64,000 bases of DNA. Origin: a virus. This document shows, piece by piece, positions 1 to 64,000 of this stretch. The notes under the pieces were generated by a model, which was given only the letters and a program-made list of their open reading frames with translations, searched no databases and was not told the origin of the DNA. The DNA is taken from positions 1 to 64,000 of IMG/VR virus record IMGVR_UViG_3300006752_004097; one strand, written 5' to 3'. A program made the translations under genes and the position numbers. Position 1 is the first letter of the stretch; the number at the start of each line of letters is the position of its first letter.

Positions 1-424
1 ATTTAAGTTGACATACATTACCTAAACGTAAATCAAAGTAAGGAATGTTTACAGGTAGATTACCTTGAGCATCTGTTTTCTCTACAATACTATCAAGGTC
101 AAGTCTGTTCTTCCATACTTCTGTTTCCCATTGGCGCTTACTAACAATACCCTTGCTTTCTTCTGCAAAGCACTTACGACAACTTTCTGGTATTTCGTTG
201 TTTAGCATTTGCAATCTTGTTCTACGCATATGTTCACTGTTCCATACTTCTTCAATAGTATGGTCTCGCATATTCATAGCAATGCCATCTTTCTTAACAA
301 GTCCTGCTGTCTTATCATCTTCTATACCTGCACCTGACGCATTAGCAGTACAACAAACTCTAACGTCACCGTTAGGTCGTGTTGCTAAATGTATCCACGG
401 CAAAGGACAAAATGTTTTAGACAT
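1..424 (-). CDS. Twitch-type radical SAM protein, N-terminal part (cut by window edge)
   Basis: The reading frame starts at an ATG at 424 and runs off the left edge, giving 141 residues. The start FCPLPWIHLATRPNGDVRVCC-like, with Cys near residues 6, 23 and 24, matches the N-terminal 'twitch' iron-sulfur segment of phage radical-SAM proteins; a CRKC motif follows at about 87-90. The last visible residues (YFDLRLGNVCQLK) look like the start of the CxxxCxxC cluster loop, whose remaining cysteines lie outside the window. The start overlaps the stop of the upstream radical-SAM gene by 8 bp, so the two are probably co-translated. The family assignment comes from motif recognition; the substrate is unknown. 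Confidence 0.75.
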   Translation of the reverse strand, partial: MSKTFCPLPWIHLATRPNGDVRVCCTANASGAGIEDDKTAGLVKKDGIAMNMRDHTIEEVWNSEHMRRTRLQMLNNEIPESCRKCFAEESKGIVSKRQWETEVWKNRLDLDSIVEKTDAQGNLPVNIPYFDLRLGNVCQLK

Positions 425-1415
425 GTTCTTTCCTTTCAAACTGTGCATTTAGTTTATCAAACTTTCCGCATTGTTTGGAACATTCTTTTATACCAGTTGA
501 AGTCCAGCAACTACTAATTTTGTTAAAGAAGTTACTGTCAAATATTTCTTTCAAAGACTGTTTATGTAAGTTAGGAAACTTGCCTATCTTTATCATATAG
601 TCTATACGTTGTGGAGAGTGCTGTGGTATCCAATCTAAGTCTAACCAACAGCAAGGACTAACGTTGCCATTTGCACTAATATACATTTGATTATCTTGTT
701 TTGCTTTACAAGTAATTGTAGGTAGTACATCTTGCATTGCCTGTTTTGCAGGTTCGATCATTTCAAGACTTTTACTTGACGGCAATAAGGTATGTGTGAT
801 ATTGTAGTTGTCATCAAGTACATCAAACTTACCATCTTTAAATCTTGTAGTGTGCTTAATACTAAATCCTTTGAATCCTAATTGTTTACTCATTTTTTCA
901 CAATCATCAACTTGATGTTCGTTGTGTGCAAACACTAACATATCCCAACGTGCATCGCCGCCGACATGTATAAATGCACTTGCATTATTAATAATCTTTT
1001 CCCAATTAGTGTTAATTCTATATAATGAATGTGTGTCAGGCAATCCGTCAATACCAAATACAACTTTAACTTTTAATTTTGCAAGTTGTTGCCACCACTC
1101 TTTATTTCTACCACTTCCGTTAGTGTGCATTTGCAAAGTCATTTCAGGATTTGTTTCACGCAAGTATCTAAAAATTTCTAATGTATCTTTAGCAACAATA
1201 GGATCGCCTAAGTTACCACACATATTAAGAAACTTTAACTGACGTACAAAATCTCTTGGAAACCAAATAACAAAAGTTCCTAAATCTATTTCTTCTAAGT
1301 CTAAACCTTGAAGTAATGGACCGCCATGTAATCTACGTGGACACATTGGACAACGTGCTTGACACTTAGAAGTAACTTCTAAATGAATTGACGTTATGTC
1401 TTGGTAATTATACAT
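417..1415 (-). CDS. Radical SAM protein with C-terminal SPASM-like cysteines
   Basis: This 332-residue protein has a clear radical-SAM cluster motif near its N-terminus (CQARCPMC, Cys18/22/25), preceded by the usual beta strand ending in EVTSKC. A GNLGDPI-like stretch stands where the GGEP loop is expected. The C-terminal third carries further cysteines (TCKAK, SPCCW, CWTSTGIKECSKQC) that resemble a SPASM or twitch auxiliary iron-sulfur domain. Such enzymes usually act on peptides, sugars or cofactors; the substrate here cannot be read. The gene overlaps its downstream neighbour by 8 bp and its ATG abuts the stop of the oxygenase gene upstream, so it sits inside a tightly coupled minus-strand operon. 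Confidence 0.8.
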   Translation of the reverse strand: MYNYQDITSIHLEVTSKCQARCPMCPRRLHGGPLLQGLDLEEIDLGTFVIWFPRDFVRQLKFLNMCGNLGDPIVAKDTLEIFRYLRETNPEMTLQMHTNGSGRNKEWWQQLAKLKVKVVFGIDGLPDTHSLYRINTNWEKIINNASAFIHVGGDARWDMLVFAHNEHQVDDCEKMSKQLGFKGFSIKHTTRFKDGKFDVLDDNYNITHTLLPSSKSLEMIEPAKQAMQDVLPTITCKAKQDNQMYISANGNVSPCCWLDLDWIPQHSPQRIDYMIKIGKFPNLHKQSLKEIFDSNFFNKISSCWTSTGIKECSKQCGKFDKLNAQFERKEHV

Positions 1416-2029
1416 TACTTCTGATTCATCCTTTCAAGTGTGCTTTGAATAGTATCTGGATTCAAATCAACATTTACAACTAACCAATAACTATCATTGA
1501 AACTACTGTTGAATAGATAGTGCATTTTTAACGTATCTATAAAATAAAGTCTACCTGGTTCCCAATGTAGTGTTTTATCTTCTAATACAAAATTAAAGTA
1601 CGGTGGATTAACATTACGCAAAGGCATAATCAATCTAAAACTATCTGCTTTACCAGAATGATAATTCCAATCTCTATGTGGAGGAAAGAATCCACCTGGA
1701 CCAAACTTTAAAAAGTGTGTTCTATAATAATCTTTGTCCCAAGGTAAAAGTATATCATGTATTTGTTTGTTTAGTACAGGAGTTGCTACGTTAAAGTCTT
1801 TTTCATTGTATGATGTTTTGTTTTCTTTATTGTACTCGTACAAACTATCTAAATCAATACCGTTGAATGTACCGTCTGAACTTGTAACACTTAATCCCCA
1901 ACGATTAACATCTTTACGTGGATTATATTTTTTCCATTCAAAGTCATTAGCCCAAGCAATTAACATTTCTGGATCAGTTGTTACGTCTAATTCGATATGT
2001 TGACCGTATTGTGTAAGTCTATGTATCAT
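1415..2029 (-). CDS. 2-oxoglutarate/Fe(II) oxygenase-like protein (Asp/Asn hydroxylase type)
   Basis: The 204-residue protein shows a double-stranded beta-helix oxygenase pattern: HRDW at residues 118-121 gives the HxD metal ligands, FRLIMPLRNV follows as a core strand, and WEPGRLYFIDTLKMHYLFN supplies a distal His near residue 170 in the usual 'G.L..ID....H...N' setting. This resembles aspartyl/asparaginyl beta-hydroxylase-like proteins common in marine T4-like phages. The likely reaction is Fe(II)- and 2-oxoglutarate-dependent hydroxylation of an unknown substrate. It overlaps the methyltransferase gene by 4 bp and shares a 1-bp junction with the radical-SAM gene downstream, which implies coupled expression. 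Confidence 0.65.
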   Translation of the reverse strand: MIHRLTQYGQHIELDVTTDPEMLIAWANDFEWKKYNPRKDVNRWGLSVTSSDGTFNGIDLDSLYEYNKENKTSYNEKDFNVATPVLNKQIHDILLPWDKDYYRTHFLKFGPGGFFPPHRDWNYHSGKADSFRLIMPLRNVNPPYFNFVLEDKTLHWEPGRLYFIDTLKMHYLFNSSFNDSYWLVVNVDLNPDTIQSTLERMNQK

Positions 2030-2634
2030 TTCTTTTTCCCTATAACCATAAATCGTTTGTACTTAGGTAATTGAATCTCATCTTTTACTTCTATTTCTAA
2101 CAAACTTTTCCTTGCAAACTGATCTAAACTTTCATAGCAATTAACATGCTCTTCTAATTCGTAGTAATCGTTGCTTTGTACAATAACCTGTGCGGCTTCT
2201 GGTACATTGTCTAACCATTGTTTGTATTTTTTATGAGTAATGTGTTCGCAACTTGTGTTGATAACAATATATGGCTCTGTTTCATATTTGTAATCTACCA
2301 TATCACAAGTTACTGCTTCAAACTTACCTTCCATTTCGTATCTCTTGTTTACTGTAGTTGCAATTTCCTTGCATACAGGATCAACATCAACACTTATAAT
2401 TTTTTTAATACCTATTTCGCTGTTGAATAGCATACTTGCCAGTAATCCGTTCCAGCCTCCGTGTATAACTATTTCAGCATTGCGTATTAATTTGTTCTTT
2501 TCTGAGATAGTATCAATCAACCATAACTTAGATTGTATTTGACCGCCCCAAAAAGTTTCTAATGTACGATCTCTATCTTCGCTATTGCGAATTGCGTCCA
2601 TCCAGAACTTAATATCTTGAATATCAATTTTCAT
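2026..2634 (-). CDS. Class I SAM-dependent methyltransferase-like protein
   Basis: From the ATG at 2634 the protein has 202 residues. VIHGGWNGLLASMLF (about 56-70) followed by KKIISVDVDPVCKEIA is a Rossmann-type SAM-binding motif I plus the acidic ribose-binding strand; NTSCEH further on sits at the motif IV position. The frame is also open upstream with an ATG at 2688, but that would overlap the dehydrogenase by 65 bp, whereas 2634 gives 11 bp, in line with the rest of the operon; an AGAAGA sequence precedes it. The acceptor is unknown. Methyl-sugar or small-molecule methylation would suit the surrounding enzymes, but that is inference. Confidence 0.65.
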   Translation of the reverse strand: MKIDIQDIKFWMDAIRNSEDRDRTLETFWGGQIQSKLWLIDTISEKNKLIRNAEIVIHGGWNGLLASMLFNSEIGIKKIISVDVDPVCKEIATTVNKRYEMEGKFEAVTCDMVDYKYETEPYIVINTSCEHITHKKYKQWLDNVPEAAQVIVQSNDYYELEEHVNCYESLDQFARKSLLEIEVKDEIQLPKYKRFMVIGKKK

Positions 2635-3373
2635 TTCTAATCTTCTTATTATATTTAACTGCTTCTTGAAGCAATGTAAATTCAGCATTGTACCCTTGTG
2701 CTTGATGTATTAGTGCATCTACATCTTTAGGAAAGCAATGGCCGCCAAAGCCACGCTTTTCTGTTACATTTGAATGGCTATGTCCTATGCGTTCATCCTC
2801 TGCAACAAATTTTCGTACTTGTTCGGAACTAACTCCTGCACTCTTACAAAGATCCTCTAATTGATTAAAGAACGATACCTTTAATGCAAGGAAACTGTTA
2901 CGTGCATACTTGGCTAATATTAATTCTTCCGGATCTGCTGGCTTTACCGTTATAGTTCCAAGAAGTTCTACAAAAAAGCCTGCCCAGAAGTGTGTACTGT
3001 CGCCACCTAACAACACAGTCTTTGTATTTGCAAAGTCTATTACTGCTGTTTCGGCACGTAAGAACTCTGGACTGAATGTTAACTGCTTTTCAGGGAATGT
3101 ATCTCGTAGCATACGCCAACCTTCAAGACTTATTGTACTCTTAATTAAAATAGGGACATCTGGTGCTTCCTGAATAACTTCAAATACATTATTCATGTCA
3201 CAACTTCCATCAGGTCGTCGTGGCGTACTTACACAAACAATAATTGCTTGTGCATTTCGTAAGTCATCGTAATGGCCAAACTTATGATCGCTGATTAAAA
3301 CTGTATTTTTGTTTTTCATACACTCAGCAATGGCTTTGCCTACGTAACCGTATCCTGCTATTCCTACGTTCAT
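2624..3373 (-). CDS. Short UDP-sugar 6-dehydrogenase-like protein
   Basis: This 249-residue protein belongs to the UDP-glucose/GDP-mannose dehydrogenase family. It begins with the NAD-binding GYGYVG motif (7-12), has VCVSTPRRPDG at about 46-56, the ALK lysine near 165, and the catalytic cysteine in GFGGHCFPKD (Cys213). It ends soon after the central domain, while typical enzymes run to about 390-450 residues with a C-terminal UDP-binding domain, so that domain is missing. A good ribosome site (AGAGGAAAT) precedes the ATG. It may be a reduced but active form or a specialised dehydrogenase. A second, full-length relative lies at 5799-6983. Confidence 0.8.
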   Translation of the reverse strand: MNVGIAGYGYVGKAIAECMKNKNTVLISDHKFGHYDDLRNAQAIIVCVSTPRRPDGSCDMNNVFEVIQEAPDVPILIKSTISLEGWRMLRDTFPEKQLTFSPEFLRAETAVIDFANTKTVLLGGDSTHFWAGFFVELLGTITVKPADPEELILAKYARNSFLALKVSFFNQLEDLCKSAGVSSEQVRKFVAEDERIGHSHSNVTEKRGFGGHCFPKDVDALIHQAQGYNAEFTLLQEAVKYNKKIRNEN

Positions 3374-4329
3374 AATTTCCTCTTTGGTATTTTGCTATCT
3401 GCACTGCTTACACACGTTGGTGTAATACAAGGCATTGGTTTATCAAACAATCTAAATCCATCTTGTAACGTTCCTAAAGGTTGATCGTGGCAACTGTAAC
3501 TACGTTTAACTTCGTTGTTTCTAATTATACAACTTTGGTACCCACTATTACATTCCCAACCTTTAAATTTATTAAAACCAAAAGCATTTAATCTTTCTGC
3601 TTGGTCAATACTGTATTCTACTCCATTAGCATCCGTGAGCGACATTTGATGAACTGCTTGTTCGCTTTCGGTACGCAATACTTCTTTTTGTTCCTCGGTA
3701 TAACCATCAACCACAAAAGAAGCGGTAGGATCAGACTGAGGCTTAAGAGTAACGTGTAAACCCCTTTCAATAAAACGTTTACTTCTGGCATAATATTCCT
3801 CCCATAATTCTGGTACCATAACTTGATTAATAGTTACAAGTACACCTTCGTCTTGGAGATATAAAAGTTTATCTCCGAATTCTTGTTCATTTGCAAATTC
3901 TGCATGAAAACTTGCTGTAATACTTCTTCTGTCCATAACATTTGTAACATCTAAAAACTTTTTCCACCATTTCTTTGCTGGACTACAATTACTTGTCATG
4001 TGTATGCTTAGATATTCGCTTTCATAATCTTCATAGTGATTAACTAAATCTAAAAAGCCTTTATATGCTGTAGGCTCACCACCACTAAAACTAAAATGAA
4101 ATTTGTCAAAGCCATTTGCTTTTGCTTGTTTCTTGATTTCATCAATAGATGTTTTATAAACTTCTAATTCTTGATAGTCTGGCTTGTCGGTGTTAGCATA
4201 AGGCCAACAGTAACTACACTTATAATTACAAAACCTACCAAGGATCCAACTAACGCTGAATAGATTAGTATCCAACATTGTTTTCTGTCCAAGACTGACA
4301 ATGTCTTTAAAAGGAATCTTTGTGTTCAT
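3370..4329 (-). CDS. Radical SAM protein
   Basis: From the ATG at 4329 the protein has 319 residues. It carries a classical cluster motif CNYKCSYCW (Cys34/38/41) and the SAM-binding FSFSGGEPTAY segment about 50 residues later. The last third contains CNSGYQSC, CHDQ and PCITPTC, which may bind an auxiliary cluster. I chose 4329 rather than the in-frame ATG at 4359 because GAAGAGGAG stands just upstream of 4329 and the overlap with the upstream gene shrinks to 23 bp. The substrate is unknown. Its operon partners are sugar dehydrogenases and a glycosyltransferase-like protein. Confidence 0.8.
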   Translation of the reverse strand: MNTKIPFKDIVSLGQKTMLDTNLFSVSWILGRFCNYKCSYCWPYANTDKPDYQELEVYKTSIDEIKKQAKANGFDKFHFSFSGGEPTAYKGFLDLVNHYEDYESEYLSIHMTSNCSPAKKWWKKFLDVTNVMDRRSITASFHAEFANEQEFGDKLLYLQDEGVLVTINQVMVPELWEEYYARSKRFIERGLHVTLKPQSDPTASFVVDGYTEEQKEVLRTESEQAVHQMSLTDANGVEYSIDQAERLNAFGFNKFKGWECNSGYQSCIIRNNEVKRSYSCHDQPLGTLQDGFRLFDKPMPCITPTCVSSADSKIPKRKL

Positions 4330-4996
4330 TAAACTCCTCTTCCAAATAATCAAAATCATTTAACATTGCAAGTGCTTCTACGTTGCCTCTGTAGTGTTCT
4401 CCAAATTGCTTACCACACGCCGCTCCGTGCATTGCAATCTTTCCGTACTGTCTGTCAGCACCAACAGTAAGCCATGTTTCTAAACGCTTCTCTGTTTCTT
4501 CATCTACTTGTCCTGGAATAGTTTTACTTGCTAATTTTGCACATTCTCTAAATGCTCCACGCCAAGTACTCAAAGCATCAGTGTTAAATCCTGTTACGCA
4601 ACTTATCTCTGGCATTGCTTTGAACTTATCACTAATACTTGTAGTCATGTCGGGCATGGAAGTGTCCATGTTCAGTGTGAGTGACCGTGGTAGTAACTTA
4701 ACACCTCCATACCCGTATTCCAAGTCATTAATTGGATTTATACTTCGCCAGACATGAACTGTTTCTAAATCCCACTCGGAAACCTCAAAATTAAAATCAA
4801 AGTCTGGCATTAACTCTGCATCAGCATCAATAACCCAGAACATTTTTGTAAAACATTTTTTAGCCGCGGCAATGTGTGCTTGGTGTAAACCTTTAACATC
4901 TTTTACACGCTTTGCCATAGGAAACATTTGCTTGATGTGTTTCCAGTTTTCATCAGCGTTTGGTTCGCCGTAACTTATGAAGACTATATCATACAT
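4307..4996 (-). CDS. Glycosyltransferase-like protein (paralogue of 11744-12637)
   Basis: The 229-residue protein opens with YDIVFISYGEPNADENW and has FWVIDADAEL near residues 53-62, a strand followed by a DxD signature of the type that binds metal and nucleotide-sugar in GT-A glycosyltransferases. The product of 11744-12637 has the same layout (IIFLSYDEPNAEENW, then VTVDGDTII, then a WR.GFRE...VGAD block), so the two are paralogues. The catalytic assignment rests on the DxD and fold pattern only; it could be a binding or regulatory homologue. It overlaps the SGNH-like gene by 13 bp and follows an AAAGGAT ribosome site. Confidence 0.5.
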   Translation of the reverse strand: MYDIVFISYGEPNADENWKHIKQMFPMAKRVKDVKGLHQAHIAAAKKCFTKMFWVIDADAELMPDFDFNFEVSEWDLETVHVWRSINPINDLEYGYGGVKLLPRSLTLNMDTSMPDMTTSISDKFKAMPEISCVTGFNTDALSTWRGAFRECAKLASKTIPGQVDEETEKRLETWLTVGADRQYGKIAMHGAACGKQFGEHYRGNVEALAMLNDFDYLEEEFNEHKDSF

Positions 4997-5799
4997 TTTA
5001 CATTATCCTTTATTTGTTCAACAACTTGATCGTGTATGTCATATCCGTCATGTGCCATATCTCTTGCACGACCTGTCATTTTTGTTTTTACTGTTTGTAC
5101 CATGTCTTTGTCAAACCTTGTTTTAAAGTCTGCTTGGAATGTCCAATTATGTACAGGCACCCCAAGTGCGTTCCATATATTGTTTACACTGTTTAAATGA
5201 TACAAATTCTCATAATTCATTTGTCCTTGTTCGTGAGCCCAACGTTTGTGATACCAATTTGAATCCATCATTTCATATTCTTGTTCAGTTCCGTCTGGAG
5301 TAAAGTTAATGTTTCTATCTTCTAATCGTATCTGCGAACCATGAAAAAGTGTTTTCTCTATGTATGCAAAACTCTTTCTTGACGAGTGTGGCCATTGAAT
5401 TAAGACGCATTTAGGAAGTACTATTTTGTTCTTCACGAATAAATGTGTGTTTAACGCAATAATATCAGGTCCTGTGCCTGCTTTGGCTAAGTTTATTACG
5501 TCTAAACCGTACATTTGTGCAATTTTATTACACCATATTTCTTCTTCGTATAAACCTACACCTTCAGTATAACTGCACCCGAACACTAAAATATAATCGT
5601 GATTAAGACCCGTTAATTCTTTTGTGCGATATCCAAGGCTGTTAAAGTTATATTCTAACTTGTCAGCAGTATTATGATAGTGCCAACCTTCTTTGTTATG
5701 CTGTTTATAATTTTCTTTATCATCACCACAATACCAATGCAGACTCTTACCAGCCTTGCCAGGGAAATATAACAGAGGATGGTCTTTACTGTAATACAT
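4984..5799 (-). CDS. SGNH/GDSL hydrolase-like protein
   Basis: The 271-residue protein contains FNSLGYRTKEL followed by YILVFGCSYTEGVG (about 69-82), which resembles block I of SGNH hydrolases with the GDS changed to GCS (Ser76 would be the nucleophile). INLAKAGTGPD about 35 residues later resembles the block II glycine region (N-x-A-x-x-G). No convincing C-terminal DxxH block could be fixed by eye. Related phage proteins occur with glycan genes, where deacetylation or esterase activity is possible. The start shares the TAATG junction with the upstream dehydrogenase. Confidence 0.5.
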   Translation of the reverse strand: MYYSKDHPLLYFPGKAGKSLHWYCGDDKENYKQHNKEGWHYHNTADKLEYNFNSLGYRTKELTGLNHDYILVFGCSYTEGVGLYEEEIWCNKIAQMYGLDVINLAKAGTGPDIIALNTHLFVKNKIVLPKCVLIQWPHSSRKSFAYIEKTLFHGSQIRLEDRNINFTPDGTEQEYEMMDSNWYHKRWAHEQGQMNYENLYHLNSVNNIWNALGVPVHNWTFQADFKTRFDKDMVQTVKTKMTGRARDMAHDGYDIHDQVVEQIKDNVKCMI

Positions 5800-6983
5800 T
5801 ATCTTGTGTTTCCGTATTGTATGATAAGATACTTAGAATTCTTTTTCATTGTTCTCCAAGGATCAATAAACACAGTATCCTCAGCGTAATCTAAGTATGG
5901 GGTTGGGTGAGCAAGTAAAACTATGCCGCCAAGTTTTGCTTCATGACTTGGCATTTCACTTGCAAGTGGATCGATAGCAATAGTTGTTTTTCCTGCTTCT
6001 CTTATATAATGATCTACAAGTAACGCATAACTTCCATCAACATATGGTACTCCTGGTTTATATGAAATACCATTTAGAAAGATACCGCCGCCATATTTCT
6101 TTTGTGTTTCAATAACAAACATTGCAAGGTTCTTTGCTTGTACTTCTCTTGCTGTCATAATGCTATCAAAGATATCATATTTTAAATCTAATTCTTTTGC
6201 CATGTAACGTAATGCAATATTATCTCTTGGGTGGCAACTGCCTCCGTCACCCATACCTGCTGTCATGTACATTGGACTCATAATACGTTGTGTTGAATGT
6301 GCAAGTGCATCTGTTACTACATCAACATTAATGTTACCTTGACGTTGTGCAACATCTTGAATCATATTAACAAAACTTAATTTAGTTGAAATAAATGTAT
6401 TGTAAAATACTTTAATACATTCGCACTCGTCATATGTTCCTATAACATAGCGTGGATCATTTTCCATAATGCTTTCATAAAATTCTTTTAGTTGTTTTGC
6501 ATCACCTGTTTCGCTACCATCGTCTGTGCCTATCATTACCATCTCTGGATTAATCATATCCCAACCTACAGTACCCATTGCAATTAAATATGGGTTATAT
6601 ACAAAACGTGTATGCGTAACACGTGGTACAAATTCTCTACGTGTTGTACCTGGTATTACTGTACTAATAAGAACAAGCAGTTGATCTTTTGTCATAAACA
6701 TATCTGCTTCTTCAAGAACTTCATTTACAATACTATAATCAAAGTCTTTAGGTTCAAGATTACTTGTTGGACGTCTGCCGTCATAGTCAGGGTGGTGTGG
6801 TGTTGGCACTGCAACAAATACAATATCTGCACCAGTTACTGCTTCACACACTGATTCTTTATGCTCAATCAATTCACTATAAAAATTTCCAATGTCATAG
6901 CCTTGAACTGTATGCCCTTTCTTAACTATTTCCTCTGCACAAGGTATGCCCAATTTACCTACCCCAATAAATCCAATTTTCAT
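5799..6983 (-). CDS. UDP-glucose/GDP-mannose dehydrogenase family protein
   Basis: From the ATG at 6983 the protein has 394 residues, the normal family length. It has the NAD-binding GVGKLG motif (7-12), VAVPTPHHPD (58-66), TKLSF with the conserved Lys201, and GDGGSCHPRD with the catalytic Cys250. A C-terminal domain follows with GISYKPGVPYVDGS near 310, the expected GxxxKxxxxD-like nucleotide-sugar segment. I chose 6983 over the in-frame ATG at 7004 because AAGGAGATATC stands directly upstream. The expected reaction is NAD-dependent oxidation of a nucleotide-sugar to its uronate. It is the first gene of the left minus-strand operon. Confidence 0.8.
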   Translation of the reverse strand: MKIGFIGVGKLGIPCAEEIVKKGHTVQGYDIGNFYSELIEHKESVCEAVTGADIVFVAVPTPHHPDYDGRRPTSNLEPKDFDYSIVNEVLEEADMFMTKDQLLVLISTVIPGTTRREFVPRVTHTRFVYNPYLIAMGTVGWDMINPEMVMIGTDDGSETGDAKQLKEFYESIMENDPRYVIGTYDECECIKVFYNTFISTKLSFVNMIQDVAQRQGNINVDVVTDALAHSTQRIMSPMYMTAGMGDGGSCHPRDNIALRYMAKELDLKYDIFDSIMTAREVQAKNLAMFVIETQKKYGGGIFLNGISYKPGVPYVDGSYALLVDHYIREAGKTTIAIDPLASEMPSHEAKLGGIVLLAHPTPYLDYAEDTVFIDPWRTMKKNSKYLIIQYGNTR

Positions 6984-7000
6984 GATATCTCCTTGTAACC

Positions 7001-7010
7001 GCACCGGTGC
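7001..7010. repeat. Perfect 10-bp palindrome in the divergent gap
   Basis: GCACCGGTGC reads the same on both strands and lies just upstream of the ribosome site of the dehydrogenase gene, in the 121-bp gap between the left minus-strand operon and the plus-strand operon starting at 7105. It could be an operator, but ten bases can occur by chance. I saw no convincing -10/-35 pair in the rest of the gap. Confidence 0.3.
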
Positions 7011-7104
7011 AGATTTTGGAACCGGCTAAGGCTCCAATCTTCAGACCAATTGCATAAATCAATAGTTTCACTCACACTATTACTTATTAACTACGCACAT
7101 AAAT

Positions 7105-7698
7105 ATGTGTATGTTTGAAACCGTCAAAGAGTTTGAAAGAAGCATTGCAGACTATTACAATGCACCATTTGCTGTAGCAACGGATAGTTGTACTCATTCT
7201 ATCGAACTTTGCCTACGTTACTTGCAACCCGACCAAGTAAAGATACCTGCAAGAACATATATTAGTATTCCATTTACATTAATGAAGTTAAACATCAAGT
7301 GGGAATTTGTTGATGCTTCTTGGAAAGAAGAATATGTATTAGGAAACACAAGAATTGTTGACGGTGCTGTTAGTTTCAAAAGTGGTAGTTATTTGCCAGA
7401 TACTTTTAAGTGTTTAAGTTTCCAATATAAAAAAATGTTAGGACTTGGACGAGGTGGTGCAATACTTTGTAGCACACAAAATGATTATGATATTTTGAAA
7501 GCAATGGCACATGATGGTAGGACTGACGACAAGCCATGGGGCGAACAAGACATTCAATACATAGGTTATCATTATTACATGACTCCTGAAACTGCGGCAC
7601 AAGGTATTGACTTGTTAAAAACAGTAAAAGAAGAAGAACAAAAAATTTGGAGTAGCGATGACTACCCATACTTGCCTGATATGAAAGTTTTTAAATGA
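7105..7698 (+). CDS. Short DegT/DnrJ/EryC1-type aminotransferase-like protein
   Basis: The 197-residue protein resembles the N-terminal PLP domain of DegT/DnrJ/EryC1 sugar aminotransferases. EFERSIADYYNAPFAVATDSCTHSIELCL is the usual opening, IPARTYISIPFTLM follows, IVDGAVS corresponds to the cofactor aspartate strand, and SFQYKKMLGLGRGGAI carries the candidate PLP lysine (Lys110). Normal family members have about 370 residues; the C-terminal small domain is absent and the amidinotransferase gene begins 4 bp before the stop, so no remnant is left. An alternative ATG lies at 7111. The likely pathway is amino-sugar synthesis, if it is active. Confidence 0.65.
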   Translation: MCMFETVKEFERSIADYYNAPFAVATDSCTHSIELCLRYLQPDQVKIPARTYISIPFTLMKLNIKWEFVDASWKEEYVLGNTRIVDGAVSFKSGSYLPDTFKCLSFQYKKMLGLGRGGAILCSTQNDYDILKAMAHDGRTDDKPWGEQDIQYIGYHYYMTPETAAQGIDLLKTVKEEEQKIWSSDDYPYLPDMKVFK

Positions 7699-8663
7699 AT
7701 ACAAACGAATGGGGTCAACTTAGAAAAGTAATAGTTGGAGTTGCAGATCATGCAAAGATCCCGTATGACATTGATATTAGTTTACGCTGTGTAAACTTTG
7801 CTGATAAGTTAGACGAAACAGAAATTATTAAAGGACCTTATCCAAGTAAGGTTATTGAAGAAGCAAATGAAGACTTAGAAACATTTGTAAAATTTTTACA
7901 AGCAGAAAGTGTAGAAGTTGTACGTCCTGAGAAAACAGATTGTAACTACTATAATTATTGTCCAAGAGATAGTGTATTTGTACACGGTGATCTAACACTT
8001 GCTACACCAATGCCTATACGAGCAAGAAAGGGTGAGTGGAGAGCATTTGCAGATCACTTAACTAATCCTAAAGAAATACGTTGCTTCAATGAAAGTCAAT
8101 TATACAACAAAGACTGTATTGGCAACAAAGATATTTTAGCACTTAATGAATATAGTCCTGCATTTGATGCCGCTAATATTATTCGTGCAAACGATCAACT
8201 GCTATACTTGGTTAGTAATAGTGCAAACAAGTTAGGTGCAAACTTATTACAAGGGGCTTTAGGTTCTACTGCTAAAGTAAATCTACTGCAAGATGTTTAT
8301 AGTTACATGCACATTGACAGTACTGTTGCATTTTTGCGTGAAGGTTTATTACTTGTTAATCCAAGTAGAATAAAAGTAAGAGAAGATTTACCTGAGCCAT
8401 TTAGAAATTGGGATATTATATGGTGTCCTGAACCTGTAGACATTGGTCACTTTCCTAAATGGTGTAATGCAAGTACATGGATCAACATGAATTTGTTTAG
8501 CGTAAATACAAAGTTAGTTGCATTAGAAGAACACCAAGAGGATCTAAGACATCTTCTTGAGCACCACGGAATAGAATGTGCTATGTTACCAATGCGACAT
8601 CAACGTACACTTGGCGGTGGTTTTCACTGCGTAACATTGGATGTAAAAAGAGATGTGGAATAA
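7695..8663 (+). CDS. Glycine amidinotransferase-like protein
   Basis: This 322-residue protein fits the amidinotransferase (arginine:glycine amidinotransferase, StrB-like) family in the pentein fold. Visible landmarks are YCPRDSVFVHGD (Arg91, Asp92), AFDAANI (Asp158), MHIDSTVAFL (His206, Asp208), and the C-terminal GGGFHCVTLD with the catalytic Cys312. The expected chemistry is transfer of an amidino group from arginine through a covalent Cys intermediate. Similar genes occur in marine T4-like phages. It overlaps both neighbours (4 and 11 bp), so it is translated with the aminotransferase-like and oxygenase genes. Confidence 0.8.
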   Translation: MNTNEWGQLRKVIVGVADHAKIPYDIDISLRCVNFADKLDETEIIKGPYPSKVIEEANEDLETFVKFLQAESVEVVRPEKTDCNYYNYCPRDSVFVHGDLTLATPMPIRARKGEWRAFADHLTNPKEIRCFNESQLYNKDCIGNKDILALNEYSPAFDAANIIRANDQLLYLVSNSANKLGANLLQGALGSTAKVNLLQDVYSYMHIDSTVAFLREGLLLVNPSRIKVREDLPEPFRNWDIIWCPEPVDIGHFPKWCNASTWINMNLFSVNTKLVALEEHQEDLRHLLEHHGIECAMLPMRHQRTLGGGFHCVTLDVKRDVE

Positions 8664-9147
8664 AGGTAAATGCCCTATACTATGGGACGAAGGATACAAA
8701 TATTTTAATTACGTTAGACAACCTATTACAGGTGCTGAGTCTGATACATGGCGTGAGCAAGGTTATACACACGAAACTACAACAGGTAAAATGTATGACA
8801 GTCGTAATCCTATGCCTGACTATGCTGAACAAGTTGCACAATTATTAAACTTAAAAAACTGTGGCTTTGTATTTTATAAAATGGATACATTAGATATTAT
8901 GCCTACCCATGTTGATCATTATAATACATATTGCAAAGTTTTTAATCAGAAACACGAAGATGTAAGACGTGCTATCGTGTTCTTAGAAGATTGGAAACCA
9001 GGACACTACTTTGAAGTAGATGGTACTGCACTTGTGAATTGGAAAGCAGGTGAGTTTGTTTTATGGCATCCTGAAGTACCACATGCGGCCAGCAACATTG
9101 GTATTGATCCAAGATACACTTTACAGATTACTGGCACCTACTGGTAA
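8653..9147 (+). CDS. 2-oxoglutarate/Fe(II) oxygenase-like protein
   Basis: In this 164-residue protein MPTHVDHYNTYCKVF gives the HxD pair (His86, Asp88), RAIVFLEDWKPGHYFEVDG is the central strand pair, WKAGEFVLWHPEVPHAASNIG places the distal His144, and DPRYTLQITG offers Arg154 for 2-oxoglutarate. The order and spacing match small Fe(II)/2OG dioxygenases of marine phages. The substrate is unknown. It differs in sequence from the oxygenase at 1415-2029, so the two are probably not recent duplicates. Overlaps of 11 bp and 1 bp tie it to its neighbours. Confidence 0.65.
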   Translation: MWNKGKCPILWDEGYKYFNYVRQPITGAESDTWREQGYTHETTTGKMYDSRNPMPDYAEQVAQLLNLKNCGFVFYKMDTLDIMPTHVDHYNTYCKVFNQKHEDVRRAIVFLEDWKPGHYFEVDGTALVNWKAGEFVLWHPEVPHAASNIGIDPRYTLQITGTYW

Positions 9148-10169
9148 TGTTCAAACAAGATATATTCTGGGGTAACTTACCTGTTAAGTCTACCAAGTTA
9201 GGCACGATGTTTAATGAACTATTTGAACATTGGTTTCCTGAAGAGCCTTTTATTATCTTTACTGGTACAAACAAAATAAACTTTGATAAGTTTCCTCTTA
9301 CTCCTAAGATGGCAAAGAAACTTAAAACACTCAGCATATATTTGTACGAGCCGTTAAGTTTATACGAAGTTGGTAAAAAGCATAACAGACAGTTCTTTAG
9401 TGAATTCAAAGGTGGTGAAAAACTTTATGCTGATGAGTTAGATAGTATATTAGTATTCAGTGAAAAACTAAAAGATGTAGAGATTACTGTTTACACTTGT
9501 GATTATAATGTAAACAAACATATAGACTCTTATCCGTTTAAACTTAAATGCTTTGATATATTTTTACGCAATCAATTTAATGGCGGTGTGCTTACAATTA
9601 AAAACAACATTGACAAACACTTTATCTGTCCTAATTGGCGTTACAGTTTACACAGACGCTTAATAGTAGAACACCTACAAGACACTCCAGGTTATTATAG
9701 TTGGGCGTTTACTAATCCTCCATTAAGTATTGATACAGAATTACAAAGTGTAGATCCTGCACATAAAAAATGGCCTGAAGGAAACTTAAATGGTCCAGCA
9801 GGACTATCTAAATACTACGAAAAAAGTTTTTGTGTAGTTGCAAACGAAACACGCTTCTATCAACCAACAGGAAATTTTAGTGAAAAAACTGTTAATGCAA
9901 TGATACACAAACGCCCGTTTGTTTGCGTTGCTCCGCCTTACACATTAGAATATATTCGTGAGTTAGGATTTAAAACATTCAGTTGGGACGAAAGTTATGA
10001 TACTGAAGAAGACCATATCAAACGTATGAATAAGATACGTCACTTGTTAGATAGTATAAAATTAATGAGTATCGAGCAGTGTAAAGATATGCTTATTGAA
10101 ATGGACGATGTGCTAACACACAATCAATTACTTGCGGCTAAGGTTTACAAGAATCATAAAATTCTTTAA
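9147..10169 (+). CDS. Glycosyltransferase-like phage protein, uncertain
   Basis: I recognise this 340-residue protein only as a type found in T4-like marine phages. Its C-terminal part reads SFCVVANETRF, then FSEKTVNAMIHKRPFV, then LEYIRELGFKTF. That pattern resembles the donor-binding region of exostosin-like GT-B proteins, where a Ser/Glu-Lys pair is followed by a helix and a hydrophobic strand. The N-terminal half has no motif I can name. The last 32 bp overlap, tail to tail, the end of the radical-SAM gene on the other strand. The transferase role is inference from this pattern and the neighbouring sugar enzymes. Confidence 0.4.
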   Translation: MFKQDIFWGNLPVKSTKLGTMFNELFEHWFPEEPFIIFTGTNKINFDKFPLTPKMAKKLKTLSIYLYEPLSLYEVGKKHNRQFFSEFKGGEKLYADELDSILVFSEKLKDVEITVYTCDYNVNKHIDSYPFKLKCFDIFLRNQFNGGVLTIKNNIDKHFICPNWRYSLHRRLIVEHLQDTPGYYSWAFTNPPLSIDTELQSVDPAHKKWPEGNLNGPAGLSKYYEKSFCVVANETRFYQPTGNFSEKTVNAMIHKRPFVCVAPPYTLEYIRELGFKTFSWDESYDTEEDHIKRMNKIRHLLDSIKLMSIEQCKDMLIEMDDVLTHNQLLAAKVYKNHKIL

Positions 10170-11505
10170 GTTCTGGAAACGTTTCAACAAGGTTGCTATT
10201 GCTACGCTTGTCATATTGCGTAAACCAATTGTAAAAAGTTTTACGTCCTATTGCTAACTTCTTATCATCATAGTTAGTTGTACGCATATAGTCTACAACA
10301 CGTCTAAAACGCTCATACTCCAACAAACTAAACTTATGGCGGTCACTGTCATCAACGTTGTCTCCGATGTACTGTAGGTGCCTTGTCATGTACGGAATGA
10401 ACTGTTCTTTAGGCAATATGTTCATGTCAAACTGTATTGGCTCTTTTAAGTACGGAGTATCAAATCTAATATTTTGCCATTGTATACCTGCATTTGCTCT
10501 TGTATATTTTTTACGCCATTCAAGTATTTTCTTAAGAAGCAAATCAAAACTTGTTACAGCAAACAAATTAAATGTAATCATAAACGTTACAGGATAACCA
10601 AGTTCAGTTAGATAGTAATCTAAATTCTTTTCCCATAGTTCAATATCTAATCCACGTCTTGTGTATTCTGCTTTAGGTCCCCAAGTGTCTATGCTTGTGT
10701 ATAGTTTGAAACTTCTTATGCAGTTCTTTGCTTTAAGTTCTTTTACACGTTCTACAAGTTTGTGTACAAGAGATTCCTTAACACCCATGTTACTGTTTAC
10801 TTCAATTTGTATATGAGGTTTAGGATTTGCTTCAAGTTCATCAAACAAACGCCAAGTACTTTTGTGCATTAAAGGTTCGCCACCAGTAATACGTAAGATG
10901 TTTAGTGTCTTACTAACTTCGGGCCACCACTTCCACCATGCTTCTACATATGGATTAGTTTCTTCTTCATAAAGTTCAAACCAATCAATGTCATTACGGT
11001 GTGCTGATACATCTGTGTACGGACCTTCTTTTTTAATTTCATTAAAGTATCTACTACTAAATTTAGGGTGACAGTATCCGCATTTAAAATTACATTCATT
11101 ACTAAAGTTTACTTCAATGTATTCAGGATTAATATCATAATCCCACGGATTGTTTTTTATCTCTTCGATACGTTTAGGTGTGTATATACTTGTTGTTTTG
11201 ATATGCCTATCACTGATGTAGTCTTTACCCATACATTCAATGTTCCAACAATATTGACAACCGCTTGGCTTCTCGCCGGCAAGCATTTGTTTACGTTCTT
11301 GTTTCTTTTGCGGAGTATTATGTAATTGACTTGGATTGTCAATTAAACCTTCAAGTGGTATTTTGTGCGGAGCAGGGTGATAACAACTGTGTGTTTCTCC
11401 TGTTTGCAAATATATTGTTACATGGTGCCATTTAGCCAAGCAGAATGTAGGCGAGATTTTATCTGCCTCTGGCATTATTTTTTTAATTTGTTCTACTTCG
11501 CTCAT
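10138..11505 (-). CDS. Twitch-domain radical SAM protein
   Basis: The 455-residue protein has the phage 'twitch' arrangement. An N-terminal segment carries cysteines (FCLAKWHHV with Cys22, SCYHPAPH with Cys41, GCQYCW at 83/86, Cys91), and the radical-SAM core follows with CNFKCGYCH (Cys138/142/145) and ILRITGGEPLMH. The remainder is a long C-terminal domain. It is the same general class as the partial protein at 1-424. The substrate is unknown. It ends inside the 3' end of the convergent gene at 9147-10169 and starts 4 bp within the small membrane-protein gene. Confidence 0.8.
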   Translation of the reverse strand: MSEVEQIKKIMPEADKISPTFCLAKWHHVTIYLQTGETHSCYHPAPHKIPLEGLIDNPSQLHNTPQKKQERKQMLAGEKPSGCQYCWNIECMGKDYISDRHIKTTSIYTPKRIEEIKNNPWDYDINPEYIEVNFSNECNFKCGYCHPKFSSRYFNEIKKEGPYTDVSAHRNDIDWFELYEEETNPYVEAWWKWWPEVSKTLNILRITGGEPLMHKSTWRLFDELEANPKPHIQIEVNSNMGVKESLVHKLVERVKELKAKNCIRSFKLYTSIDTWGPKAEYTRRGLDIELWEKNLDYYLTELGYPVTFMITFNLFAVTSFDLLLKKILEWRKKYTRANAGIQWQNIRFDTPYLKEPIQFDMNILPKEQFIPYMTRHLQYIGDNVDDSDRHKFSLLEYERFRRVVDYMRTTNYDDKKLAIGRKTFYNWFTQYDKRSNSNLVETFPELKEFYDSCKP

Positions 11506-11747
11506 TGAATCCAGTTATAAATTCCACGCACGGCAAGTACCAAATAAAATAATTCCATTAATGCTCTTGGTGTATCCCCGTCTTTCCAACCCATATAAAT
11601 CCAGATGGCACAACTAAAACATGCAACCACCCAACCTATGGCTTGCCAACTTGGATCACCGCCACTTAAAATAAACGCAGACGCCATAGCAAGGAAAAAT
11701 CCTAACCAACGCCATCCGTTAATATTATGATAGTATCTAATTTTCAT
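11502..11747 (-). CDS. Small integral membrane protein
   Basis: This 81-residue protein has hydrophobic stretches at about 13-29 (WLGFFLAMASAFILSGG), 33-52 (WQAIGWVVACFSCAIWIYMG) and 60-78 (ALMELFYLVLAVRGIYNW), so two or three membrane spans are likely. WKDGDT sits in a loop. I do not recognise the family. It overlaps both neighbours by 4 bp, so it is made together with a radical-SAM protein and a glycosyltransferase-like protein; a transport or anchoring role is possible but unsupported. Confidence 0.6.
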   Translation of the reverse strand: MKIRYYHNINGWRWLGFFLAMASAFILSGGDPSWQAIGWVVACFSCAIWIYMGWKDGDTPRALMELFYLVLAVRGIYNWIQ

Positions 11748-12637
11748 TTTCTTCTAATCACCCTATCTCCGTTTACGTAAACAAGTTTAAAAAACTTGCT
11801 TTGCTCTTGATCTAATGCTCGTGTACTTATCGGTAAATCAAATGCATTTTGTAAATGTTCTCCAAGATTAAAGATCTCTTCTTCACATTGTTCTTTACTA
11901 AATGAGTCATACAAATCATTCCAGTATTTGTTTAAGTATTCAAAGTCTCTTGTTTGTGTATGGTCCCAATCAGTAAGCATTGTTTTATAACAACCTTCTC
12001 TTGCACCCATAATGCTCCATAGTCCATTAGGAACATCTGCACCTACTTGCATCCACACCAGTAATCTATGATAATTTTGCCACCATAGTTCACTAAAGTC
12101 TTTAATAATCTTGCCTTGATCTAAACTCATCTTAACACCTTCACGGAAACCTGCTCTCCATGCTTGTTGAGGTGTTGCACTTATAATACTTGTACTGTAA
12201 TTTTGATTTAACTGATAGTAGTTGTCAAAGTAACAAAACTCAATGCTTGTTTGATCAGTACCGTCTGTGTTTTCATGTGTTTGCATATTCTTAACAAACT
12301 CTTTAGTCCACATTTTTAAACTGCCGTTACCATACATTAGTCCGTTGACGTCAATCTTACCGCACCAACTAAACTGATAGTCATCGTCTATACCTAATTT
12401 GTCTATGTCTATTACTACATTTAAAAACTCTGGCTTAATAATAGTATCACCATCTACAGTAACAAAGTGTTTTGTTTCGGATAAGTCTGCACAGGCTTTG
12501 TGTGCGGCATCTGAGCCTTCAACTCCATGCACACGCTTTGCCCAAGGTACTTTGCGTTTTAGGTCTGCCCAGTTTTCTTCAGCATTAGGCTCATCATAAC
12601 TTAAAAAGATGATATCTTGTTCAGCGATTTTAATCAT
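11744..12637 (-). CDS. Glycosyltransferase-like protein (paralogue of 4307-4996)
   Basis: The 297-residue protein starts with DIIFLSYDEPNAEENW and has FVTVDGDTIIKPEF, a strand followed by a DxD signature. Further shared blocks with the product of 4307-4996 include AWRAGFREG and QVGADVPNGLWSIMGA. The extra length lies in the middle and the C-terminus. The pattern suggests a GT-A glycosyltransferase, but no family could be named. GGAG upstream of the ATG is the ribosome site; the start overlaps the preceding gene by 8 bp. Confidence 0.5.
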   Translation of the reverse strand: MIKIAEQDIIFLSYDEPNAEENWADLKRKVPWAKRVHGVEGSDAAHKACADLSETKHFVTVDGDTIIKPEFLNVVIDIDKLGIDDDYQFSWCGKIDVNGLMYGNGSLKMWTKEFVKNMQTHENTDGTDQTSIEFCYFDNYYQLNQNYSTSIISATPQQAWRAGFREGVKMSLDQGKIIKDFSELWWQNYHRLLVWMQVGADVPNGLWSIMGAREGCYKTMLTDWDHTQTRDFEYLNKYWNDLYDSFSKEQCEEEIFNLGEHLQNAFDLPISTRALDQEQSKFFKLVYVNGDRVIRRK

Positions 12638-13193
12638 TTACGACTCCTGTGCTATAACTGTTGAACAACTTATTAGTATATAAGTCGTATTGTGTTATTA
12701 TAGCATCATCTTGGTCAAATTGCAAGTCTAAATTTGTATCTGACAAGTTAAATCTTAATGTTCTATGTAATTTATATGGATCGTTTTTATCTACAACACT
12801 AAAGTTTTTGATTGTTTGTAATGTTACAGTATTTTTCTCTAATGTTTTGGCAAATAATGTACCAAACTGTAGTTGCCATGTTTTAGTTTTGTAGTTTTTA
12901 ATAATGTTAATGTCTGCTTCTATATTATTAGGTATCTTGTATATACTATTGTTAACATTATATTCAAAACGTTCTTCTTCATGTATGTTAACAAGTTCAT
13001 ACATAGTTGACGTTGGATTAAATTGAACTTTGTAGTGTAAAAAGTTTTCTGAGCCGTCTAATAGTCCTGCTACTGCTTTTGTATCTACTTCAATATGCTG
13101 TTTAGTTGGGTACGAAGTAATCGTTAGGACATTGCCTGTCTTAGAATCAAACTCTATATATGTTTGTACTTCATCTTTATGCATATCTGTCAT
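12630..13193 (-). CDS. Hypothetical protein, beta-rich
   Basis: From the ATG at 13193 the protein has 187 residues. It is rich in Asn, Thr, Lys and alternating hydrophobics (for instance TYIEFDSKTGNVLTITSYP), which suggests beta structure, and has no cysteine or catalytic motif I can see. The frame is open to an ATG at 13256, but 13193 has GGATAAG upstream and keeps the overlap with the preceding glycosyltransferase-like gene to 17 bp. I do not recognise it; its operon place between two glycosyltransferase-like genes is the only clue. Confidence 0.55.
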   Translation of the reverse strand: MTDMHKDEVQTYIEFDSKTGNVLTITSYPTKQHIEVDTKAVAGLLDGSENFLHYKVQFNPTSTMYELVNIHEEERFEYNVNNSIYKIPNNIEADINIIKNYKTKTWQLQFGTLFAKTLEKNTVTLQTIKNFSVVDKNDPYKLHRTLRFNLSDTNLDLQFDQDDAIITQYDLYTNKLFNSYSTGVVND

Positions 13194-13986
13194 AAAACTT
13201 ATCCGTAAAATCTTTTTCAGTGTAATGAAACACTGTATCTTGTAAATGACCACCAACTCTTAATTGTGCTTCATTGTTAACAAAACAACTTACACGATCT
13301 TGCCATTTCTTTGTTTGTGTTTTCCATGTTTGTGCATACGGTTTCATGTGTACAAAAGTTGGAAACGCTAACGTCTTGTTTGTAACTTTATTTTCTACAC
13401 CTAACATCTTGATAGCAATACTTGTACACACATCTACGCTGGCAACTTTTTGCATACGCTTGGGTGCATACTTTTCGTAACACTCTTCCCAATGTTTCAT
13501 TGTGTGTTCTAATGCATGATAAAACTTTTTTGCAAAGTCTGACTTTTTAAAGTAGTGCAATGCAACATAAATGTCTGGTAAGTCGTTTGCTTCAAACATT
13601 TTTCTATAGTATCTTGTGTGTAACTTACACTGCTTGTAGTCAGTAACATTAGTTGTATAAAATACTTCGTAGTTCTGCATCAGATTCCACCAATTAGATA
13701 AGTCATGACATACTAACATATCTGTGTCTAATACAAATGTACTGTCATATGGACATGCATGGTATATCTTCCAACGGTTTTGTACTTTCCACTTGTGTTC
13801 TTCTGCTTTATCTTCCCACGGTATAGGTACAATGTCATCGAACAGTTCTTTACGCTCTACATTATCATTAGTAATTAAACAAATTTTACTGTTTGGATTA
13901 GTTTTTCTAATACTCAATGCTAACAATTCTGCTTGACGTATGTAGTTGTGTTCGCTATTTTGTGCAAGGAAAGTAAAATTAGACAT
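13177..13986 (-). CDS. Glycosyltransferase-like protein with DxD motif
   Basis: From the ATG at 13986 the protein has 269 residues. It opens with NFTFLAQNSEHNYIRQAELL, followed by SICLITND-like strands and STFVLDTDMLVCHDL (about 87-101), the hydrophobic strand plus DTD signature of GT-A enzymes that handle nucleotide-sugars. HMKPYAQTW and a late VFHYTEKDF could contribute the C-terminal His used for metal binding in GT8-like enzymes. A TTG at 13992 is also in frame, but the ATG is favoured by the GGAAGGG site upstream. The next gene encodes a protein of the same design. Confidence 0.55.
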   Translation of the reverse strand: MSNFTFLAQNSEHNYIRQAELLALSIRKTNPNSKICLITNDNVERKELFDDIVPIPWEDKAEEHKWKVQNRWKIYHACPYDSTFVLDTDMLVCHDLSNWWNLMQNYEVFYTTNVTDYKQCKLHTRYYRKMFEANDLPDIYVALHYFKKSDFAKKFYHALEHTMKHWEECYEKYAPKRMQKVASVDVCTSIAIKMLGVENKVTNKTLAFPTFVHMKPYAQTWKTQTKKWQDRVSCFVNNEAQLRVGGHLQDTVFHYTEKDFTDKFYDRYA

Positions 13987-14800
13987 TAGCAATTACCCTT
14001 CCTAAACTAAACTTATTCATTACATGCAAATTTATACCTTTTGACTTTATTAGTGTATATTCTCCTACACGATCTTGTTTTTCAACAAGCAAAGTTAATT
14101 CATCGAAAAGAATTTTTTGTAATATATCTTTGCCTGTGCTATAAACCATTTTGCCCGGCAGTTCTTTTGTGTAACCCATGATGTTATTTGCAATACTAAA
14201 TGCAATATCATTTCTAAATACTGTTGTTGTAACTTGATATAGGTTACGATAGTGTTCGTAATTTTTCTTTATGTGTTTTACAAGATCAAAGAAAGCATTA
14301 TTACGTTCTGACTTGTCAAATATAATACAAGTTGCCCACCAAAAGTCTATTGATGTTTCACTAATTAATTCAAACTCACTTTTATCACGCCAACCACTGA
14401 TATCCATACTGTCTTTGTACATCATTAGTTCATGTGGTAACTTCATTGCTTGTGCAAGTAAATTATTACTTACAATATAGTCAGTGTCTAATACAAGAGT
14501 CCTATCATAAGGACTTAGGTCATAACTATCACTTCTATTAAAGTTCTTAAACTCTAATACTTTTTTAGATAAACTTCCGTCTTGATATGTTTTGTGATTT
14601 TTGTATTCTATAGATGATGAAATAATTTTGTCAAACACTTGTTTTCCGTTGTAAAATTTTACAACACGTTCTACATCATCTGTTACAAGTGTGGTAGGTA
14701 AGTTTAAGTACTTTTTAATTCTTTTTGCAAGGAACCGAGCCTGCGATACGTAATCAACTTGCTCATTATTGAATGCAAATAAAAGTACTCCACTATTCAT
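13979..14800 (-). CDS. Glycosyltransferase-like protein with DxD motif
   Basis: Counting from the ATG at 14800 the protein has 273 residues. GVLLFAFNNEQVDYVSQARFLAKRI aligns by eye with the N-terminus of the neighbouring 13177-13986 product, and DRTLVLDTDYIVSNNLL gives the DTD signature at a similar position; INLHVMNKFS near the end resembles the C-terminal His region. The two are probably tandem duplicates that have diverged strongly. An ATG at 14812 is also in frame; I prefer 14800 because it matches the neighbour's start and leaves an 8-bp overlap. Function beyond likely sugar transfer is unknown. Confidence 0.55.
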   Translation of the reverse strand: MNSGVLLFAFNNEQVDYVSQARFLAKRIKKYLNLPTTLVTDDVERVVKFYNGKQVFDKIISSSIEYKNHKTYQDGSLSKKVLEFKNFNRSDSYDLSPYDRTLVLDTDYIVSNNLLAQAMKLPHELMMYKDSMDISGWRDKSEFELISETSIDFWWATCIIFDKSERNNAFFDLVKHIKKNYEHYRNLYQVTTTVFRNDIAFSIANNIMGYTKELPGKMVYSTGKDILQKILFDELTLLVEKQDRVGEYTLIKSKGINLHVMNKFSLGRVIANV

Positions 14801-15140
14801 TAACCAATCCATCTACAGATCTACTTGTTTCAAGTTTGCTGTAGTCTTTATGGTAGTTGTTTAGTGCAACATAATATTTGTCTGCAATATTATCGTAGAA
14901 ATCTGATATGTCATCAATAAAGATAGGAGTGTCAGTGTCATCGATTAACACAGATGAATCTTGATCAGTTGACTTTAATGTGTAAACATAGTTAATCAAC
15001 TCTTTGTTAATTGTAAATTGTCCGCCTGCAAAGAAATACATTGACTCTGTAGCAAACTTTTCTTTCAACATTCTTCTTTGGTTATTAAGAGTCGCGGAAT
15101 AGTTTCCAAATTCTAAGGCTTTTGATAGTTTCTCGTCCAT
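14793..15140 (-). CDS. Hypothetical protein
   Basis: The 115-residue protein is charged and probably mostly helical at its N-terminus (LNNQRRMLKEKFATES), with an acidic centre (SVLIDDTDTPIFIDDISDFYDNI). No known motif is visible. It overlaps the glycosyltransferase-like gene downstream by 8 bp and lies 26 bp from the first tail-fibre-like gene, at the border between the enzyme cluster and the tail genes. It might belong to either group. Confidence 0.5.
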   Translation of the reverse strand: MDEKLSKALEFGNYSATLNNQRRMLKEKFATESMYFFAGGQFTINKELINYVYTLKSTDQDSSVLIDDTDTPIFIDDISDFYDNIADKYYVALNNYHKDYSKLETSRSVDGLVNE

Positions 15141-15166
15141 AGTAATATTTACTATGTAATTAGAGA

Positions 15167-16087
15167 TTAAAGTGTATTTGTGGTATTAAATGTTGGGGAA
15201 GTTAAAGAAACTCTTGACCCTGTAGGTAGTCTTTCGCCAACCACACTTTGTAGTGTACCTGTTACTGATTCATCTTGTGGGTTGAATGCACCATCGTTGT
15301 TTGTGTCATCACCAATGTCATCATCTCTGAATTGAATAGTAAATTGGATTGTTGTTGAATTTAACTCTTTTGCTTTGATGTTATAATCGTTTTCAGTATA
15401 AACGCCTGTACCATCTTTTTGGAATACAAGTTGATCAGTAGCAGTTAAATCAAAGTTACCAACGTTAAATGCTGTTCCTGGTGAACTTCCAACTGATGTA
15501 CAGTTTTCTGATTTAAATAAAACTGTTCCCATGTTTGCTAACAATGAATTCCAGTCGTTGTTCTTACCATTTGAAGACGCTGGATCTAAATCAGCAGTAA
15601 ATCTAATTTCACCGCCTGCATTAAAAAAGTGTCTACGTGCATCTGCATTAGCAAAAGTTACTGTTGCAGTATGATCAACTATACCTGACCATGCAGTTGT
15701 TCTTGATGTGTTTGTTTTGTTTGCTGTAATTGTGCTTTGTGAAGTATCAGCAGTATAAATTACGTCTTTGTTTGTTTCAATTAGAGTTGATAAGTCTTCG
15801 TATTGTAAGATACCTTTTGCAGTACCTGTGTCAGTTGCATCTTCTTCAATAACATCACCTGCTGATATTGACGCTAATGAATTAGGAACACTACCTACTT
15901 GGTGTACTCTTGCATTAATTAAGTCAGTGTACAGTGTGGACATATGTCCTGAGTCGATAACAGTATCTGCCGCAACTTGCGAACTTGCTAAAGTTTGTCC
16001 GTATCCAAACTGTCCAGCACCATTGCCCATTATGTTTGCTACTGTCGATTGTAATGAGTTATATCTTGCCGCTGTAATTATAGCCAT
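15167..16087 (-). CDS. Tail-fibre-like structural protein
   Basis: This 306-residue protein starts with MAIITAARYNSLQSTVANIMGNGAGQFGYGQ, a beginning I associate with structural or fibre proteins of marine T4-like phages. The N-terminal 100 residues contain LYTDLINARVHQVG; the rest is beta-rich with many Thr, Asn and Asp and repeated short strands. A GAGGAAGTAAG ribosome site precedes the ATG. Its place at the end of the tail-fibre block supports a virion role, perhaps in host binding. It does not share the N-terminal module of the next three proteins. Confidence 0.55.
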   Translation of the reverse strand: MAIITAARYNSLQSTVANIMGNGAGQFGYGQTLASSQVAADTVIDSGHMSTLYTDLINARVHQVGSVPNSLASISAGDVIEEDATDTGTAKGILQYEDLSTLIETNKDVIYTADTSQSTITANKTNTSRTTAWSGIVDHTATVTFANADARRHFFNAGGEIRFTADLDPASSNGKNNDWNSLLANMGTVLFKSENCTSVGSSPGTAFNVGNFDLTATDQLVFQKDGTGVYTENDYNIKAKELNSTTIQFTIQFRDDDIGDDTNNDGAFNPQDESVTGTLQSVVGERLPTGSRVSLTSPTFNTTNTL

Positions 16088-16104
16088 TTCTTACTTCCTC
16101 TATT

Positions 16105-17583
16105 CTATACTTTCAAGAATGTTTCTACTAATTTTTCTTCGTGTCTATCGTTTGATTCTAAAGCAATACCAATTAAATCGCCTTCGTCTGCTTTTTGTGC
16201 AGTACCGTTAGCACCTACGTATAGTTTGTCGCCTTTGCTAACAGGTCCCATAACTCTTACTGGAACTCTACCTTTAAGTGCAACTGCTTGTCCGTCTGCT
16301 TCTGCATTCATTAAGTATGCTGGCTTAGTACTAATAACACCAATTGGCATGTCTGTCATTGGACACCAAGTTGCTTCACTACCTTCGTCAGTGCCTATTG
16401 TCATAATAGTTCCTACTGGATACTGATCGTCTGTTGTGTATTTCTCTGCCAAGTCAGCATATTTTGCTGAACTTGCAATACCTTGGAAGTTATTAGCAAA
16501 CAAGTCACCGTTTGAATCTCTAACTGCAACTGTATCGTTAGTTGCTGATGTACTTGCTGTTCTATTGTTTGATCCAACAACCATTGCGTTTGCACTTGTT
16601 GCCGTACCGTTAAATGTCGTTGCCCATATATTGCTAAATTTTAATGAACTTGAACCAATGTCAAAAGTTGTATTAGCACCTGGGAAAATACCCTCTGCTT
16701 TAAACTGTACTGGTTCTGTTGATTGTGCTGATGCATTATCAACTTTAAATCTAATTACAGTACCAACATCGTTACTAATAACTGCTTGGTTTCCGTTTTC
16801 AATTTTAACTGATAAGTCATTTGAGTCACCAACTGTATAACCTGCGTCTGCAAATCTTACAACTTCAGCAAATGAAGTTACTGCTCCTGGAACTGATACA
16901 ACGTATTCGCTTGCCGCTCTACCGCCTAATTTCTCTGCGTTAGTTGCTGTACCCCAGAATCTGTGTGCTGTTGAAGTAACACCTTGTTGTGCATTAGTAG
17001 TATTCTTTAAAGTCATACCCTGATGAACTACATCGAAACCTGTTATGGCATTGTTTGGGACAGTTGAGTCGATTGTAAAGTCAGAGGCACTTAATACCAC
17101 TACTACTTCATCATTGATTGTACCTTTAATTACTGTTCTTTGTACATTTGCAATGTCTGTTACTGAATCAGTTACAAATGATGTAACTGTAGAACCTTGT
17201 GACTGTGGACCAATTAGTACAAATCCTGCACCAGTGTTCGCATACAACTGATTGTTTGCGTTATCCCACCAAAAGTCACCTTCTGTTAGTCCTGATGGTT
17301 GACTTGCACTTACTTCTGCTCCACCAGTTGTTCTAAATTTTGTTCCGTCATAGAACTTTAATTTGCTCGTTCCCGAGTCAAACCAAAGTTGACCGCTAAT
17401 TGCTCTGGATGGTGCATTCGCACTTGAGAAGTTCTCAAGCAAATGAACGAAGTTTTCGTTCTGAATTTCGCCATATCCAGCGTAGTTTTTACCAACAAGT
17501 TTAAGATCAGTAGTTTGATTGACTGTGCCGTCTTCAACTACTGCAATCTGGCTACCGTCGGTTTTGTTAATAATGTATGCCAT
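16105..17583 (-). CDS. Tail-fibre-like protein with shared N-terminal module
   Basis: The 492-residue protein carries an N-terminal module of about 130 residues with landmarks INKTDGS, LVGKNYAGYGE, NENFVHLLENF, GQLWFD, LKFYDG and NNQLY, which recurs in the two proteins encoded downstream in coordinates. The middle is repetitive and beta-rich, with TFDIGSSSLKFSNIWA resembling fibre strand repeats. The C-terminus (ADLAEKYTTDDQYPVGT ... GDKLYVGANGTAQKA) is a small beta domain seen in marine phage fibres. GAAGGGGTAAT precedes the ATG and an ATAAATAC late box lies 24 bp upstream. A role in the distal tail or fibres is inferred. Confidence 0.6.
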   Translation of the reverse strand: MAYIINKTDGSQIAVVEDGTVNQTTDLKLVGKNYAGYGEIQNENFVHLLENFSSANAPSRAISGQLWFDSGTSKLKFYDGTKFRTTGGAEVSASQPSGLTEGDFWWDNANNQLYANTGAGFVLIGPQSQGSTVTSFVTDSVTDIANVQRTVIKGTINDEVVVVLSASDFTIDSTVPNNAITGFDVVHQGMTLKNTTNAQQGVTSTAHRFWGTATNAEKLGGRAASEYVVSVPGAVTSFAEVVRFADAGYTVGDSNDLSVKIENGNQAVISNDVGTVIRFKVDNASAQSTEPVQFKAEGIFPGANTTFDIGSSSLKFSNIWATTFNGTATSANAMVVGSNNRTASTSATNDTVAVRDSNGDLFANNFQGIASSAKYADLAEKYTTDDQYPVGTIMTIGTDEGSEATWCPMTDMPIGVISTKPAYLMNAEADGQAVALKGRVPVRVMGPVSKGDKLYVGANGTAQKADEGDLIGIALESNDRHEEKLVETFLKV

Positions 17584-17606
17584 AGTATATTACCCCTTCA
17601 TTGTTA

Positions 17607-17614
17607 GTATTTAT
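17607..17614 (-). promoter_or_regulatory. Late promoter box before the 16105-17583 fibre gene
   Basis: ATAAATAC on the minus strand lies in the 33-bp gap between two fibre genes, 24 bp before the ATG at 17583, with GAAGGGGTAAT as ribosome site. It gives this fibre gene its own late start within the operon. Confidence 0.6.
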
Positions 17615-17616
17615 CG

Positions 17617-19701
17617 TTATACCGCAGAACTTACTCCGCTGGTATAAACCCAGGCACCACCAGTTACAGTACATGTTAATACGTATCTGTCAACTGTTAG
17701 TGAAACCGATCCTGTTACGTCACTAAACTGTACATCTTTTAGTACGGTCTCGTTTTCCTGCCCTGTTTCTGTTACCCTCGATACACTCGCACTATCCGCT
17801 GTATATGTACCAACTTCACTGCTTGTATCTAAGTTTATCTCTATTTCTGTTGAACTTACAATCCTATTAATAGCATATGTACCATTAATCGCTGTAACTC
17901 CCAATGCACCTGTAATTGTTACATTACGGCCTGCATCATAGCCATGAACTGCATCTAATGTTAAGATGGTTAATACACCTTTAGTAATAGACGCAACTGT
18001 TCTTGTTGCTACTGTAACTGTTTTATCAACTGCTACTGTAGTTTCATCTAATCCTGTATTCAATGCACTTGCTGTTAGTGTAGCACTTGCTGATGTTTGA
18101 TCAGTTGCATGAATTTTTGCTTGTGTTCCGTTTACCTTTGTACTTGCTGGAACAATCTCTTCAAGTAGTGTAACAAGTTTAGCACCAAAGGCCGCTCCGC
18201 CTCCTGCGCCTGCATTGTAACCTAAGCCTGTAATGTTAAGTGCCATTGCAACGCCTTCGCCGTCAATAGCAGTATCTACATAATTTTTAGTTGCCGCATC
18301 TGTGCCTGCAACTGGCTCACCTAATCCTGAAATCTTATTAGTGTTAAGTATTTCAATAACACCTGTTGCTCCTTCAAGTTGTAGGTTACCTACTCCTGTT
18401 GAAACTTTTTGTCCGTCAACACTAACATTATCAACATCTAATGATGTAAGTGTTCCAAGTGTTTGCATTTGTGGAGCACTTGTAATTGTTCCTAATGTTG
18501 TACCTGATATAACTGTGTTACCGTTAATCTTATAACCTGCTGTTGAGTCAAAAAATACATTTGATGTAAATGCGTTTGTTGCAAGTTTCCAAATAAATTC
18601 TTTATCGTCTGGTGTTGCTTTAACAATAATACCTGCATCATTAACATCTGCATCTGGTAATACTGTACTATCACTTGTAATAGCAAGTTCAATATTTTTA
18701 TCTTTAATTCTTAAGTTTTCAACATCTGTGCTAAAAGTGTCACCACTAACAGTTAAGTTACCGTCAATTTTAACATCGCCGCCAACGTCAAGTGTTGCTG
18801 TAGGTGTTCCTTTGAAAATACCTGCGTAACTATTTGTAGTATCAATTTTAATTGCTGAAGTTGCACCACTTGCTTTTCTTACTTGGATATCTAAATTTCT
18901 ATCTCTAACTTGGTTTGCAATAACTGTTTGGTTTGCAACAATACCAATGTTAATATTATCTTCTGGTCCTACTGTAATACCACCATTGTTAATTGTACTA
19001 ATAGTACCATTTGAAGTTGCGTTAGCATCAGTAGGCATAAACTGTGATGCGTTTTTCTTAACGCCTTGTGCGTTAATAATTGTATCTGCTGAAGTTGCTG
19101 TTCCGTGAAACTTAAAGTCATCATCAATTACATTAATACCTTTTTCAACTGCGCCAACTATTCCTGTAATAGGATTTGCCGCATTAGGTGTAAATCTAAT
19201 ATTTGAAAGTATTGCTTCTTTTTGTCCGCCAACGTTTAAGTTAACAAGTGTTCTGTTTGACTGTGTTGTATCTAAAACTGTTTCAGTTGTAAAACCTGAT
19301 GTTCCTTCTGATGTTGCAAAGTCAGGACCAACAAGTACTAAGTCTGTTCCGTCAAAGAAATATAACTTATTGTTTTGATTGTCAATCCAAAGATCGCCTG
19401 TAACCATTTGTGGTTGTGTAGGACTTACAATTGGACCGCCTGCACTTTTAAATTGTGCGCCATCATATAATTTTAATCTTGCTTCGCCACTGTCATACCA
19501 TAATTGACCTGTAAGTGGATTTGCTGGTGCTTGTGTGTTAGTAAAGTTTTCAAGCATCTTAACAAAGTTTTCGTTAATGCTTTCGCCAAAGCCTGAATAG
19601 TTTCTACCAACTAATGAAATATCAGTTGTTTGTGTGTTTAATTGTCCGTCAACTAAATTTACAAGTAAGTCGCCGTTTGTTTTATTAATCTGATACGCCA
19701 T
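17617..19701 (-). CDS. Tail-fibre-like protein with shared N-terminal module
   Basis: The 694-residue protein has the same N-terminal module as its neighbours (INKTNGD, LVGRNYSGFGE, NENFVKMLENF, GQLWYD, LKLYDG, NNKLYFFDG, LVGPDF). After a middle part with DVGGDVKIDGNLTVSGD, a typical fibre strand repeat, comes TDAATKNYVDTAIDGEG, a sequence often found before the distal part of phage fibres, and then a beta-rich end with GYNAGAGGG. The start codon shares one base with the stop of the gene upstream (TAATG). A fibre or adhesin role is inferred from architecture and place. Confidence 0.6.
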   Translation of the reverse strand: MAYQINKTNGDLLVNLVDGQLNTQTTDISLVGRNYSGFGESINENFVKMLENFTNTQAPANPLTGQLWYDSGEARLKLYDGAQFKSAGGPIVSPTQPQMVTGDLWIDNQNNKLYFFDGTDLVLVGPDFATSEGTSGFTTETVLDTTQSNRTLVNLNVGGQKEAILSNIRFTPNAANPITGIVGAVEKGINVIDDDFKFHGTATSADTIINAQGVKKNASQFMPTDANATSNGTISTINNGGITVGPEDNINIGIVANQTVIANQVRDRNLDIQVRKASGATSAIKIDTTNSYAGIFKGTPTATLDVGGDVKIDGNLTVSGDTFSTDVENLRIKDKNIELAITSDSTVLPDADVNDAGIIVKATPDDKEFIWKLATNAFTSNVFFDSTAGYKINGNTVISGTTLGTITSAPQMQTLGTLTSLDVDNVSVDGQKVSTGVGNLQLEGATGVIEILNTNKISGLGEPVAGTDAATKNYVDTAIDGEGVAMALNITGLGYNAGAGGGAAFGAKLVTLLEEIVPASTKVNGTQAKIHATDQTSASATLTASALNTGLDETTVAVDKTVTVATRTVASITKGVLTILTLDAVHGYDAGRNVTITGALGVTAINGTYAINRIVSSTEIEINLDTSSEVGTYTADSASVSRVTETGQENETVLKDVQFSDVTGSVSLTVDRYVLTCTVTGGAWVYTSGVSSAV

Positions 19702-21764
19702 TATTTCGCCCCCGCATAAATTAGATAGTTCATTGCCAAGTACGGATTCATTACATTAAAGTCTTGCCCGACTGCTGTATTGCTTACCACTCCTCCTGAG
19801 AATGGAAACTTTTGTCCTGCATCTGTACCTTGCGGTGCATCTGCTACTGTAGCATCACCATCTACTGGTGTACCTTGTACATCTCTTGTTGCGTAATATT
19901 GTGTACCACTTGGTCCACGTAAATCATGTTCGTGTTCTGGTAGTTCATCAACTGCAATTGGTTTCTTCTCAACACCTGCTGTACCACCCATTGTATCAGC
20001 GTTTTCATCTGTAACTCTGTTTGCTGGTCCTTGTGATGTTGCCATGTTGTCCATACCAAGTGGAAATCTACCACGTAAGTCTGGTAAAGCAAATTTACCT
20101 AATGCAGGATTTGCTTTGAATGATGTACCAATAATTTCATGTAGTTCTGGCCAATCAACAATAAACACTTCACTACCATCACATAGTAACCAACCGTTCA
20201 AGTCTAAGACTGATGTTGCACTACCCGCATATGGTGTAATCATTCCAATTGGGTTAACAGGTAAAGCACTAAACAAGTTACTTCTTGATAGTTTCTTAAT
20301 ACCTGTTCCACTACCGTTTTCATCGTTAACTCTGTTAACAAGGAATTCGTCATCAAATCTTGATGTTGGAACTGATGTTTTATTTGTAATGAATGTACTG
20401 TTAATACTAATGTCAAAGTTTTTAACAAGTGTTGTTTCGCCTGGCGCACTATATTGTCCGTCAAAGATAACTGGCGGTGCTGTTACATCACCTGTAACTT
20501 GGAACGTTGTTCTTGAAGCAAGTTTATCTGAACTTCCTGAACGTCCTGTAACTGTTCCAGTTACGTTACCAACCAAGTTAGCCTTTACTGTGTTTGCATT
20601 AATTTCTGCAAACTTTAATGTTGTGCTACCAATATTAACTGAGTTTGTAGAATCTGGTAATACTGTACCACCTAATGTAGTTGTACCACCTACTTCTAAA
20701 CTGTTTCCAATTCTTGCACTCTTGGCAATACCAATACCACCTGTTGTAGTAATTGCGCCTGTTCCAGTGTTAACTGCTTCTGCAATTCCATTAATAACAA
20801 GGTTGTTACTAACAATAGCATTACCTGTTACGTCTAATGCTTCTGCTGGTGATAAGTTGTTAATACCAACTTTTTGTGTTGAATCAATTCTTAATACAGG
20901 TTGTAAATTTCCTGCGTTGTTAATACGTAAGTCAATGTTAGCGCCTGATGTATTATTTGAAATAATAGCATTCTGTCCTTCAATACCTATTTGAACAACA
21001 GCATCACTACCAATGCTAACACCTGTGTTATTTTTAATTTGTAAACTTGAATTTGAAATACTTGCAACGTCACCTCTTAAAAAGTTTGATGCCGCTACTG
21101 TGGTTGCGCCTACAATTAAGTTTTCTGCTTTCTCTGATACACCATAGTATTTTCCTACGCCTGCACCTGTAATGTCTGCTGAACTTAAATTAAATCCTGG
21201 ACTTACTGTTTGAAATCCTTGAATAGTTGCTTTAGGAGTAAATGCACTTGTTGAATAAATTGCAACAACCTTACCGCCTATTTCAACTTGTAATGCTGTG
21301 TAATTAATATTGTCAGTACCAGTTAGTGTAGTAGGTCTAACACCTGCCGCTAATCCGTCACTGAACTCTGGTCCTACTAAGATCCAACCTGAACCTGTAA
21401 ACAAATATAACTGTTGGTTGTCTGTGTCTGTCCACAAGTCACCTGCTACTGAATTTGCTACGTCTGGTGCTGAGTCGCCACGCTTTAATCCGCCGGCTTC
21501 AATCCAGTTAGTACCATCGTAAATTTTAAGAATGTTAACACCAACTGCTGTGTCATACCATAGTTGGCCTTCAATTGGTCTATCTGGTGCTGTACTATTA
21601 CTAAAGTTTTCTAATAGTTGTAAAAAGTTTTGTCCAATTAACGCACCGTAGTCTGTTGTAAATCTACCTGGAATTTGTAATGTAGTAGAAGTATCGGTGG
21701 TGTTATCCTCGATAGCAATACTACCCTTATTCGTAATGTCGGTATAGTTAATAGTATATGCCAT
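19701..21764 (-). CDS. Tail fibre protein with C-terminal phage tail collar domain
   Basis: The 687-residue protein begins with the shared module (INYTDIT, GQNFLQLLENF, GQLWYD, LKIYDG, NQQLYLFTG, LVGPEF), continues with fibre-like repeats (LDVTGNAIVSNNLVING and similar), and ends with a tail collar domain. That domain has PIGMITPYAG, LNGWLLCDGSE, FALPDLRGRFPLGMD, VDELPEHEHDLRG and FNVMNPYLAMNYLIYAG, all standard for the family found in T4 gp12 and related fibres. The protein probably forms a trimeric fibre at the baseplate. GAGGGATAATAG precedes the ATG. Of the three paralogues it is the only one with this domain. Confidence 0.75.
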   Translation of the reverse strand: MAYTINYTDITNKGSIAIEDNTTDTSTTLQIPGRFTTDYGALIGQNFLQLLENFSNSTAPDRPIEGQLWYDTAVGVNILKIYDGTNWIEAGGLKRGDSAPDVANSVAGDLWTDTDNQQLYLFTGSGWILVGPEFSDGLAAGVRPTTLTGTDNINYTALQVEIGGKVVAIYSTSAFTPKATIQGFQTVSPGFNLSSADITGAGVGKYYGVSEKAENLIVGATTVAASNFLRGDVASISNSSLQIKNNTGVSIGSDAVVQIGIEGQNAIISNNTSGANIDLRINNAGNLQPVLRIDSTQKVGINNLSPAEALDVTGNAIVSNNLVINGIAEAVNTGTGAITTTGGIGIAKSARIGNSLEVGGTTTLGGTVLPDSTNSVNIGSTTLKFAEINANTVKANLVGNVTGTVTGRSGSSDKLASRTTFQVTGDVTAPPVIFDGQYSAPGETTLVKNFDISINSTFITNKTSVPTSRFDDEFLVNRVNDENGSGTGIKKLSRSNLFSALPVNPIGMITPYAGSATSVLDLNGWLLCDGSEVFIVDWPELHEIIGTSFKANPALGKFALPDLRGRFPLGMDNMATSQGPANRVTDENADTMGGTAGVEKKPIAVDELPEHEHDLRGPSGTQYYATRDVQGTPVDGDATVADAPQGTDAGQKFPFSGGVVSNTAVGQDFNVMNPYLAMNYLIYAGAK

Positions 21765-21767
21765 CTA

Positions 21768-22382
21768 TTATCCCTCGTTAAAACCAGTTAAACTTTGTAC
21801 TCTAACAGTATAATCAATTTGAATTAATCTGTTTAATGATTTTTGTACAGGATGGAAAACAACGTGTGTTAGTAATCTACCTGTTCCTGTTGGACTATAA
21901 CTTACTAATCCTAACTCATCAAACACATACTGATTTTCAGTATCCGTTGCTGTATCGTTTGCTTCTTGACCATTTGGCTCACCGTAGTCTAACAAACACT
22001 GTACAATAATGTCTGTGTAGTTAGTACCACTAACGTGCCTTGTTTCAATTTTGTTTCTATTAGGATCAACGTTGTTTACACTTTGATCATCAACAATTTT
22101 CTTGTATGTTTGATTATATAAACTTGCGTTTGTACCTGTGCTATTTGGAGTTAGGTAAGTAATAATGCCTGTAGGATCAACACTTGTACCACCATTCCCA
22201 AACGCCATTTCGTACACAAATCCTTGTCCTGCATTTGCAAGAGATTCTGCCAAAGCAATACTCATATTTTCATAGTGAATTGCATTGCGTTTATCAATGA
22301 AAACTTCTTTTGTTTCGGGGTTAAAGATCTTAATGTGACCTTGCACTAACACTCCGTTTTTGTCTAATATGTTATCTGTCAT
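21768..22382 (-). CDS. Putative baseplate/tail structural protein
   Basis: I do not recognise this 204-residue protein with certainty. It begins VLVQGHIKIFNPETKEVFIDKRNAIHYENM and ends with strands such as LLTHVVFHPVQKSLNRLIQIDYTVRV, so it is beta-rich and without catalytic motifs. It stands between the giant protein and the fibre genes, the place where T4 carries genes 8-11. An ATAAATAC late box (22399-22406) lies 17 bp upstream of the ATG, followed by GTAGGAAAC, so this gene probably starts a late transcript that continues through the fibre genes. Confidence 0.5.
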   Translation of the reverse strand: MTDNILDKNGVLVQGHIKIFNPETKEVFIDKRNAIHYENMSIALAESLANAGQGFVYEMAFGNGGTSVDPTGIITYLTPNSTGTNASLYNQTYKKIVDDQSVNNVDPNRNKIETRHVSGTNYTDIIVQCLLDYGEPNGQEANDTATDTENQYVFDELGLVSYSPTGTGRLLTHVVFHPVQKSLNRLIQIDYTVRVQSLTGFNEG

Positions 22383-22398
22383 TTATGTTTCCTACATT

Positions 22399-22406
22399 GT
22401 ATTTAT
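22399..22406 (-). promoter_or_regulatory. Late promoter box before the tail-fibre genes
   Basis: ATAAATAC on the minus strand overlaps the stop codon of the giant gene and lies 17 bp before the ATG at 22382, with GTAGGAAAC in between. It shares an ACA(A/T)TGTA continuation with the box at 40807-40814. Confidence 0.65.
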
Positions 22407-25400
22407 TTAGGTAAGTCAACCTCTTCAGCTCTTAAGAACTGTGCTATTGCATTTTTTGTCTTTCCTAACGTTTTTCCTGAATCATTCCAAGTTTTACCAA
22501 CTTTTCTGACTACTGTTACCCTAACACCATCCGCTGGTGCTGTTATTAGTGTTAATATATTGCCAGAAACACTAAATTCTGCTGGTGCTGTAATATCGCC
22601 TTCTGGACTGTCTTGAGCAACTGTTGCATCAAACATTGCAATATCACGTTTTCGTAGACGTTTACCGCCTGCGAACACTTCAAATTCGTCAACACCTTTA
22701 GTAGGTGTCCAATCTAATGAGTATTCTGTTGAACTTCCATCACCAATATACGTGTTAATTAGTGTTTTGTCCTGGTAAGGAACAGTTTGTTGGAAACCTT
22801 GATCAAAGATTTCATCACCTGTTTCGTGCATATCTTTAACTCCAGTACCAAATGTACCTCTACGTAACTGTGTTAAACTGTTACTATCCTTAACCATATA
22901 CTCAATACGCTCACCATTAATGAAAATAACGCCTGGTGTATTTGTAGTTTTATCTGGAACAAACATACTATCTGGGTTATCTACTATAATTTCTTTATCA
23001 AATGGTTTGAGGTCTTGTACTAATCTATATTTATTATTATCTCCAAGACGTTTGTACACTGTTCTGTTAAGCATATCCTTAAATACTCTCCAACCAAACT
23101 TTTTAACTGTTGGACCTGTTTCAGCGAACTGTATAATCTCAATAATATCATTTGCTGTTAATGGTTGTGCCATTCTTACAAATAAACGATCGTCTGTAAC
23201 TTTGTAATCAACACTTGGCGTTTGTAACTTGCCGTTAATAACAATCCAAACATATTCAGCATCAAGTGTTTGTCTTTCAAGTTTAATTAGACCTGCAAGT
23301 AAATGATTGTATTCAATATCTGCCGCACTTTCAAAGTCAACAGTAGTTCTTGTAATAATATCGTAATTCTTACGATCAATCTCTTGTACATCGTGTTTAC
23401 TAAAGTGTGTAACTTTGATTGTAGTATCTATTGCTGGTACAGTATCTAATGTTAGTATGTTGTCAGTAATTGTATAATCGCCATCTGTTGTTACAAATAT
23501 ATCAAGTTTGTCGCCTGCTTGTGCAACATTCTCAAAAATTTCAACACTTGAGTTAGCAGGACGGAAAATAAAGTCTGAAGTATATGTTAATGCATTACCG
23601 TTAAGCAATACAATAATATCATCAGCACCTAATGTACCGCCTGGTTGTTGCCAGTTACGTAATTGATATTCTACTCTGCTGTCAATAGTAAATGATTCGT
23701 TATAACCTGCATTAAGAATATTATCGCCAACTCTTACAATTATATTATGACTTGCAGGTAAACTACTAAATGGTGTTGTGCTTAATTCATAACTTGCACT
23801 ACTTCCATCAGCAATCAAGTTATCTGTTTTAATTTCACTAAATGTTTGTGCTTCACTTGCATAAATTGCAAAGTTAATTACTGCGTCATTGCCAGGTGCT
23901 ACACCAAATGTTATTGCAACTTTGTTTGCAGTATCATAAGAACTATCAGTTGTTTCTAAAACGTAATCAGGTTTTTCGCCGTCAACGGTTACAATACTAT
24001 TTAAGTCTTCTCTCCAGTCAACACTTGTAACAAACTGTATTGTTGAACCATCACCTCGGAATTGGTCTAAGTCAAGAATCTTATCACCGTTACCACTCAT
24101 TGAAAGTATATTAACTCTTTCGTTAAGTGCTGGTGCACTTGCCATTGTAATAGTTTTGTTTTTGTAATCAACTGTGTAAGTGGATTGTAATTTAATTATG
24201 TTATTAACTTTTACTAACAATGCATCTTTAGACTGTGGTATGCCGTTATAAGCAAATACCGTAGTTGAATTATCGCCAACGTATGCAACACTTTCAATAA
24301 CACTTGCGCCACTTCCAACCCTATCGTAAATTTTCATATCAAGAGTATCTAATACTTGTCCTGGAATTTGTTCTTCAGGACCTTTACTTGTTAACTGTGT
24401 TACAAAGCCGTCACCGTCAATGTTAATATCTTCTGGATTAATACCTGTTGCACTTGCATATGCTAAGTCGCCACCTTGTACTAATGTATCGTATGCTCTT
24501 GGATCAGGTACAAACGAACCGTCACTTGTATTTTTTCTAAATATTAATACATCGTCAGCACCCGGACTGTTAATACCGTTAATATCTAATCCATCATTGT
24601 CAAGGAAGATAGTTTGTGTTGTACCATCACCTGTTAGTGTTGTAGTCCTTGCGTTTGGATTAGTTGGATTGCTTGGATAATTCGGATCATCAATTCTTGT
24701 ACCATTCAAGTAAACATTATATTCAACACCATTTTCTAATGGCTTAGAAAGTGTTACACTAATTGAACTTCCGTCTAAACGTATTACTTCATCTTCGTAT
24801 GTATTATCGTATGAATCATAAGCGCCTGTGAACCAACCTTCTGTTCCCCAACCAGAGCCGCCACCAAAGTCGAAACTCTTAACTTGAACGCCACCGTAAT
24901 CAATACCGTCCATTAACTGTCCAAGATCGTTTGCTAACTGTCCTGTAGTTGGATTGTAGAATAAGTTAATTCTATCTTGTGCAGTTAGTAATGAAATTTC
25001 TTTCTTATAATCAATTGATATATTACTGTTATTAGCCGGAGGTGTTGTAAATGTTATTTGTCCTATGCTACGATTATGTGTTCTACCTACACTATCAGTA
25101 ATATTTGAAACTGTATAACCACTTGGTAATACTTCAATACCGTCTACCATTACTGATACTTGATCGGATTTAACATCCATTGGCCATTTCAGTTTAAAGT
25201 TATACTTGCCACCTGTGCCTACAAACGTTTCTGTTTCTGCAAGTGTTGTAATAAAGAACGTTCCTGTTACTCTATCAAACTTAACAGTCATGTGTGTAGT
25301 TCTTAGGTTTGAGTTGCCTATAATTGCACTTGCTTTACCAACTGTGCCACCGTCTGCTACTGTACCGTTAAGTACTATTGTGGGTGCGGACACATACCCC

Positions 25401-28400
25401 TGGCCCGCATTGTCTATTTTAATTTCTGTAATTTTTCCACCACCAACGTATGCTGTTGCTTTGGCTCCTGTTCCGCCACCGCCAACAAACTCTACACCCG
25501 GTGCATTTTCATATCCTGTACCTGCATCAAAAATATCTACTGATTTGATATTAAAACTTGCATTGTCTTTCCAATGCTTACCTGGATAAGTGTCTAAAGG
25601 TAATGCTGATTGTAATTGATCGTCAACTACTCTAACTGTCTGTGGAATAATTTTTCCTGCAACATCGCTGTATACTGGAGGTAAATCAAAGTCAGTAACC
25701 ATAGATGATGCTGTGTCTTTACCTTCGTATGTACTTAGGTATTCTCTAATCTTAGATTTATATGGTTTAACTTCTTTTACATATTCTTCATAACTTTCTA
25801 AGAAGTCATTATTAAATGTAATATCTTTTCTTAGTGAACCAATATTATGTTTTGCTTTGATAAACGATGTTTTAAACATCCAATCAACAAATTTTTGTTC
25901 TGATAAAATGTAACGCATTTGTGCAAAGAACAATTTATTGTAATCAATAGCAAGTTCGTCAACAAATATTTTATCTCTTAATGCTTTTAAGATAATACGC
26001 ATTTCATCAATTGGTTGTAAGTCAAATGCACTGTCGTCATAACCAAATGAATCGTAACCAATTAGTTCTCCGCTGTAATCATACAGTGACTTATCTAATT
26101 CTATTGTTGCATTTTGTCTACCAATAGTTTTATAGTTAACTGTATAGTCTACATTTGCTTGTGAATCTACTTTTTCTAACAGTAACCAACCGCCTGAGCC
26201 AACATTATTAATCTTAACAATACTACCAAACGTGTCTTGTAGTGATTCTAACTTATAAGTTTCGTCAATAACATAGTCTGCTTTTGTTAAAGAATTATAA
26301 CCTGTAGCATACCAGTCAATGTAACTCCAATAAGGTTGTACATCATATCTTTGACTCTTAATTCTATTCCAAATTACTGTACCGCCAACATATTCATATA
26401 ATGACCATTTGTTTTCGTATGTTGTGTCAGTTGTTGTAAGAACTGTAAATGGTCTTATTCTAATAGTATCTGTTTGTGCATAGTTAGTACCACTTTTAAC
26501 AACTGTTGCACCTGTAATCTGTCCTACGTTGTTCATTGTAAGAGTAACTTCAGCCCCTGTACCTGATACTGTTGTAATTGCTACTGTTGGTACTGTTTTG
26601 TAACCGTATCCTTGTTCAGTAACGTCTGCTCTTAGCACTTGTCCGTCTTGAATTGTTAAACTAACTGTTGCTTGTTTAAGTCTACCTACTGGTACAAACT
26701 GTAATTCGCTATCATTGTCAATTTGTCTATCAAATTTTCTTGATGCTATTGTTGGAATAGGATCATTAGTTTCTAAATCACTTAAATCAAAGTCGTCAAT
26801 TAAGATTTTTTGTTTTAGTGAGATGTTAACTCGTTCAACAAGTTGTTTTAATGCTTCAATCCTGTTAACAAACATTGTTTGTCTTGGCTCATTAAGAATA
26901 CCGTACCTATCTTTTTCAGTTAACTCTCTGGCTGGTACTGGTCTTCCTTGCTCGTCAAATCCAATTAAACTATCAAACCATTTACGTTCTAAATCTGTTT
27001 TAGGAACACTTGTTTCTAACCCGTCTGTAATAATCTTGTATTGATTGTGTACATTTTTATCAGTTTCTTCAATATTCCAATATGCAAATTTAAGAATAGT
27101 GTCATCACCTGTAATAGAACTTTGTAAGTTATGTAATGTCCATTCGTTCTTATCAAGCATTGTTGCAAATTTTAGTCCTGCGCCTGATGGATCTCTAATT
27201 AACTCTTGTACATCAGCGGCACTAATTGTTCTTCCTGGTACATCTGGTGTTGTTTTCTTATTACGTACCCAGTAGTAATAATAAAGTGTAAATTTTTGTG
27301 CTTGGTCGTCATAAACACGTCTTGAACTATAAGCATTGTCGCCGTATTTCGATGTACCACTAATTCCTTCTGCTAATCCTGATTCAGTATCCGCTTGTTC
27401 GTCCCATTCACTTGGTAATAAATCACTTTCTACCCATTCGTAAATTTCAACTTCTGTTCCTGGGAACACTGAATTCATTGTATTACTTGTAGTGAAAATA
27501 TTTCCTGTGTTACTGTACGGATTAATAAATCTTACAGCATCAATATCCCACCATAATTTACCAACATTGTTTGTTGTGTCAAACATTGTTTCGTCTTTTA
27601 CAACTGTTGTATCAGTTGCTATATTATATGTTGAAGGATCATATGTTGTTTTAAATGTTAACTCTGTTTCAGCCGTTCCTGCAATTTTTCCTTGTGCTGG
27701 ATCAATGTAATCAAGATATTCAGTAACCTGATTTGTATTTTTATTGTATAAACTAATACCTTTAAATCTACTAAGGTCAACTAACGGTCTTTCAGCTCTA
27801 ATTTTTTCCCATAATTTAGTATTAGGAGTTGATCTATAATCTAATATAGTTCCTTTGCTGTCGTTATCATCTCTACTATATGTTGGTATACCAACATAAA
27901 TGTGGTTACCGTTGATGAACATTGTTCTACCAAAGTATAATGCTTTGCTATCTGCAAATTCTAACTTGTCTGCATACACATATCTGTTACCTAACAGTTC
28001 ATAAAGGAATACTTCACCAGTATCAATAAGTGATGTATTGAATAATGTAGTTCCGTTATCAAATGCTGTTATGCCGCCGTCAAATCCTGTAATACTTGTA
28101 AGGTCACCACCTGCTGAATGTACTGCAATTCTATCAGTTCCGTACTTAACAACTGATCCAAACTTCTCGTTTGCAATTCCTTGTGGACCAACCAAGTGTT
28201 GTACTTGTTGGAATGTACCATTAATGCTTTCGTAAATGAATACTGTACCTTGATTTACATAATCAGCACTATATTTAGGAGCACCTACTGCAACAAATCT
28301 ACCATCATTGGAAACTGTTACTGAACTTCCGTAGCCAATGCCGTCTGCGTATGCATCAATTACTTGACTGAATAAAAAGTGTCCTAATACTTTTCTATAA

Positions 28401-31400
28401 ATTGCTAACTTAGGTGTATTAATGGAACTATCTACAGCATCTCCGTACTTAACAATAGTTGCTAATACTTCTCCGTCACTGCTGATTCCAAATTGTGTAC
28501 CAAATTCATATAAATTATTATCTTGTATTGCACTGTCGTCACCAATAATAAAGCCTGTGTCGTTTGGTAAGTATCCATTCAGATCAAGACCTTCAGTGAT
28601 TGCTGTCCAATTAGATTCATTCCACGCACCTGCAATAATATTTGTTTGTGCTTGCCAAATTTGTTCAAGATATTTTACATACTCGCCGGTTTTATAAGTT
28701 ACAGTTGTACTGAAATCACCTTTGTAGTCTACATCTTGTCCTAAAATCCAACCTTTTGTTTTGTCGTATTTTATAACATTAATTCTACCTGGTTGTGCAA
28801 ACGTTCCGTTACCTTTGCTTAACAAGTATGCAGTATAAGTTCCATCATTGTGTGTAACCATTTCAACTGATGCACCTAAATGTCTACTACTTGCCGCATC
28901 TGGCATAATGTAAATGTTATGTAAATTATAGAAGTTACTTGCATTTCTTTCGTAGATAGCATATGCACCTTGTCTTGTTAATGCACTTGCTGTACCAGAT
29001 GAGTTTGCAGTAATATTGTAAACTCTTTCCCAGTCGTTATTAGTATTACCTGGAGGATTTGCATCTCTTGGAATACCTGACTGTTCTACACTGTCAAAAA
29101 TCCAGTATTCAAACCCTTGTAATGTTCTTGTTGAACCTGGTGTTAAGTTTGTTCCTCTATCTACAACAATAATTGGACCTGCTGTATTTGATTCTAAATG
29201 TCTTGTGTTAATTGTACCCATGAGTCTTACAACGCCTACGCCTTGTGACCCACCGTCAATGCTTATACTTGTAATGTCGCTGTTATCTGAACCAAACTTC
29301 CAAGTACCGTTAACATTTTTAACCCATAGTCTGCAAGTATTAAACAGTTTTTCTACTCCTGCAACTTCTGCCGTTGCAAGTGTGTCGTTGTCTTGTACTG
29401 TATCTCCAACAATAGGAATAAAAGGATTACCGTAATTAGGGTTGAAGTCAGCATCACCTGGTGTTGGCGAACCTCTATCATCAAATGCTGTAAGATTTAC
29501 TTCAATCCAACCGTTCCAAATATCATCAATAGTATGTTCTGTTCTGTTTAGATAGTCGTGTGTTATCTCTGGACTTATTACAGCCGGATCTTGAATTAAA
29601 TTATCAGCAGTTGCATATTCATTAAAGAAGAAGTTAAATGTATTTCCTATTACAAGACTACTTGTTAAAGTTGCTGGTGCTCTAAATACCCATTTGTCAG
29701 AAAGTACATTACCACTATCACCTAAGAATGATAAAGTTTCAATATAACTTGTTACTGTAGGATTCTGGTCTGTTAAATCATCTTGAATTCTAAGTGCATT
29801 TTCGTAATATTTTACACTACGTGATACACCTGTTTTAATAATGTCTTGAATAACAAGGTATGGTTTAGTTTCAATAGTAGTTGTTGAAGTGAAACTTGAA
29901 CTCGGTCCGTCAATTTGCCACCAACCGCCTAATACATTTTCTTCTTGTTGTACTGCTCTTTCAAATGCACCTATTTGAATATCACCAACAAATAATGTAC
30001 CTGTTGACTCAAACAATCCGTTTACATCTTTAACATAAATTAAACTTCTATTATCACCTGTAATGTTTACTTTAGTAACAACTGCAACTGCTGTTGCACT
30101 ACTAATTGTTTCTCCTACACTTGGAATAGCCTGTGTATTGTCAATTAATAATATATCATCAATTTTTTCTACAATAGCATGTTCGCCATCTAAAAACGCT
30201 TTAGTCATTAATGGATCATTGTTGAACGGTGTTACACCACCTGGATATCTTGTGTTAACATCATTCCATAGTAGTTGTAACTTATCACCTACTTCTGTTC
30301 CATCGTATTGTCCTTTAGGTGCTCTAATTAACATGTGATCTGTTAATTCTTCAGGGAAACTAAAATTACCTCTTAATATAAAGTATAAGTTGCTGTACAC
30401 ATTATTTTCTAATGTACTAACAAGTGCTTGTAAATGCGAGTTAAATGTTTGATATTCTAAACTTAAATCTTGTGGCTCAACTGTTGTTTTTGCTTTCCAG
30501 TACTGGTTTGTAAATTTTACAATATCTTGTTGTACGTAAGTGGTAGCACTATTAAAGTCGCCTTTGTAAAAGGACTTAACATTAGAAGCATACGGAATAC
30601 CAACAACTAACCATTTACCGTCTGTGGAAATATTTGTACTTTGACCGAAACTGTTTAACCCAGCAGTCATAAAGTCTGTTGGAGCCTCAAGTATTTGAGA
30701 TTGTACAGCCTTAAGATTTTCTGATGCTCTAAAGTAAATGTCTACTCTACCATTTGTTGAGTCTTCACTCGATGGTACACCAATTGGAATAATGCTGTTA
30801 GTTGCATTTGCACTAATACTTGTTCCAAAGTCTCTATCGTCAGTACCTAAAATACCTTCAATACTGTTACTAAACATTTGTTGCGTTTGTGCATATTTGT
30901 TTTTATTTTCTACAACTGCCCATCTGCCATTTTCGTCTTTGTCAACCCAAACTCTTTCGTTGTTGCTAACATTGTCTCTTGTAATTTTTTCATTAACGCC
31001 ATTAAGATCAGCAACCCTTACACTGTTTAACTGTGTAATGAATCCTGAAATCTCTGGTAAGTCTGGTTGTTCTACTGATGTTGTAGCAAAGATAGTATTA
31101 AGACTTGTTCTTTGAACTTTAAAGAATCTATCTACATCACCTGTACCAAGCACACTAATAATATCGTCTTTTACGAACGGAGGTGCTTTACCTGTTGTAA
31201 TCTCTATCATACCCGAACTATCCGAGTTTACAATAGAACTTACTTTGAATGGTGTTTCAGTTTGGCGCAAGACATCCCATGTTTGGCCTTTTTTAGCAAC
31301 CCAAATATATTTTCCTACATCTATTGTGTTAGGATCAAGTCCAAGTATATCATCATAGTTTGTAACTTTAAATTCAGCATCTGCGTCAGCAACATAACCT

Positions 31401-34400
31401 GCTGTCTTGATATATGAATCATCTTCCGGAATATATTTTGTTGGGAACGGAGCATGATCGTAATCGTCTGGTTTACTGTATACCTCTGATGGCTCATATC
31501 TGTAAACAAGATCAGTTAACAACGGATCAATGCTTGGTACTAATTGAAACGGTTGTGGACTTAATCTAAACTTGCCTTCGTCCAGTTTATATTCAATTTC
31601 TTCAAAGCCACCGTTGGCTCCATATTGGCCAACTTTAAATGCCCACTCTTCAAAAAATTCTAAACTTGAGTTTTCTGTATTTGATAAAGCATCAAACAAT
31701 TTACTTAATGAATTTACTGTTCCTTTATCTTGGATATATCCTTGATAGAATTTGTACTGTGAAACATCATCATTAATAATGTTTTCAATATACTTACGTT
31801 TCTGATAACCTGTTAAGTGTTGTGCAATTCGTTGCTGTTCACTGTCAAAGTTATCTGTATCTAAATCATAAAAGTCTGCAAATTGATTTGCTTTATAATC
31901 TAAGTTTGGTACAAGTTCTGCTGTAGGTTTTTCAGGTAATTTATACCAGTCTGTTTCATCAAAGTTTGTAGAACCTGGAATTTTATATTTTGCACTATAA
32001 TAAAATGTTTTATATAGAACTACTGAAGCAATATCATAATCTACATTTTCTTCCCAATCTTTACACACAACATTATCGTATGTAAACCCAGGAATATTTA
32101 AACCACCATTCCAATCAGTACTTCTGTAACCTAATATTTTAATACGTGCTTGTCTGTATCCAGGACCTGGATTATAAATTGTGTCATTGAATACTGTTAC
32201 GTTGTCAATTAAACAAACATGTTCTTTTTGTACAAGTGGTAATTTTAAAAAGTAAATTCCGTCAGCAGTGTTTTTAAGTTTTAATCCAAAATTGTTTTGA
32301 TTACTACGTAATGTATTTGTAAATTCTTCTTTAAGTTTGCCGCCGTCTGCTTTTAATAACGTATAGTCATAAAAGTTATCAAAGATATTATCTACTACTG
32401 AATATGGTCTGCTAAACTGTAGATTAATAGCACTTGGACTTAGAGTAAGTAATGCTCCTTCACTCCAGTTTTGTGTAGTCCAGAATAAAAATTCTCTTGC
32501 ACTTAATTCCCAGTTTTCAATTGTTTCAAGTTCTCTATTAAATCCACTAAAGTCAAAGCCTTGTTTTATTAAGTACTGTTCGTAACCTAATATAAAGTCA
32601 ATAACGTCTTGAGTAGTTCTTAGCATTGTACCGTAATTCAATTTACTTGGAGTACTGTCAAATGCTCGTCTTAGAATTCCTTCTCTGCCACCTTCCATTG
32701 GAAGTTCAGCAAGTTTAACAAAATTTTCATCTGTAATAGTTTGGAAACTTCCTGAATTTTGTACACGGAAAAAGTTAGTAGAAACTCGTATAATTTGTCC
32801 TGCTTGGTAACGTTCTCCTGGTACCCATTCTAAGAAGTTTTCACTAACACCACCTACGTTAACAACTGGGTCAGCGGAACGTTCAATGTGTTTGTAATAG
32901 TCAAAGTATGGTTTGCTTTTGTCATAACCTTTAACAACAAATCCTGCTGTACGTTTTTCAATAATTACACCACTGTAAGAAACAGTGTCAACTGGAGAAC
33001 TTGTGTTTAGAATAATTTTATAATTTTCTTCTGGTACAAAAACGTTTCCTTTATTATTAGGAGTTCTTGAATCAAGTAATAACTTGAATTTATCTTTTTC
33101 AGTAAAGCCACCTATCTTAAATCCAAGTTGTACTTTAAGGCTCTTAATGTTCTCTTTATACGCTTTGTTAAGTTTAGTTACGTCTGCATTAATATAGTTG
33201 AAAATATAGTTAATTAGACCCGCTGTAGTTACACGAGTAGTATCATCTACGGTGTTAGGGAATACTAAATTCTTAGGTTCTAAACGTTTTTCACTTGACG
33301 AATAAACAATGCCGCCTGCTGGGTTACGTTTAATTCTTGCTCTATCAAATCCAACACCTATTACCTTAGCAGGTTGATGAATTAAAAATGCTGTTAGTAA
33401 TGCAAATGGATATTCTGCACTTCTGCGCCATGCAGTTTCTACAGGAGATTCGTCACCAAATACAAATGAGTTATTTGTTTCAGGAACAATAAGTCCTTGT
33501 GCATATCCACATTCATATGGACTTATTAAATTACCTTGTGTGTCTACAGGAATATATTTTGTTAAATCTTTTCTCTTATAATTTGTTTTGTATCTAATAG
33601 GATTATTAGGCTCACGTACTAAACCTTTCTCAAGGTCTTCCCAAAGAATTAAATTTTCTTTTGTGTACGGTGCTGGGCCATATACTGTTTCCCACCAAGT
33701 TGGTTGATCTATGTATCCTAAAACTTTCCATGGAGTTGTGTGCGGAGTATCTGTACTTAGATACTCTTTATAAATTGCTCTCCAATATCCTGGTAACGGT
33801 ATTCCGTCTGGATCAGACATTATAGAATAATTCCATGTAAATGAATTTGCTCTATCGTAGAATGATATATCTGTGTAGTCAGGATCACCTGCAATGCTTA
33901 ACCATTCAACAAAGTCAGTAATAGTAACTTCGTCTGCATCAAGTTTTGTAAATCCTGTGTCTCTTGTTTTATGCCCAAGGAAACTGTCAATATCAAATAT
34001 GTTAATATCGTAACTTACTTTAACATTGTTATAAATTCTTTTTTCAATTTCTAAAAGAATATCATCTCTATAATCTTCGTATGCTTTAGTAACACTACCA
34101 TCATGTCCTTTAATAAGCACACGCGGTGTACTATATGTGTTGTCAGTAAATATTACTGGTTTGTGTAACGGATACAATCCTAACTTTGTTGGTGTAGGTG
34201 GAATAAACGAAGCATCTGTTGATTCGTATTCGTAAATTGTAATAGTGTCATCTATAGCAAGAACAAAATCATTAGTAATTTGAATAAAGCCTTCTGTTGT
34301 AAATGTATAATCTTGACCGTGTAACATCTGTACATTGTTGTGATATACATAAACTGCGTTAGCACTAATTGTTTTTAAGTCAAATGCTGTTGTTAAACTA

Positions 34401-37267
34401 TAAAATTTGTTGCCTGGATCTGTAACAGTAAATTCACGCTTGTTATTAGCACCTGAACCAATCATGTCTGTCCAGTAAAATGCTGTTTGCTTTGATTTTT
34501 CAGACTGCCATTTCTCAATTACTTTATCAGTCAAGTATTGTGCTGATCCGTCTAAGCCTAATTTTTCTGAAATATCTACTACTGCTCTTTTAAATTTTGC
34601 ATATTCTTTTCTTGCAAATCTAAGTGCTTTTACAATATTATAATCTTTGTTTGTAATATGATACAATGATAACGGAATAGCACCCGAGTGCTGTACAAAT
34701 TTTGTACCAAGTTTTGCAAGTCCGCCTAAGTTACGTAAGTTACTTGGTCCTGGAAAAGATCCTTCAAACCCTTTAACGTTACTAATAATAGTGTTTACAT
34801 GATCAGTTACTTCACCATATGTAAAAGTAGTGATGTTTTCATTAAGTGGGTTATTCTGCAAGTTAATCGGAAACTCGTATTTTCCGTTTTCGTTTTTGTC
34901 TGCTTCACTTGTAGTATGGATTATTAAGTTATCGCCATTTTTTAGTGGAGTAACAAACTGTACATAAGCAATGCCGTTTTGTCTGTTTAATGACCAAGCA
35001 CTTTGTCTTACATTGTTTACAAATACTTGTACATCTAAATTATTTAAATCGCCACTTCTGTCATATACATCAATTGCAAAGGTATTGTTTTGTCCATCAA
35101 CTGTATACTGACGTATAACTTTTTGTATACTGTCTGTGTCTGCTTTTTCCCAACCACTTACATTTGTATAAGTGTTTAGTCCTGTATATTTTCTTAAAGT
35201 AGACGAATCTGTATTTTGTGTATAATCTTTTTGTCCAAGTTGATATGTAAAAGAGTCTGTTAACAAATCAAAGTTAAAAACAATATCTCCACTGTTTTCA
35301 ATATTTCTATAAGTTAACGGTATTCCTATTACAGGATCATTAGCACCTGTACCTTGTTTGTAACTAAACAAACAACTACCTGTAAATGTATTTGCATTAT
35401 ACGTATCAAAACTTACATCAGTGATATCATAAAGATTAAATTTAGGTTTTTGATTTGTTGTTAATTTGTCTTGTGCTTTGATCCACTTAGATCCATTGTA
35501 CCAGTAAATCTTACCTGAGTTTACTGTACCACCTGCAACTAATACTGTTTCATTTTCTAAAGGAGTAGTATCTGTTTCATCTTGCAACGCAATTTGTCTT
35601 TGACCGTTGTGTGTGATAAATTTTACTTTGTAAATTCTACCATTAACTCTGATGTCAGGATCTTTAGTAAACAATACACGCAGTCCTTCAGTAAGTTCAA
35701 CACCGTCAACGTTATAACCTTCACTGCCTTCAATAGTACTAAACACATCACCTGTAAAGTCGTCAATCAAATCAACGTTTGTTTTCTTCATACTACCAAA
35801 GTTATACAAACGTAACCCTGCATTAAATTCAATAATAGGACGTTTAGCACGTTGCGTTTGATCTAACGAAACTTCTGTACCATTTGCTATCGCAGTTTTT
35901 TCAATAGTGTCTTTGTGGAACCATCTGTTGTGTCTACTCCATTGGTTACCGTCAATACTTGCTCTATTGATTGTAATATAGTCTTGTTCTTTAGGATAGT
36001 TAAGTGCTTGACCAAAAGGTAACTTATCAAAGTTTTCTGCATCAAATGGTACAAATATATTTGAACTATATGCTCCAGTAATTTCAAGATCTGCTTTGTT
36101 GATTAGTTGTATAGATTCACCAACACCTTCAACATACCAATATCCTTCGCTGTACTTTGCTGGTGTTACATCACCTAAAAACTCTACTAACATACCATTG
36201 GATAAATCAGTATCTGTTCTTGTTGTGTAAGTTAACTTTTGTAGAATTTCTTTTTCTACATCTATCTCTGTATTTTCTAAAATATTATAAAGTGTAACTA
36301 AGCCTGATGTGTTTACATCATTTTGACTGATATAAAATAATGTATCAGGTGCATCAAGTGGCACTGTAAATTTAAGTGTGCCTTTTTCTACATACACTGT
36401 TGCTGATTCTACACCGTCGGTATATAATGTAGAGATATTATCTCCGTCCTTGAATCCAGTTATACCGCCTTCGACAGGCTCTACTATGTATTCACCTGTG
36501 TCGTAGCCATCGGTGTCATATAATTCTGCTTCAAACTTACCAGATGCCAACACACCTTCAACTGTCTCAGTTATAATCGCTTGTCCTGGAGTAAATGCTC
36601 TATTGGTTGCAAATGCTATTGGGTGTCCAGGTGTATCAATCTCGAATATGTAAGTTTGACCTTTGTAAAGTTTTAGAGTAGGATTTTGTGTTAAACCTGT
36701 TGGGGTAAATTTATACGCTACATTGTCATCATTCTCCTCCACGGATACTTTAAAAGTAGATACAATTTCTTTGTTCTGTCCAAAGATAGGTAATACTTGT
36801 GGTCCTGCTGGAAGCCAATAGTATTCTCTAAAGTTTGTAAACTTATCCCAATCAATATGTGGTTGCCACGCATAATATTCTTGTGCGTTAATTTTACTAT
36901 GATCAGGATTTCTATTACCAAACGCTCTTAGTTGGTTTATGTAATCATTATAGTCTTTGTAAAAGTCAACATTGTCTGCGTTGTCTTTTAAAACAACTGC
37001 TGGTTCTAATTGGTAATTTTGTCTATCGTCTGAAACGTCACTAATATAGTTGTCTGTTGACTGAACTGCTTTTGCGTCTCTACGCCCATAGTATGAATTA
37101 AGTTTTTCAACTTCTCCTGGATTCATAAACTGATCCAGTGTGCTTGTTAAAAACTTTTTATTCGCTGGTGTTCTAAAATACTTAGGTAAGTGACTTACAC
37201 TTGTTCGATTCTCGCTATCGTCGTTTGGACCAATTGGAATATCATTCTGGTCATTATCGTAAGCCAT
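22403..37267 (-). CDS. Giant baseplate/tail structural protein (gene 7 position)
   Basis: The single open frame encodes 4,954 residues, about a quarter of the window. It directly follows gene 6 (TAATG junction, GGAGGTTAC ribosome site), where T4 has the 1,032-residue gp7, so a wedge or wedge-periphery role is likely; homology to gp7 is not shown. The N-terminus (YYGRRDAKAVQ, YYAWQPHIDWDKFTNFREYYWLP) is a type seen in marine T4-like phages. FG-GAP-like repeats lie near residues 2146, 2206, 2797, 2922, 2978, 3038 and 3109. Carbohydrate-binding-like modules lie near 1481, 1736, 2231 and 2846. GxGY...P repeats lie near 3552 and 3914. The end contains IFINGERIEYM and LRRGTFGTG. No transmembrane segment or frameshift was seen. 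Confidence 0.75.
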   Translation of the reverse strand: MAYDNDQNDIPIGPNDDSENRTSVSHLPKYFRTPANKKFLTSTLDQFMNPGEVEKLNSYYGRRDAKAVQSTDNYISDVSDDRQNYQLEPAVVLKDNADNVDFYKDYNDYINQLRAFGNRNPDHSKINAQEYYAWQPHIDWDKFTNFREYYWLPAGPQVLPIFGQNKEIVSTFKVSVEENDDNVAYKFTPTGLTQNPTLKLYKGQTYIFEIDTPGHPIAFATNRAFTPGQAIITETVEGVLASGKFEAELYDTDGYDTGEYIVEPVEGGITGFKDGDNISTLYTDGVESATVYVEKGTLKFTVPLDAPDTLFYISQNDVNTSGLVTLYNILENTEIDVEKEILQKLTYTTRTDTDLSNGMLVEFLGDVTPAKYSEGYWYVEGVGESIQLINKADLEITGAYSSNIFVPFDAENFDKLPFGQALNYPKEQDYITINRASIDGNQWSRHNRWFHKDTIEKTAIANGTEVSLDQTQRAKRPIIEFNAGLRLYNFGSMKKTNVDLIDDFTGDVFSTIEGSEGYNVDGVELTEGLRVLFTKDPDIRVNGRIYKVKFITHNGQRQIALQDETDTTPLENETVLVAGGTVNSGKIYWYNGSKWIKAQDKLTTNQKPKFNLYDITDVSFDTYNANTFTGSCLFSYKQGTGANDPVIGIPLTYRNIENSGDIVFNFDLLTDSFTYQLGQKDYTQNTDSSTLRKYTGLNTYTNVSGWEKADTDSIQKVIRQYTVDGQNNTFAIDVYDRSGDLNNLDVQVFVNNVRQSAWSLNRQNGIAYVQFVTPLKNGDNLIIHTTSEADKNENGKYEFPINLQNNPLNENITTFTYGEVTDHVNTIISNVKGFEGSFPGPSNLRNLGGLAKLGTKFVQHSGAIPLSLYHITNKDYNIVKALRFARKEYAKFKRAVVDISEKLGLDGSAQYLTDKVIEKWQSEKSKQTAFYWTDMIGSGANNKREFTVTDPGNKFYSLTTAFDLKTISANAVYVYHNNVQMLHGQDYTFTTEGFIQITNDFVLAIDDTITIYEYESTDASFIPPTPTKLGLYPLHKPVIFTDNTYSTPRVLIKGHDGSVTKAYEDYRDDILLEIEKRIYNNVKVSYDINIFDIDSFLGHKTRDTGFTKLDADEVTITDFVEWLSIAGDPDYTDISFYDRANSFTWNYSIMSDPDGIPLPGYWRAIYKEYLSTDTPHTTPWKVLGYIDQPTWWETVYGPAPYTKENLILWEDLEKGLVREPNNPIRYKTNYKRKDLTKYIPVDTQGNLISPYECGYAQGLIVPETNNSFVFGDESPVETAWRRSAEYPFALLTAFLIHQPAKVIGVGFDRARIKRNPAGGIVYSSSEKRLEPKNLVFPNTVDDTTRVTTAGLINYIFNYINADVTKLNKAYKENIKSLKVQLGFKIGGFTEKDKFKLLLDSRTPNNKGNVFVPEENYKIILNTSSPVDTVSYSGVIIEKRTAGFVVKGYDKSKPYFDYYKHIERSADPVVNVGGVSENFLEWVPGERYQAGQIIRVSTNFFRVQNSGSFQTITDENFVKLAELPMEGGREGILRRAFDSTPSKLNYGTMLRTTQDVIDFILGYEQYLIKQGFDFSGFNRELETIENWELSAREFLFWTTQNWSEGALLTLSPSAINLQFSRPYSVVDNIFDNFYDYTLLKADGGKLKEEFTNTLRSNQNNFGLKLKNTADGIYFLKLPLVQKEHVCLIDNVTVFNDTIYNPGPGYRQARIKILGYRSTDWNGGLNIPGFTYDNVVCKDWEENVDYDIASVVLYKTFYYSAKYKIPGSTNFDETDWYKLPEKPTAELVPNLDYKANQFADFYDLDTDNFDSEQQRIAQHLTGYQKRKYIENIINDDVSQYKFYQGYIQDKGTVNSLSKLFDALSNTENSSLEFFEEWAFKVGQYGANGGFEEIEYKLDEGKFRLSPQPFQLVPSIDPLLTDLVYRYEPSEVYSKPDDYDHAPFPTKYIPEDDSYIKTAGYVADADAEFKVTNYDDILGLDPNTIDVGKYIWVAKKGQTWDVLRQTETPFKVSSIVNSDSSGMIEITTGKAPPFVKDDIISVLGTGDVDRFFKVQRTSLNTIFATTSVEQPDLPEISGFITQLNSVRVADLNGVNEKITRDNVSNNERVWVDKDENGRWAVVENKNKYAQTQQMFSNSIEGILGTDDRDFGTSISANATNSIIPIGVPSSEDSTNGRVDIYFRASENLKAVQSQILEAPTDFMTAGLNSFGQSTNISTDGKWLVVGIPYASNVKSFYKGDFNSATTYVQQDIVKFTNQYWKAKTTVEPQDLSLEYQTFNSHLQALVSTLENNVYSNLYFILRGNFSFPEELTDHMLIRAPKGQYDGTEVGDKLQLLWNDVNTRYPGGVTPFNNDPLMTKAFLDGEHAIVEKIDDILLIDNTQAIPSVGETISSATAVAVVTKVNITGDNRSLIYVKDVNGLFESTGTLFVGDIQIGAFERAVQQEENVLGGWWQIDGPSSSFTSTTTIETKPYLVIQDIIKTGVSRSVKYYENALRIQDDLTDQNPTVTSYIETLSFLGDSGNVLSDKWVFRAPATLTSSLVIGNTFNFFFNEYATADNLIQDPAVISPEITHDYLNRTEHTIDDIWNGWIEVNLTAFDDRGSPTPGDADFNPNYGNPFIPIVGDTVQDNDTLATAEVAGVEKLFNTCRLWVKNVNGTWKFGSDNSDITSISIDGGSQGVGVVRLMGTINTRHLESNTAGPIIVVDRGTNLTPGSTRTLQGFEYWIFDSVEQSGIPRDANPPGNTNNDWERVYNITANSSGTASALTRQGAYAIYERNASNFYNLHNIYIMPDAASSRHLGASVEMVTHNDGTYTAYLLSKGNGTFAQPGRINVIKYDKTKGWILGQDVDYKGDFSTTVTYKTGEYVKYLEQIWQAQTNIIAGAWNESNWTAITEGLDLNGYLPNDTGFIIGDDSAIQDNNLYEFGTQFGISSDGEVLATIVKYGDAVDSSINTPKLAIYRKVLGHFLFSQVIDAYADGIGYGSSVTVSNDGRFVAVGAPKYSADYVNQGTVFIYESINGTFQQVQHLVGPQGIANEKFGSVVKYGTDRIAVHSAGGDLTSITGFDGGITAFDNGTTLFNTSLIDTGEVFLYELLGNRYVYADKLEFADSKALYFGRTMFINGNHIYVGIPTYSRDDNDSKGTILDYRSTPNTKLWEKIRAERPLVDLSRFKGISLYNKNTNQVTEYLDYIDPAQGKIAGTAETELTFKTTYDPSTYNIATDTTVVKDETMFDTTNNVGKLWWDIDAVRFINPYSNTGNIFTTSNTMNSVFPGTEVEIYEWVESDLLPSEWDEQADTESGLAEGISGTSKYGDNAYSSRRVYDDQAQKFTLYYYYWVRNKKTTPDVPGRTISAADVQELIRDPSGAGLKFATMLDKNEWTLHNLQSSITGDDTILKFAYWNIEETDKNVHNQYKIITDGLETSVPKTDLERKWFDSLIGFDEQGRPVPARELTEKDRYGILNEPRQTMFVNRIEALKQLVERVNISLKQKILIDDFDLSDLETNDPIPTIASRKFDRQIDNDSELQFVPVGRLKQATVSLTIQDGQVLRADVTEQGYGYKTVPTVAITTVSGTGAEVTLTMNNVGQITGATVVKSGTNYAQTDTIRIRPFTVLTTTDTTYENKWSLYEYVGGTVIWNRIKSQRYDVQPYWSYIDWYATGYNSLTKADYVIDETYKLESLQDTFGSIVKINNVGSGGWLLLEKVDSQANVDYTVNYKTIGRQNATIELDKSLYDYSGELIGYDSFGYDDSAFDLQPIDEMRIILKALRDKIFVDELAIDYNKLFFAQMRYILSEQKFVDWMFKTSFIKAKHNIGSLRKDITFNNDFLESYEEYVKEVKPYKSKIREYLSTYEGKDTASSMVTDFDLPPVYSDVAGKIIPQTVRVVDDQLQSALPLDTYPGKHWKDNASFNIKSVDIFDAGTGYENAPGVEFVGGGGTGAKATAYVGGGKITEIKIDNAGQGYVSAPTIVLNGTVADGGTVGKASAIIGNSNLRTTHMTVKFDRVTGTFFITTLAETETFVGTGGKYNFKLKWPMDVKSDQVSVMVDGIEVLPSGYTVSNITDSVGRTHNRSIGQITFTTPPANNSNISIDYKKEISLLTAQDRINLFYNPTTGQLANDLGQLMDGIDYGGVQVKSFDFGGGSGWGTEGWFTGAYDSYDNTYEDEVIRLDGSSISVTLSKPLENGVEYNVYLNGTRIDDPNYPSNPTNPNARTTTLTGDGTTQTIFLDNDGLDINGINSPGADDVLIFRKNTSDGSFVPDPRAYDTLVQGGDLAYASATGINPEDINIDGDGFVTQLTSKGPEEQIPGQVLDTLDMKIYDRVGSGASVIESVAYVGDNSTTVFAYNGIPQSKDALLVKVNNIIKLQSTYTVDYKNKTITMASAPALNERVNILSMSGNGDKILDLDQFRGDGSTIQFVTSVDWREDLNSIVTVDGEKPDYVLETTDSSYDTANKVAITFGVAPGNDAVINFAIYASEAQTFSEIKTDNLIADGSSASYELSTTPFSSLPASHNIIVRVGDNILNAGYNESFTIDSRVEYQLRNWQQPGGTLGADDIIVLLNGNALTYTSDFIFRPANSSVEIFENVAQAGDKLDIFVTTDGDYTITDNILTLDTVPAIDTTIKVTHFSKHDVQEIDRKNYDIITRTTVDFESAADIEYNHLLAGLIKLERQTLDAEYVWIVINGKLQTPSVDYKVTDDRLFVRMAQPLTANDIIEIIQFAETGPTVKKFGWRVFKDMLNRTVYKRLGDNNKYRLVQDLKPFDKEIIVDNPDSMFVPDKTTNTPGVIFINGERIEYMVKDSNSLTQLRRGTFGTGVKDMHETGDEIFDQGFQQTVPYQDKTLINTYIGDGSSTEYSLDWTPTKGVDEFEVFAGGKRLRKRDIAMFDATVAQDSPEGDITAPAEFSVSGNILTLITAPADGVRVTVVRKVGKTWNDSGKTLGKTKNAIAQFLRAEEVDLPK

Positions 37268-40200
37268 TAGTAACCTCCGCTACTTGAACTTGATGAACTG
37301 CTTGATGAACTTGAACTTGAAGTCGAAGTTGAAGTTGTTGTACTCGAACTTGTTGTACTTGTATTTGCACTTGATGTAATCCCTGCATTTTCTGTTGTGG
37401 CTGTACTTACTACACTACCTGTTGTTTTTAGTCTTGATGCTGTAAGGCTATCAATTATTTCAACATTATCAACAGTTGCTCCACTAATGAAAATTTCATC
37501 ATTCTCTGTTGACACTTCGTATAAACTTCCAAATGCTTTCTCTGATTGATTAGGTACTAACACAAGTGTTGTAATGTCTGGTGCTAATACATTAACAATA
37601 TATGTAGACAGTTCTGTAAAACTAAACTTGTCTCCGAAGTCCCAGAATTCTAAAGCAAAAAATTCATTAATTGCTTGTACAATTCTTAACTTAACATCAT
37701 TGTCATTGGTTATTACTTCTGAATTTTTAACAACTTTAAATGTTGCTTGTAAATCTGAATCTGCTTTGTCACCAAATAATATTTTATAGTTAACTGGGTG
37801 ATAAATTACTTCATCACTGATTGATTTAATCTTATTAATTTCTGCTCCAAAGTTCTGAAACAATTCATCTGAACTTGGTGGTAACGGTTTAGTAGTTATA
37901 GTATTTGCCAAGTACTGTCTAAATGATCTATCATATGTTTTTGTTAACAAGTATGTGTCAATAATATTAGAACTACTTGGATCTAATCTATTATTCTCAT
38001 CAGCACTGTGTACGTATTGGAATACAAGTTTGTCTCTACCTTGATATGCTTTATATCCTGTTTGTAATGTTAGGTTTGCGTTTGCTTTGCTGTATACTTT
38101 AAAAACATTGTTGTCTACAAAGTAAAATATTGCACCGTCATCATATTGTGATAACGCACCAGTTGATGTTTCTGATGCAAACGCTCTAATATTTTCTACT
38201 GCGGCATCTACGTAATCATAATTTGTAGATTGATTGTTTGAAATCTTTTCTTTTACAAAAACCCATTTTGTTAACGAATTAGTATCTTGTGCAACAAAGT
38301 CATCAAACAACGATGGATTATCAACTACACCGTCGCCGTCACTGTCAAAAAATCCTACTTCTACTTTTTTACTATTAATATAACCTTCATCATCTCTAAA
38401 CTCTTTAGTAACTTGCCAAGGATAATCAATAGTTGCAGGTGATACTGAATCTGGTTTCTTGTTAATAGACATTAAGTTAATTTTATCTCTAATAACTTGT
38501 CCTGTTCTACTATCGTAAATTCTATCTGTTTCGTCAAAGTAAAACTTAACTTCCTTATCACTTTCAAAAATGTATCTAACACCTCTGTAAGTAACAGTAT
38601 ACTTTTCGCCATCTGTTTCAAATAACATTAACCAACTTGAGTCTAAGTTCTGTCCTGACGTGTCACCAGTCTTGCCCATGTTAAACGCATTACCAATACT
38701 TAAATTATTATTAAGAATTACACGCCATTCTCTATCTGTAGTACTGTAACGTACTCCAAATGTTTTATATGAAAATATTTGATCAATAATTTGTGTTGTA
38801 ACATCAGTTGTTAAGTTTGTTGCAAACTTAGGCTTAACTTCATCTAATATTGCACCAGTTGGAATAACATCGTTAAAAATAATTGGTCCTTGACCGTCTT
38901 CGTAATCTTCAGTACCTTTATCGTTTACTCTAACAACCTTTGTCCAAATGTATGTTGTAGCACCTGGATGGTCTGCATCGCCAGCCATTAATGCATGACT
39001 GTTGTCTTTCATAAAGTGTTGTCCTGCAGGAGCAACAAATTTAACCATTGCACCTGGCTCTACAAACTTTAATGTACTACCAGTAAATGTTCCTACTGTT
39101 AATTTAATATCTAATGAGTCTGATATGTAACCGCTGGAGTTATTAGTTTGTTTTGCAACTTGTGTCCAGTCTGCCGCTAAATCTGCTGTTGATATTTTAG
39201 GAAACTGATTTAAGAAAAAGTTTTTAATTACATTGTTTGAAAGTAACGGTGTAATTACGTTTTGTATATTTCCTTCTACATCTGTTTTTGTATTAAAAGA
39301 AAAACTAAGTTTTTTATCAAACACATCTTTATAGATAACACCATCGTTACCAAATATGTTTGTACTTGAATACTTTCCTGTTGAATCAATTAAATCAAAG
39401 TATCTTGAAATACCTGAACTTGTTCTATTGATACTTTTTACTTTAACTACTTCTTGACTAACTGCTCTTGGTGCAACATTATAGTCCTCACCAGTAATCA
39501 TTCTATTTTGTGTATAGTATGTACTTGGAGCATTTTCTTTAATGCTTTTTGAAGTTTCTGGTCCACTTGCATTATCAACTGTGTATTTTAATGAACACAC
39601 AAATGTAAATGTTTCAGGCGTACCTGCACGACTTGTATATGGTACACTAATAGTTACGTTAGTTAATTCTTCAGGTTGGATTGCAAACTTGCTACCAAGT
39701 CCTTTTCTAAAATAACATCTAAATTGTCCTTTAGGTAAATCACCGAATGTTCCGTCTGCAAATAATAAACTAATTCTGTCATCAATACGTGATTGCACAG
39801 CATACAAACTTCTGTTCTGTTTGTTAACACTATTATAAATTACATTGTTACCTTCAGTTGCTTCAACCTTAGTCCATAATTTTGTTTCGTTTCCGTTACT
39901 GTCTAATTGATAAAGCCAAACATCTGAATTGTTAATGTTTGTTGTGTCAATTGCAACTGCTTGATTAGTAGTTGGATTTTCAATTGAAAAATTACCTGTG
40001 TCTAATATACCTTGTCTAAAGTGTACAAAATATCCTGAGTTTGAACTACCAGCGCCTTTGCCATCTTCTCTATATAAAAATGCTAAACTGTTACCTGGTA
40101 ACGGATCTTCTTCGTAAATTTTATTAGCATCAATAGTTGAAGATGTTACTTCAAATACAATATTCTTTTCGCCTACGTTTTTATTAAAACTGTAAACAGG

Positions 40201-40788
40201 TAAGTTTGTGTTTGATGCATTGAAACGATATTGCTCAGTTGTAATACCTGCAATAGTTTCTTTCTTTACTGGCTTACCTACAATACTGTTTTCTGGTAAT
40301 GCCGCATTTAAAATTTTTCTAAACTGTTCTGCCCAATCAGGATTTGATGGATCGTTCCATTGTATAGATTGTCCTGATAAGTTAACACCATTAGTGTCTT
40401 GAATTTCTTCTGTTGTTTGTACACTTTCAAACTTCATTAATCCGTTTGCTGATTGGTTACGCTTTGGATTATAAGAAAGTAAACGTGCTAAACGTAATAC
40501 GCTTTCTCTACGTTCTGCTAATTCAAGGAAGTTTTCACGTGCATTTAAATCAACACGGAATGCCATGTTTTGTCCAAGATATGCAATAAGATCAATTAGT
40601 GCAAGGTATTCTGAACTTTCAATGTAATCATTAAAGTCTTCTGGATAGTTCTCACGCAAATATGCGATCATAGTTCTGCGTAAACTATCAAAATCATACG
40701 ATTTGAAGTCCGCAGTTTTAAATGTTTGATATACTCGCTTCCAATCTTCAGCAAGTAATAATCTATTTTGTCTATCCGTTGTTGACAT
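37267..40788 (-). CDS. 6: Baseplate wedge protein gp6
   Basis: The N-terminal 200 residues are typical of T4 gp6: LRENYPEDFNDYIESSEYLALIDLIAYLGQNMAFRVDLNARENFLELAERRESVLRLARLLSY. At 1,173 residues it is much longer than T4 gp6 (660) but similar in design to marine relatives. gp6 forms the inner ring that joins the baseplate wedges. The centre contains GVRYIFESDKEVKFYFDE and a DSDGDGVVDNPSLFDDF stretch that could bind calcium. The C-terminus is an unusual low-complexity tail of about 35 residues, almost all Ser and Thr, ending GGY. A late box (40807-40814) and AAGAGGAAAATAG precede the ATG. Confidence 0.9.
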   Translation of the reverse strand: MSTTDRQNRLLLAEDWKRVYQTFKTADFKSYDFDSLRRTMIAYLRENYPEDFNDYIESSEYLALIDLIAYLGQNMAFRVDLNARENFLELAERRESVLRLARLLSYNPKRNQSANGLMKFESVQTTEEIQDTNGVNLSGQSIQWNDPSNPDWAEQFRKILNAALPENSIVGKPVKKETIAGITTEQYRFNASNTNLPVYSFNKNVGEKNIVFEVTSSTIDANKIYEEDPLPGNSLAFLYREDGKGAGSSNSGYFVHFRQGILDTGNFSIENPTTNQAVAIDTTNINNSDVWLYQLDSNGNETKLWTKVEATEGNNVIYNSVNKQNRSLYAVQSRIDDRISLLFADGTFGDLPKGQFRCYFRKGLGSKFAIQPEELTNVTISVPYTSRAGTPETFTFVCSLKYTVDNASGPETSKSIKENAPSTYYTQNRMITGEDYNVAPRAVSQEVVKVKSINRTSSGISRYFDLIDSTGKYSSTNIFGNDGVIYKDVFDKKLSFSFNTKTDVEGNIQNVITPLLSNNVIKNFFLNQFPKISTADLAADWTQVAKQTNNSSGYISDSLDIKLTVGTFTGSTLKFVEPGAMVKFVAPAGQHFMKDNSHALMAGDADHPGATTYIWTKVVRVNDKGTEDYEDGQGPIIFNDVIPTGAILDEVKPKFATNLTTDVTTQIIDQIFSYKTFGVRYSTTDREWRVILNNNLSIGNAFNMGKTGDTSGQNLDSSWLMLFETDGEKYTVTYRGVRYIFESDKEVKFYFDETDRIYDSRTGQVIRDKINLMSINKKPDSVSPATIDYPWQVTKEFRDDEGYINSKKVEVGFFDSDGDGVVDNPSLFDDFVAQDTNSLTKWVFVKEKISNNQSTNYDYVDAAVENIRAFASETSTGALSQYDDGAIFYFVDNNVFKVYSKANANLTLQTGYKAYQGRDKLVFQYVHSADENNRLDPSSSNIIDTYLLTKTYDRSFRQYLANTITTKPLPPSSDELFQNFGAEINKIKSISDEVIYHPVNYKILFGDKADSDLQATFKVVKNSEVITNDNDVKLRIVQAINEFFALEFWDFGDKFSFTELSTYIVNVLAPDITTLVLVPNQSEKAFGSLYEVSTENDEIFISGATVDNVEIIDSLTASRLKTTGSVVSTATTENAGITSSANTSTTSSSTTTSTSTSSSSSSSSSSSSSSGGY

Positions 40789-40806
40789 CTATTTTCCTCT
40801 TACAAT

Positions 40807-40814
40807 GTATTTAT
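40807..40814 (-). promoter_or_regulatory. Late promoter box before gene 6
   Basis: ATAAATAC on the minus strand lies 19 bp before the gene 6 ATG in the 55-bp gap to gene 25, followed by the ribosome site AAGAGGAAAAT. It would serve gene 6 and the giant gene behind it. Confidence 0.65.
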
Positions 40815-40843
40815 TTAAACGAGATATCTGAGTACTTAATTCC

Positions 40844-41290
40844 TTAAGACGCAAAGCCTGCATCTTTGTCGAAACTAAATTTCATTTGTTCAGATATGTT
40901 GTACGGTAAGTATTGAAGTTCACACTCAATTTGAATACCGCTCTCGTATTGATCAACAACAATTCCGGTTGCATTTATTCTTGGATCGCCGTTGATTATT
41001 TCTGTTACATTGTCTATAATTGCTTGTTTCAATGAATCTGTTAAAGGTTCAAACAAAACGTCCCAAATGATTGTCCCAAACTCAGGATTTTCAAGTTTTT
41101 CGCCTTGTCTAATATGAAAGTGATTTAGTAAATCTTGTTTAATTAAGCCAATGTCATACAATGCATAAGAAGTGTTCTCAGGATTGACTGTACTAAGGCC
41201 TTTGTATGCTCTACCTTTGACAGGCGGTTGTTCCTTGACATTAGATTTTACTCTAACATTTCTTACTGTATTTTTCTCTAAACTGCTCAT
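40844..41290 (-). CDS. 25: Baseplate wedge protein gp25
   Basis: The 148-residue product matches the gp25-like wedge family: LYDIGLIKQDLLNHFHIRQGEKLENPEFGTIIWDVLFEPLTDSLKQAIIDNV (about 47-95) followed by INGDPRINATGI. In T4, gp25 joins gp6, gp7 and gp53 in the wedge core and helps start sheath polymerisation. The N-terminal 45 residues are a basic, probably flexible extension. Its start lies 9 bp from the end of gene 5, and an ATAAATAC sequence overlaps that junction at 41295-41302, probably too close to the ATG to act as its promoter. Confidence 0.92.
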   Translation of the reverse strand: MSSLEKNTVRNVRVKSNVKEQPPVKGRAYKGLSTVNPENTSYALYDIGLIKQDLLNHFHIRQGEKLENPEFGTIIWDVLFEPLTDSLKQAIIDNVTEIINGDPRINATGIVVDQYESGIQIECELQYLPYNISEQMKFSFDKDAGFAS

Positions 41291-41298
41291 ATCAGTAT

Positions 41299-42843
41299 TT
41301 ATGTGCCTTTCTTAAAGGTGTCTGGAGTATTGTCATAGTCAAAACTTTCAGGTATTGTTTGTGTATTCAGTCTATTTGTTCGTATCGGTTTGTACGCAAA
41401 CGGATCAACATTTTCATGGTGTGGCCAAGGTTCGTGTTGTGGCAAACGCTTGTGCAACGATGTTAATGCAGTGTCTGTTGGTACTTTGAAAGGTCCTCCG
41501 GGAACAACGTGTGTGGTAAACGGCGTAGCCGCGGTAGCGGTAGCGGCCTGCGGTCCATTCATATGGATTTCGGGTGCAGTTTCTGTATGGTTGCCTCCGC
41601 TGAGTATATCAGTAGTTCCGCCTGCTGTAAGTTTGTTTGCTCCTGTTGTGTTTAGATCGTAATCTAACAATGTTGTAACTTGATTGTTTCCTGCAACATA
41701 CGTTACCATATCTGTATTTGTTTCAATCTGGATATCTTCTTTTGACAATACATTAAAGTTACGTCCTGCGTTTAGGTTAATGTCTCTATCCGCTGTTAGA
41801 TTGAAATCGTTTTCAGTGTGCATACTAATACTATCTTTTGAATACACATCAATTTTACCATTAGCAGTCATTTCTATCCAACTGTTACCACTGCCATGAT
41901 CTATACGTATTAGATCTTCTGTTTGGTGTAATAGTATTTGGTGTCCTGTACGTGTTCTAATACGCACAAGTTCGTTGTGTGGTACTGTGTAGTCTCCGCC
42001 CTTTTCACCTTTTTCGTGATTGACAAATTCCTTTTTAGTTGTACCTGCGGGACCTTTACGTAAAATTTTGTCATCACCGTCATCCATTACAAAACTTGTT
42101 CCGCCAAGTCTATTAAAAGGAATTTGTGCTGACTGTCCTGCTGGACCGTATCCTGCTTTTGGTGCTCCAGGTCTCTTGTCATATGGTCCTGGTGTGTTTA
42201 TACCAAACACCATACTTGGTAATTCTCTTCTTGCACTACTTGTTGTTAAACCTCTTGTGCCATCTGCTTCAAGTCCTTGAGCAAATAATAAGTCCATCCA
42301 TTGTTCATTAATAGACTTTTTAAATTTTGTAGGATCGTTACCTTTGTTGTCTGCAAGATTCTTTTTATTAATTTCACCAACTACAACTTTGCTTGTTTTT
42401 GCTATTGCTGATTTTGCACCTTCGCCTACGGCTTTGCCTGAAAAGAAACTTGTTGCAACTTTGTCTGGTACATTAAGGTTAATGTAGTTGTCAGGTATAC
42501 ACCCAATCCAGTAACCCATATTAGCCGCACCTTCAACAAACGTTACAAGTACTCTACTGCCAACGTCTGGTGGTGTCATCCACATACCATAAGCAGATTG
42601 TGTGTATGCAAAACCTTGATTAGCACTAATACCGTTAACAGGTGTTTGTCCGTAAAATGGACTTGCATAACTTACTTTAAATGTTTGTCCGCCAGCGTCA
42701 TCATTGTTTGCTACTTGACCTTTGAGCAGTTGTACTTCAAGAGATCCCATATAGTTAGGATCAAGATGTCCTACAACTCTTCCAATATACGGTCCTGCAT
42801 CTAATTTGGCTTCTTGGCCGACTGTACGTGTTTCGTTAGACAT
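41299..42843 (-). CDS. 5: Baseplate hub spike protein gp5-like, no lysozyme domain
   Basis: The 514-residue protein has an N-terminal OB-fold region (GPYIGRVVGHLDPNYMGSLEVQLLKG ... VGSRVLVTFVEGAANMGYWIGCIPD, about 15-125) and a C-terminal beta-helix pattern (RTRTGHQILLHQTEDLIRIDHGSGNSWIEMTANGKIDVYSKDSISM..., about 280-420), as in T4 gp5 and VgrG-like spikes. The region between contains no T4-lysozyme-like sequence, so the cell-wall hydrolase of T4 gp5 is missing or carried elsewhere. The C-terminus adds about 70 residues rich in Pro and His. The ATG overlaps the stop of the upstream gene (TAATG) behind GAGGATATTCACC. Confidence 0.8.
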   Translation of the reverse strand: MSNETRTVGQEAKLDAGPYIGRVVGHLDPNYMGSLEVQLLKGQVANNDDAGGQTFKVSYASPFYGQTPVNGISANQGFAYTQSAYGMWMTPPDVGSRVLVTFVEGAANMGYWIGCIPDNYINLNVPDKVATSFFSGKAVGEGAKSAIAKTSKVVVGEINKKNLADNKGNDPTKFKKSINEQWMDLLFAQGLEADGTRGLTTSSARRELPSMVFGINTPGPYDKRPGAPKAGYGPAGQSAQIPFNRLGGTSFVMDDGDDKILRKGPAGTTKKEFVNHEKGEKGGDYTVPHNELVRIRTRTGHQILLHQTEDLIRIDHGSGNSWIEMTANGKIDVYSKDSISMHTENDFNLTADRDINLNAGRNFNVLSKEDIQIETNTDMVTYVAGNNQVTTLLDYDLNTTGANKLTAGGTTDILSGGNHTETAPEIHMNGPQAATATAATPFTTHVVPGGPFKVPTDTALTSLHKRLPQHEPWPHHENVDPFAYKPIRTNRLNTQTIPESFDYDNTPDTFKKGT

Positions 42844-45398
42844 TAGGTGAATATCCTCTCGTCTTCATTTGTTGTTCTGTTTGCGGCATCTTCAATAGTT
42901 CCATCTTCACGTTCAGTACCTTGTGCATCACCTGGTTTAAGTTCTTGTGTTCCTTTTTCACCACTGTCTGCTGTTGGTGTCTCAGACATCTGCGGTCTTT
43001 TCACAAGTTCAAGTGTTTGTTTAAACTGACCTGCTGTGAAAGAGTTCTTAACACTAATTACCATATATAATCCGCTAAAGAAATCAACTGGCACAGTATC
43101 ATCTGGGAAACCCATAATACCGTTATCTCTATAATCAATTGGAGTTCTAAATAATACTTCAACATCTACTTCACCGTATTGATAATCTATACTTCCATCT
43201 GCATCAAGATTAATAAATTGTGTGTTCTCTGAGTTATAGTTTCCTATTCCGCTATCAGCAATATAATAAGGGTCGCCCATGATTTCCATATCGATTGTTA
43301 ATAAGTCAACATCACTGTTTACAATCGCTTCGTTAAATCTACGAGCAATGTCAACACGCATATCATCAAGACTAACTGCACCTGCCGCCTTGGCATTGTT
43401 GTTACGAGTTTCTAATGCTTTACCATTAACTTGTGTGTCATTGTTAGGAGAAGTCATTGTAGTTTTCAAGAGTGGATCTTCACCTTCTTTAGAACCGTCT
43501 GCAAGATTGTTCTTTGGAAGTACTCCTGGAGATACACTTTTAAAGAATGTATTATCAAGATTAATTTCAAGATCTAAAATATCTTCGTTTGCACCACTAT
43601 AGATATAATTGTAACGTTTACAACATTGCATTCTTAAAGCATTTAAACCTGCTGGTGTTTCGTCTGGAGCAATAAATTTACTTTCGTGGACCATATAAGG
43701 TAAAACTCTAAACACATATATTCTTGGTGGCACACCTGTTTTCTTTTCTGTTTTTCTATCTGTAATATTAAAAACTTGTGTATCAATTTTAAACCAAGGA
43801 CGCATACCCTTTACTGCTGGTGCATCAATAATGTTTCTACCATAATCACTTAAAATTATACATTCTTCAATAATATCTTGAATACGTGTTCCTGCTAAAA
43901 ACTTAATTGTACCAAGTCCTGGATCTATTTGTAACTGTCCGCTTGATCTTACCCAAACTTGTTTTTCTTTGTCATATGTAAATGAAGCATCACCGAACGG
44001 TTGTTGAGTTGTACCAAGTGATTCAAGATTAAACATTTTTGACATTCCAATATTGTTAGAATGTTTTGCGCCTGTTTGTTTTTCTTTAATATCTTGACCA
44101 AGTTGTGTAGTTGAAACTAAACTTTTAACTTGTTCAGCCCAAGCCGAGAATTCATCTGGGGGTGGCCCGCCTTGTGCAATCTGGCTGTACAGTTCTTCCA
44201 GTTTGTCTACACTACTTTGTTTACGATCAGTTAAGATTGGTCCGACACTTATTTTTGATGCTTCTGACTCACTTGCAGAGCCATCTGTAGCACTGCTGTT
44301 TGTTCCGTAATAGTTACTGGAAAGTTTTCCTGCACTTGCACGGTCTTTAGGAAATACAACAAAGTATTGATTGGCTGTAAATATTTTGCCATCTTTTGCT
44401 TTTTTTGCTTCGTGAGCATTTAGTTCTTGTGCTAAACTTTTTAGGTTACTCTGTAACATTTGTTCTAAGTTTCTACCTGTCAGTGTAACGTCAACTGGAA
44501 TACGCTGTGTATGATCTACTAATGCCGCTTCGTTATATGCAACACCTTCGACTACATAAGCACTGCCGCCTTCAGTTACACTTAAATCACTACCAACAAG
44601 TTTAAATGGAAGATTCTTTGATGCTTCTGGAACTGTGTAAACTTTTCCATTATCATCGTATCCGACAAAATCAATAGTAAGTAAAAATGGAGATTCTAAG
44701 TAGTTTTCGTGTCCTGCTTGATATGACGCAAGTTGTAGAGTTTGCAAAAACAATCCCATACTATAAGGTTCTTGAATTTCTAATCTAAATCCAACTGCGT
44801 TAGTTGAACCTTTCTTACGTGTAGGAGCAATAATAGTTTCAATTTCTAAACCATTAATAAAGTATTCTACTTTTTTACCTATTGATTCATAGGCTGTTAG
44901 AACTTTCTTTTCTCCAAGTCCGCCACCACTTTGTAGAATAGCATACTTTGGTTTTTTAACTTTATAAGATTCGTCTGGATTATTAAGTTCTTCGTTAGTT
45001 AATGCATATAATCCTATTTTGTAATTAAAACTTGAGTAGTTTCTTAAACTGTTTGGTAACGGTAATGATATAACTCTTCCGTCAGCAGTACGTGATTCGT
45101 ATTTGTCTGCTTCAGCAAACTGATGTGGAGACCCTGACTCGTCGGTCTTCATCTTGTCCATGTTTGCTTGGTCTCTGGCTTGTTTGTCTTTTACAGTGTC
45201 AACCTTTGAAGCGTCAGTGTCAATTACTGTAGCATCTTTTGTTTTAGACATGTCGTCTACCATGAACACTTGTGGTCCGTCTGTAACTACTGTGTTTGCT
45301 GGTGCATTAACATCATTGGATTCGAAACCGTCACCGATATCATCAGGCTCGCCTGTTGTACCAAATCTTTCTAATGTTGTTAATTTCTTCTGTGCCAT
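42843..45398 (-). CDS. Baseplate hub-region structural protein
   Basis: This 851-residue protein lies between genes 53 and 5. Its first 110 residues are acidic and look disordered. A structured region follows with SLPLPNSLRNYSSFNYKIGLYALTNEEL, LEIQEPYSMGLFLQTLQLA and GRNLEQMLQSNLKSLAQELN. Later come LAGTRIQDIIEECIILSDYG and YRDNGIMGFPDDTVPVDFFSGLYMVISVKNSFTAGQFKQTLELVK. The last part resembles hub or VgrG-like domains that end in a ligand-binding strand pair. The position next to gp5 suggests a T4 gp27-like hub, but I cannot prove homology by eye. GGGGATC precedes the ATG. Confidence 0.6.
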   Translation of the reverse strand: MAQKKLTTLERFGTTGEPDDIGDGFESNDVNAPANTVVTDGPQVFMVDDMSKTKDATVIDTDASKVDTVKDKQARDQANMDKMKTDESGSPHQFAEADKYESRTADGRVISLPLPNSLRNYSSFNYKIGLYALTNEELNNPDESYKVKKPKYAILQSGGGLGEKKVLTAYESIGKKVEYFINGLEIETIIAPTRKKGSTNAVGFRLEIQEPYSMGLFLQTLQLASYQAGHENYLESPFLLTIDFVGYDDNGKVYTVPEASKNLPFKLVGSDLSVTEGGSAYVVEGVAYNEAALVDHTQRIPVDVTLTGRNLEQMLQSNLKSLAQELNAHEAKKAKDGKIFTANQYFVVFPKDRASAGKLSSNYYGTNSSATDGSASESEASKISVGPILTDRKQSSVDKLEELYSQIAQGGPPPDEFSAWAEQVKSLVSTTQLGQDIKEKQTGAKHSNNIGMSKMFNLESLGTTQQPFGDASFTYDKEKQVWVRSSGQLQIDPGLGTIKFLAGTRIQDIIEECIILSDYGRNIIDAPAVKGMRPWFKIDTQVFNITDRKTEKKTGVPPRIYVFRVLPYMVHESKFIAPDETPAGLNALRMQCCKRYNYIYSGANEDILDLEINLDNTFFKSVSPGVLPKNNLADGSKEGEDPLLKTTMTSPNNDTQVNGKALETRNNNAKAAGAVSLDDMRVDIARRFNEAIVNSDVDLLTIDMEIMGDPYYIADSGIGNYNSENTQFINLDADGSIDYQYGEVDVEVLFRTPIDYRDNGIMGFPDDTVPVDFFSGLYMVISVKNSFTAGQFKQTLELVKRPQMSETPTADSGEKGTQELKPGDAQGTEREDGTIEDAANRTTNEDERIFT

Positions 45399-45401
45399 GG
45401 A

Positions 45402-45695
45402 TTAGATCCCCAGCAACGTTCGTAATCTACTACCCTTTGGAACACGTATCTCAGTACCAACTCTAAAATCAAATATAGGATCTTTTAGGATATCCATGTT
45501 ACGCTGTGAGTACACCCACCACAACTTCGGATTGCCATACATGTCGTATGCAAGTAAGTCGGGTCGTTGATGATACTGTGCTTCTATCTCGTAAACTACA
45601 TCATCATTGTCTGCGGGAACTGGTCTAATATTTAGAATATCTAAATAGTTCCCTCTTCTATTAATTTTTGTTTTAGCCCACGGTGAACTTGACAT
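45402..45695 (-). CDS. 53: Baseplate wedge protein gp53
   Basis: The 97-residue product fits gp53 of marine T4-like phages, which is shorter than the T4 protein (196). RPDLLAYDMYGNPKLWWVYSQRNMDILKDPIFDFRVGTEIRVP (about 43-86) is the conserved core, a LysM-like fold that ends with a short 'P' turn. In T4 gp53 completes the wedge next to gp6 and gp25. Its start shares one base with the end of the gp48-like gene and its end is 3 bp from the hub-region gene, so all belong to one minus-strand operon. Confidence 0.88.
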   Translation of the reverse strand: MSSSPWAKTKINRRGNYLDILNIRPVPADNDDVVYEIEAQYHQRPDLLAYDMYGNPKLWWVYSQRNMDILKDPIFDFRVGTEIRVPKGSRLRTLLGI

Positions 45696-46549
45696 TAAAT
45701 AAATCCTTTATTATTTGATCCAAGATAACCACCTTTTGCAAATTTGTCTAAACTAAATTTCTCAACAAGTGCTCTTGAGTATATTGGTTGAATTGTTACA
45801 GTCATTTGACTTTCTGTTGGGACATACGATTTGTCACCTTCTGTGTTTGTAATTTGTCCAGAATTAATAATTTCATCCAGAGAATTCCAATCTCCTAAAT
45901 CTGTCATGTCGACTGCAATGTAATCAACATCAGTAGGCATATCAAGTGTAAAGTTTGTTACAATACAAGGAACATCTTTAAACACAAAATCTCCGTAGCC
46001 ATTTAATTTTACTACTGGAGGTGGAGCACCTTGATTAGATCCTGCGCCATAAAACATTTTTGTAATTGATCTTAGATAATGTAATGCACCTATCCAATAT
46101 TGTCCTTCTAAATCGTTCTGACAATAAAACTGCCCTGTAAGTGTCATAGCGTCCACTTGTGAGTTCTGGTACGCAAAGAACGGATAATTACTATGTACAG
46201 GGGTTACTGCACTGTACGAAGCGGCGTGACTCATAATAATTGTCGGAGTATATGGAAACGCAAGTCCGCCTGTTGCTACTAACGGTGCTAAAATGTTACT
46301 ATCTTGAAAGGAATCGATGTTAGGAATACTTAATTTAACACGCCAATCTTTACCATTAGGGTCCGACGCCCATTTTGCTGAAGTAACTTGTAATTCATCT
46401 GGTTCTCCGTCTTTAGGTATTAAACGCGAACGTATACCTTTCATAAAGCCATCTGCGCCATCAGAGATTGCCTGCACACTATCACGTGCTAATTTCGAAA
46501 TCTTGTCAACGGTAATACCGTCTTTTTTATTATCTACTGGGTCTGCCAT
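45695..46549 (-). CDS. Probable baseplate tail-tube cap protein (gp48-like)
   Basis: The 284-residue protein contains WASDPNGKDWRVKLSIPNIDSFQ, PYTPTIIMSHAASYSAVTPVHSNYPFFAYQNSQVDAMTLTGQF and EGQYWIGALHYLRSITKMFYG, then CIVTNFTLDMPTDVDYIAVDM. These are the features I associate with the tail-tube-cap or tube-initiator proteins next to gene 53 in T4-like cyanophages. gp54 is the main alternative. It heads the long minus-strand baseplate operon: an ATAAATAC late box lies 26 bp upstream of the ATG, with TTAGGAC as the ribosome site. Confidence 0.55.
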   Translation of the reverse strand: MADPVDNKKDGITVDKISKLARDSVQAISDGADGFMKGIRSRLIPKDGEPDELQVTSAKWASDPNGKDWRVKLSIPNIDSFQDSNILAPLVATGGLAFPYTPTIIMSHAASYSAVTPVHSNYPFFAYQNSQVDAMTLTGQFYCQNDLEGQYWIGALHYLRSITKMFYGAGSNQGAPPPVVKLNGYGDFVFKDVPCIVTNFTLDMPTDVDYIAVDMTDLGDWNSLDEIINSGQITNTEGDKSYVPTESQMTVTIQPIYSRALVEKFSLDKFAKGGYLGSNNKGFI

Positions 46550-46574
46550 TTTATTTTGGTGTCCTAACTATAAA

Positions 46575-46582
46575 GTATTTAT
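46575..46582 (-). promoter_or_regulatory. Late promoter box, head of the baseplate operon
   Basis: ATAAATAC on the minus strand closely matches the T4 late consensus TATAAATA. It lies 26 bp before the ATG of the gp48-like gene with a ribosome site between. It touches, back to back, the -35 box of the gene 55 promoter on the other strand (46582), so RNA polymerase binding at one could exclude the other. Confidence 0.65.
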
Positions 46583-46610
46583 TGACTTTTTAATAAGAGT
46601 AGTTTATAAT
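46582..46610 (+). promoter_or_regulatory. Sigma70-type promoter of gene 55
   Basis: TTGACT (46582-46587), a 17-bp spacer and a perfect TATAAT (46605-46610) make a near-consensus host promoter 24 bp before the gene 55 start. It fits expression of the late sigma factor before late transcription begins. Confidence 0.85.
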
Positions 46611-46633
46611 AAGAGTTCAAATAGGAGAATATC

Positions 46634-47530
46634 TTGAAAAAAGTAAATTATTTAAACAATAAGGACTTATTAAAAGAAATACACAAGTCCAAAACAACGT
46701 ATTGTAGTTATGTTGACCAGAGTTATGCTGACTTTGATATTATACTGCCAAGTATAGATAAAATTAATGTTCGGACTATTGCTGAAGCAAAACGTAACAA
46801 AGCCAAGAAATTAGGAACCGCAGATTACGAAGCACGTAAACTTGCTGGTGAAAAAGTAAAACAAGCAGAATGTGCCATTGATTACAGAAAAATGGAGAAG
46901 AACGAATTAATTTTTAGAATTATGACCTTTGATCATATTCCAGAAGAAAAAGGACGTAAAAAGAATCCAAAGACTGTAGCAGATACAAGAGTTAAGTTAA
47001 ACTTTCCTCCATTCCAACATTTTAAGTTTGATGAAGAAACACAAGAATTATTGTGTGTTGGTAAAAGTCATTGGGAAGGTGGTATGGAAAACGGTGCGTT
47101 TAGTTTGAAGCATGGTAAGACTACTGAAAAACTTGCTCGTATGTGGATGAAGTTATGTGATAGATACGCAACAAGAGGTAATGTACGTGGATACACTTAC
47201 AATGACGAAATGCGTGGACAAGCAATTTTACAATTAACACAAATAGGATTACAGTTTGACGAATCTAAGTCTGCTAATCCATTTGCATATTATACTGCGG
47301 CAGTAACTAATTCATTTGTTAGAGTTATTAATATTGAAAAACGTAATCAAAACATTAGAGATGATATTTTAGAGATGAACGACATGACTCCATCATTTAC
47401 AAGACAGCAACAAGGTGAATGGGAAAGACAAGTCGAAGACCAAAGAAAAGCAATGGCGAAGCAAGAAGCACAAAAAATTACTAAGAAACCATTTGTTCCG
47501 CCTACTATCAAAGCCAAGGTGCCGAGATAG
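46634..47530 (+). CDS. 55: Late-transcription sigma factor gp55
   Basis: The 298-residue protein carries a sigma region 2-like stretch in its C-terminal half: RYATRGNVRGYTYNDEMRGQAILQLTQIGLQFDESKSANPFAYYTAAVTNSFVRVINIEKRNQNIRDDILE. This is the recognisable part of T4 gp55, which directs host RNA polymerase to TATAAATA late promoters. It is longer than T4 gp55 (185): about 150 lysine-rich residues precede the sigma part. The start is a TTG at 46634, preceded by AATAGGAGAATATC; no ATG fits the ribosome site. The matching ATAAATA boxes at several structural operons in the window support the function. Confidence 0.88.
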   Translation: MKKVNYLNNKDLLKEIHKSKTTYCSYVDQSYADFDIILPSIDKINVRTIAEAKRNKAKKLGTADYEARKLAGEKVKQAECAIDYRKMEKNELIFRIMTFDHIPEEKGRKKNPKTVADTRVKLNFPPFQHFKFDEETQELLCVGKSHWEGGMENGAFSLKHGKTTEKLARMWMKLCDRYATRGNVRGYTYNDEMRGQAILQLTQIGLQFDESKSANPFAYYTAAVTNSFVRVINIEKRNQNIRDDILEMNDMTPSFTRQQQGEWERQVEDQRKAMAKQEAQKITKKPFVPPTIKAKVPR

Positions 47531-47540
47531 CCAAATACGG

Positions 47541-47569
47541 TTGACTTTCATCAACAAATGCAGTACAAT
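47541..47569 (+). promoter_or_regulatory. Sigma70-type promoter of genes 47-46
   Basis: TTGACT (47541-47546), a 17-bp spacer and TACAAT (47564-47569) form a strong host-type promoter in the 70-bp gap between genes 55 and 47. It shares the extended TTGACTTT start with the gene 55 promoter. It probably drives early expression of the recombination genes. Confidence 0.8.
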
Positions 47570-47600
47570 ATAAAGAGTATAGTAATTAGAAGGAAATATT

Positions 47601-48605
47601 TTGTTTAAAAAATGTGCAGTATTCACAGATATTCACTTTGGACTCAAGTCCAATTCAGTGGCTCATAATCAAGACTGTGAAGCGTTCGTAGATTGGTATA
47701 TTGAAAAGGCAAAAGCCGAAGGTTGTGAAACAGGCATCTTTATGGGTGACTGGCATCATAATAGAAATAGTCTAAACATTGTTACAATGGATTATTCAAT
47801 CCGATGTCTTGAAAAACTTGGTAAAGCATTTGAACAGTTTTTTTACTTTCCTGGTAACCATGACTTATATTATAAAGATAAAAGAGATATTCAGAGTGTT
47901 GAGTTTGCAAAGCACATTGACGGCGTAACTGTAATTGATGAAATTACAACAATAGGCGATAGTACTATGGTGCCGTGGCTTGTTGGTGAAGAATGGAAGA
48001 AGATTCCTAAGATTAAAACAAAATATATGTTTGGTCATTTTGAACTTCCTAATTTTTATATGAACGCAATGGTACAGATGCCTGACACAGGTGAATTACA
48101 ATCTAAACATTTTGTACATCAAGATTATGTTTTTAGTGGACACTTTCATAAACGTCAAACACAAGGAAATGTAACATACATTGGTAATGCGTTTCCACAC
48201 AACTATGCAGATGCATGGGATGATAAACGTGGTATGATGATATTAGAACATGGCGGAGAACCACAATATGTTGATTGGACAGATTGTCCTAAGTATAGAA
48301 CTGTAAAACTAAGTCAACTAATTGATGAAAAAGATTCATTACTAAAAAGTAAAATGTATCTAAGAGTTACACTTGATATTAACATTAGTTACGAAGAAGC
48401 AAGTTTTATCAAAGAAGAATTTATGAGGAACTACAGTTGTAGAGAACTTACATTAATTCCAAGTCAGCAAGATGACGAAATAAACAGCGACATTGACATT
48501 ACAAAATTTGAAAGTGTAGATCAAATTGTTGCAGAAGAAATTAATGCTATTGATTCAGAAAACTACAATAAGCAAACACTACTAAACATTTACAACGAGT
48601 TATAG
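47601..48605 (+). CDS. 47: Recombination endonuclease subunit gp47 (Mre11/SbcD-like)
   Basis: The 334-residue protein has all phosphoesterase motifs of the Mre11/SbcD family: DIHFG (10-14), GDWHHN (49-54), GNHD (85-88), GHFE (145-148) and SGHFHKR (179-185). With gp46 it forms the complex that processes double-strand ends for T4-type recombination-dependent replication and host DNA breakdown. The start is a TTG at 47601 behind AGAAGGAAATATT; the only nearby ATG is out of frame. Gene 46 begins 1 bp after the stop. Confidence 0.93.
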   Translation: MFKKCAVFTDIHFGLKSNSVAHNQDCEAFVDWYIEKAKAEGCETGIFMGDWHHNRNSLNIVTMDYSIRCLEKLGKAFEQFFYFPGNHDLYYKDKRDIQSVEFAKHIDGVTVIDEITTIGDSTMVPWLVGEEWKKIPKIKTKYMFGHFELPNFYMNAMVQMPDTGELQSKHFVHQDYVFSGHFHKRQTQGNVTYIGNAFPHNYADAWDDKRGMMILEHGGEPQYVDWTDCPKYRTVKLSQLIDEKDSLLKSKMYLRVTLDINISYEEASFIKEEFMRNYSCRELTLIPSQQDDEINSDIDITKFESVDQIVAEEINAIDSENYNKQTLLNIYNEL

Positions 48606-48606
48606 A

Positions 48607-50379
48607 ATGATATTAATTAAAGACCTAACAGTAAAGAACTTTATGAGTGTGGGTAACCAGACTCAAGCAGTTAACTTTAATAATAAGCAATTAACCTTAG
48701 TCCTTGGAGAAAACTTAGATCAAGGTGGTGACGACAGTGGGTCACGTAACGGTACAGGTAAGACCACAATCATTAATGCATTATCTTACGCATTGTATGG
48801 TGTGGCACTAACTAACATTAAACGCAATAACCTTATCAATAAAACAAACGGTAAAGGTATGCTTGTTACTCTTAACTTTGAAAAGGCAGGAGTAAATTAT
48901 CGCATTGAAAGAGGACGTGGTCCTAACTTATTAAAGTTTTTCATTGACGATACAGAACAAGACATTGAAGATATGAGTCAAGGAGATAGTCGTAAGACTC
49001 AAGCAGACATTGGCGAACTACTACAAATGAGTCATACAATGTTTAAGCACTTGGTTGCATTAAACACATATACTGAACCGTTCTTAAGTCTAAAAGCAAA
49101 CGATCAACGTGAAATCATTGAACAGTTACTTGGTATTACTATACTTTCTGAGAAAGCAGAAGAATTAAAAGTAAAACAAAAAGAAATTCGTGACGCTATT
49201 ACAGAAGAAACTGCACGTATTAATGCTATACAAACAAGTAATGATAAGATAGGCGAAACTATTAACAGTTTGCAAATTAAAAGTACTGCTTGGAAAACGC
49301 AAAATGCAAAAGACTGTGAACGCTTACAAACAGGCATTGATGAATTAGAACACTTGGACATTGAACAAGAACTTTCTAATCATGAATTACTTTCTAAGTG
49401 GGAAGAAACTGATGCTTCAAGAAGAAACTTAACTAAAGAAAAAGCAACACTTGAAAGTGCATTATCACAAACAGATAAACAGGTTGCAAAAGCAAGTGGA
49501 GAACTTGAACACATTGATGAAGCAAAATGTCATGCTTGTGGACAAGACTTGCCAGAAGAAAAGATTGACGAAATACAAAAGAAATTAGAAGAAGAATATG
49601 CTGACACAATGTCCTACTTAATGGAGATTGATACAAAGTTTCAAAAGGTACAGGCTAAACTTGCTGACTTAGGCGAAGAACAAACAAAGCCAAATACATT
49701 TTATGAAACTGCAAAAGAAGCATATGAACACAGAAGTAATGTTGATAATTTAAAATCAGCACTTGGTGCAAAAGAAACAGAAACAGATCCTTACGTTGAT
49801 CAAATTGACGAACTAAACAATAGTGCTATTCAAGAAGTTGATTGGAATTCAGTTAACGATCTAAATTCAATGAAAGAACATCAAGACTTCTTGTACAAAC
49901 TATTAACAAATAAAGATAGTTTTATTCGTAAAAAGATTATTGAACAAAACCTTGCATATCTAAACAACAGATTAACAAATTACTTAGACAAGATAGGATT
50001 ACCGCACAGTGTTGTATTCCAAAACGACTTAACAGTATTAATTACACAACTTGGTCAAGACTTAGACTTTGACAACTTGAGTAGAGGTGAGCGTAATAGA
50101 CTTATACTTGGTATGAGTTTTGCATTCCGTGATGTATGGGAAAGTTTATATCAGAATATTAATTTAATGTTCATTGATGAGTTGATTGACAGTGGAATGG
50201 ATACAGCAGGTGTTGAACAAAGTCTTGCAATCCTTAAGAAGATGGGTAGAGAACGCAAAAAGAATATCTATCTAATATCACACAAAGACGAATTACAAGG
50301 TCGTGTGCAGAATGTACTTAAGGTTGTAAAAGAGAATGGCTTTACATCATACGCAAACGATATTGATATAGTACAATGA
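48607..50379 (+). CDS. 46: Recombination endonuclease subunit gp46 (Rad50/SbcC-like ATPase)
   Basis: The 590-residue protein has the Rad50/SbcC layout: Walker A in GSRNGTGKTT (about 45-54), long charged coiled-coil arms, a zinc hook CHAC at about 308-311, the ABC signature LSRGERNRL near 490, and Walker B LMFIDELID near 520 followed by a SHKDE switch region. It works with gp47 in DNA-end processing. Length is close to T4 gp46 (560). The last 4 bp overlap the next small gene, so the operon continues. Confidence 0.95.
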   Translation: MILIKDLTVKNFMSVGNQTQAVNFNNKQLTLVLGENLDQGGDDSGSRNGTGKTTIINALSYALYGVALTNIKRNNLINKTNGKGMLVTLNFEKAGVNYRIERGRGPNLLKFFIDDTEQDIEDMSQGDSRKTQADIGELLQMSHTMFKHLVALNTYTEPFLSLKANDQREIIEQLLGITILSEKAEELKVKQKEIRDAITEETARINAIQTSNDKIGETINSLQIKSTAWKTQNAKDCERLQTGIDELEHLDIEQELSNHELLSKWEETDASRRNLTKEKATLESALSQTDKQVAKASGELEHIDEAKCHACGQDLPEEKIDEIQKKLEEEYADTMSYLMEIDTKFQKVQAKLADLGEEQTKPNTFYETAKEAYEHRSNVDNLKSALGAKETETDPYVDQIDELNNSAIQEVDWNSVNDLNSMKEHQDFLYKLLTNKDSFIRKKIIEQNLAYLNNRLTNYLDKIGLPHSVVFQNDLTVLITQLGQDLDFDNLSRGERNRLILGMSFAFRDVWESLYQNINLMFIDELIDSGMDTAGVEQSLAILKKMGRERKKNIYLISHKDELQGRVQNVLKVVKENGFTSYANDIDIVQ

Positions 50380-50585
50380 GCATTGAAGACGACACACATG
50401 ATAAGTTAACCAAGGCATACTTGGAATATTACAAAGAACTTGCACTATACCAGAAGCATGGTGGAGAACGTACCATGCAATCAAGCCGAAAATGGCTCAG
50501 AGAGATACGCACACTGGCTAAAATACGTATGGACGAGATTAAATCCGACTTTGATGCCAAGAAAGAGGCGAGGAAAAGATCGTAA
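50376..50585 (+). CDS. Small conserved-looking hypothetical protein
   Basis: The 69-residue protein is highly charged and probably all-helical (HDKLTKAYLEYYKELALYQKHGGE ... RKWLREIRTLAKIRMDEIKSDFD). It overlaps the end of gene 46 by 4 bp (ATGA), which argues for a real, coupled gene. A similar small gene often follows 46 in T4-like cyanophages, to my recollection, but I can name no function. Confidence 0.65.
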   Translation: MSIEDDTHDKLTKAYLEYYKELALYQKHGGERTMQSSRKWLREIRTLAKIRMDEIKSDFDAKKEARKRS

Positions 50586-50599
50586 CAGTAAGTAAGTTC

Positions 50600-51022
50600 A
50601 TGCAGTGGACTTATAAAAACAAAAAAGTTAAAGAAATCCCAGAAGGCGTAGAGGGGTTTGTGTACATAATCACAAATACCACTAACAACAAAAAATACAT
50701 AGGCAAGAAGTTAGCAAAATTTAAGACCACTAAACCACCACTTAAAGGCCGTAAGAACAAACGCAGAGGTTACAAAGAGTCAGATTGGCGTGACTACTGG
50801 GGAAGTTCAGACAAACTCAACGAAGACGTACAAGCATTAGGCACTGATAAATTCACAAGAGAGATACTTTACTATTGTAACAGTAGAGGCTTGATGAGTT
50901 ACCTTGAGGCAAGAGAACAATTTGAACGCCGTGTGTTAGAGAGCGACGATTATTACAACGGTATTATTAATGTTAGAGTTGGCGGTTCAAAAATTCTCCG
51001 AGAAGCACTAAACAAACTATAG
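50600..51022 (+). CDS. GIY-YIG nuclease-like protein
   Basis: The 140-residue protein has the opening of a GIY-YIG domain, GFVYIITNTTNNKKYIGKK (19-37), in which GIY is replaced by FVYI and YIG is kept. WRDYWGSS and an Arg/Glu-rich helix (SYLEAREQFERRVLE) follow, the latter placed as in the catalytic helix of the family. T4-like phages carry such proteins as free-standing homing endonucleases (Seg type). It sits between the 46/47 operon and the hairpin-rich non-coding stretch, which suits a homing gene. No extra DNA-binding domain is visible. Confidence 0.75.
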   Translation: MQWTYKNKKVKEIPEGVEGFVYIITNTTNNKKYIGKKLAKFKTTKPPLKGRKNKRRGYKESDWRDYWGSSDKLNEDVQALGTDKFTREILYYCNSRGLMSYLEAREQFERRVLESDDYYNGIINVRVGGSKILREALNKL

Positions 51023-51051
51023 GCTATATACAGCACATAAGGTTAGCAGGC

Positions 51052-51517
51052 CAGTATAATATACTGCTGAGTAAAAGGTCCCGTGATAAGGACACTCGTA
51101 CATATTGATCGACTACCCAGAGGTAGGAAGCCAACAAACAAATTGGGCTCACTGGTTGATATAGATTGAATGCTGTCAGTCGAAAAACACAAACACGTAC
51201 ATAAAAACTCTTTAGCAATAGGAACGAAGCGAGAGGTAGTTGGAAACAACGATGTCGACGTAGGTTGGGAAAGGTCAGAGCCCATTGTACTTTGTGTATA
51301 AACAAATTACCTATTTCCAAGTCTTGGCTGTGACGAGCTCACATGATGTTCAAGATTAGATGGAACCCTTAAACAGGTTCCGTCTGACTGAAACAATCTA
51401 CATGATGCTAAATTGCTTCGCAATTATTATATCATTAATTAAAAGATATAATGTTTGAGCGTAAGCGAAAACATAGTTGCTCAAAGAGCAACTTATAGCA
51501 TTTTAATATGTTTCAGT
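51052..51517 (+). ncRNA. Candidate large structured RNA
   Basis: No gene fits 51023-51529, but the plus strand can form at least ten hairpins. The clearest are CAGTAT/ATACTG (51052-51066), CTACC/GGTAG (51113-51126), a GTTG-GAAA-CAAC tetraloop hairpin (51239-51250), TGTGA/TCACA (51329-51343) and a 10-bp stem with one G-U pair (51358-51385). A closing stem ACTGAAACA/TGTTTCAGT (51387-51395 with 51509-51517) and an inner ATGCTA/TAGCAT stem enclose four hairpins placed end to end (51411-51425, 51426-51452, 51453-51472 with a GUAA loop and tandem G-A pairs, 51476-51492). GNRA loops and G-U pairs favour the plus strand. The family is not recognised; a group I intron relative is one option. Confidence 0.5.
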
Positions 51518-51529
51518 ATTCAAACAGTT

Positions 51530-51712
51530 CTAATCGTATAAATCAGGATCACGTCCTAATCCATTTGGTCTTTCCGGATGTACTTCGAGTATTATATACT
51601 CTTCATCTGGTTTAACTTCTTTTAATTGTTGTACCGTCTGAAATGCTTCACTCTGCGAAAGTGCGGATATGACTACATTTTTAGGAACAACTACAAATTT
51701 TGTCTCTGCCAT
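51530..51712 (-). CDS. Small hypothetical protein
   Basis: The 60-residue protein (AETKFVVVPKNVVISALSQSE ... EYIILEVHPERP) has a likely strand-helix-strand pattern and no known motif. It is a lone minus-strand gene between the hairpin-rich stretch and a plus-strand virion operon. It is kept because the frame starts with ATG, its composition suits a folded protein, and nothing competes on the other strand. Confidence is limited by its size. Confidence 0.5.
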   Translation of the reverse strand: MAETKFVVVPKNVVISALSQSEAFQTVQQLKEVKPDEEYIILEVHPERPNGLGRDPDLYD

Positions 51713-51741
51713 CGTAAGATTATTTAAAAGAATCTGATTGG

Positions 51742-51749
51742 AATAAATA
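51742..51749 (+). promoter_or_regulatory. Late promoter box before the Ala/Gly-rich virion genes
   Basis: AATAAATA matches seven of eight positions of the T4 late consensus and lies 27 bp upstream of the ATG at 51777, with AAAGGAC between as ribosome site. The following GTTATAG also occurs after the box at 56369-56376. Confidence 0.6.
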
Positions 51750-51776
51750 GTTATAGTTAAAACAAAGGACTATTTC

Positions 51777-52430
51777 ATGAAAGTTACACAGATCGTTGCT
51801 GAATCCACTAAAAAACCTGTTTCCGAGGCGCCTGTATCAGGCTTAGCACAGTTTGGTAAGAAAGTTCTTGCTAAAACAGCCGCAAAAGTAGGTGCAAAAA
51901 ATTTCGCGTCTGGCGTTGCAGGCAACGTTGACACAGGTGCTGAAGCAAACGAATTACGTAAAGCATGGCAAAATCATCAAGGTTCTATTGGCGGTAAAAT
52001 GGGTGCTAACGATCCAGCAGAGTTTAAGCAATGGTTACTTAACAATGGCTTTAAAGGCAAAGATGCAGTCATTGATAAAGCAATGACAGATAATAAAATT
52101 ACAGGACCGTTTGGTAAAGGTCCACTTGATAAAGCATTATTACAAATAGTACAGAATTCTAAAAAGGCGTCGGCACAAGGTGCTGGTGCAGATCAAACAG
52201 CCACAAAAGCACAAGCAGGGGCTACAGCAGGAGCAGGAGCAGGTAAAGGCGCTACAGCAGGAGCAAGTGCTACAGCAGGTGCAGGTAATGAAATTCCACA
52301 AGGAATTAAAGATCAATTAGATCAACTTACACCTGGAGAGAAAAAATATTTAAGTGATACACTTGGTCAAGGTAGTGCTCCACCTAAGGCTACTCCAGCA
52401 CCAACGGCACCAGCAGGAGCAACAGCATAA
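51777..52430 (+). CDS. Ala/Gly-rich putative virion protein
   Basis: The 217-residue protein has a lysine-rich N-terminus, a central part with EFKQWLLNNGFKGKDAVIDKAM and a low-complexity Ala-Gly-Thr region (about 139-170) made of repeats such as GATAGA. It ends in a Pro/Ala-rich tail. I know no function. The late box upstream and the long structural gene 1 bp downstream suggest a late virion or internal protein. The alanine-rich segment is encoded by short DNA repeats (52221-52285), which may vary in number between relatives. Confidence 0.55.
   Translation: MKVTQIVAESTKKPVSEAPVSGLAQFGKKVLAKTAAKVGAKNFASGVAGNVDTGAEANELRKAWQNHQGSIGGKMGANDPAEFKQWLLNNGFKGKDAVIDKAMTDNKITGPFGKGPLDKALLQIVQNSKKASAQGAGADQTATKAQAGATAGAGAGKGATAGASATAGAGNEIPQGIKDQLDQLTPGEKKYLSDTLGQGSAPPKATPAPTAPAGATA
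52221..52285 (+). repeat. Short in-gene repeats coding for an Ala/Gly tract
   Basis: GCTACAGCAGG occurs at 52221, 52251 and 52269 with similar spacers rich in GCAGGAGCA. The repeats lie within the Ala/Gly-rich gene and keep its frame, so copy-number change would alter only tract length. Confidence 0.6.
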
Positions 52431-52431
52431 C

Positions 52432-55203
52432 ATGAAACTTAATGAAGTAACAGCATACAATCTTAAGTCACAAGCAATATTAACAGAATCTCAGTCATGG
52501 GAAATGTTAACTGAGCAACAAAAAATCTATGTTGGTTCATGGGAAAAGAATGTTTGGCCATTAGTTGAGCAGTACAGCAACTTAATGGAAGCCGATCTTA
52601 AACCTGACGAAATACAAAAAATATTTACACAGGCTGAAAAAATATCAATTGAAGGCGGTGAGAATTTAACAGCATTAGGTAAAGCAGGTAAAGTAACTGC
52701 TGAAGTTTCAGGCAAGATGAAAACTGAAATTGACAAGTTAATGGATGCCGCGGCAAATAGCGGACCTGTTAAAAACTTTGATGCACAGTTTGAAAAACTA
52801 AAAACACAATTAAAGACCAAAGTAAAAGATATGCCCGGCGGTCAAAAAATCCTTGCAGGAGTTGACAAGTGGGGCGGATTTGCAAAAGACAATCCAGCCA
52901 AGAGTGCATTTATTATTGGTGCAATGACATCAGTACTTGCATTTGCAAGTGGTGGTATTTTAAGTGGTGCCGCAATTGGTTTCTTCTTAAAGTTAGCAAA
53001 CAACACTATTAAGGGCGATAAACTATCAACAGCAGTTGCTAAAGGTGTTAAAGGCGCGGCAATTGGTGCTATTGCAGGTGCGTTGGGCGATGCTATATCA
53101 GGAACAGCAGAAGATATGTTCCCAGCAGAGATTACACAAACATTTATGACTACCAATGGCGAGATAGATATAACAGAACTAACAGCCATGGGTGCAGACA
53201 GTATCGAAGACTTAGATTCTGAAGCAATTAAAGAACTTATTCAAACACGTACAGCAATGATACAGATGATGCCTAAATTAGACGATGAAGCATCAGCAGT
53301 ATTAGATAAACAGTTAGACGCATTAAACGATAAAATATTCGAACTTGAACCAGATGGTAAAAATGTAAAACAAGCAATTGACAATCTTCAAACTAAATTT
53401 AACATTGAAGGTGAAGGCATTGACGTTGTTGTAAAATCAAACACTACAGGTGATGCAAACGTTACTTTAGCAGATCCAGATAAGTTAGGTGATGAAGGCG
53501 ACTACGGTTCAGGACCTGAGCAAGATGTAGGTGGTACTGGCAAAGACACAGTTGACACAACAAGTACTGCTGACCCAGACGGAGATGTAGGTGCTGAAGG
53601 AACTGTAAAAGCACAGTATAGCAAAGAAGAAATGAACGAACTTGGTATGGACACAAGTGAACAACCAACAAGTACAGGAATTGCTAAACTTGGTGACGAA
53701 CTTGATTTAAGTCCAGAACAAGTTGAAAAACTTCAATCAGTTTATCAAATGGAAAAAGCAGTTTCAACCAGAGAGTTTATGGGCATAAAAATGTCCGCTG
53801 ACACTTCAATAAAAGATTTTGCAGGTAGTACACCACAAGTAGTTGACGGACTTGAAGGCGAGTATGAAGCAGGATCAGTATTTAAAAAGACTATTGAAAC
53901 TAAAATTCCAGGTTCAGACAAACCATGGAGTGCATTAGTTACAGGTTCAGTTGAAGGTGTAGATGCAGAAGGAAATATTGTTTACTCAATGTCTAAAGTA
54001 TTTGTAGGTCCGGAAGTAATGGACAGTGAATTCTGGGCAATCATTGATTCACTACCAGAAGACCAAAAAGACAGAATGATGGACATGTTTGATACATGGA
54101 AAGAAACAGCAGAATTAGAAACAGGCATTGATACATTCAAACAAGACATGGCTGAAAAAATTATGCAAGGTGCGGCGGCAGTTGCACTTGGTGGAGCATT
54201 AGCCAAATCAGAATATGTAGAAAAAGGTGCAAAGAAAGAATCAAAAGTTTATAAAAATGCAGAACAGTTAGAAGAACAATACTTTAACGAGTTAGAAGAT
54301 TACATTCTTAATGAAATAGACATTAAACAAATGGCTAAGAAAGCCGCGGCAGGTGCGGCTAACATAGGTAAAGCGGCGGCTAAAGGTACAGGTAAAGCAG
54401 TAGGCGCTGGCTTAGACAAAGCAGGTGCAGTAGCAAACAAAGGTATTGGCAAGGCTGTAGGCGCAGTTTCAGGCGCGGCTAAAAAAGCAGGTAAAGAATT
54501 AGGACAGAAAGTTACAACACGTAAACTTAACAAGGCTTGGACAAAAGCAGGTGAACCTACAGACATTGGTTCTATTACTAATATACTTTCAGCACAAGGA
54601 TTAAGCGATGAGCAGATCGGTACAGTTGCTAAAGATACAGGGCAACCTCTTAAGAAAGATCCAAACGCCGGTGGACAAGATCCAGAAGGCGAAACTGGTA
54701 GCACGGCGAGTTCGGGAGGTGTTAAAGGTGGTAAAGGAACTAAATCAAGTCCAGACCCTAAAGCAGACAAAGACGGTGACGGAATAGCAGACGGAAGTAG
54801 TGCATCAACATTACAAGGCAAGGCTTCCAAAGATCCATTTAACGATGGGCCGTTCGATATGAAGTCAAGTCCACCTAAGGGTACAAACGCAGGTGCAACT
54901 AAAGATGACTTTGAATGGAAAGGCGCACAGTGGATTAGCACATCTACAGGAAAAGTTGCAGACAAGGCAACAGCGGCAAAACTTGGTAATCCTAAAATAA
55001 ACGAATTAATACGTGAGATTCAAAAAGCAAAAGTTGAAAAACTTGTTGTAGATTATCTTGCAGGATCGGATAAGAAAGCACCAGCGGCTAAACCAGCGGC
55101 TAAACCAGCAGTTACAAAAACAATGACTTCTAAAGCGGCTAAGAAAGCACCAGCACCAGCACCAGGCGATGCAGGTGGCAAGTACGCTTCAATTCAAAAC
55201 TAA
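52432..55203 (+). CDS. Large putative virion structural protein
   Basis: From the ATG at 52432, 1 bp after the previous stop, the protein has 923 residues; the frame is open further upstream but only inside the preceding gene. Residues about 150-225 contain two hydrophobic Gly/Ala-rich stretches (SAFIIGAMTSVLAFASGGILSGAAIGFF and GAAIGAIAGALGDAI), like glycine-zipper segments that can enter membranes. The middle is acidic. Another Ala/Gly/Lys region lies near 640-710 (KKAAAGAANIGKAAAKGTGKAVGAG). DPKADKDGDGIADG near 774 resembles a calcium-binding type 3 repeat. It may be an internal or injected protein, but that is inference. Confidence 0.55.
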   Translation: MKLNEVTAYNLKSQAILTESQSWEMLTEQQKIYVGSWEKNVWPLVEQYSNLMEADLKPDEIQKIFTQAEKISIEGGENLTALGKAGKVTAEVSGKMKTEIDKLMDAAANSGPVKNFDAQFEKLKTQLKTKVKDMPGGQKILAGVDKWGGFAKDNPAKSAFIIGAMTSVLAFASGGILSGAAIGFFLKLANNTIKGDKLSTAVAKGVKGAAIGAIAGALGDAISGTAEDMFPAEITQTFMTTNGEIDITELTAMGADSIEDLDSEAIKELIQTRTAMIQMMPKLDDEASAVLDKQLDALNDKIFELEPDGKNVKQAIDNLQTKFNIEGEGIDVVVKSNTTGDANVTLADPDKLGDEGDYGSGPEQDVGGTGKDTVDTTSTADPDGDVGAEGTVKAQYSKEEMNELGMDTSEQPTSTGIAKLGDELDLSPEQVEKLQSVYQMEKAVSTREFMGIKMSADTSIKDFAGSTPQVVDGLEGEYEAGSVFKKTIETKIPGSDKPWSALVTGSVEGVDAEGNIVYSMSKVFVGPEVMDSEFWAIIDSLPEDQKDRMMDMFDTWKETAELETGIDTFKQDMAEKIMQGAAAVALGGALAKSEYVEKGAKKESKVYKNAEQLEEQYFNELEDYILNEIDIKQMAKKAAAGAANIGKAAAKGTGKAVGAGLDKAGAVANKGIGKAVGAVSGAAKKAGKELGQKVTTRKLNKAWTKAGEPTDIGSITNILSAQGLSDEQIGTVAKDTGQPLKKDPNAGGQDPEGETGSTASSGGVKGGKGTKSSPDPKADKDGDGIADGSSASTLQGKASKDPFNDGPFDMKSSPPKGTNAGATKDDFEWKGAQWISTSTGKVADKATAAKLGNPKINELIREIQKAKVEKLVVDYLAGSDKKAPAAKPAAKPAVTKTMTSKAAKKAPAPAPGDAGGKYASIQN

Positions 55204-55206
55204 TAA

Positions 55207-55446
55207 TTAAAAGAACGGCAATCCGGACTTCTTAGTAGTTTCCATATTATCTTCTACGATTTTTTTGACCATGTCTCGGTCTTCAGGACCCATATCATAT
55301 GCTTCAGATAGAGTTACTCCACCACGCATATACCAAACAAGTTTAAGAATATTGTGTCTTAGTTCTTTGGCTGAGTTTTCAAGATCAGTAACTTCTTTCT
55401 GGATTTTGTCAAGAGGCCACTGTGCTATTTGCGTACGAAAAAATTT
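55207..55446 (-). CDS. -1 frame extension of gp26 by probable programmed frameshift
   Basis: Beyond the slippery run AAATTTTTTC (55446-55437) the -1 frame is open for 76 codons to the TAA at 55207. It encodes WPLDKIQKEVTDLENSAKELRH followed by LKLVWYMRGGVTLSEAYDMGPEDRDMVKKIVEDNMETT, a helical, charged sequence ending GLPFF. A stop lies six codons upstream of the CGT in this frame, and no ATG, GTG or TTG occurs before codon 37, in the middle of the likely folded part. Separate initiation is therefore unlikely. The product would be gp26 with a 76-residue tail. It ends 3 bp from the stop of the convergent plus-strand gene. Confidence 0.65.
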   Translation of the reverse strand, partial: KFFRTQIAQWPLDKIQKEVTDLENSAKELRHNILKLVWYMRGGVTLSEAYDMGPEDRDMVKKIVEDNMETTKKSGLPFF

Positions 55447-56357
55447 GATTGGTCAAACGACACTGGTACCTCCCAAGTTTCAGGTGCACCTGCCGCCTTC
55501 TCTTCATCTGTTGCTTGTGCAACTAATGGTTTAAGTGAATGATCATTTCTTTTGTGTTCTATTGACTTTTTAACTCCATCAAAAATTTCTCCTGATGTTT
55601 GTTCAAAGAACTCAAGTATATGTTTCTTATCTGTTACTTTATCTTCAGCACCAAATTGAACCCAATCCATTTGTGTTACTACAGCGTCTAAAGTCATTGA
55701 AGTTAGTTTACCAAAACTTTGATTAAACTTCTTCATTTTTTCTTCTTCACTTAAATCTGTATCAGCAATGGTTTGCATCATACGTTGTTCTTCAAATGCC
55801 TTTAATGCAGTTTTTGTAAACTGTCTATAATTTAAAGGTCTAATATTAAATGTAAATCCGTTGCTTACATATAATGGGTCGTATGTTCTACCTTGTACAG
55901 TATCTAATAACATAATTAAATCTACTTCTACGTCCTTAGTCATTTCTGTGTTTGGAACCTGTGAAGTAATTGTAAGTTTTTCTCCATAAGTAGCAATCCT
56001 TACAGCAATCAAAATAGCATCAAGGTCTAAACTTGGTGTATCGTATGCATTTTTAATATTAGGAATACAACTTTGAATCATTGTTACTGTTGACTCACCG
56101 TTAATAAGTGCGTCTGGTGTTTTTAATACTAACTCATCTTTGGCAGTCATTGGATAGACTGGAACTTCACCATTTTCTGGTAAGTCAAGTGATCCTTCTG
56201 GCCAATATGATCCGCCTGACGGAAGTTTAAGATACAGTTTTGGCTGTCGAAAATGCTTCGTTAGGGGATTTGCCCGAACCGGTTGTACTGGTGTACCCGG
56301 TTGTGGTCCATTAGGCATCATTGGTATACCGCCTTGTGGAATTTTATTTTCTGACAT
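55425..56357 (-). CDS. 26: Baseplate hub/assembly protein gp26
   Basis: The 310-residue zero-frame product fits the T4 baseplate protein family of gp26. After a Pro/Gly-rich start come YLKLPSGGSYWPEGSLDLPENGEVPVYPMTAKDELVLKTPDALINGES (about 42-89) and IRPLNYRQFTKTALKAFEEQ. T4 gp26 (208 residues) is needed for hub assembly; some authors regard it as a tail assembly chaperone. The last codons lie on the slippery sequence T TTT TTC, so a fraction may be extended by 76 residues (55207-55446). The gene is divergent from tape-measure gene 29. An ATAAATAC late box lies 32 bp upstream, with GCAGGAG as ribosome site. Confidence 0.85.
   Translation of the reverse strand: MSENKIPQGGIPMMPNGPQPGTPVQPVRANPLTKHFRQPKLYLKLPSGGSYWPEGSLDLPENGEVPVYPMTAKDELVLKTPDALINGESTVTMIQSCIPNIKNAYDTPSLDLDAILIAVRIATYGEKLTITSQVPNTEMTKDVEVDLIMLLDTVQGRTYDPLYVSNGFTFNIRPLNYRQFTKTALKAFEEQRMMQTIADTDLSEEEKMKKFNQSFGKLTSMTLDAVVTQMDWVQFGAEDKVTDKKHILEFFEQTSGEIFDGVKKSIEHKRNDHSLKPLVAQATDEEKAAGAPETWEVPVSFDQSNFFVRK
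55437..55443 (-). promoter_or_regulatory. Slippery heptamer T TTT TTC at the end of gene 26
   Basis: Read in the gp26 frame the sequence is T TTT TTC, preceded by A AAT, so both codon positions can re-pair after a -1 slip to TTT TTT. Five codons later the zero frame stops at TAG. No strong pseudoknot is obvious downstream, and GGGAGGT upstream is about 23 bases away, farther than usual for a stimulatory ribosome site. Confidence 0.6.
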
Positions 56358-56368
56358 ATTTTTCTCCT

Positions 56369-56376
56369 GCTAAATA
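56369..56376 (+). promoter_or_regulatory. Late promoter box for gene 29
   Basis: GCTAAATA keeps the TAAATA core of late promoters and is followed by GTTATAG, as is the box at 51742-51749. It lies 47 bp before the gene 29 ATG. The match is weaker than for the other boxes. Confidence 0.4.
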
Positions 56377-56388
56377 GTTATAGCAAAA

Positions 56389-56396
56389 GTATTTAT
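56389..56396 (-). promoter_or_regulatory. Late promoter box for gene 26
   Basis: ATAAATAC on the minus strand lies 32 bp before the gp26 ATG, in the 66-bp gap between genes 26 and 29. It faces away from the plus-strand box at 56369-56376, so the two transcripts would cross each other over a short distance. Confidence 0.6.
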
Positions 56397-56423
56397 TGCA
56401 TTTATAAAGTGAGTATTTAATTA

Positions 56424-58685
56424 ATGGCTGTAACAGCAGATATACCCGGAATTGGAAATATACAGATCCAAGACGCGGCTACCGAAGCGACACTAAAAGA
56501 CATCCTTGCGGCTCTAAAGAAGGGTAACAAAGGTGGAGGCGGTGGAGCGGCTGGAGGCGGTGGCGGAGGTGCTGGCGGAATGGCAGGCGTAATGGAAAAA
56601 GCCGCCAAGAAAACTGGAAACTTTGCAGACGAAATAGAATCTACTACTTCTGTACTTGGAGATTTTGGTAGAGGCTTGTCAATGGTTGGTGGAATGTTCA
56701 CCAAAGGTATTGGAATGGCCGCAGGTGCTGTAACTGGATTAGCAAGTGAGTTCATGGGTACCAGCGTTAAGATGAGCGACTTTGCTTCACAACTTCCTGT
56801 AGTTGGAAATGCATTAGGCGGAATATTACAAGTTGTTGAAGGCAGTGTACAGGAATTTAGAACTTTATCAGAAGTAGGTGCAAGTTTTGGTAACAACATT
56901 GTTGAAATGAACTTGGCGGCATCAAATGCTGGAATGAGTTTAGAAAGTTTCTCAGGATTTGTAGTTAATCAATCACAAAACATGATGCTATTAGGAGGAA
57001 CTACTTCTAATGGTGCAAAAGAGTTTGGAAAATTAATTAAGAGTTTACCAAGAAAAGAATTTATGGGAATGGGGTATGAAATGGATGCCCTTGCTGAACA
57101 CACTGCTGAGTACATGGAACAACAAGCCATGCAAGGCAGACTTGCTGGAAGATCACAAGCACAATTAAAAGCAGGTTCAGAAGCATACCTAATGCAGATT
57201 GACAGACTTGCTAAAGTAACAGGTAAGTCACGTAAAGAAGCAGAAGCACTATTAAAGAAACAAAGTGCTGAAGCAAACGTAATGGTTATGGCAAGTAAAC
57301 TGTCAGGACAAGCATTAACCAACTTCCAAGACGGACTTGCATTTGTTGATTCAGAATTACCAGGATTTAGTAACGCTATTAAAGATATGGCAGACGGTGT
57401 TGCACAAACTCCATTAGCACAAAAACTTGCGGCAACTATACCAGGCTTTGCAGACTTACAGAAACAACTTGGCGACGGTTCAATTAGTCAAGAAGAATAT
57501 GTTAAGAAAATGGCAGGCTTTGGACCACAAATGGACGAATTCTTTAAGAACATGGATCCAGCACAAGTATCAGCGTTGATGGGTAAAGAAGGTTTTGAAG
57601 GTATGACATCGGGTCTTGCAGAATTTAATAAAATGTCTGCAAAATATCGAGACGCAGACTTTAAAGCAATGGAGGCAGAACAACAACAACGTGATAAAAC
57701 TACACAAACAGTTTCCGAGTTTGAAGTAGCAATAACAGAAATGCGTAACAAAATTAAAACAACTGTACTTGACAGTGGATTGTTTGATTTGTTTATGGAA
57801 GGTATTGGCAAGTTTACTTCTTGGTTTACTGCTGAGGGTGAAGACGGTATTTCTGCTATGGACAAATACTTAGACGAACTTCTCTTATACGGTGAAGAGT
57901 TAGCGGCATTCTTAAAAGATACCTGGGAAGCATCAGACGGTGACTTAGGTACATTCTTTAGCACAGTTTGGGAAGATAGATTCAAACCTATGATTGATAA
58001 AGGATTTGATAAAGTTGGAGAAATGTTTGGCGATTGGTTTGGAGACTTCTTCAAAGAACATATTGGAACAGTAATTACTGGTGTACTTGGTGGACTTGCA
58101 GGATTAATACTTGCAGGGTTTGTAACATCATTACTACCAGCAGTGTTTGGAATTATACTTGGACCAATTATTGCACCATTCCTTGCAATCGGTGCGGCAT
58201 TAGTTGCTATATTTGGTTGGGAAACAATTAAAGGTTGGGTAGCACCAATATGGGACGTTCTATCAGGAATGTTTGGTTGGATTGGAGACTTCTTTGGAGG
58301 TCTCTGGGAAAAGACAAAGAATCTTGGTAAGAAACTTAATCCATTAAATTGGTTTGGTGGCGACGATGACGATGATGTAACTGATAAGCACGTAAAGAAA
58401 AACCAAATTTCATCAACAATTGAAATGCCAGGAACACCAGCAACTGTAACAGCAGGGACGATGCCAGACTATGAAATGCCAGCAGTTACTACACCAGAAG
58501 TTGATACTGCCAAAATTGTTGCCGATTCAGGAGTCACAAAAATGCTGGCAGACACCACAGACACGGTAAATAGTAACAGTAGCGATTTGTTATTAACAAC
58601 ATTAGGTGAACAAAACAAAATTTTGAAGCAGTTACTACGTGCAACAAATAGTTTGCAAGGTAATATGTTGAAAGGACCTGCATAA
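56424..58685 (+). CDS. 29: Tail tape measure / baseplate hub protein gp29-like
   Basis: The 753-residue protein has a tape-measure layout: an N-terminal part with a glycine-rich linker (about 32-57), a long helical body (MVGGMFTKGIGMAAGAVTGLASEF; LQVVEGSVQEFRTLSEVGASFGNN), a hydrophobic stretch at about 543-597 (TVITGVLGGLAGLILAGF then IILGPIIAPFLAIGAALVAIFGW) and a helical C-terminal end (LGEQNKILKQLLRATNSLQ). T4 gp29 (590) sets tail-tube length, so a somewhat longer tail would be expected here. It stands next to gp26, its likely assembly partner. The portal gene follows after 1 bp. Confidence 0.8.
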   Translation: MAVTADIPGIGNIQIQDAATEATLKDILAALKKGNKGGGGGAAGGGGGGAGGMAGVMEKAAKKTGNFADEIESTTSVLGDFGRGLSMVGGMFTKGIGMAAGAVTGLASEFMGTSVKMSDFASQLPVVGNALGGILQVVEGSVQEFRTLSEVGASFGNNIVEMNLAASNAGMSLESFSGFVVNQSQNMMLLGGTTSNGAKEFGKLIKSLPRKEFMGMGYEMDALAEHTAEYMEQQAMQGRLAGRSQAQLKAGSEAYLMQIDRLAKVTGKSRKEAEALLKKQSAEANVMVMASKLSGQALTNFQDGLAFVDSELPGFSNAIKDMADGVAQTPLAQKLAATIPGFADLQKQLGDGSISQEEYVKKMAGFGPQMDEFFKNMDPAQVSALMGKEGFEGMTSGLAEFNKMSAKYRDADFKAMEAEQQQRDKTTQTVSEFEVAITEMRNKIKTTVLDSGLFDLFMEGIGKFTSWFTAEGEDGISAMDKYLDELLLYGEELAAFLKDTWEASDGDLGTFFSTVWEDRFKPMIDKGFDKVGEMFGDWFGDFFKEHIGTVITGVLGGLAGLILAGFVTSLLPAVFGIILGPIIAPFLAIGAALVAIFGWETIKGWVAPIWDVLSGMFGWIGDFFGGLWEKTKNLGKKLNPLNWFGGDDDDDVTDKHVKKNQISSTIEMPGTPATVTAGTMPDYEMPAVTTPEVDTAKIVADSGVTKMLADTTDTVNSNSSDLLLTTLGEQNKILKQLLRATNSLQGNMLKGPA

Positions 58686-58686
58686 T

Positions 58687-60450
58687 ATGAGCTGGAAAAG
58701 ATACTTTACAAATGTGCCAACAGGCAATAACGACAACGGTAACATGAGCCCGTTCAGTGGACGTGGCGGTAATGAGCCTGGTCCAGCAAGATCCAATTAT
58801 TCATCATACCTACCAGATGTATATGTTGGTAGTCCAAACCGTGTTGAACGTTATGGACAATACAACACTATGGACAACGACAGTGAAGTAAATGCGGCTT
58901 TAGATATTTTAGCAGAATTTTGCTCACAACAAAATCCAAGAAATTTAACACCATTTGAACTTAACTTTAATAAACAAGCAACAAACAGTGAAATTACTGT
59001 ATTAGGACAATACTTAAAACAGTGGTCTAAATTACAGAAGTTTGACACTAAGATGTTTAGAGTTGTTCGTAATACATTCAAATATGGCGATGCATTTTTT
59101 GTTAGAGATCCAGAAACTAAAAGATGGTTTTATATTGATCCTGCAAAAGTAGTACGTATTATTGTAAACGAATCAGAAGGTAAAAAACCTGAGCAATATA
59201 TTATTAAAGATATTAACTTTAATTTTAGAGATCAAATTATTACTGATCCACATATTACAAGCGGAAATATTACAGGCGGTGGAACATCGTCAGGTTCACA
59301 AGGTTATCAATCAGGTGGCGCACAAGGTGCAGTTGGTAATACAGGAACATCACAATCAGGATCAAGATTTAATGTAAACAACAGAGAAGTTGCAATTGAT
59401 GCAGAACATGTTGTACATTTAAGTTTATCAGAAGGGTTAGACAACAACTATCCATTTGGTAATTCATTACTTGAAAGTATCTTTAAAGTTTACAAACAAA
59501 AAGAATTACTTGAAGACGCAATTATTATTTACAGAACACAAAGAGCACCAGAACGTAGAGTGTTTTACATTGACGTAGGTAACATGCCATCACACCTTGC
59601 TATGCAGTTTGTAGAACGTGTTAAAACAGAAATACACCAAAGACGTATTCCAAGTGCAACAGGCGGTTCAACAAGTGTTATTGACAGTGCGTACAATCCT
59701 TTATCAACTAATGAAGATTACTTCTTTCCGCAAACAGCAGAAGGACGTGGATCTAAAGTTGAAACATTACCGGGTGGTACTAACTTAGGTGAGATTGATG
59801 ACTTAAAATACTTTACTAATAAACTTATTAGAGGTTTACGTATTCCAAGTAGTTACTTGCCAACAGCGGCACAAGACGATGCACAAACGCAAAGTAACGA
59901 TGGTAGAGTAGGTACTGCATACATACAAGAACTACGCTTTAACAAGTACTGTGAGCGTTTACAAGCACTTGTAACAGAAGAATTTAACCAAGAGTTTAAA
60001 CGTTACTTGATGGAAAAAGGAATGAACATTGATGTTTCAATGTTTGATTTAAAACTTGAGCCACCAATGAACTTTGCAAGTTACAGACAATCAGAACTTG
60101 ATAACGTAAGAATTCCAACGTTTACACAAATTATGGCAGTGCCATTTATGAGTAACAGATATGCATTGAAACGTTTCTTAGGATTAAGTTCAGAAGAGAT
60201 TGCAGAAAATGAACGTTTATGGAAAGAAGAAAATGACGAAAACTTAACTCCACCTCCAACAGACGCCGCAGGTGAAATGCGTGGCGTAGGTATTAGCGGA
60301 GCGGCAATGGACGCAGATATAGCAGGCGGGGAAGACATTGATCCAACTGCTGAGCCTGATCCAATTGCAGGAGGAGAAGCGACAGCACCTGACACAACAA
60401 CAGGCGGTGGCGCAGGCGGAGCACCTGCTCCTGAAGTTCCACCAGCATAA
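58687..60450 (+). CDS. 20: Portal protein gp20
   Basis: The 587-residue product is a clear T4-type portal: YSSYLPDVYVGSPNRVERYGQYNTMDNDSEVNAALDILAEF, FKYGDAFFVRDPETKRWFYIDP, EHVVHLSLSEGLDNNYPFGNSLLESIFKVYKQKELLEDAIIIYRTQRAPERRVFYIDVGNMP and LGEIDDLKYFTNKLIRGLRIPSSYLP. It forms the dodecameric ring at the head vertex through which DNA passes. Two less usual parts are a Gly/Ser-rich insertion at about 195-240 (GGGTSSGSQGYQSGGAQGAV) and an Ala/Gly/Pro-rich acidic C-terminus (from about 510). The latter may be flexible or trimmed. Confidence 0.95.
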   Translation: MSWKRYFTNVPTGNNDNGNMSPFSGRGGNEPGPARSNYSSYLPDVYVGSPNRVERYGQYNTMDNDSEVNAALDILAEFCSQQNPRNLTPFELNFNKQATNSEITVLGQYLKQWSKLQKFDTKMFRVVRNTFKYGDAFFVRDPETKRWFYIDPAKVVRIIVNESEGKKPEQYIIKDINFNFRDQIITDPHITSGNITGGGTSSGSQGYQSGGAQGAVGNTGTSQSGSRFNVNNREVAIDAEHVVHLSLSEGLDNNYPFGNSLLESIFKVYKQKELLEDAIIIYRTQRAPERRVFYIDVGNMPSHLAMQFVERVKTEIHQRRIPSATGGSTSVIDSAYNPLSTNEDYFFPQTAEGRGSKVETLPGGTNLGEIDDLKYFTNKLIRGLRIPSSYLPTAAQDDAQTQSNDGRVGTAYIQELRFNKYCERLQALVTEEFNQEFKRYLMEKGMNIDVSMFDLKLEPPMNFASYRQSELDNVRIPTFTQIMAVPFMSNRYALKRFLGLSSEEIAENERLWKEENDENLTPPPTDAAGEMRGVGISGAAMDADIAGGEDIDPTAEPDPIAGGEATAPDTTTGGGAGGAPAPEVPPA

Positions 60451-60465
60451 GGAATAAATAGTTAC

Positions 60466-60705
60466 ATGATACTAAGAGAATTATTTTATTTTGATAAAGA
60501 AACACTTGAACCTACCGAGGACAAGTCATACGATTCTGTTGACGACGAAGGTGTTGTACAAAAAGATGATACTCGTAAGACACGTTTAAGCCTACGACAA
60601 ATTAATAAAGCACGTCGAGCAGGCGAATTCCACAAAGAAGAACAACAAAAAGAATTACATTTCGTAAGACAAATGTACGGATTAGCGGCACAACCTGAAG
60701 TTTAG
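60466..60705 (+). CDS. Small head-module protein of unknown function
   Basis: The 79-residue protein is charged and likely helical (RKTRLSLRQINKARRAGEFHKEEQQKELHFVRQMYGL). It stands right after the portal gene, where T4 has the small core protein gp67 (80 residues), but I see no clear sequence match. AAGGA followed by AATAAATA lies just before the ATG; the latter looks like a late box but is only 5 bp from the start. A role in prohead core or portal function is possible. Confidence 0.6.
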   Translation: MILRELFYFDKETLEPTEDKSYDSVDDEGVVQKDDTRKTRLSLRQINKARRAGEFHKEEQQKELHFVRQMYGLAAQPEV

Positions 60706-60713
60706 GAGAACCT

Positions 60714-61310
60714 ATGTCAACAGCATTCGTTGTTGGTAACGGCACAAGCCGTAAACCTATAGAGTTAGAAACTTTAAAGAAATACGGCCCAATCTATGCC
60801 TGTAATGCAGTTTACAGAGATTTCAAACCAGACCATCTTATTGCAGTTGATTCCAAAATGGTCATGGAAATCGTCAAAACAGGCTGGCAAAAGCATAACA
60901 AAGTATACACTAATCACAACAAACAATTCAAAGATATACAACATTTAAACATTTTAAACCCAAGTAAAGGTTGGAGTAGTGGTCCTACAGCATTAGATCT
61001 TGCTTCTGACCACGGACACGAGACACTTTATATATTAGGGTTCGATTTTAAAGGCACTACAGGCACCGGAAAAGGCGATGATAAGGTAAACAACTTATAC
61101 GCTGGTACATTTAATTACAAGCGAGAAAACGACCCTGCAACATATTTTGGTAATTGGGAGCGTCAAGTAGGCATAATATGCCAAAGAAATCACAGAAAGA
61201 GATATATAAGAGTAGTAGCAGAAGGAGACAAGTTCTTACCCGGAAGTCTAAAAAACTTCACAAACTTATCTCACATAACCATTGAAGATTTCCAGAAGAT
61301 CTTTGGTTAA
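60714..61310 (+). CDS. Rossmann-like protein of the head module, function unknown
   Basis: The 198-residue protein starts with STAFVVGNGTSRKPIELETLKKYGPIYACNAVYRDFKPDHLIAVDSKM, a strand-GNG-S-helix opening followed by a second strand with CNA and an AVD turn. ALDLASDHGHETLYILGFDF follows. This resembles proteins of the DUF115/glycosyltransferase-like group (MptE, Maf-type) and is unusual between portal and scaffold genes. AGGAGAACCT precedes the ATG. Enzymatic activity, for example on a sugar or nucleotide, is a guess. Confidence 0.5.
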   Translation: MSTAFVVGNGTSRKPIELETLKKYGPIYACNAVYRDFKPDHLIAVDSKMVMEIVKTGWQKHNKVYTNHNKQFKDIQHLNILNPSKGWSSGPTALDLASDHGHETLYILGFDFKGTTGTGKGDDKVNNLYAGTFNYKRENDPATYFGNWERQVGIICQRNHRKRYIRVVAEGDKFLPGSLKNFTNLSHITIEDFQKIFG

Positions 61311-61372
61311 TTTCATTAAGGTTTCAAAATCCTGCGTTTTGAGCCTATATTCCACGTATATTCCGAATAAAG

Positions 61373-61380
61373 TGTAAATA
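61373..61380 (+). promoter_or_regulatory. Late promoter box for the scaffold/protease operon
   Basis: TGTAAATA matches seven of eight late-consensus positions in the 114-bp gap 61311-61424 and lies 44 bp before the ATG at 61425. The rest of the gap holds a weak TCAAAA/TTTTGA hairpin at about 61323-61341 and the ribosome site TAGGAGGTAC. Confidence 0.5.
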
Positions 61381-61424
61381 TTATTGACAGCCTTACCAAA
61401 CGTAAACTTATAGGAGGTACTACA

Positions 61425-62378
61425 ATGGCAGACCGTAACAAATTCGAGCAGATGCTTGAAAAATTAGTTAACGAAGATAAGAAAGGTGCAGAAGAACTGT
61501 TCCATGATATCGTCGTAGAAAAATCAAGATCAATTTATGAAAATTTATTAGAAGATGAGTTAGCAGACGAAGACACTAACGAAGCAACAGACGAAGAAGT
61601 AGATGAAACTACTGACGAAGAAGTTGATGAATCTTCAAAAGACGAAGAAGTCGACGAAGCAAAAGACGAAGAAGTCGACGAAGCAAAAGACGAAGAAGTT
61701 GACGAAGCATCAAAAGATGAAGAAGTTGACGAAAACTTTGCAGAAATTACACCAGAAGCAGAAGACGACATGGGCGGTGATCCAGCAGACGATATGATGG
61801 CTGACATCGAAGGTGGCGACGAAGATAAAGGTGACGACGACAGCGAAGAAGATATGGAAGATCGCGTTGTTGATTTAGAAGACGCACTTGACGACCTTAA
61901 AGCAGAATTTGAAAAAATGATGGGCGATAAGGAAGAAGGTGACGATGAAGATTCTGAGGAAGCACCAATGGACGACATGGGTGACGACGAAGAAGAAAAG
62001 GAAGAGGAAGCATTTGCTCCTGAATCCGATCTTAGCGTAGAAGACGAAGTACCAGCATTTGAAGGTACTAAATCTAACACTGAGCAAATGAGAGAGTATG
62101 TTGAAAAAATTGCTGAGCCAAAAGGCGAAGACAATAAAGCAACATCTCCAGTTGCTGGTGCAAATGACATGGGTGGAACAACTGCTAATATTGCAAAAGG
62201 TTCATCAGAAGAAAAAGGTGGTACTGTAAGTGCTCCTAAAACTGAAGATGGCGGCAATGTTAACGTTCCAGGTGGTAAAGCATCTAAGTCAATGTCAAAC
62301 GCTAAAGGCCATGGCGCAGAGAAAAAAGGCGCAGGCGAAACAGGAACTGATGGTAAGTCAATCATTGGTTCTAAATAA
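61425..62378 (+). CDS. Acidic prohead core protein (gp68 position)
   Basis: The 317-residue protein is extremely acidic. It starts with FEQMLEKLVNEDKKGAEELFHDIVVEKSRSIYENLLE, a helical head domain I associate with core proteins of T4-like cyanophages. Residues 56-104 are repeats of DEEVDEA-type units. The middle has a coiled-coil-like DRVVDLEDALDDLKAEFEKMM, and the end is Gly/Lys-rich and disordered. T4 has core protein gp68 in this place. Such proteins form the scaffold core and are cut by the gp21 protease. TAGGAGGTAC is a strong ribosome site. The gene is followed after 19 bp by gene 21. Confidence 0.65.
   Translation: MADRNKFEQMLEKLVNEDKKGAEELFHDIVVEKSRSIYENLLEDELADEDTNEATDEEVDETTDEEVDESSKDEEVDEAKDEEVDEAKDEEVDEASKDEEVDENFAEITPEAEDDMGGDPADDMMADIEGGDEDKGDDDSEEDMEDRVVDLEDALDDLKAEFEKMMGDKEEGDDEDSEEAPMDDMGDDEEEKEEEAFAPESDLSVEDEVPAFEGTKSNTEQMREYVEKIAEPKGEDNKATSPVAGANDMGGTTANIAKGSSEEKGGTVSAPKTEDGGNVNVPGGKASKSMSNAKGHGAEKKGAGETGTDGKSIIGSK
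61590..61736 (+). repeat. Tandem 24/27-bp repeats in the acidic core gene
   Basis: Six units start at 61590, 61614, 61641, 61665, 61689 and 61716 with GA(C/T)GAAGAAGT. Two are 27 bp long because of an extra Ser codon (61614 and 61689), and the units at 61641 and 61665 are identical. They encode DEEVDE(A/T/S) repeats in frame, so copy number can change without breaking the protein. Confidence 0.85.
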
Positions 62379-62397
62379 TTGTTGAGGATAGTCTAAG

Positions 62398-63018
62398 ATG
62401 ATGAACCTATTACGTGAGAACTTGACATTCGACCAGGCGCAGATCGTTCTGGAATCTACTGAGGACGGCAAAGACCTTCATTTAAAAGGTATTTGCATTC
62501 AGGGTGGCGTTCGCAATGCGAACCAGCGTATATACCCCGTAAGTGAAATTAGTAGGGCTGTCAACACTCTTAACGATCAGATTCAAGGAGGATATTCAGT
62601 TCTTGGTGAAGTTGATCATCCAGAAGGCCTTAACATTAACCTTGACCGTTGTTCGCACATGATTAAAGAAATGTGGATGGATGGACCAAACGGTTATGGA
62701 AAGTTAAAAGTATTACCTACGCCGATGGGACAACTTGTTAAAACAATGCTGGAAAGCGGAGTTAAACTTGGTGTTTCATCGCGTGGTTCAGGTAACGTAA
62801 ACGAAGATAGTAACGTAAGCGACTTTGAAATTATCACTGTTGATATAGTTGCTCAACCATCTGCTCCAGGCGCATATCCAACGCCAATTTACGAGCATTT
62901 GATGAATACCAAAGATGGGTATAAGGCATTTAATATGGCTCGCGAAGTAAAAAACGACACAAAGGCACAGAAGTATTTGAAAGAATCTTTGGTAAACATT
63001 ATCCAAGGTTTAAAATAA
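62398..63018 (+). CDS. 21: Prohead core protease gp21
   Basis: The 206-residue protein matches the T4 prohead protease family. RNANQRIYPVSEISRAVNTLN comes first, then GGYSVLGEVDHPEGLNINLDRCSHMI with the catalytic-type His74, then LESGVKLGVSSRGSG with the nucleophile region Ser127/128, then FEIITVDIVAQPSAPGAY with Asp149. The fold is shared with herpesvirus assemblins. It cuts the scaffold and core proteins before DNA packaging. ATG codons at 62398 and 62401 are both possible behind GAGGATAG. Gene 22 follows after 7 bp. Confidence 0.93.
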   Translation: MMNLLRENLTFDQAQIVLESTEDGKDLHLKGICIQGGVRNANQRIYPVSEISRAVNTLNDQIQGGYSVLGEVDHPEGLNINLDRCSHMIKEMWMDGPNGYGKLKVLPTPMGQLVKTMLESGVKLGVSSRGSGNVNEDSNVSDFEIITVDIVAQPSAPGAYPTPIYEHLMNTKDGYKAFNMAREVKNDTKAQKYLKESLVNIIQGLK

Positions 63019-63025
63019 GGAGAAC

Positions 63026-64000
63026 ATGATGTTGGAAGCACTGAAATCACTTTTTGAGAATAATGTAATTTCTGAAGACATCAAAGCATCAATTGAAGAA
63101 GCATGGGCGGATAAGATCACTGAAAACCGTCAGGAAGTAACCGCAGAACTTCGCGAAGAATTTGCTCAAAAATATGACCACGATAAGGCTGTAATGGCTG
63201 AAGCAGTGGAAAAAATGGTTGAGGATAGACTTGGTGAAGAGATTACGGAATTTGCTGATGACCGCACAAAACTTGCTGAAGCGAGAGCAAAGTATCATGT
63301 GGCAATGCGTGAAAACGCAGACCTACTGAAAAACTTTGTTGTTGCACAATTAGGCAAGGAAGTTTCTGAACTACATGAAGACCAAAAAGCAATGTCAACG
63401 AAATTTGGCAAACTTGAGGAATTTGTAGTAGAGGCTTTGGCAAAAGAAATTGCTGAATTCCATGAAGACAAGAAAGATCTTGCAGAGACTAAAGTTCGAC
63501 TAATTAGAGAGGCTAAGAAGCATCTTAACACAGTAAAAGAAAAATTCGTTAAAAATGGAGCGAAGGTTGTTGAAAACACAGTTGCAAAAACTCTTACAAA
63601 AGAGATTGGGCAACTTAAAGAAGACATCGACGTTGCACGTAAAAACGACTTTGGTAGAAAATTGTTTGAAACGTTTGCGGAAGAGTATACTAACTCTTAC
63701 TTAAATGAGAAATCAGAAACTGCTAAACTTTTACAAGTTGTTGAAGTGAAAGACAAGCAATTAGCAGAAGCGAAAGCAACTGTTGAGAAAACAACTAAAT
63801 TAGTTGAATCTAAGGATCTTGAGTTTAAAAAGGCACAAGAAACTGCAAAAAGAAAAGATGTAATTTCCGAGTTGACTGCTCCACTGAGCAATGAACAAAA
63901 AGAGATTATGACAGACTTACTGGAGTCTGTACAAACTGCTAATATCCAAAAACAGTTTGACAAGTACTTACCGTCAGTAATTGATGGTAACACTCCGGCA
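63026..64000 (+). CDS. 22: Prohead scaffold protein gp22, C-terminus cut by window edge
   Basis: An ATG at 63026 (a second ATG at 63029), behind AAGGAGAAC, opens a frame that runs through the right edge, giving 325 residues. The protein is charged and almost wholly helical, with coiled-coil-like stretches (EEFAQKYDHDKAVMAEAVEKMVEDRL; LVESKDLEFKKAQETAKRKD). The visible end, LTAPLSNEQKEIMTDLLESVQTANIQKQFDKYLPSVIDG, resembles the conserved C-terminal part of gp22. It is the main scaffold of the prohead and a substrate of gp21. The major capsid gene 23 would be expected next, outside the window. Confidence 0.88.
   Translation, partial: MMLEALKSLFENNVISEDIKASIEEAWADKITENRQEVTAELREEFAQKYDHDKAVMAEAVEKMVEDRLGEEITEFADDRTKLAEARAKYHVAMRENADLLKNFVVAQLGKEVSELHEDQKAMSTKFGKLEEFVVEALAKEIAEFHEDKKDLAETKVRLIREAKKHLNTVKEKFVKNGAKVVENTVAKTLTKEIGQLKEDIDVARKNDFGRKLFETFAEEYTNSYLNEKSETAKLLQVVEVKDKQLAEAKATVEKTTKLVESKDLEFKKAQETAKRKDVISELTAPLSNEQKEIMTDLLESVQTANIQKQFDKYLPSVIDGNTPA

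Follow-up and report, generated by a model that had tools for sequence, protein, structure and literature searches.

The window analysed here is a stretch of 64,000 nucleotides from a virus contig of 69.6 kb, and one open reading frame on its minus strand (22403-37267) encodes a giant virion or baseplate protein of 4954 aa. The phrog_10938 profile matches this reading frame with 1055 bits, and the gene sits in a cluster of baseplate genes. Immediately upstream, and overlapping it by one base, is the gene for a gp6-like baseplate wedge protein (37267-40788, minus strand; phrog_10646), and a gp5-like hub/tail lysozyme is encoded at 41299-42843 (minus strand; phrog_13211). The giant protein has two conserved cores. 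Core 1 (residues ~430-1935; 31463-35980, minus strand) is shared with the giants of RaK2, PBECO4, PA5oct, Atu_ph07, Phosso and SCTP-2, and core 2 (residues ~3152-3860; 25688-27814, minus strand) is likewise shared with isolated jumbo phages. Identity of the cores to the six named giants is mostly 23-37%, and the annotation of the PA5oct homologue records that mass spectrometry found it in the virion. On the strength of this homology, the 4954-aa protein is a giant virion protein related to those of RaK2/PA5oct-type jumbo phages. The best explanation of the locus is that it belongs to an uncultivated, jumbo-type, contractile-tailed phage and that the giant is a baseplate-wedge protein. When the profile of the core was compared with the PDB, chitin-binding modules were the sole matches, and profile comparison of the core with T4 baseplate proteins gave no homology signal. 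Three radical-SAM proteins are encoded near the tail genes (417-1415, 3370-4359 and 10138-11505, minus strand), as is a UDP-glucose dehydrogenase (5799-7004); in Atu_ph07 and Phosso, too, radical-SAM genes follow downstream of the gene for the giant.

Between core 1 with its linker and core 2 lies a region (residues ~2127-3150; 27818-30889, minus strand) which, judging from structure predictions, almost certainly folds as a seven-bladed FG-GAP propeller with nested insertions. The first-pass annotation had picked out seven FG-GAP-like strings here, all of which are found in the reading frame, with residue numbers that had been off by 0-3: FGTSIS (2147), FGQSTNIS (2207), LGASVEM (2797), FGTQFGIS (2922), YGSSVTVS (2979), FGSVVKYG (3036) and FGRTMF (3112), together spanning 27917-30829 on the minus strand. 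The giant contains 56 [FYL]G dipeptides, and a loose FG...GAP expression gave six overlapping matches to four distinct motifs, a result reached in 14 of 500 shuffles. Short motifs by themselves are only mildly enriched in the giant, and bare strings of this kind prove little. The F/YG...G(V/I/A)P pattern is complete in blades 1, 2, 5 and 7 of the window, and blades 3, 4 and 6 have FG or LG without the proline. No DxDxDG calcium loop occurs in any window blade; in the two alignments the few matches of this type are located N-terminal to blade 1 or, in a single relative (L135), near the C-terminal end.

Profile methods are more informative. A blade HMM built from relatives only scored 22.0 bits on blade 5, 19.1 on blade 1 and 7.3 on blade 4, with 200 shuffled versions of the giant reaching no more than 5.0 bits. 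In blade-versus-blade profile comparison, blade 5 was linked to blade 2 (93% probability), blade 4 (18%), blade 1 (16%), blade 7 (9%) and blade 6 (3%), with controls reaching at most 0.9%. Profile evidence is convincing for most of the repeats. Blade 3 showed no link to blade 5 in this comparison; it is evident in insert-free relatives such as L137 (FGYQVELQQDESGVTRLFVGAPG...GKIYVV). Pfam FG-GAP_2 (PF14312) matched 22 of 22 family members (best 1.5e-9) and all 39 members of a 39-row set, with 50.3 bits for L137 against a cut-off of 23, and on the window copy alone it was weak (0.04; 14.5 bits against the same cut-off). The absence of any PF01839 FG-GAP match in the whole record indicates that the repeats are of the PF14312 type. 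Searches with the region by tblastn against isolated phages, as a single sequence against the PDB and against NCBIfam gave no matches. The family profile of L137 retrieved integrins from the PDB by sequence alone (alpha-6, 5.7e-6).

AlphaFold2 modelling of residues 2100-3200 from an alignment of 22 homologues gave a model of 1101 residues of moderate confidence (pLDDT 64, pTM 0.50). Structural alignment of this model with integrin alpha-M extended over 351 residues (Z 31.1, rmsd 3.6) and spanned model residues 28-1048, and the best 50 matches were integrins without exception (50/50). DDB1 and other multi-propeller proteins came first in a Foldseek search with the 1101-residue model, with very large rmsd, and given the integrin alignment these were taken as length artefacts. 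L137 is a natural relative without the large insert (472 aa), and its model from the 39-row alignment is better determined (pLDDT 82.9, pTM 0.82); its matches are all integrins (Foldseek E 6.8e-13; structural alignment Z 32.6). The insert-free profile (A5) and the window profile (A2) match each other with an E-value of 8.5e-84. In DSSP assignments of the predicted models, blades 1-6 have four strands each and blade 7 has three plus an N-terminal strand, which aligns to integrin residue 1. The integrin matches of both models uphold the earlier proposal of a seven-bladed, integrin-type propeller.

The predicted N-terminal strand, inferred from the models and the integrin alignment to be the fourth of blade 7, occupies residues 2127-2146 (30830-30889; all features of the propeller are on the minus strand). 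Blade 1 (residues 2147-2195; 30683-30829) is placed by profile comparison, the model and the blade HMM. Blade 2 is split: strands A and B (residues 2207-2224; 30596-30649) are placed by profile comparison and the model, and strands C and D (residues 2767-2790; 28898-28969) by the model and the A5/A2 profile alignment. In the window model strand B of this blade ends at 2224 and strand C begins at 2767, whereas in L137 the two are joined by a short loop, which places a large insertion inside the blade. Model and alignments put this insertion in the B-C loop (residues 2225-2766, ~540 aa; 28970-30595). The first-pass annotation had expected structure prediction to reveal seven blades and a large inserted arm, both of which are present in the model; it had also noted correctly that motifs 2 and 3 stand far apart, but had read the gap of ~590 residues as an insert between blades 2 and 3, where it is blade 2 itself that is interrupted.

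The insert in blade 2 consists of a CBM5/12 (chitin-binding)-like module (residues 2230-2267; 30467-30580), which matches a second such module with 97.7% probability, followed by a tandemly duplicated arm. The arm repeats, I1 (residues 2288-2454; 29906-30406) and I2 (residues 2484-2751; 29015-29818), are related by profile comparison (probability 72%, E 3.4e-5), and the duplicated arm as a whole (29015-30406) matched no family and was not confidently folded in the window model. Blade 3 (residues 2797-2842; 28742-28879) is placed by the model and profile alignment and is clear in L137. Further inserts follow, namely the second CBM5/12-like module in the loop between blades 3 and 4 (residues 2844-2918; 28514-28738), identified by family and profile searches and the model, and a smaller B-C loop insertion within blade 6 (residues 3036-3104; 27956-28162; profile comparison and model). 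Blade 4 (residues 2919-2972; 28352-28513) is placed by profile comparison, the model and the blade HMM; blade 5 (residues 2979-3027; 28187-28333), the best FG-GAP repeat, by FG-GAP_2, profile comparison and the blade HMM; and strands A to C of blade 7 (residues 3112-3147; 27827-27934) by profile comparison and the model. The CBM5/12-like modules of the window protein score below the Pfam cut-off, and chitin-binding-like modules also occur in the core of the giant.

At six distant loci the two cores are separated by 218-233 aa and no propeller is present, compared with 643-1445 aa where there is one. The stretch at these empty sites is homologous to the window linker up to about residue 2126 (98.9%, E 1.3e-17) and then runs straight into core 2, and the propeller is thereby marked as a cleanly bounded domain insertion. 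These sequences are best explained if an entire propeller domain entered a loop in the conserved core of the giant; its clean loss in the empty-site lineages would account for them less simply. The propeller is present in 79 of 79 close uncultivated relatives and in 23 of the 69 more distant relatives that have both anchors. Chitin-binding-like repeats in other parts of the giant drew the core 1 anchor to a wrong position in many rows, and rows with negative gaps or gaps above 2000 aa were left out when empty sites were judged. None of the six isolated relatives examined has a propeller at the insertion site, and a propeller hidden in the giants of isolated relatives was looked for and not found. 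The large insert of blade 2 is missing or replaced in L096-L100, L105, L107, L134 and L137, with L134 and L105 carrying small modules only. Living lineages therefore display an empty site, a bare propeller, a propeller with small modules and a propeller with the arm. A GxGY-rich repeat matching phrog_460 (25253-25555, minus strand; giant residues ~3905-4005) lies elsewhere in the window protein, and GxGY-like repeats also occupy part of the insertion site in the Atu_ph07 and Phosso giants; found at different sites in different giants, this module seems to be mobile between sites.

No other large part of the giant changes as fast as the propeller, whose identities are ~57-66% where the core has ~71%, and 34-43% where the core has 50-58%. 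Faster change is as expected for an exposed domain. Hypervariability was considered as a sign of receptor binding and set aside, as the propeller diverges faster than the core yet is not hypervariable.

In propellers the B-C and D-A loops share one face, and closure of blade 7 by an N-terminal strand brings the two chain ends to the other; integrins bind ligands on the face bearing the B-C and D-A loops. By this general topology every insert should be directed away from where the propeller joins the baseplate. In the phage propeller the two chain ends, and hence the attachment, would share a face, and the opposite, ligand-type face would bear the three inserts (blade 2 B-C loop, blade 3-4 loop and blade 6 B-C loop). 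Most probably the propeller would then serve as a docking platform that faces outwards, with further copies presumably arranged around the baseplate, and would contact host-surface glycans during adsorption or tail positioning. Putative docking to the host surface is plausible for a baseplate protein with chitin-binding-like modules. The statement taken as a whole, that a nested-insert propeller in a baseplate giant serves as an outward platform for glycan docking, is the reading towards which we lean, by a modest degree of belief.

The main rival to glycan docking is that the propeller is an internal scaffold, a ring on which fibre-like proteins or neighbouring wedges dock and which makes no contact with the host. 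Downstream of the giant are three fibre-like genes (16105-17583, 17617-19701 and 19701-21764, minus strand), whose products have an N-terminal region of ~300 aa in common (about 32-39% identical) which suggests paralogues with a common mode of attachment. Such proteins need attachment sites, and they could be the real receptor-binding proteins; retention of the propeller in every close relative also fits a structural role, as does its only moderately faster evolution than the core. Yet in other lineages the site is empty or otherwise filled, so that a baseplate of this kind can do without the propeller, and the propeller carries chitin-binding-like modules. A purely internal role is possible but somewhat doubtful, and the data do not decisively separate it from glycan docking.

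Enzymatic trimming of surface polysaccharide by the propeller or its arm is improbable. Some propeller-bearing glycosidases and lyases have this activity, and chitin-binding-like modules often accompany carbohydrate enzymes, but family searches matched no enzyme family and the nearest structures are all non-enzymatic integrins. It is more improbable still, to the point of being scarcely credible, that the fold is no propeller and the repeats are short motifs that arose by chance. The mild enrichment in the shuffle test, the lack of a PF01839 match and a blade 3 that is unrecognised by sequence in the window would suit such a reading, which is contradicted at the level of prediction by the family profiles, the two structure predictions and the integrin matches. 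The predicted fold puts an integrin-type propeller within the structural core of a contractile tail, and the domain is a concrete candidate for the means by which uncultivated jumbo phages of marine and fresh waters make contact with their hosts. More tentatively, and with rather less conviction, the baseplate wedge protein of an uncultivated jumbo clade may have become an integrin-like adhesin, by capture of a propeller cassette at one loop followed by successive nested insertions on its ligand face, so that adhesion heads would ring the baseplate.

Among known systems, the phrog_10938 giants of jumbo phages resemble the window protein in their homologous cores and in a gene that likewise follows a gp6-like wedge gene; those of isolated phages differ in having ~220-410 or ~1500 aa of other sequence at the insertion site. 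The gene of the giant, like that of T4 gp7, comes straight after its gp6-like or gp6 neighbour and overlaps it; the giant is nearly five times longer than gp7, and profile comparison of the two gave no signal, in a setting where the gp6-gp6 control was itself weak (6%). Integrin-type propellers are familiar from the adhesion receptors of animals and the surface proteins of bacteria. As in the integrin alpha propeller, the phage domain has seven four-stranded blades, FG..GAP-type motifs, a large insert near blades 2 and 3 and an N-terminal strand that probably closes blade 7; unlike it, the blades have no DxDxDG calcium loops and the domain sits in a baseplate protein. In the strict definition, every integrin blade has an FG-GAP/Cage motif and there are DxDxDG calcium loops (PMC3192720; PMC8023676), the G and P stand at fixed places, the calcium loops lie between strands A and B of several blades, and the N-terminus supplies the fourth strand of blade 7 (PMC3192720). 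With calcium loops absent and the proline missing in three blades, the phage domain is an FG-GAP_2 propeller of integrin-like fold and not of the strict integrin type. Alpha-I integrins have an extra domain between repeats 2 and 3 (PMC4237329), but that domain is of the von Willebrand A type, for which no family match was found in the phage insert, and the phage insert lies in the blade 2 B-C loop. The parallel is striking but independent, involving a different loop and a different domain. A search of the literature on FG-GAP motifs or propellers and phage baseplates found no description of a propeller inside a baseplate wedge protein. Bacterial and viral propellers of Pfam FG-GAP_2 (PF14312), such as uncultured Caudovirales CAB4202542.1 and Phosso gp108, belong to the same repeat family, and viral members were the closest match among predicted viral structures, one of them in a phage tail module. 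Gp108 of Sinorhizobium phage Phosso (L157:7650-17092) is a separate giant whose 19 FG-GAP_2 repeats would suffice to build more than two propellers. These phage propellers are separate proteins, whereas the propeller described here is embedded, with its nested inserts, in a giant wedge protein.

Follow-up and report, generated by a model that had tools for sequence, protein, structure and literature searches.

A gene 26-like gene of a marine phage very probably yields short and long forms of a likely tail assembly chaperone by -1 frameshifting

The gene 26-like ORF and its surroundings

The window, a stretch of 64,000 nucleotides that is part of a 69,606-base IMG/VR virus record, carries on its minus strand a gene 26-like ORF (55425..56357) whose normal 0-frame product has 310 amino acids (the short form, or TAC-N). 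An AGGAG motif at 56364..56368 of the same strand (anti-SD energy -7.4) is the sole good ribosome-binding site for gene 26, the starts of the -1 frame all being without one. The 3' end of the ORF reads TCA AAT TTT TTC GTA CGC AAA TAG in the 0 frame, with its stop codon, TAG, at 55427-55425. The short form matched the Pfam family PF12322 (T4_baseplate, T4 base plate protein; E 2.3e-9, 37.7 bits against a curated cut-off of 24.5) and the PHROGs family phrog_150 ('baseplate hub', E 2e-13), and profile comparisons linked it to T4-like gp26 (E 7e-12) and to the gp26 of jumbo phages (E 4.6e-73). Its AlphaFold2 model (pLDDT 86) has a predicted fold that matched 'Baseplate hub assembly protein, bacteriophage T4-like' with an E of 1.3e-20; the PDB held no fold match to the gp26 model with an E below 1, and PDB sequence searches with the gp26 and extension profiles returned nothing meaningful. 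The fold search also recovered proteins of about 500-550 aa from Erwinia phage Special G, Ralstonia phage RSF1, and Klebsiella phage Eowyn that share part of the gp26 fold, and on these models there may be a wider chaperone family that includes them.

The -1 frame of this ORF is open from 55452, with a TGA just before it at 55455, to a TAA at 55209-55207. The extension that it would add, TAC-C (55207..55437, minus strand), comprises 76 codons (55437-55210) and the TAA stop, and its translation is RTQIAQWPLDKIQKEVTDLENSAKELRHNILKLVWYMRGGVTLSEAYDMGPEDRDMVKKIVEDNMETTKKSGLPFF. AlphaFold2 predicted a confident, all-helical domain (pLDDT 90), in agreement with the helical character that the initial annotation had read from the peptide; that annotation's account of 76 open codons ending 3 bp before the convergent ORF was likewise exact to the base. 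The extension had no match in Pfam and weak matches only in PHROGs, and a fold search with it gave nothing significant (best E 0.003), the hit to the 'Tape measure chaperone' of phage Moogle (E 2.3) being suggestive only. The convergent ORF, taken from the ORF list, lies on the plus strand at 52354..55203 (first possible start GTG 52354), and no significant family match was found for it in Pfam or PHROGs.

On its other side, gene 26 is adjoined by a divergent ORF on the plus strand (56424..58685) encoding a tape-measure-like virion protein of 753 aa. A tape-measure-like neighbor stands beside gene 26 in 59 loci, and a profile of these 59 syntenic proteins matched GAP32_244, 121Q_597, RaK2_088, and PA5oct_335 with E values from 1e-83 to 1e-132; RaK2_00088 is annotated as similar to tape measure. 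The profile also weakly matched the putative tape measures phiM7_108 and nt-1_380. The initial annotation had named this neighbor gene 29 and had likened its placement exactly to that in lambda: a conserved tape-measure-like protein does adjoin gene 26, but the profile gave no significant match to T4 gp29, and the neighbor is divergent and on the opposite strand. In most loci the neighbor ranges from about 650 to 1,411 aa (1,411 aa in locus L017, 654 aa in L175), a variation that fits the expectation for a tape measure, and this roughly two-fold spread would predict different tail lengths. The 259-aa neighbor in L089 is probably not the tape-measure-like protein. Beyond this gene in the window lies that of a T4-like portal protein, gp20 (58687..60450, plus strand; PF07230, E 2.8e-106).

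Conservation of the extension, the slip site, and the downstream RNA

Relatives were gathered by scanning IMG/VR with the 310-aa protein (282 relatives, of which 80 were kept) and again with a distant relative as query, which added 80 loci, many of them on contigs from the first scan. A protein search of annotated phages returned jumbo phages, and a DNA search of annotated phages with the gene 26 region gave no match. The extension alignment used for folding was built from the viral contigs only, with annotated-phage loci left aside. The layout seen in the window recurs in the isolates 121Q, RaK2, GAP32, CBB, Serratia BF, XaC1, PA5oct, SCTP-2, RAS14, Atu_ph07, and Phosso, in which the extension is unannotated or a hypothetical ORF, often cut back to an internal start. 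It is also present in the Kyanoviridae tested, nt-1, Aeh1, phiM7, and a Desulfovibrio phage. The extension is wholly unannotated in Synechococcus phage ACG-2014d (L181, 3208-3393) and in Aeh1 (L189, 3211-3384).

Across 78 relatives, not one of the 5,891 codons in the -1 frame is a stop, whereas the other two forward frames have 497 and 501 stops in 5,813 codons; the median pairwise dN/dS of the -1 frame is 0.13, as compared with 1.45 and 1.95 in those frames (335 pairs, which are not independent of one another). Identity in the extension correlates with identity in gene 26 (r = 0.92), and conservation sets in at once after the slip, with an Arg as the opening residue; WYMRGG, EDR, and NLET.KK.G.PFF are among the consensus motifs. 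These comparisons establish the extension as protein-coding and under purifying selection, and conservation of the -1 peptide, which had been proposed as a check on the frameshift, was thus borne out.

Because the -1 frame opens just after the TGA at 55455 and gene 26 stops soon after, any slip is confined to an overlap of nine codons, and inside this overlap lies the slippery heptamer T TTT TTC (55437..55443, minus strand), which is of the X XXY YYZ form. The heptamer sits within the longer run A AAT TTT TTC (55446-55437), which the initial annotation had put forward in full as the in-frame site; the run is present, but only T TTT TTC is conserved, and the codon before it may be AAT, CAT, AGT, GAT, or CGT, so that the functional heptamer is T TTT TTC rather than A AAT TTT. 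An in-phase T TTT TTY inside the frame overlap, together with a homologous -1 extension, was found in 78 of 79 distinct relatives from IMG/VR and the isolated jumbo phages. These 78 gene ends comprise 77 with T TTT TTC and one with T TTT TTT, the codon phase being the same throughout; the exception is the very distant Microcystis phage Mel-JY01. The pair Phe-Phe is written TTT-TTC in 77 of 78 cases at the slip site and in 48 of 306 (15.7%) elsewhere in the same loci; restricting the count to the 17 lineages with less than 50% identity still gives a probability of 0.157^17, or about 2e-14. The site is retained down to relatives with only ~25% identity in gp26, and loss of the run in close relatives, which would have spoken against a frameshift, was not seen among the relatives compared.

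Several loci depart from this layout. In Mel-JY01 (L090, 3734-3970), the gp26-like gene ends AAC TTT TTT TGG CCT AAG TAA, and a peptide resembling the extension is encoded in the +1 (or -2) frame, where the annotation has an overlapping CDS of its own; a +1 or -2 shift is possible there. Cygsa01 (L185), Vibrio phage K362 (L186), and Salmonella phage Marshall (L190) have -1 frame extensions of 53-58 codons after gp26 homologs that end ATT TTC or CTT TTC and lack T TTT TTC. Some of these extension ORFs could start at TAATG, and the mechanism may be a different one.

The usual stimulators of a programmed -1 frameshift are a stem-loop or pseudoknot 5-9 nt downstream or an SD-like site upstream. 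Just past the heptamer, the folding energy drops relative to that of dinucleotide-shuffled sequences, with a mean z of -1.49 at +13 against a background of -0.26 (sd 0.15). Among 48 lineages under 80% identity, 22 have a perfect stem of 8-16 bp beginning 3-7 nt past the heptamer, as compared with 1.3% of background positions. When the codons of each extension were permuted synonymously, such a stem arose in 1.3 +/- 1.1 lineages, and at most in 5 (200 trials), a count so far below the real one that the stem is no by-product of the protein sequence. The 5' arm is fixed, while the 3' partner varies between lineages, with register sums of about 41, 59, 72, or 79; in the register-59 group, 97.3% of cells are paired and 6 cells are changed on both sides, against 1.3 in shuffles. 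Strong stems with a moving 3' partner were observed in L162, L164, L011, L044, L081, L173, L176, and others.

Such a stem is missing from the lineage of the window itself and from a large group related to it. The best stem in the window is an unconserved one of 7 bp that starts 14 nt away; a search for a long-range partner over up to 240 nt found none, Rfam gave no match, and no upstream Shine-Dalgarno-like stimulator was detected, the upstream sequence scoring weaker than the control. The heptamer and the nearby stop are all that is seen of frameshift signals in the window itself, and the efficiency of frameshifting in its lineage may be low. We lean toward a turnover of the stimulator under a conserved slip site, in which the 5' arm stays fixed 3-7 nt downstream, the 3' partner takes one of at least four positions, and the stem is lost in some lineages, including that of the window. 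If true, this would offer for study a natural series of cases in which a stimulatory RNA arises, changes its pairing, and disappears while the slippery site is conserved. We found no published description of the moving-partner stem of the relatives, in a literature in which Vladimirov et al. (2022) is represented by the papers that cite it.

Gene 26 and gene 51 in T4 and the cyanophages

In T4, gp26 and gp51 both match PF12322 (E 9e-64 and 4e-52) and phrog_150, and BLASTP aligns them with each other (E 2e-6), by which they are paralogs; the same family matches make the short form of the window a homolog of both. The extra C-terminus of T4 gp51, about 45 residues, matches the extensions of T4-like phages (E 1.7e-4), and phrog_634, 'baseplate hub assembly catalyst', covers both this C-terminus and those extensions. 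As regards the window, a direct match between its extension family and T4 gp51 alone was not significant, and the relationship that the initial annotation had suggested searching for would run by way of the T4-like extensions, which match the window's family with an E of 5.6e-5 (66%) and T4 gp51 in turn as above. We regard this link, with probabilities of 66% and 49% along its course, as moderate.

The annotated gp51 of HTVC008M, 46 codons long including the stop, occupies the -1 frame of gp26, which ends AGT TTT TTT TAA, and the gp51 of P-SSM2 is the -1 frame that follows AGT TTT TTC GTA TAA; this arrangement recurs in three other cyanophages and in nt-1, Aeh1, phiM7, and a Desulfovibrio phage. 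As annotated, the 'baseplate hub assembly catalyst' gp51 of HTVC008M (L094, 16366-16503) and the gp51 of P-SSM2 (L180, 3223-3396) are gp26 -1 extensions truncated at an internal start. From these alignments, the short form in T4 would be gp26 and the long form gp51, while other phages would make both from one gene. This explains why the cyanophage 'gp51' is tiny and that of T4 a full-length paralog of gp26, since both would supply the long chaperone form.

Mechanism, alternatives, and known systems

We consider it very probable, from the comparative evidence, that the gene 26-like ORF and the -1 frame downstream of it are one gene with two products made by -1 frameshifting. Most ribosomes would stop at the TAG at 55427-55425 and release the 310-aa short chaperone, lambda gpG-like in role, while a minority would slip one base back on U UUU UUC, with the two Phe tRNAs re-pairing in tandem from UUU-UUC to UUU-UUU and the following CGU being read as Arg. 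The 76 codons read after the slip would complete a fusion of about 383 aa (TAC-NC) with a role like that of lambda gpGT, and the helical TAC-C of this fusion would be the counterpart of the cyanophage 'gp51' and of the T4 gp51 C-terminus. The pair would most likely coat the tape measure protein, with the extension on the minority form recruiting tube or baseplate-hub proteins. That the shift occurs in translation rather than transcription, the ratio of the two products, and their chaperone function are points that we infer from these features. A chaperone role for the gp26 short/long pair is likely, if somewhat less so than the frameshift itself, and the initial annotation's view of gp26 as a T4-like tail assembly chaperone gains support from the homology to T4 gp26 and gp51 and from the conserved slip site and extension.

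The most serious alternative accepts the frameshift and takes the proteins to be structural components of the baseplate hub rather than chaperones of the tape measure. Studies of T4 differ on whether gp26 is a hub protein or a chaperone of hub assembly (Leiman et al. 2010, PMC3004832), and the CBB homolog is annotated as 'structural protein'. Short and long products made by a -1 frameshift beside a tape-measure-like gene are, however, the signature of a tail assembly chaperone; T4 gp51 is needed yet absent from the particle, and Leiman et al. 2010 (PMC3004832) list it, like gp26, among the hub assembly chaperones; and the TAC genes of T4-like phages were identified by Vladimirov et al. 2022, as cited in PMC10885494 and PMC12846349. 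A purely structural role is therefore unlikely.

Alternatively, the extension might be a small gene in its own right, translated from its own start by ribosomes that, after termination, reinitiate at the gene 26 stop or beyond it, as annotators imply when they call it a separate ORF and as the ATGA or TAATG overlaps in some relatives (Phosso, Atu_ph07, 121Q, L011) would allow. Against this, 37 of 78 relatives lack any ATG, GTG, or TTG in the first 15 extension codons and 13 lack one in the first 30, and the residue at the candidate start position varies among M, I, L, V, T, and Q from one relative to another. In the window, the first such codon is codon 37, as the initial annotation had it, which falls within the conserved helical domain and has no ribosome-binding site; anti-SD energies before the ATG and TTG codons of the extension run from -3.1 to +1.5, against -7.4 at the gene 26 site. 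With a start of its own, moreover, the extension could do without an invariant T TTT TTC in phase and need not be conserved from the slip junction onward. T4 itself has no stand-alone extension gene, its gp51 being a full gp26-like domain with the extension, so the separate gene among relatives that would have told against a frameshift was not encountered. We accordingly reject a stand-alone start codon, there being no conserved start and no ribosome-binding site, and hold an independent gene to be very improbable.

Equally improbable, in our estimation, is that the frames are joined by transcriptional slippage on the run of six T rather than by the ribosome. The run is a homopolymer, the DNA around it is rich in AT, and T runs are places where bacterial RNA polymerases can slip, but a polymerase would favor longer runs and ignore codon phase, whereas in 47 of 48 lineages the run has exactly six T and then a C, and its phase is always T|TTT|TTC. 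Selection at synonymous sites for stems that begin 3-7 nt past the heptamer also suits the spacer of a ribosomal frameshift. Finally, a break next to a homopolymer is a classic site of sequencing error, but an error or a decayed gene with an unused frame break is refuted by the recurrence of the same break in 78 distinct relatives, drawn from numerous assemblies and from isolate genomes.

A short and a long product of the kind proposed here have a counterpart in lambda, whose tail assembly chaperone genes G and GT reportedly rely on frameshifting (Levin et al. 1993; Xu, Hendrix & Duda 2004). In lambda-type pairs, both forms stay out of the virion and are made at a ratio of about 30:1. The window resembles lambda in having a short protein, a predicted minority -1 fusion with a small C-terminal domain, and an adjacent tape-measure-like gene; it differs in its heptamer, in its divergent neighbor, and in showing no detectable similarity in sequence or solved structure. 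By analogy, the pair would work like lambda gpG or HK97 gp14, with which we do not class it as homologous. T4 was listed as an exception to the conserved G-T frameshift in a review that describes the lambda G/GT mechanism (Atkins et al. 2016, PMC5009743). T4 gp26 is like the window's short form, and T4 gp51 combines a gp26-like domain with a C-terminus of the -1 extension type, but in T4 each form has its own gene, one on either strand, and no frameshift is involved.

The idea of a TAC frameshift in T4-like phages has already been published (Vladimirov, Gautam & Davidson 2022, as relayed in PMC10885494 and PMC12846349). According to these citing papers, the TAC genes of T4-like phages have T-rich -1 slip signals (PMC12846349), and some such phages do without the frameshift and have two copies, a short one and a longer fusion (PMC10885494). 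As far as the account in PMC12846349 goes, these systems share with the window short and long forms, a poly-T slip site ending the short gene in several of them, and, on our reading of gp26 and gp51, membership in the PF12322/phrog_150 family. The window differs in belonging to a marine lineage near jumbo phages of the RaK2, 121Q, and GAP32 type, in its 310-aa short form and 76-aa extension, and, relative to lambda and the cyanophages, in having the tape-measure-like gene on the opposite strand. The TAC genes of Pakpunavirus/Vandenendeviridae and Andersonviridae (PMC12846349) likewise end in a T-rich -1 site with an extension that is misannotated or blank; their slip motif is GTTTTT as opposed to T TTT TTC, and the likeness rests on the layout.

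What the window adds is a new lineage of an already known short/long chaperone pair. With it, the annotation gap at 55207-55424 is filled by the extension, and the two-form chaperone made by -1 frameshifting would span from the T4-like cyanophages to the marine relatives of jumbo phages, in which the extension is currently left blank or called 'hypothetical protein'.
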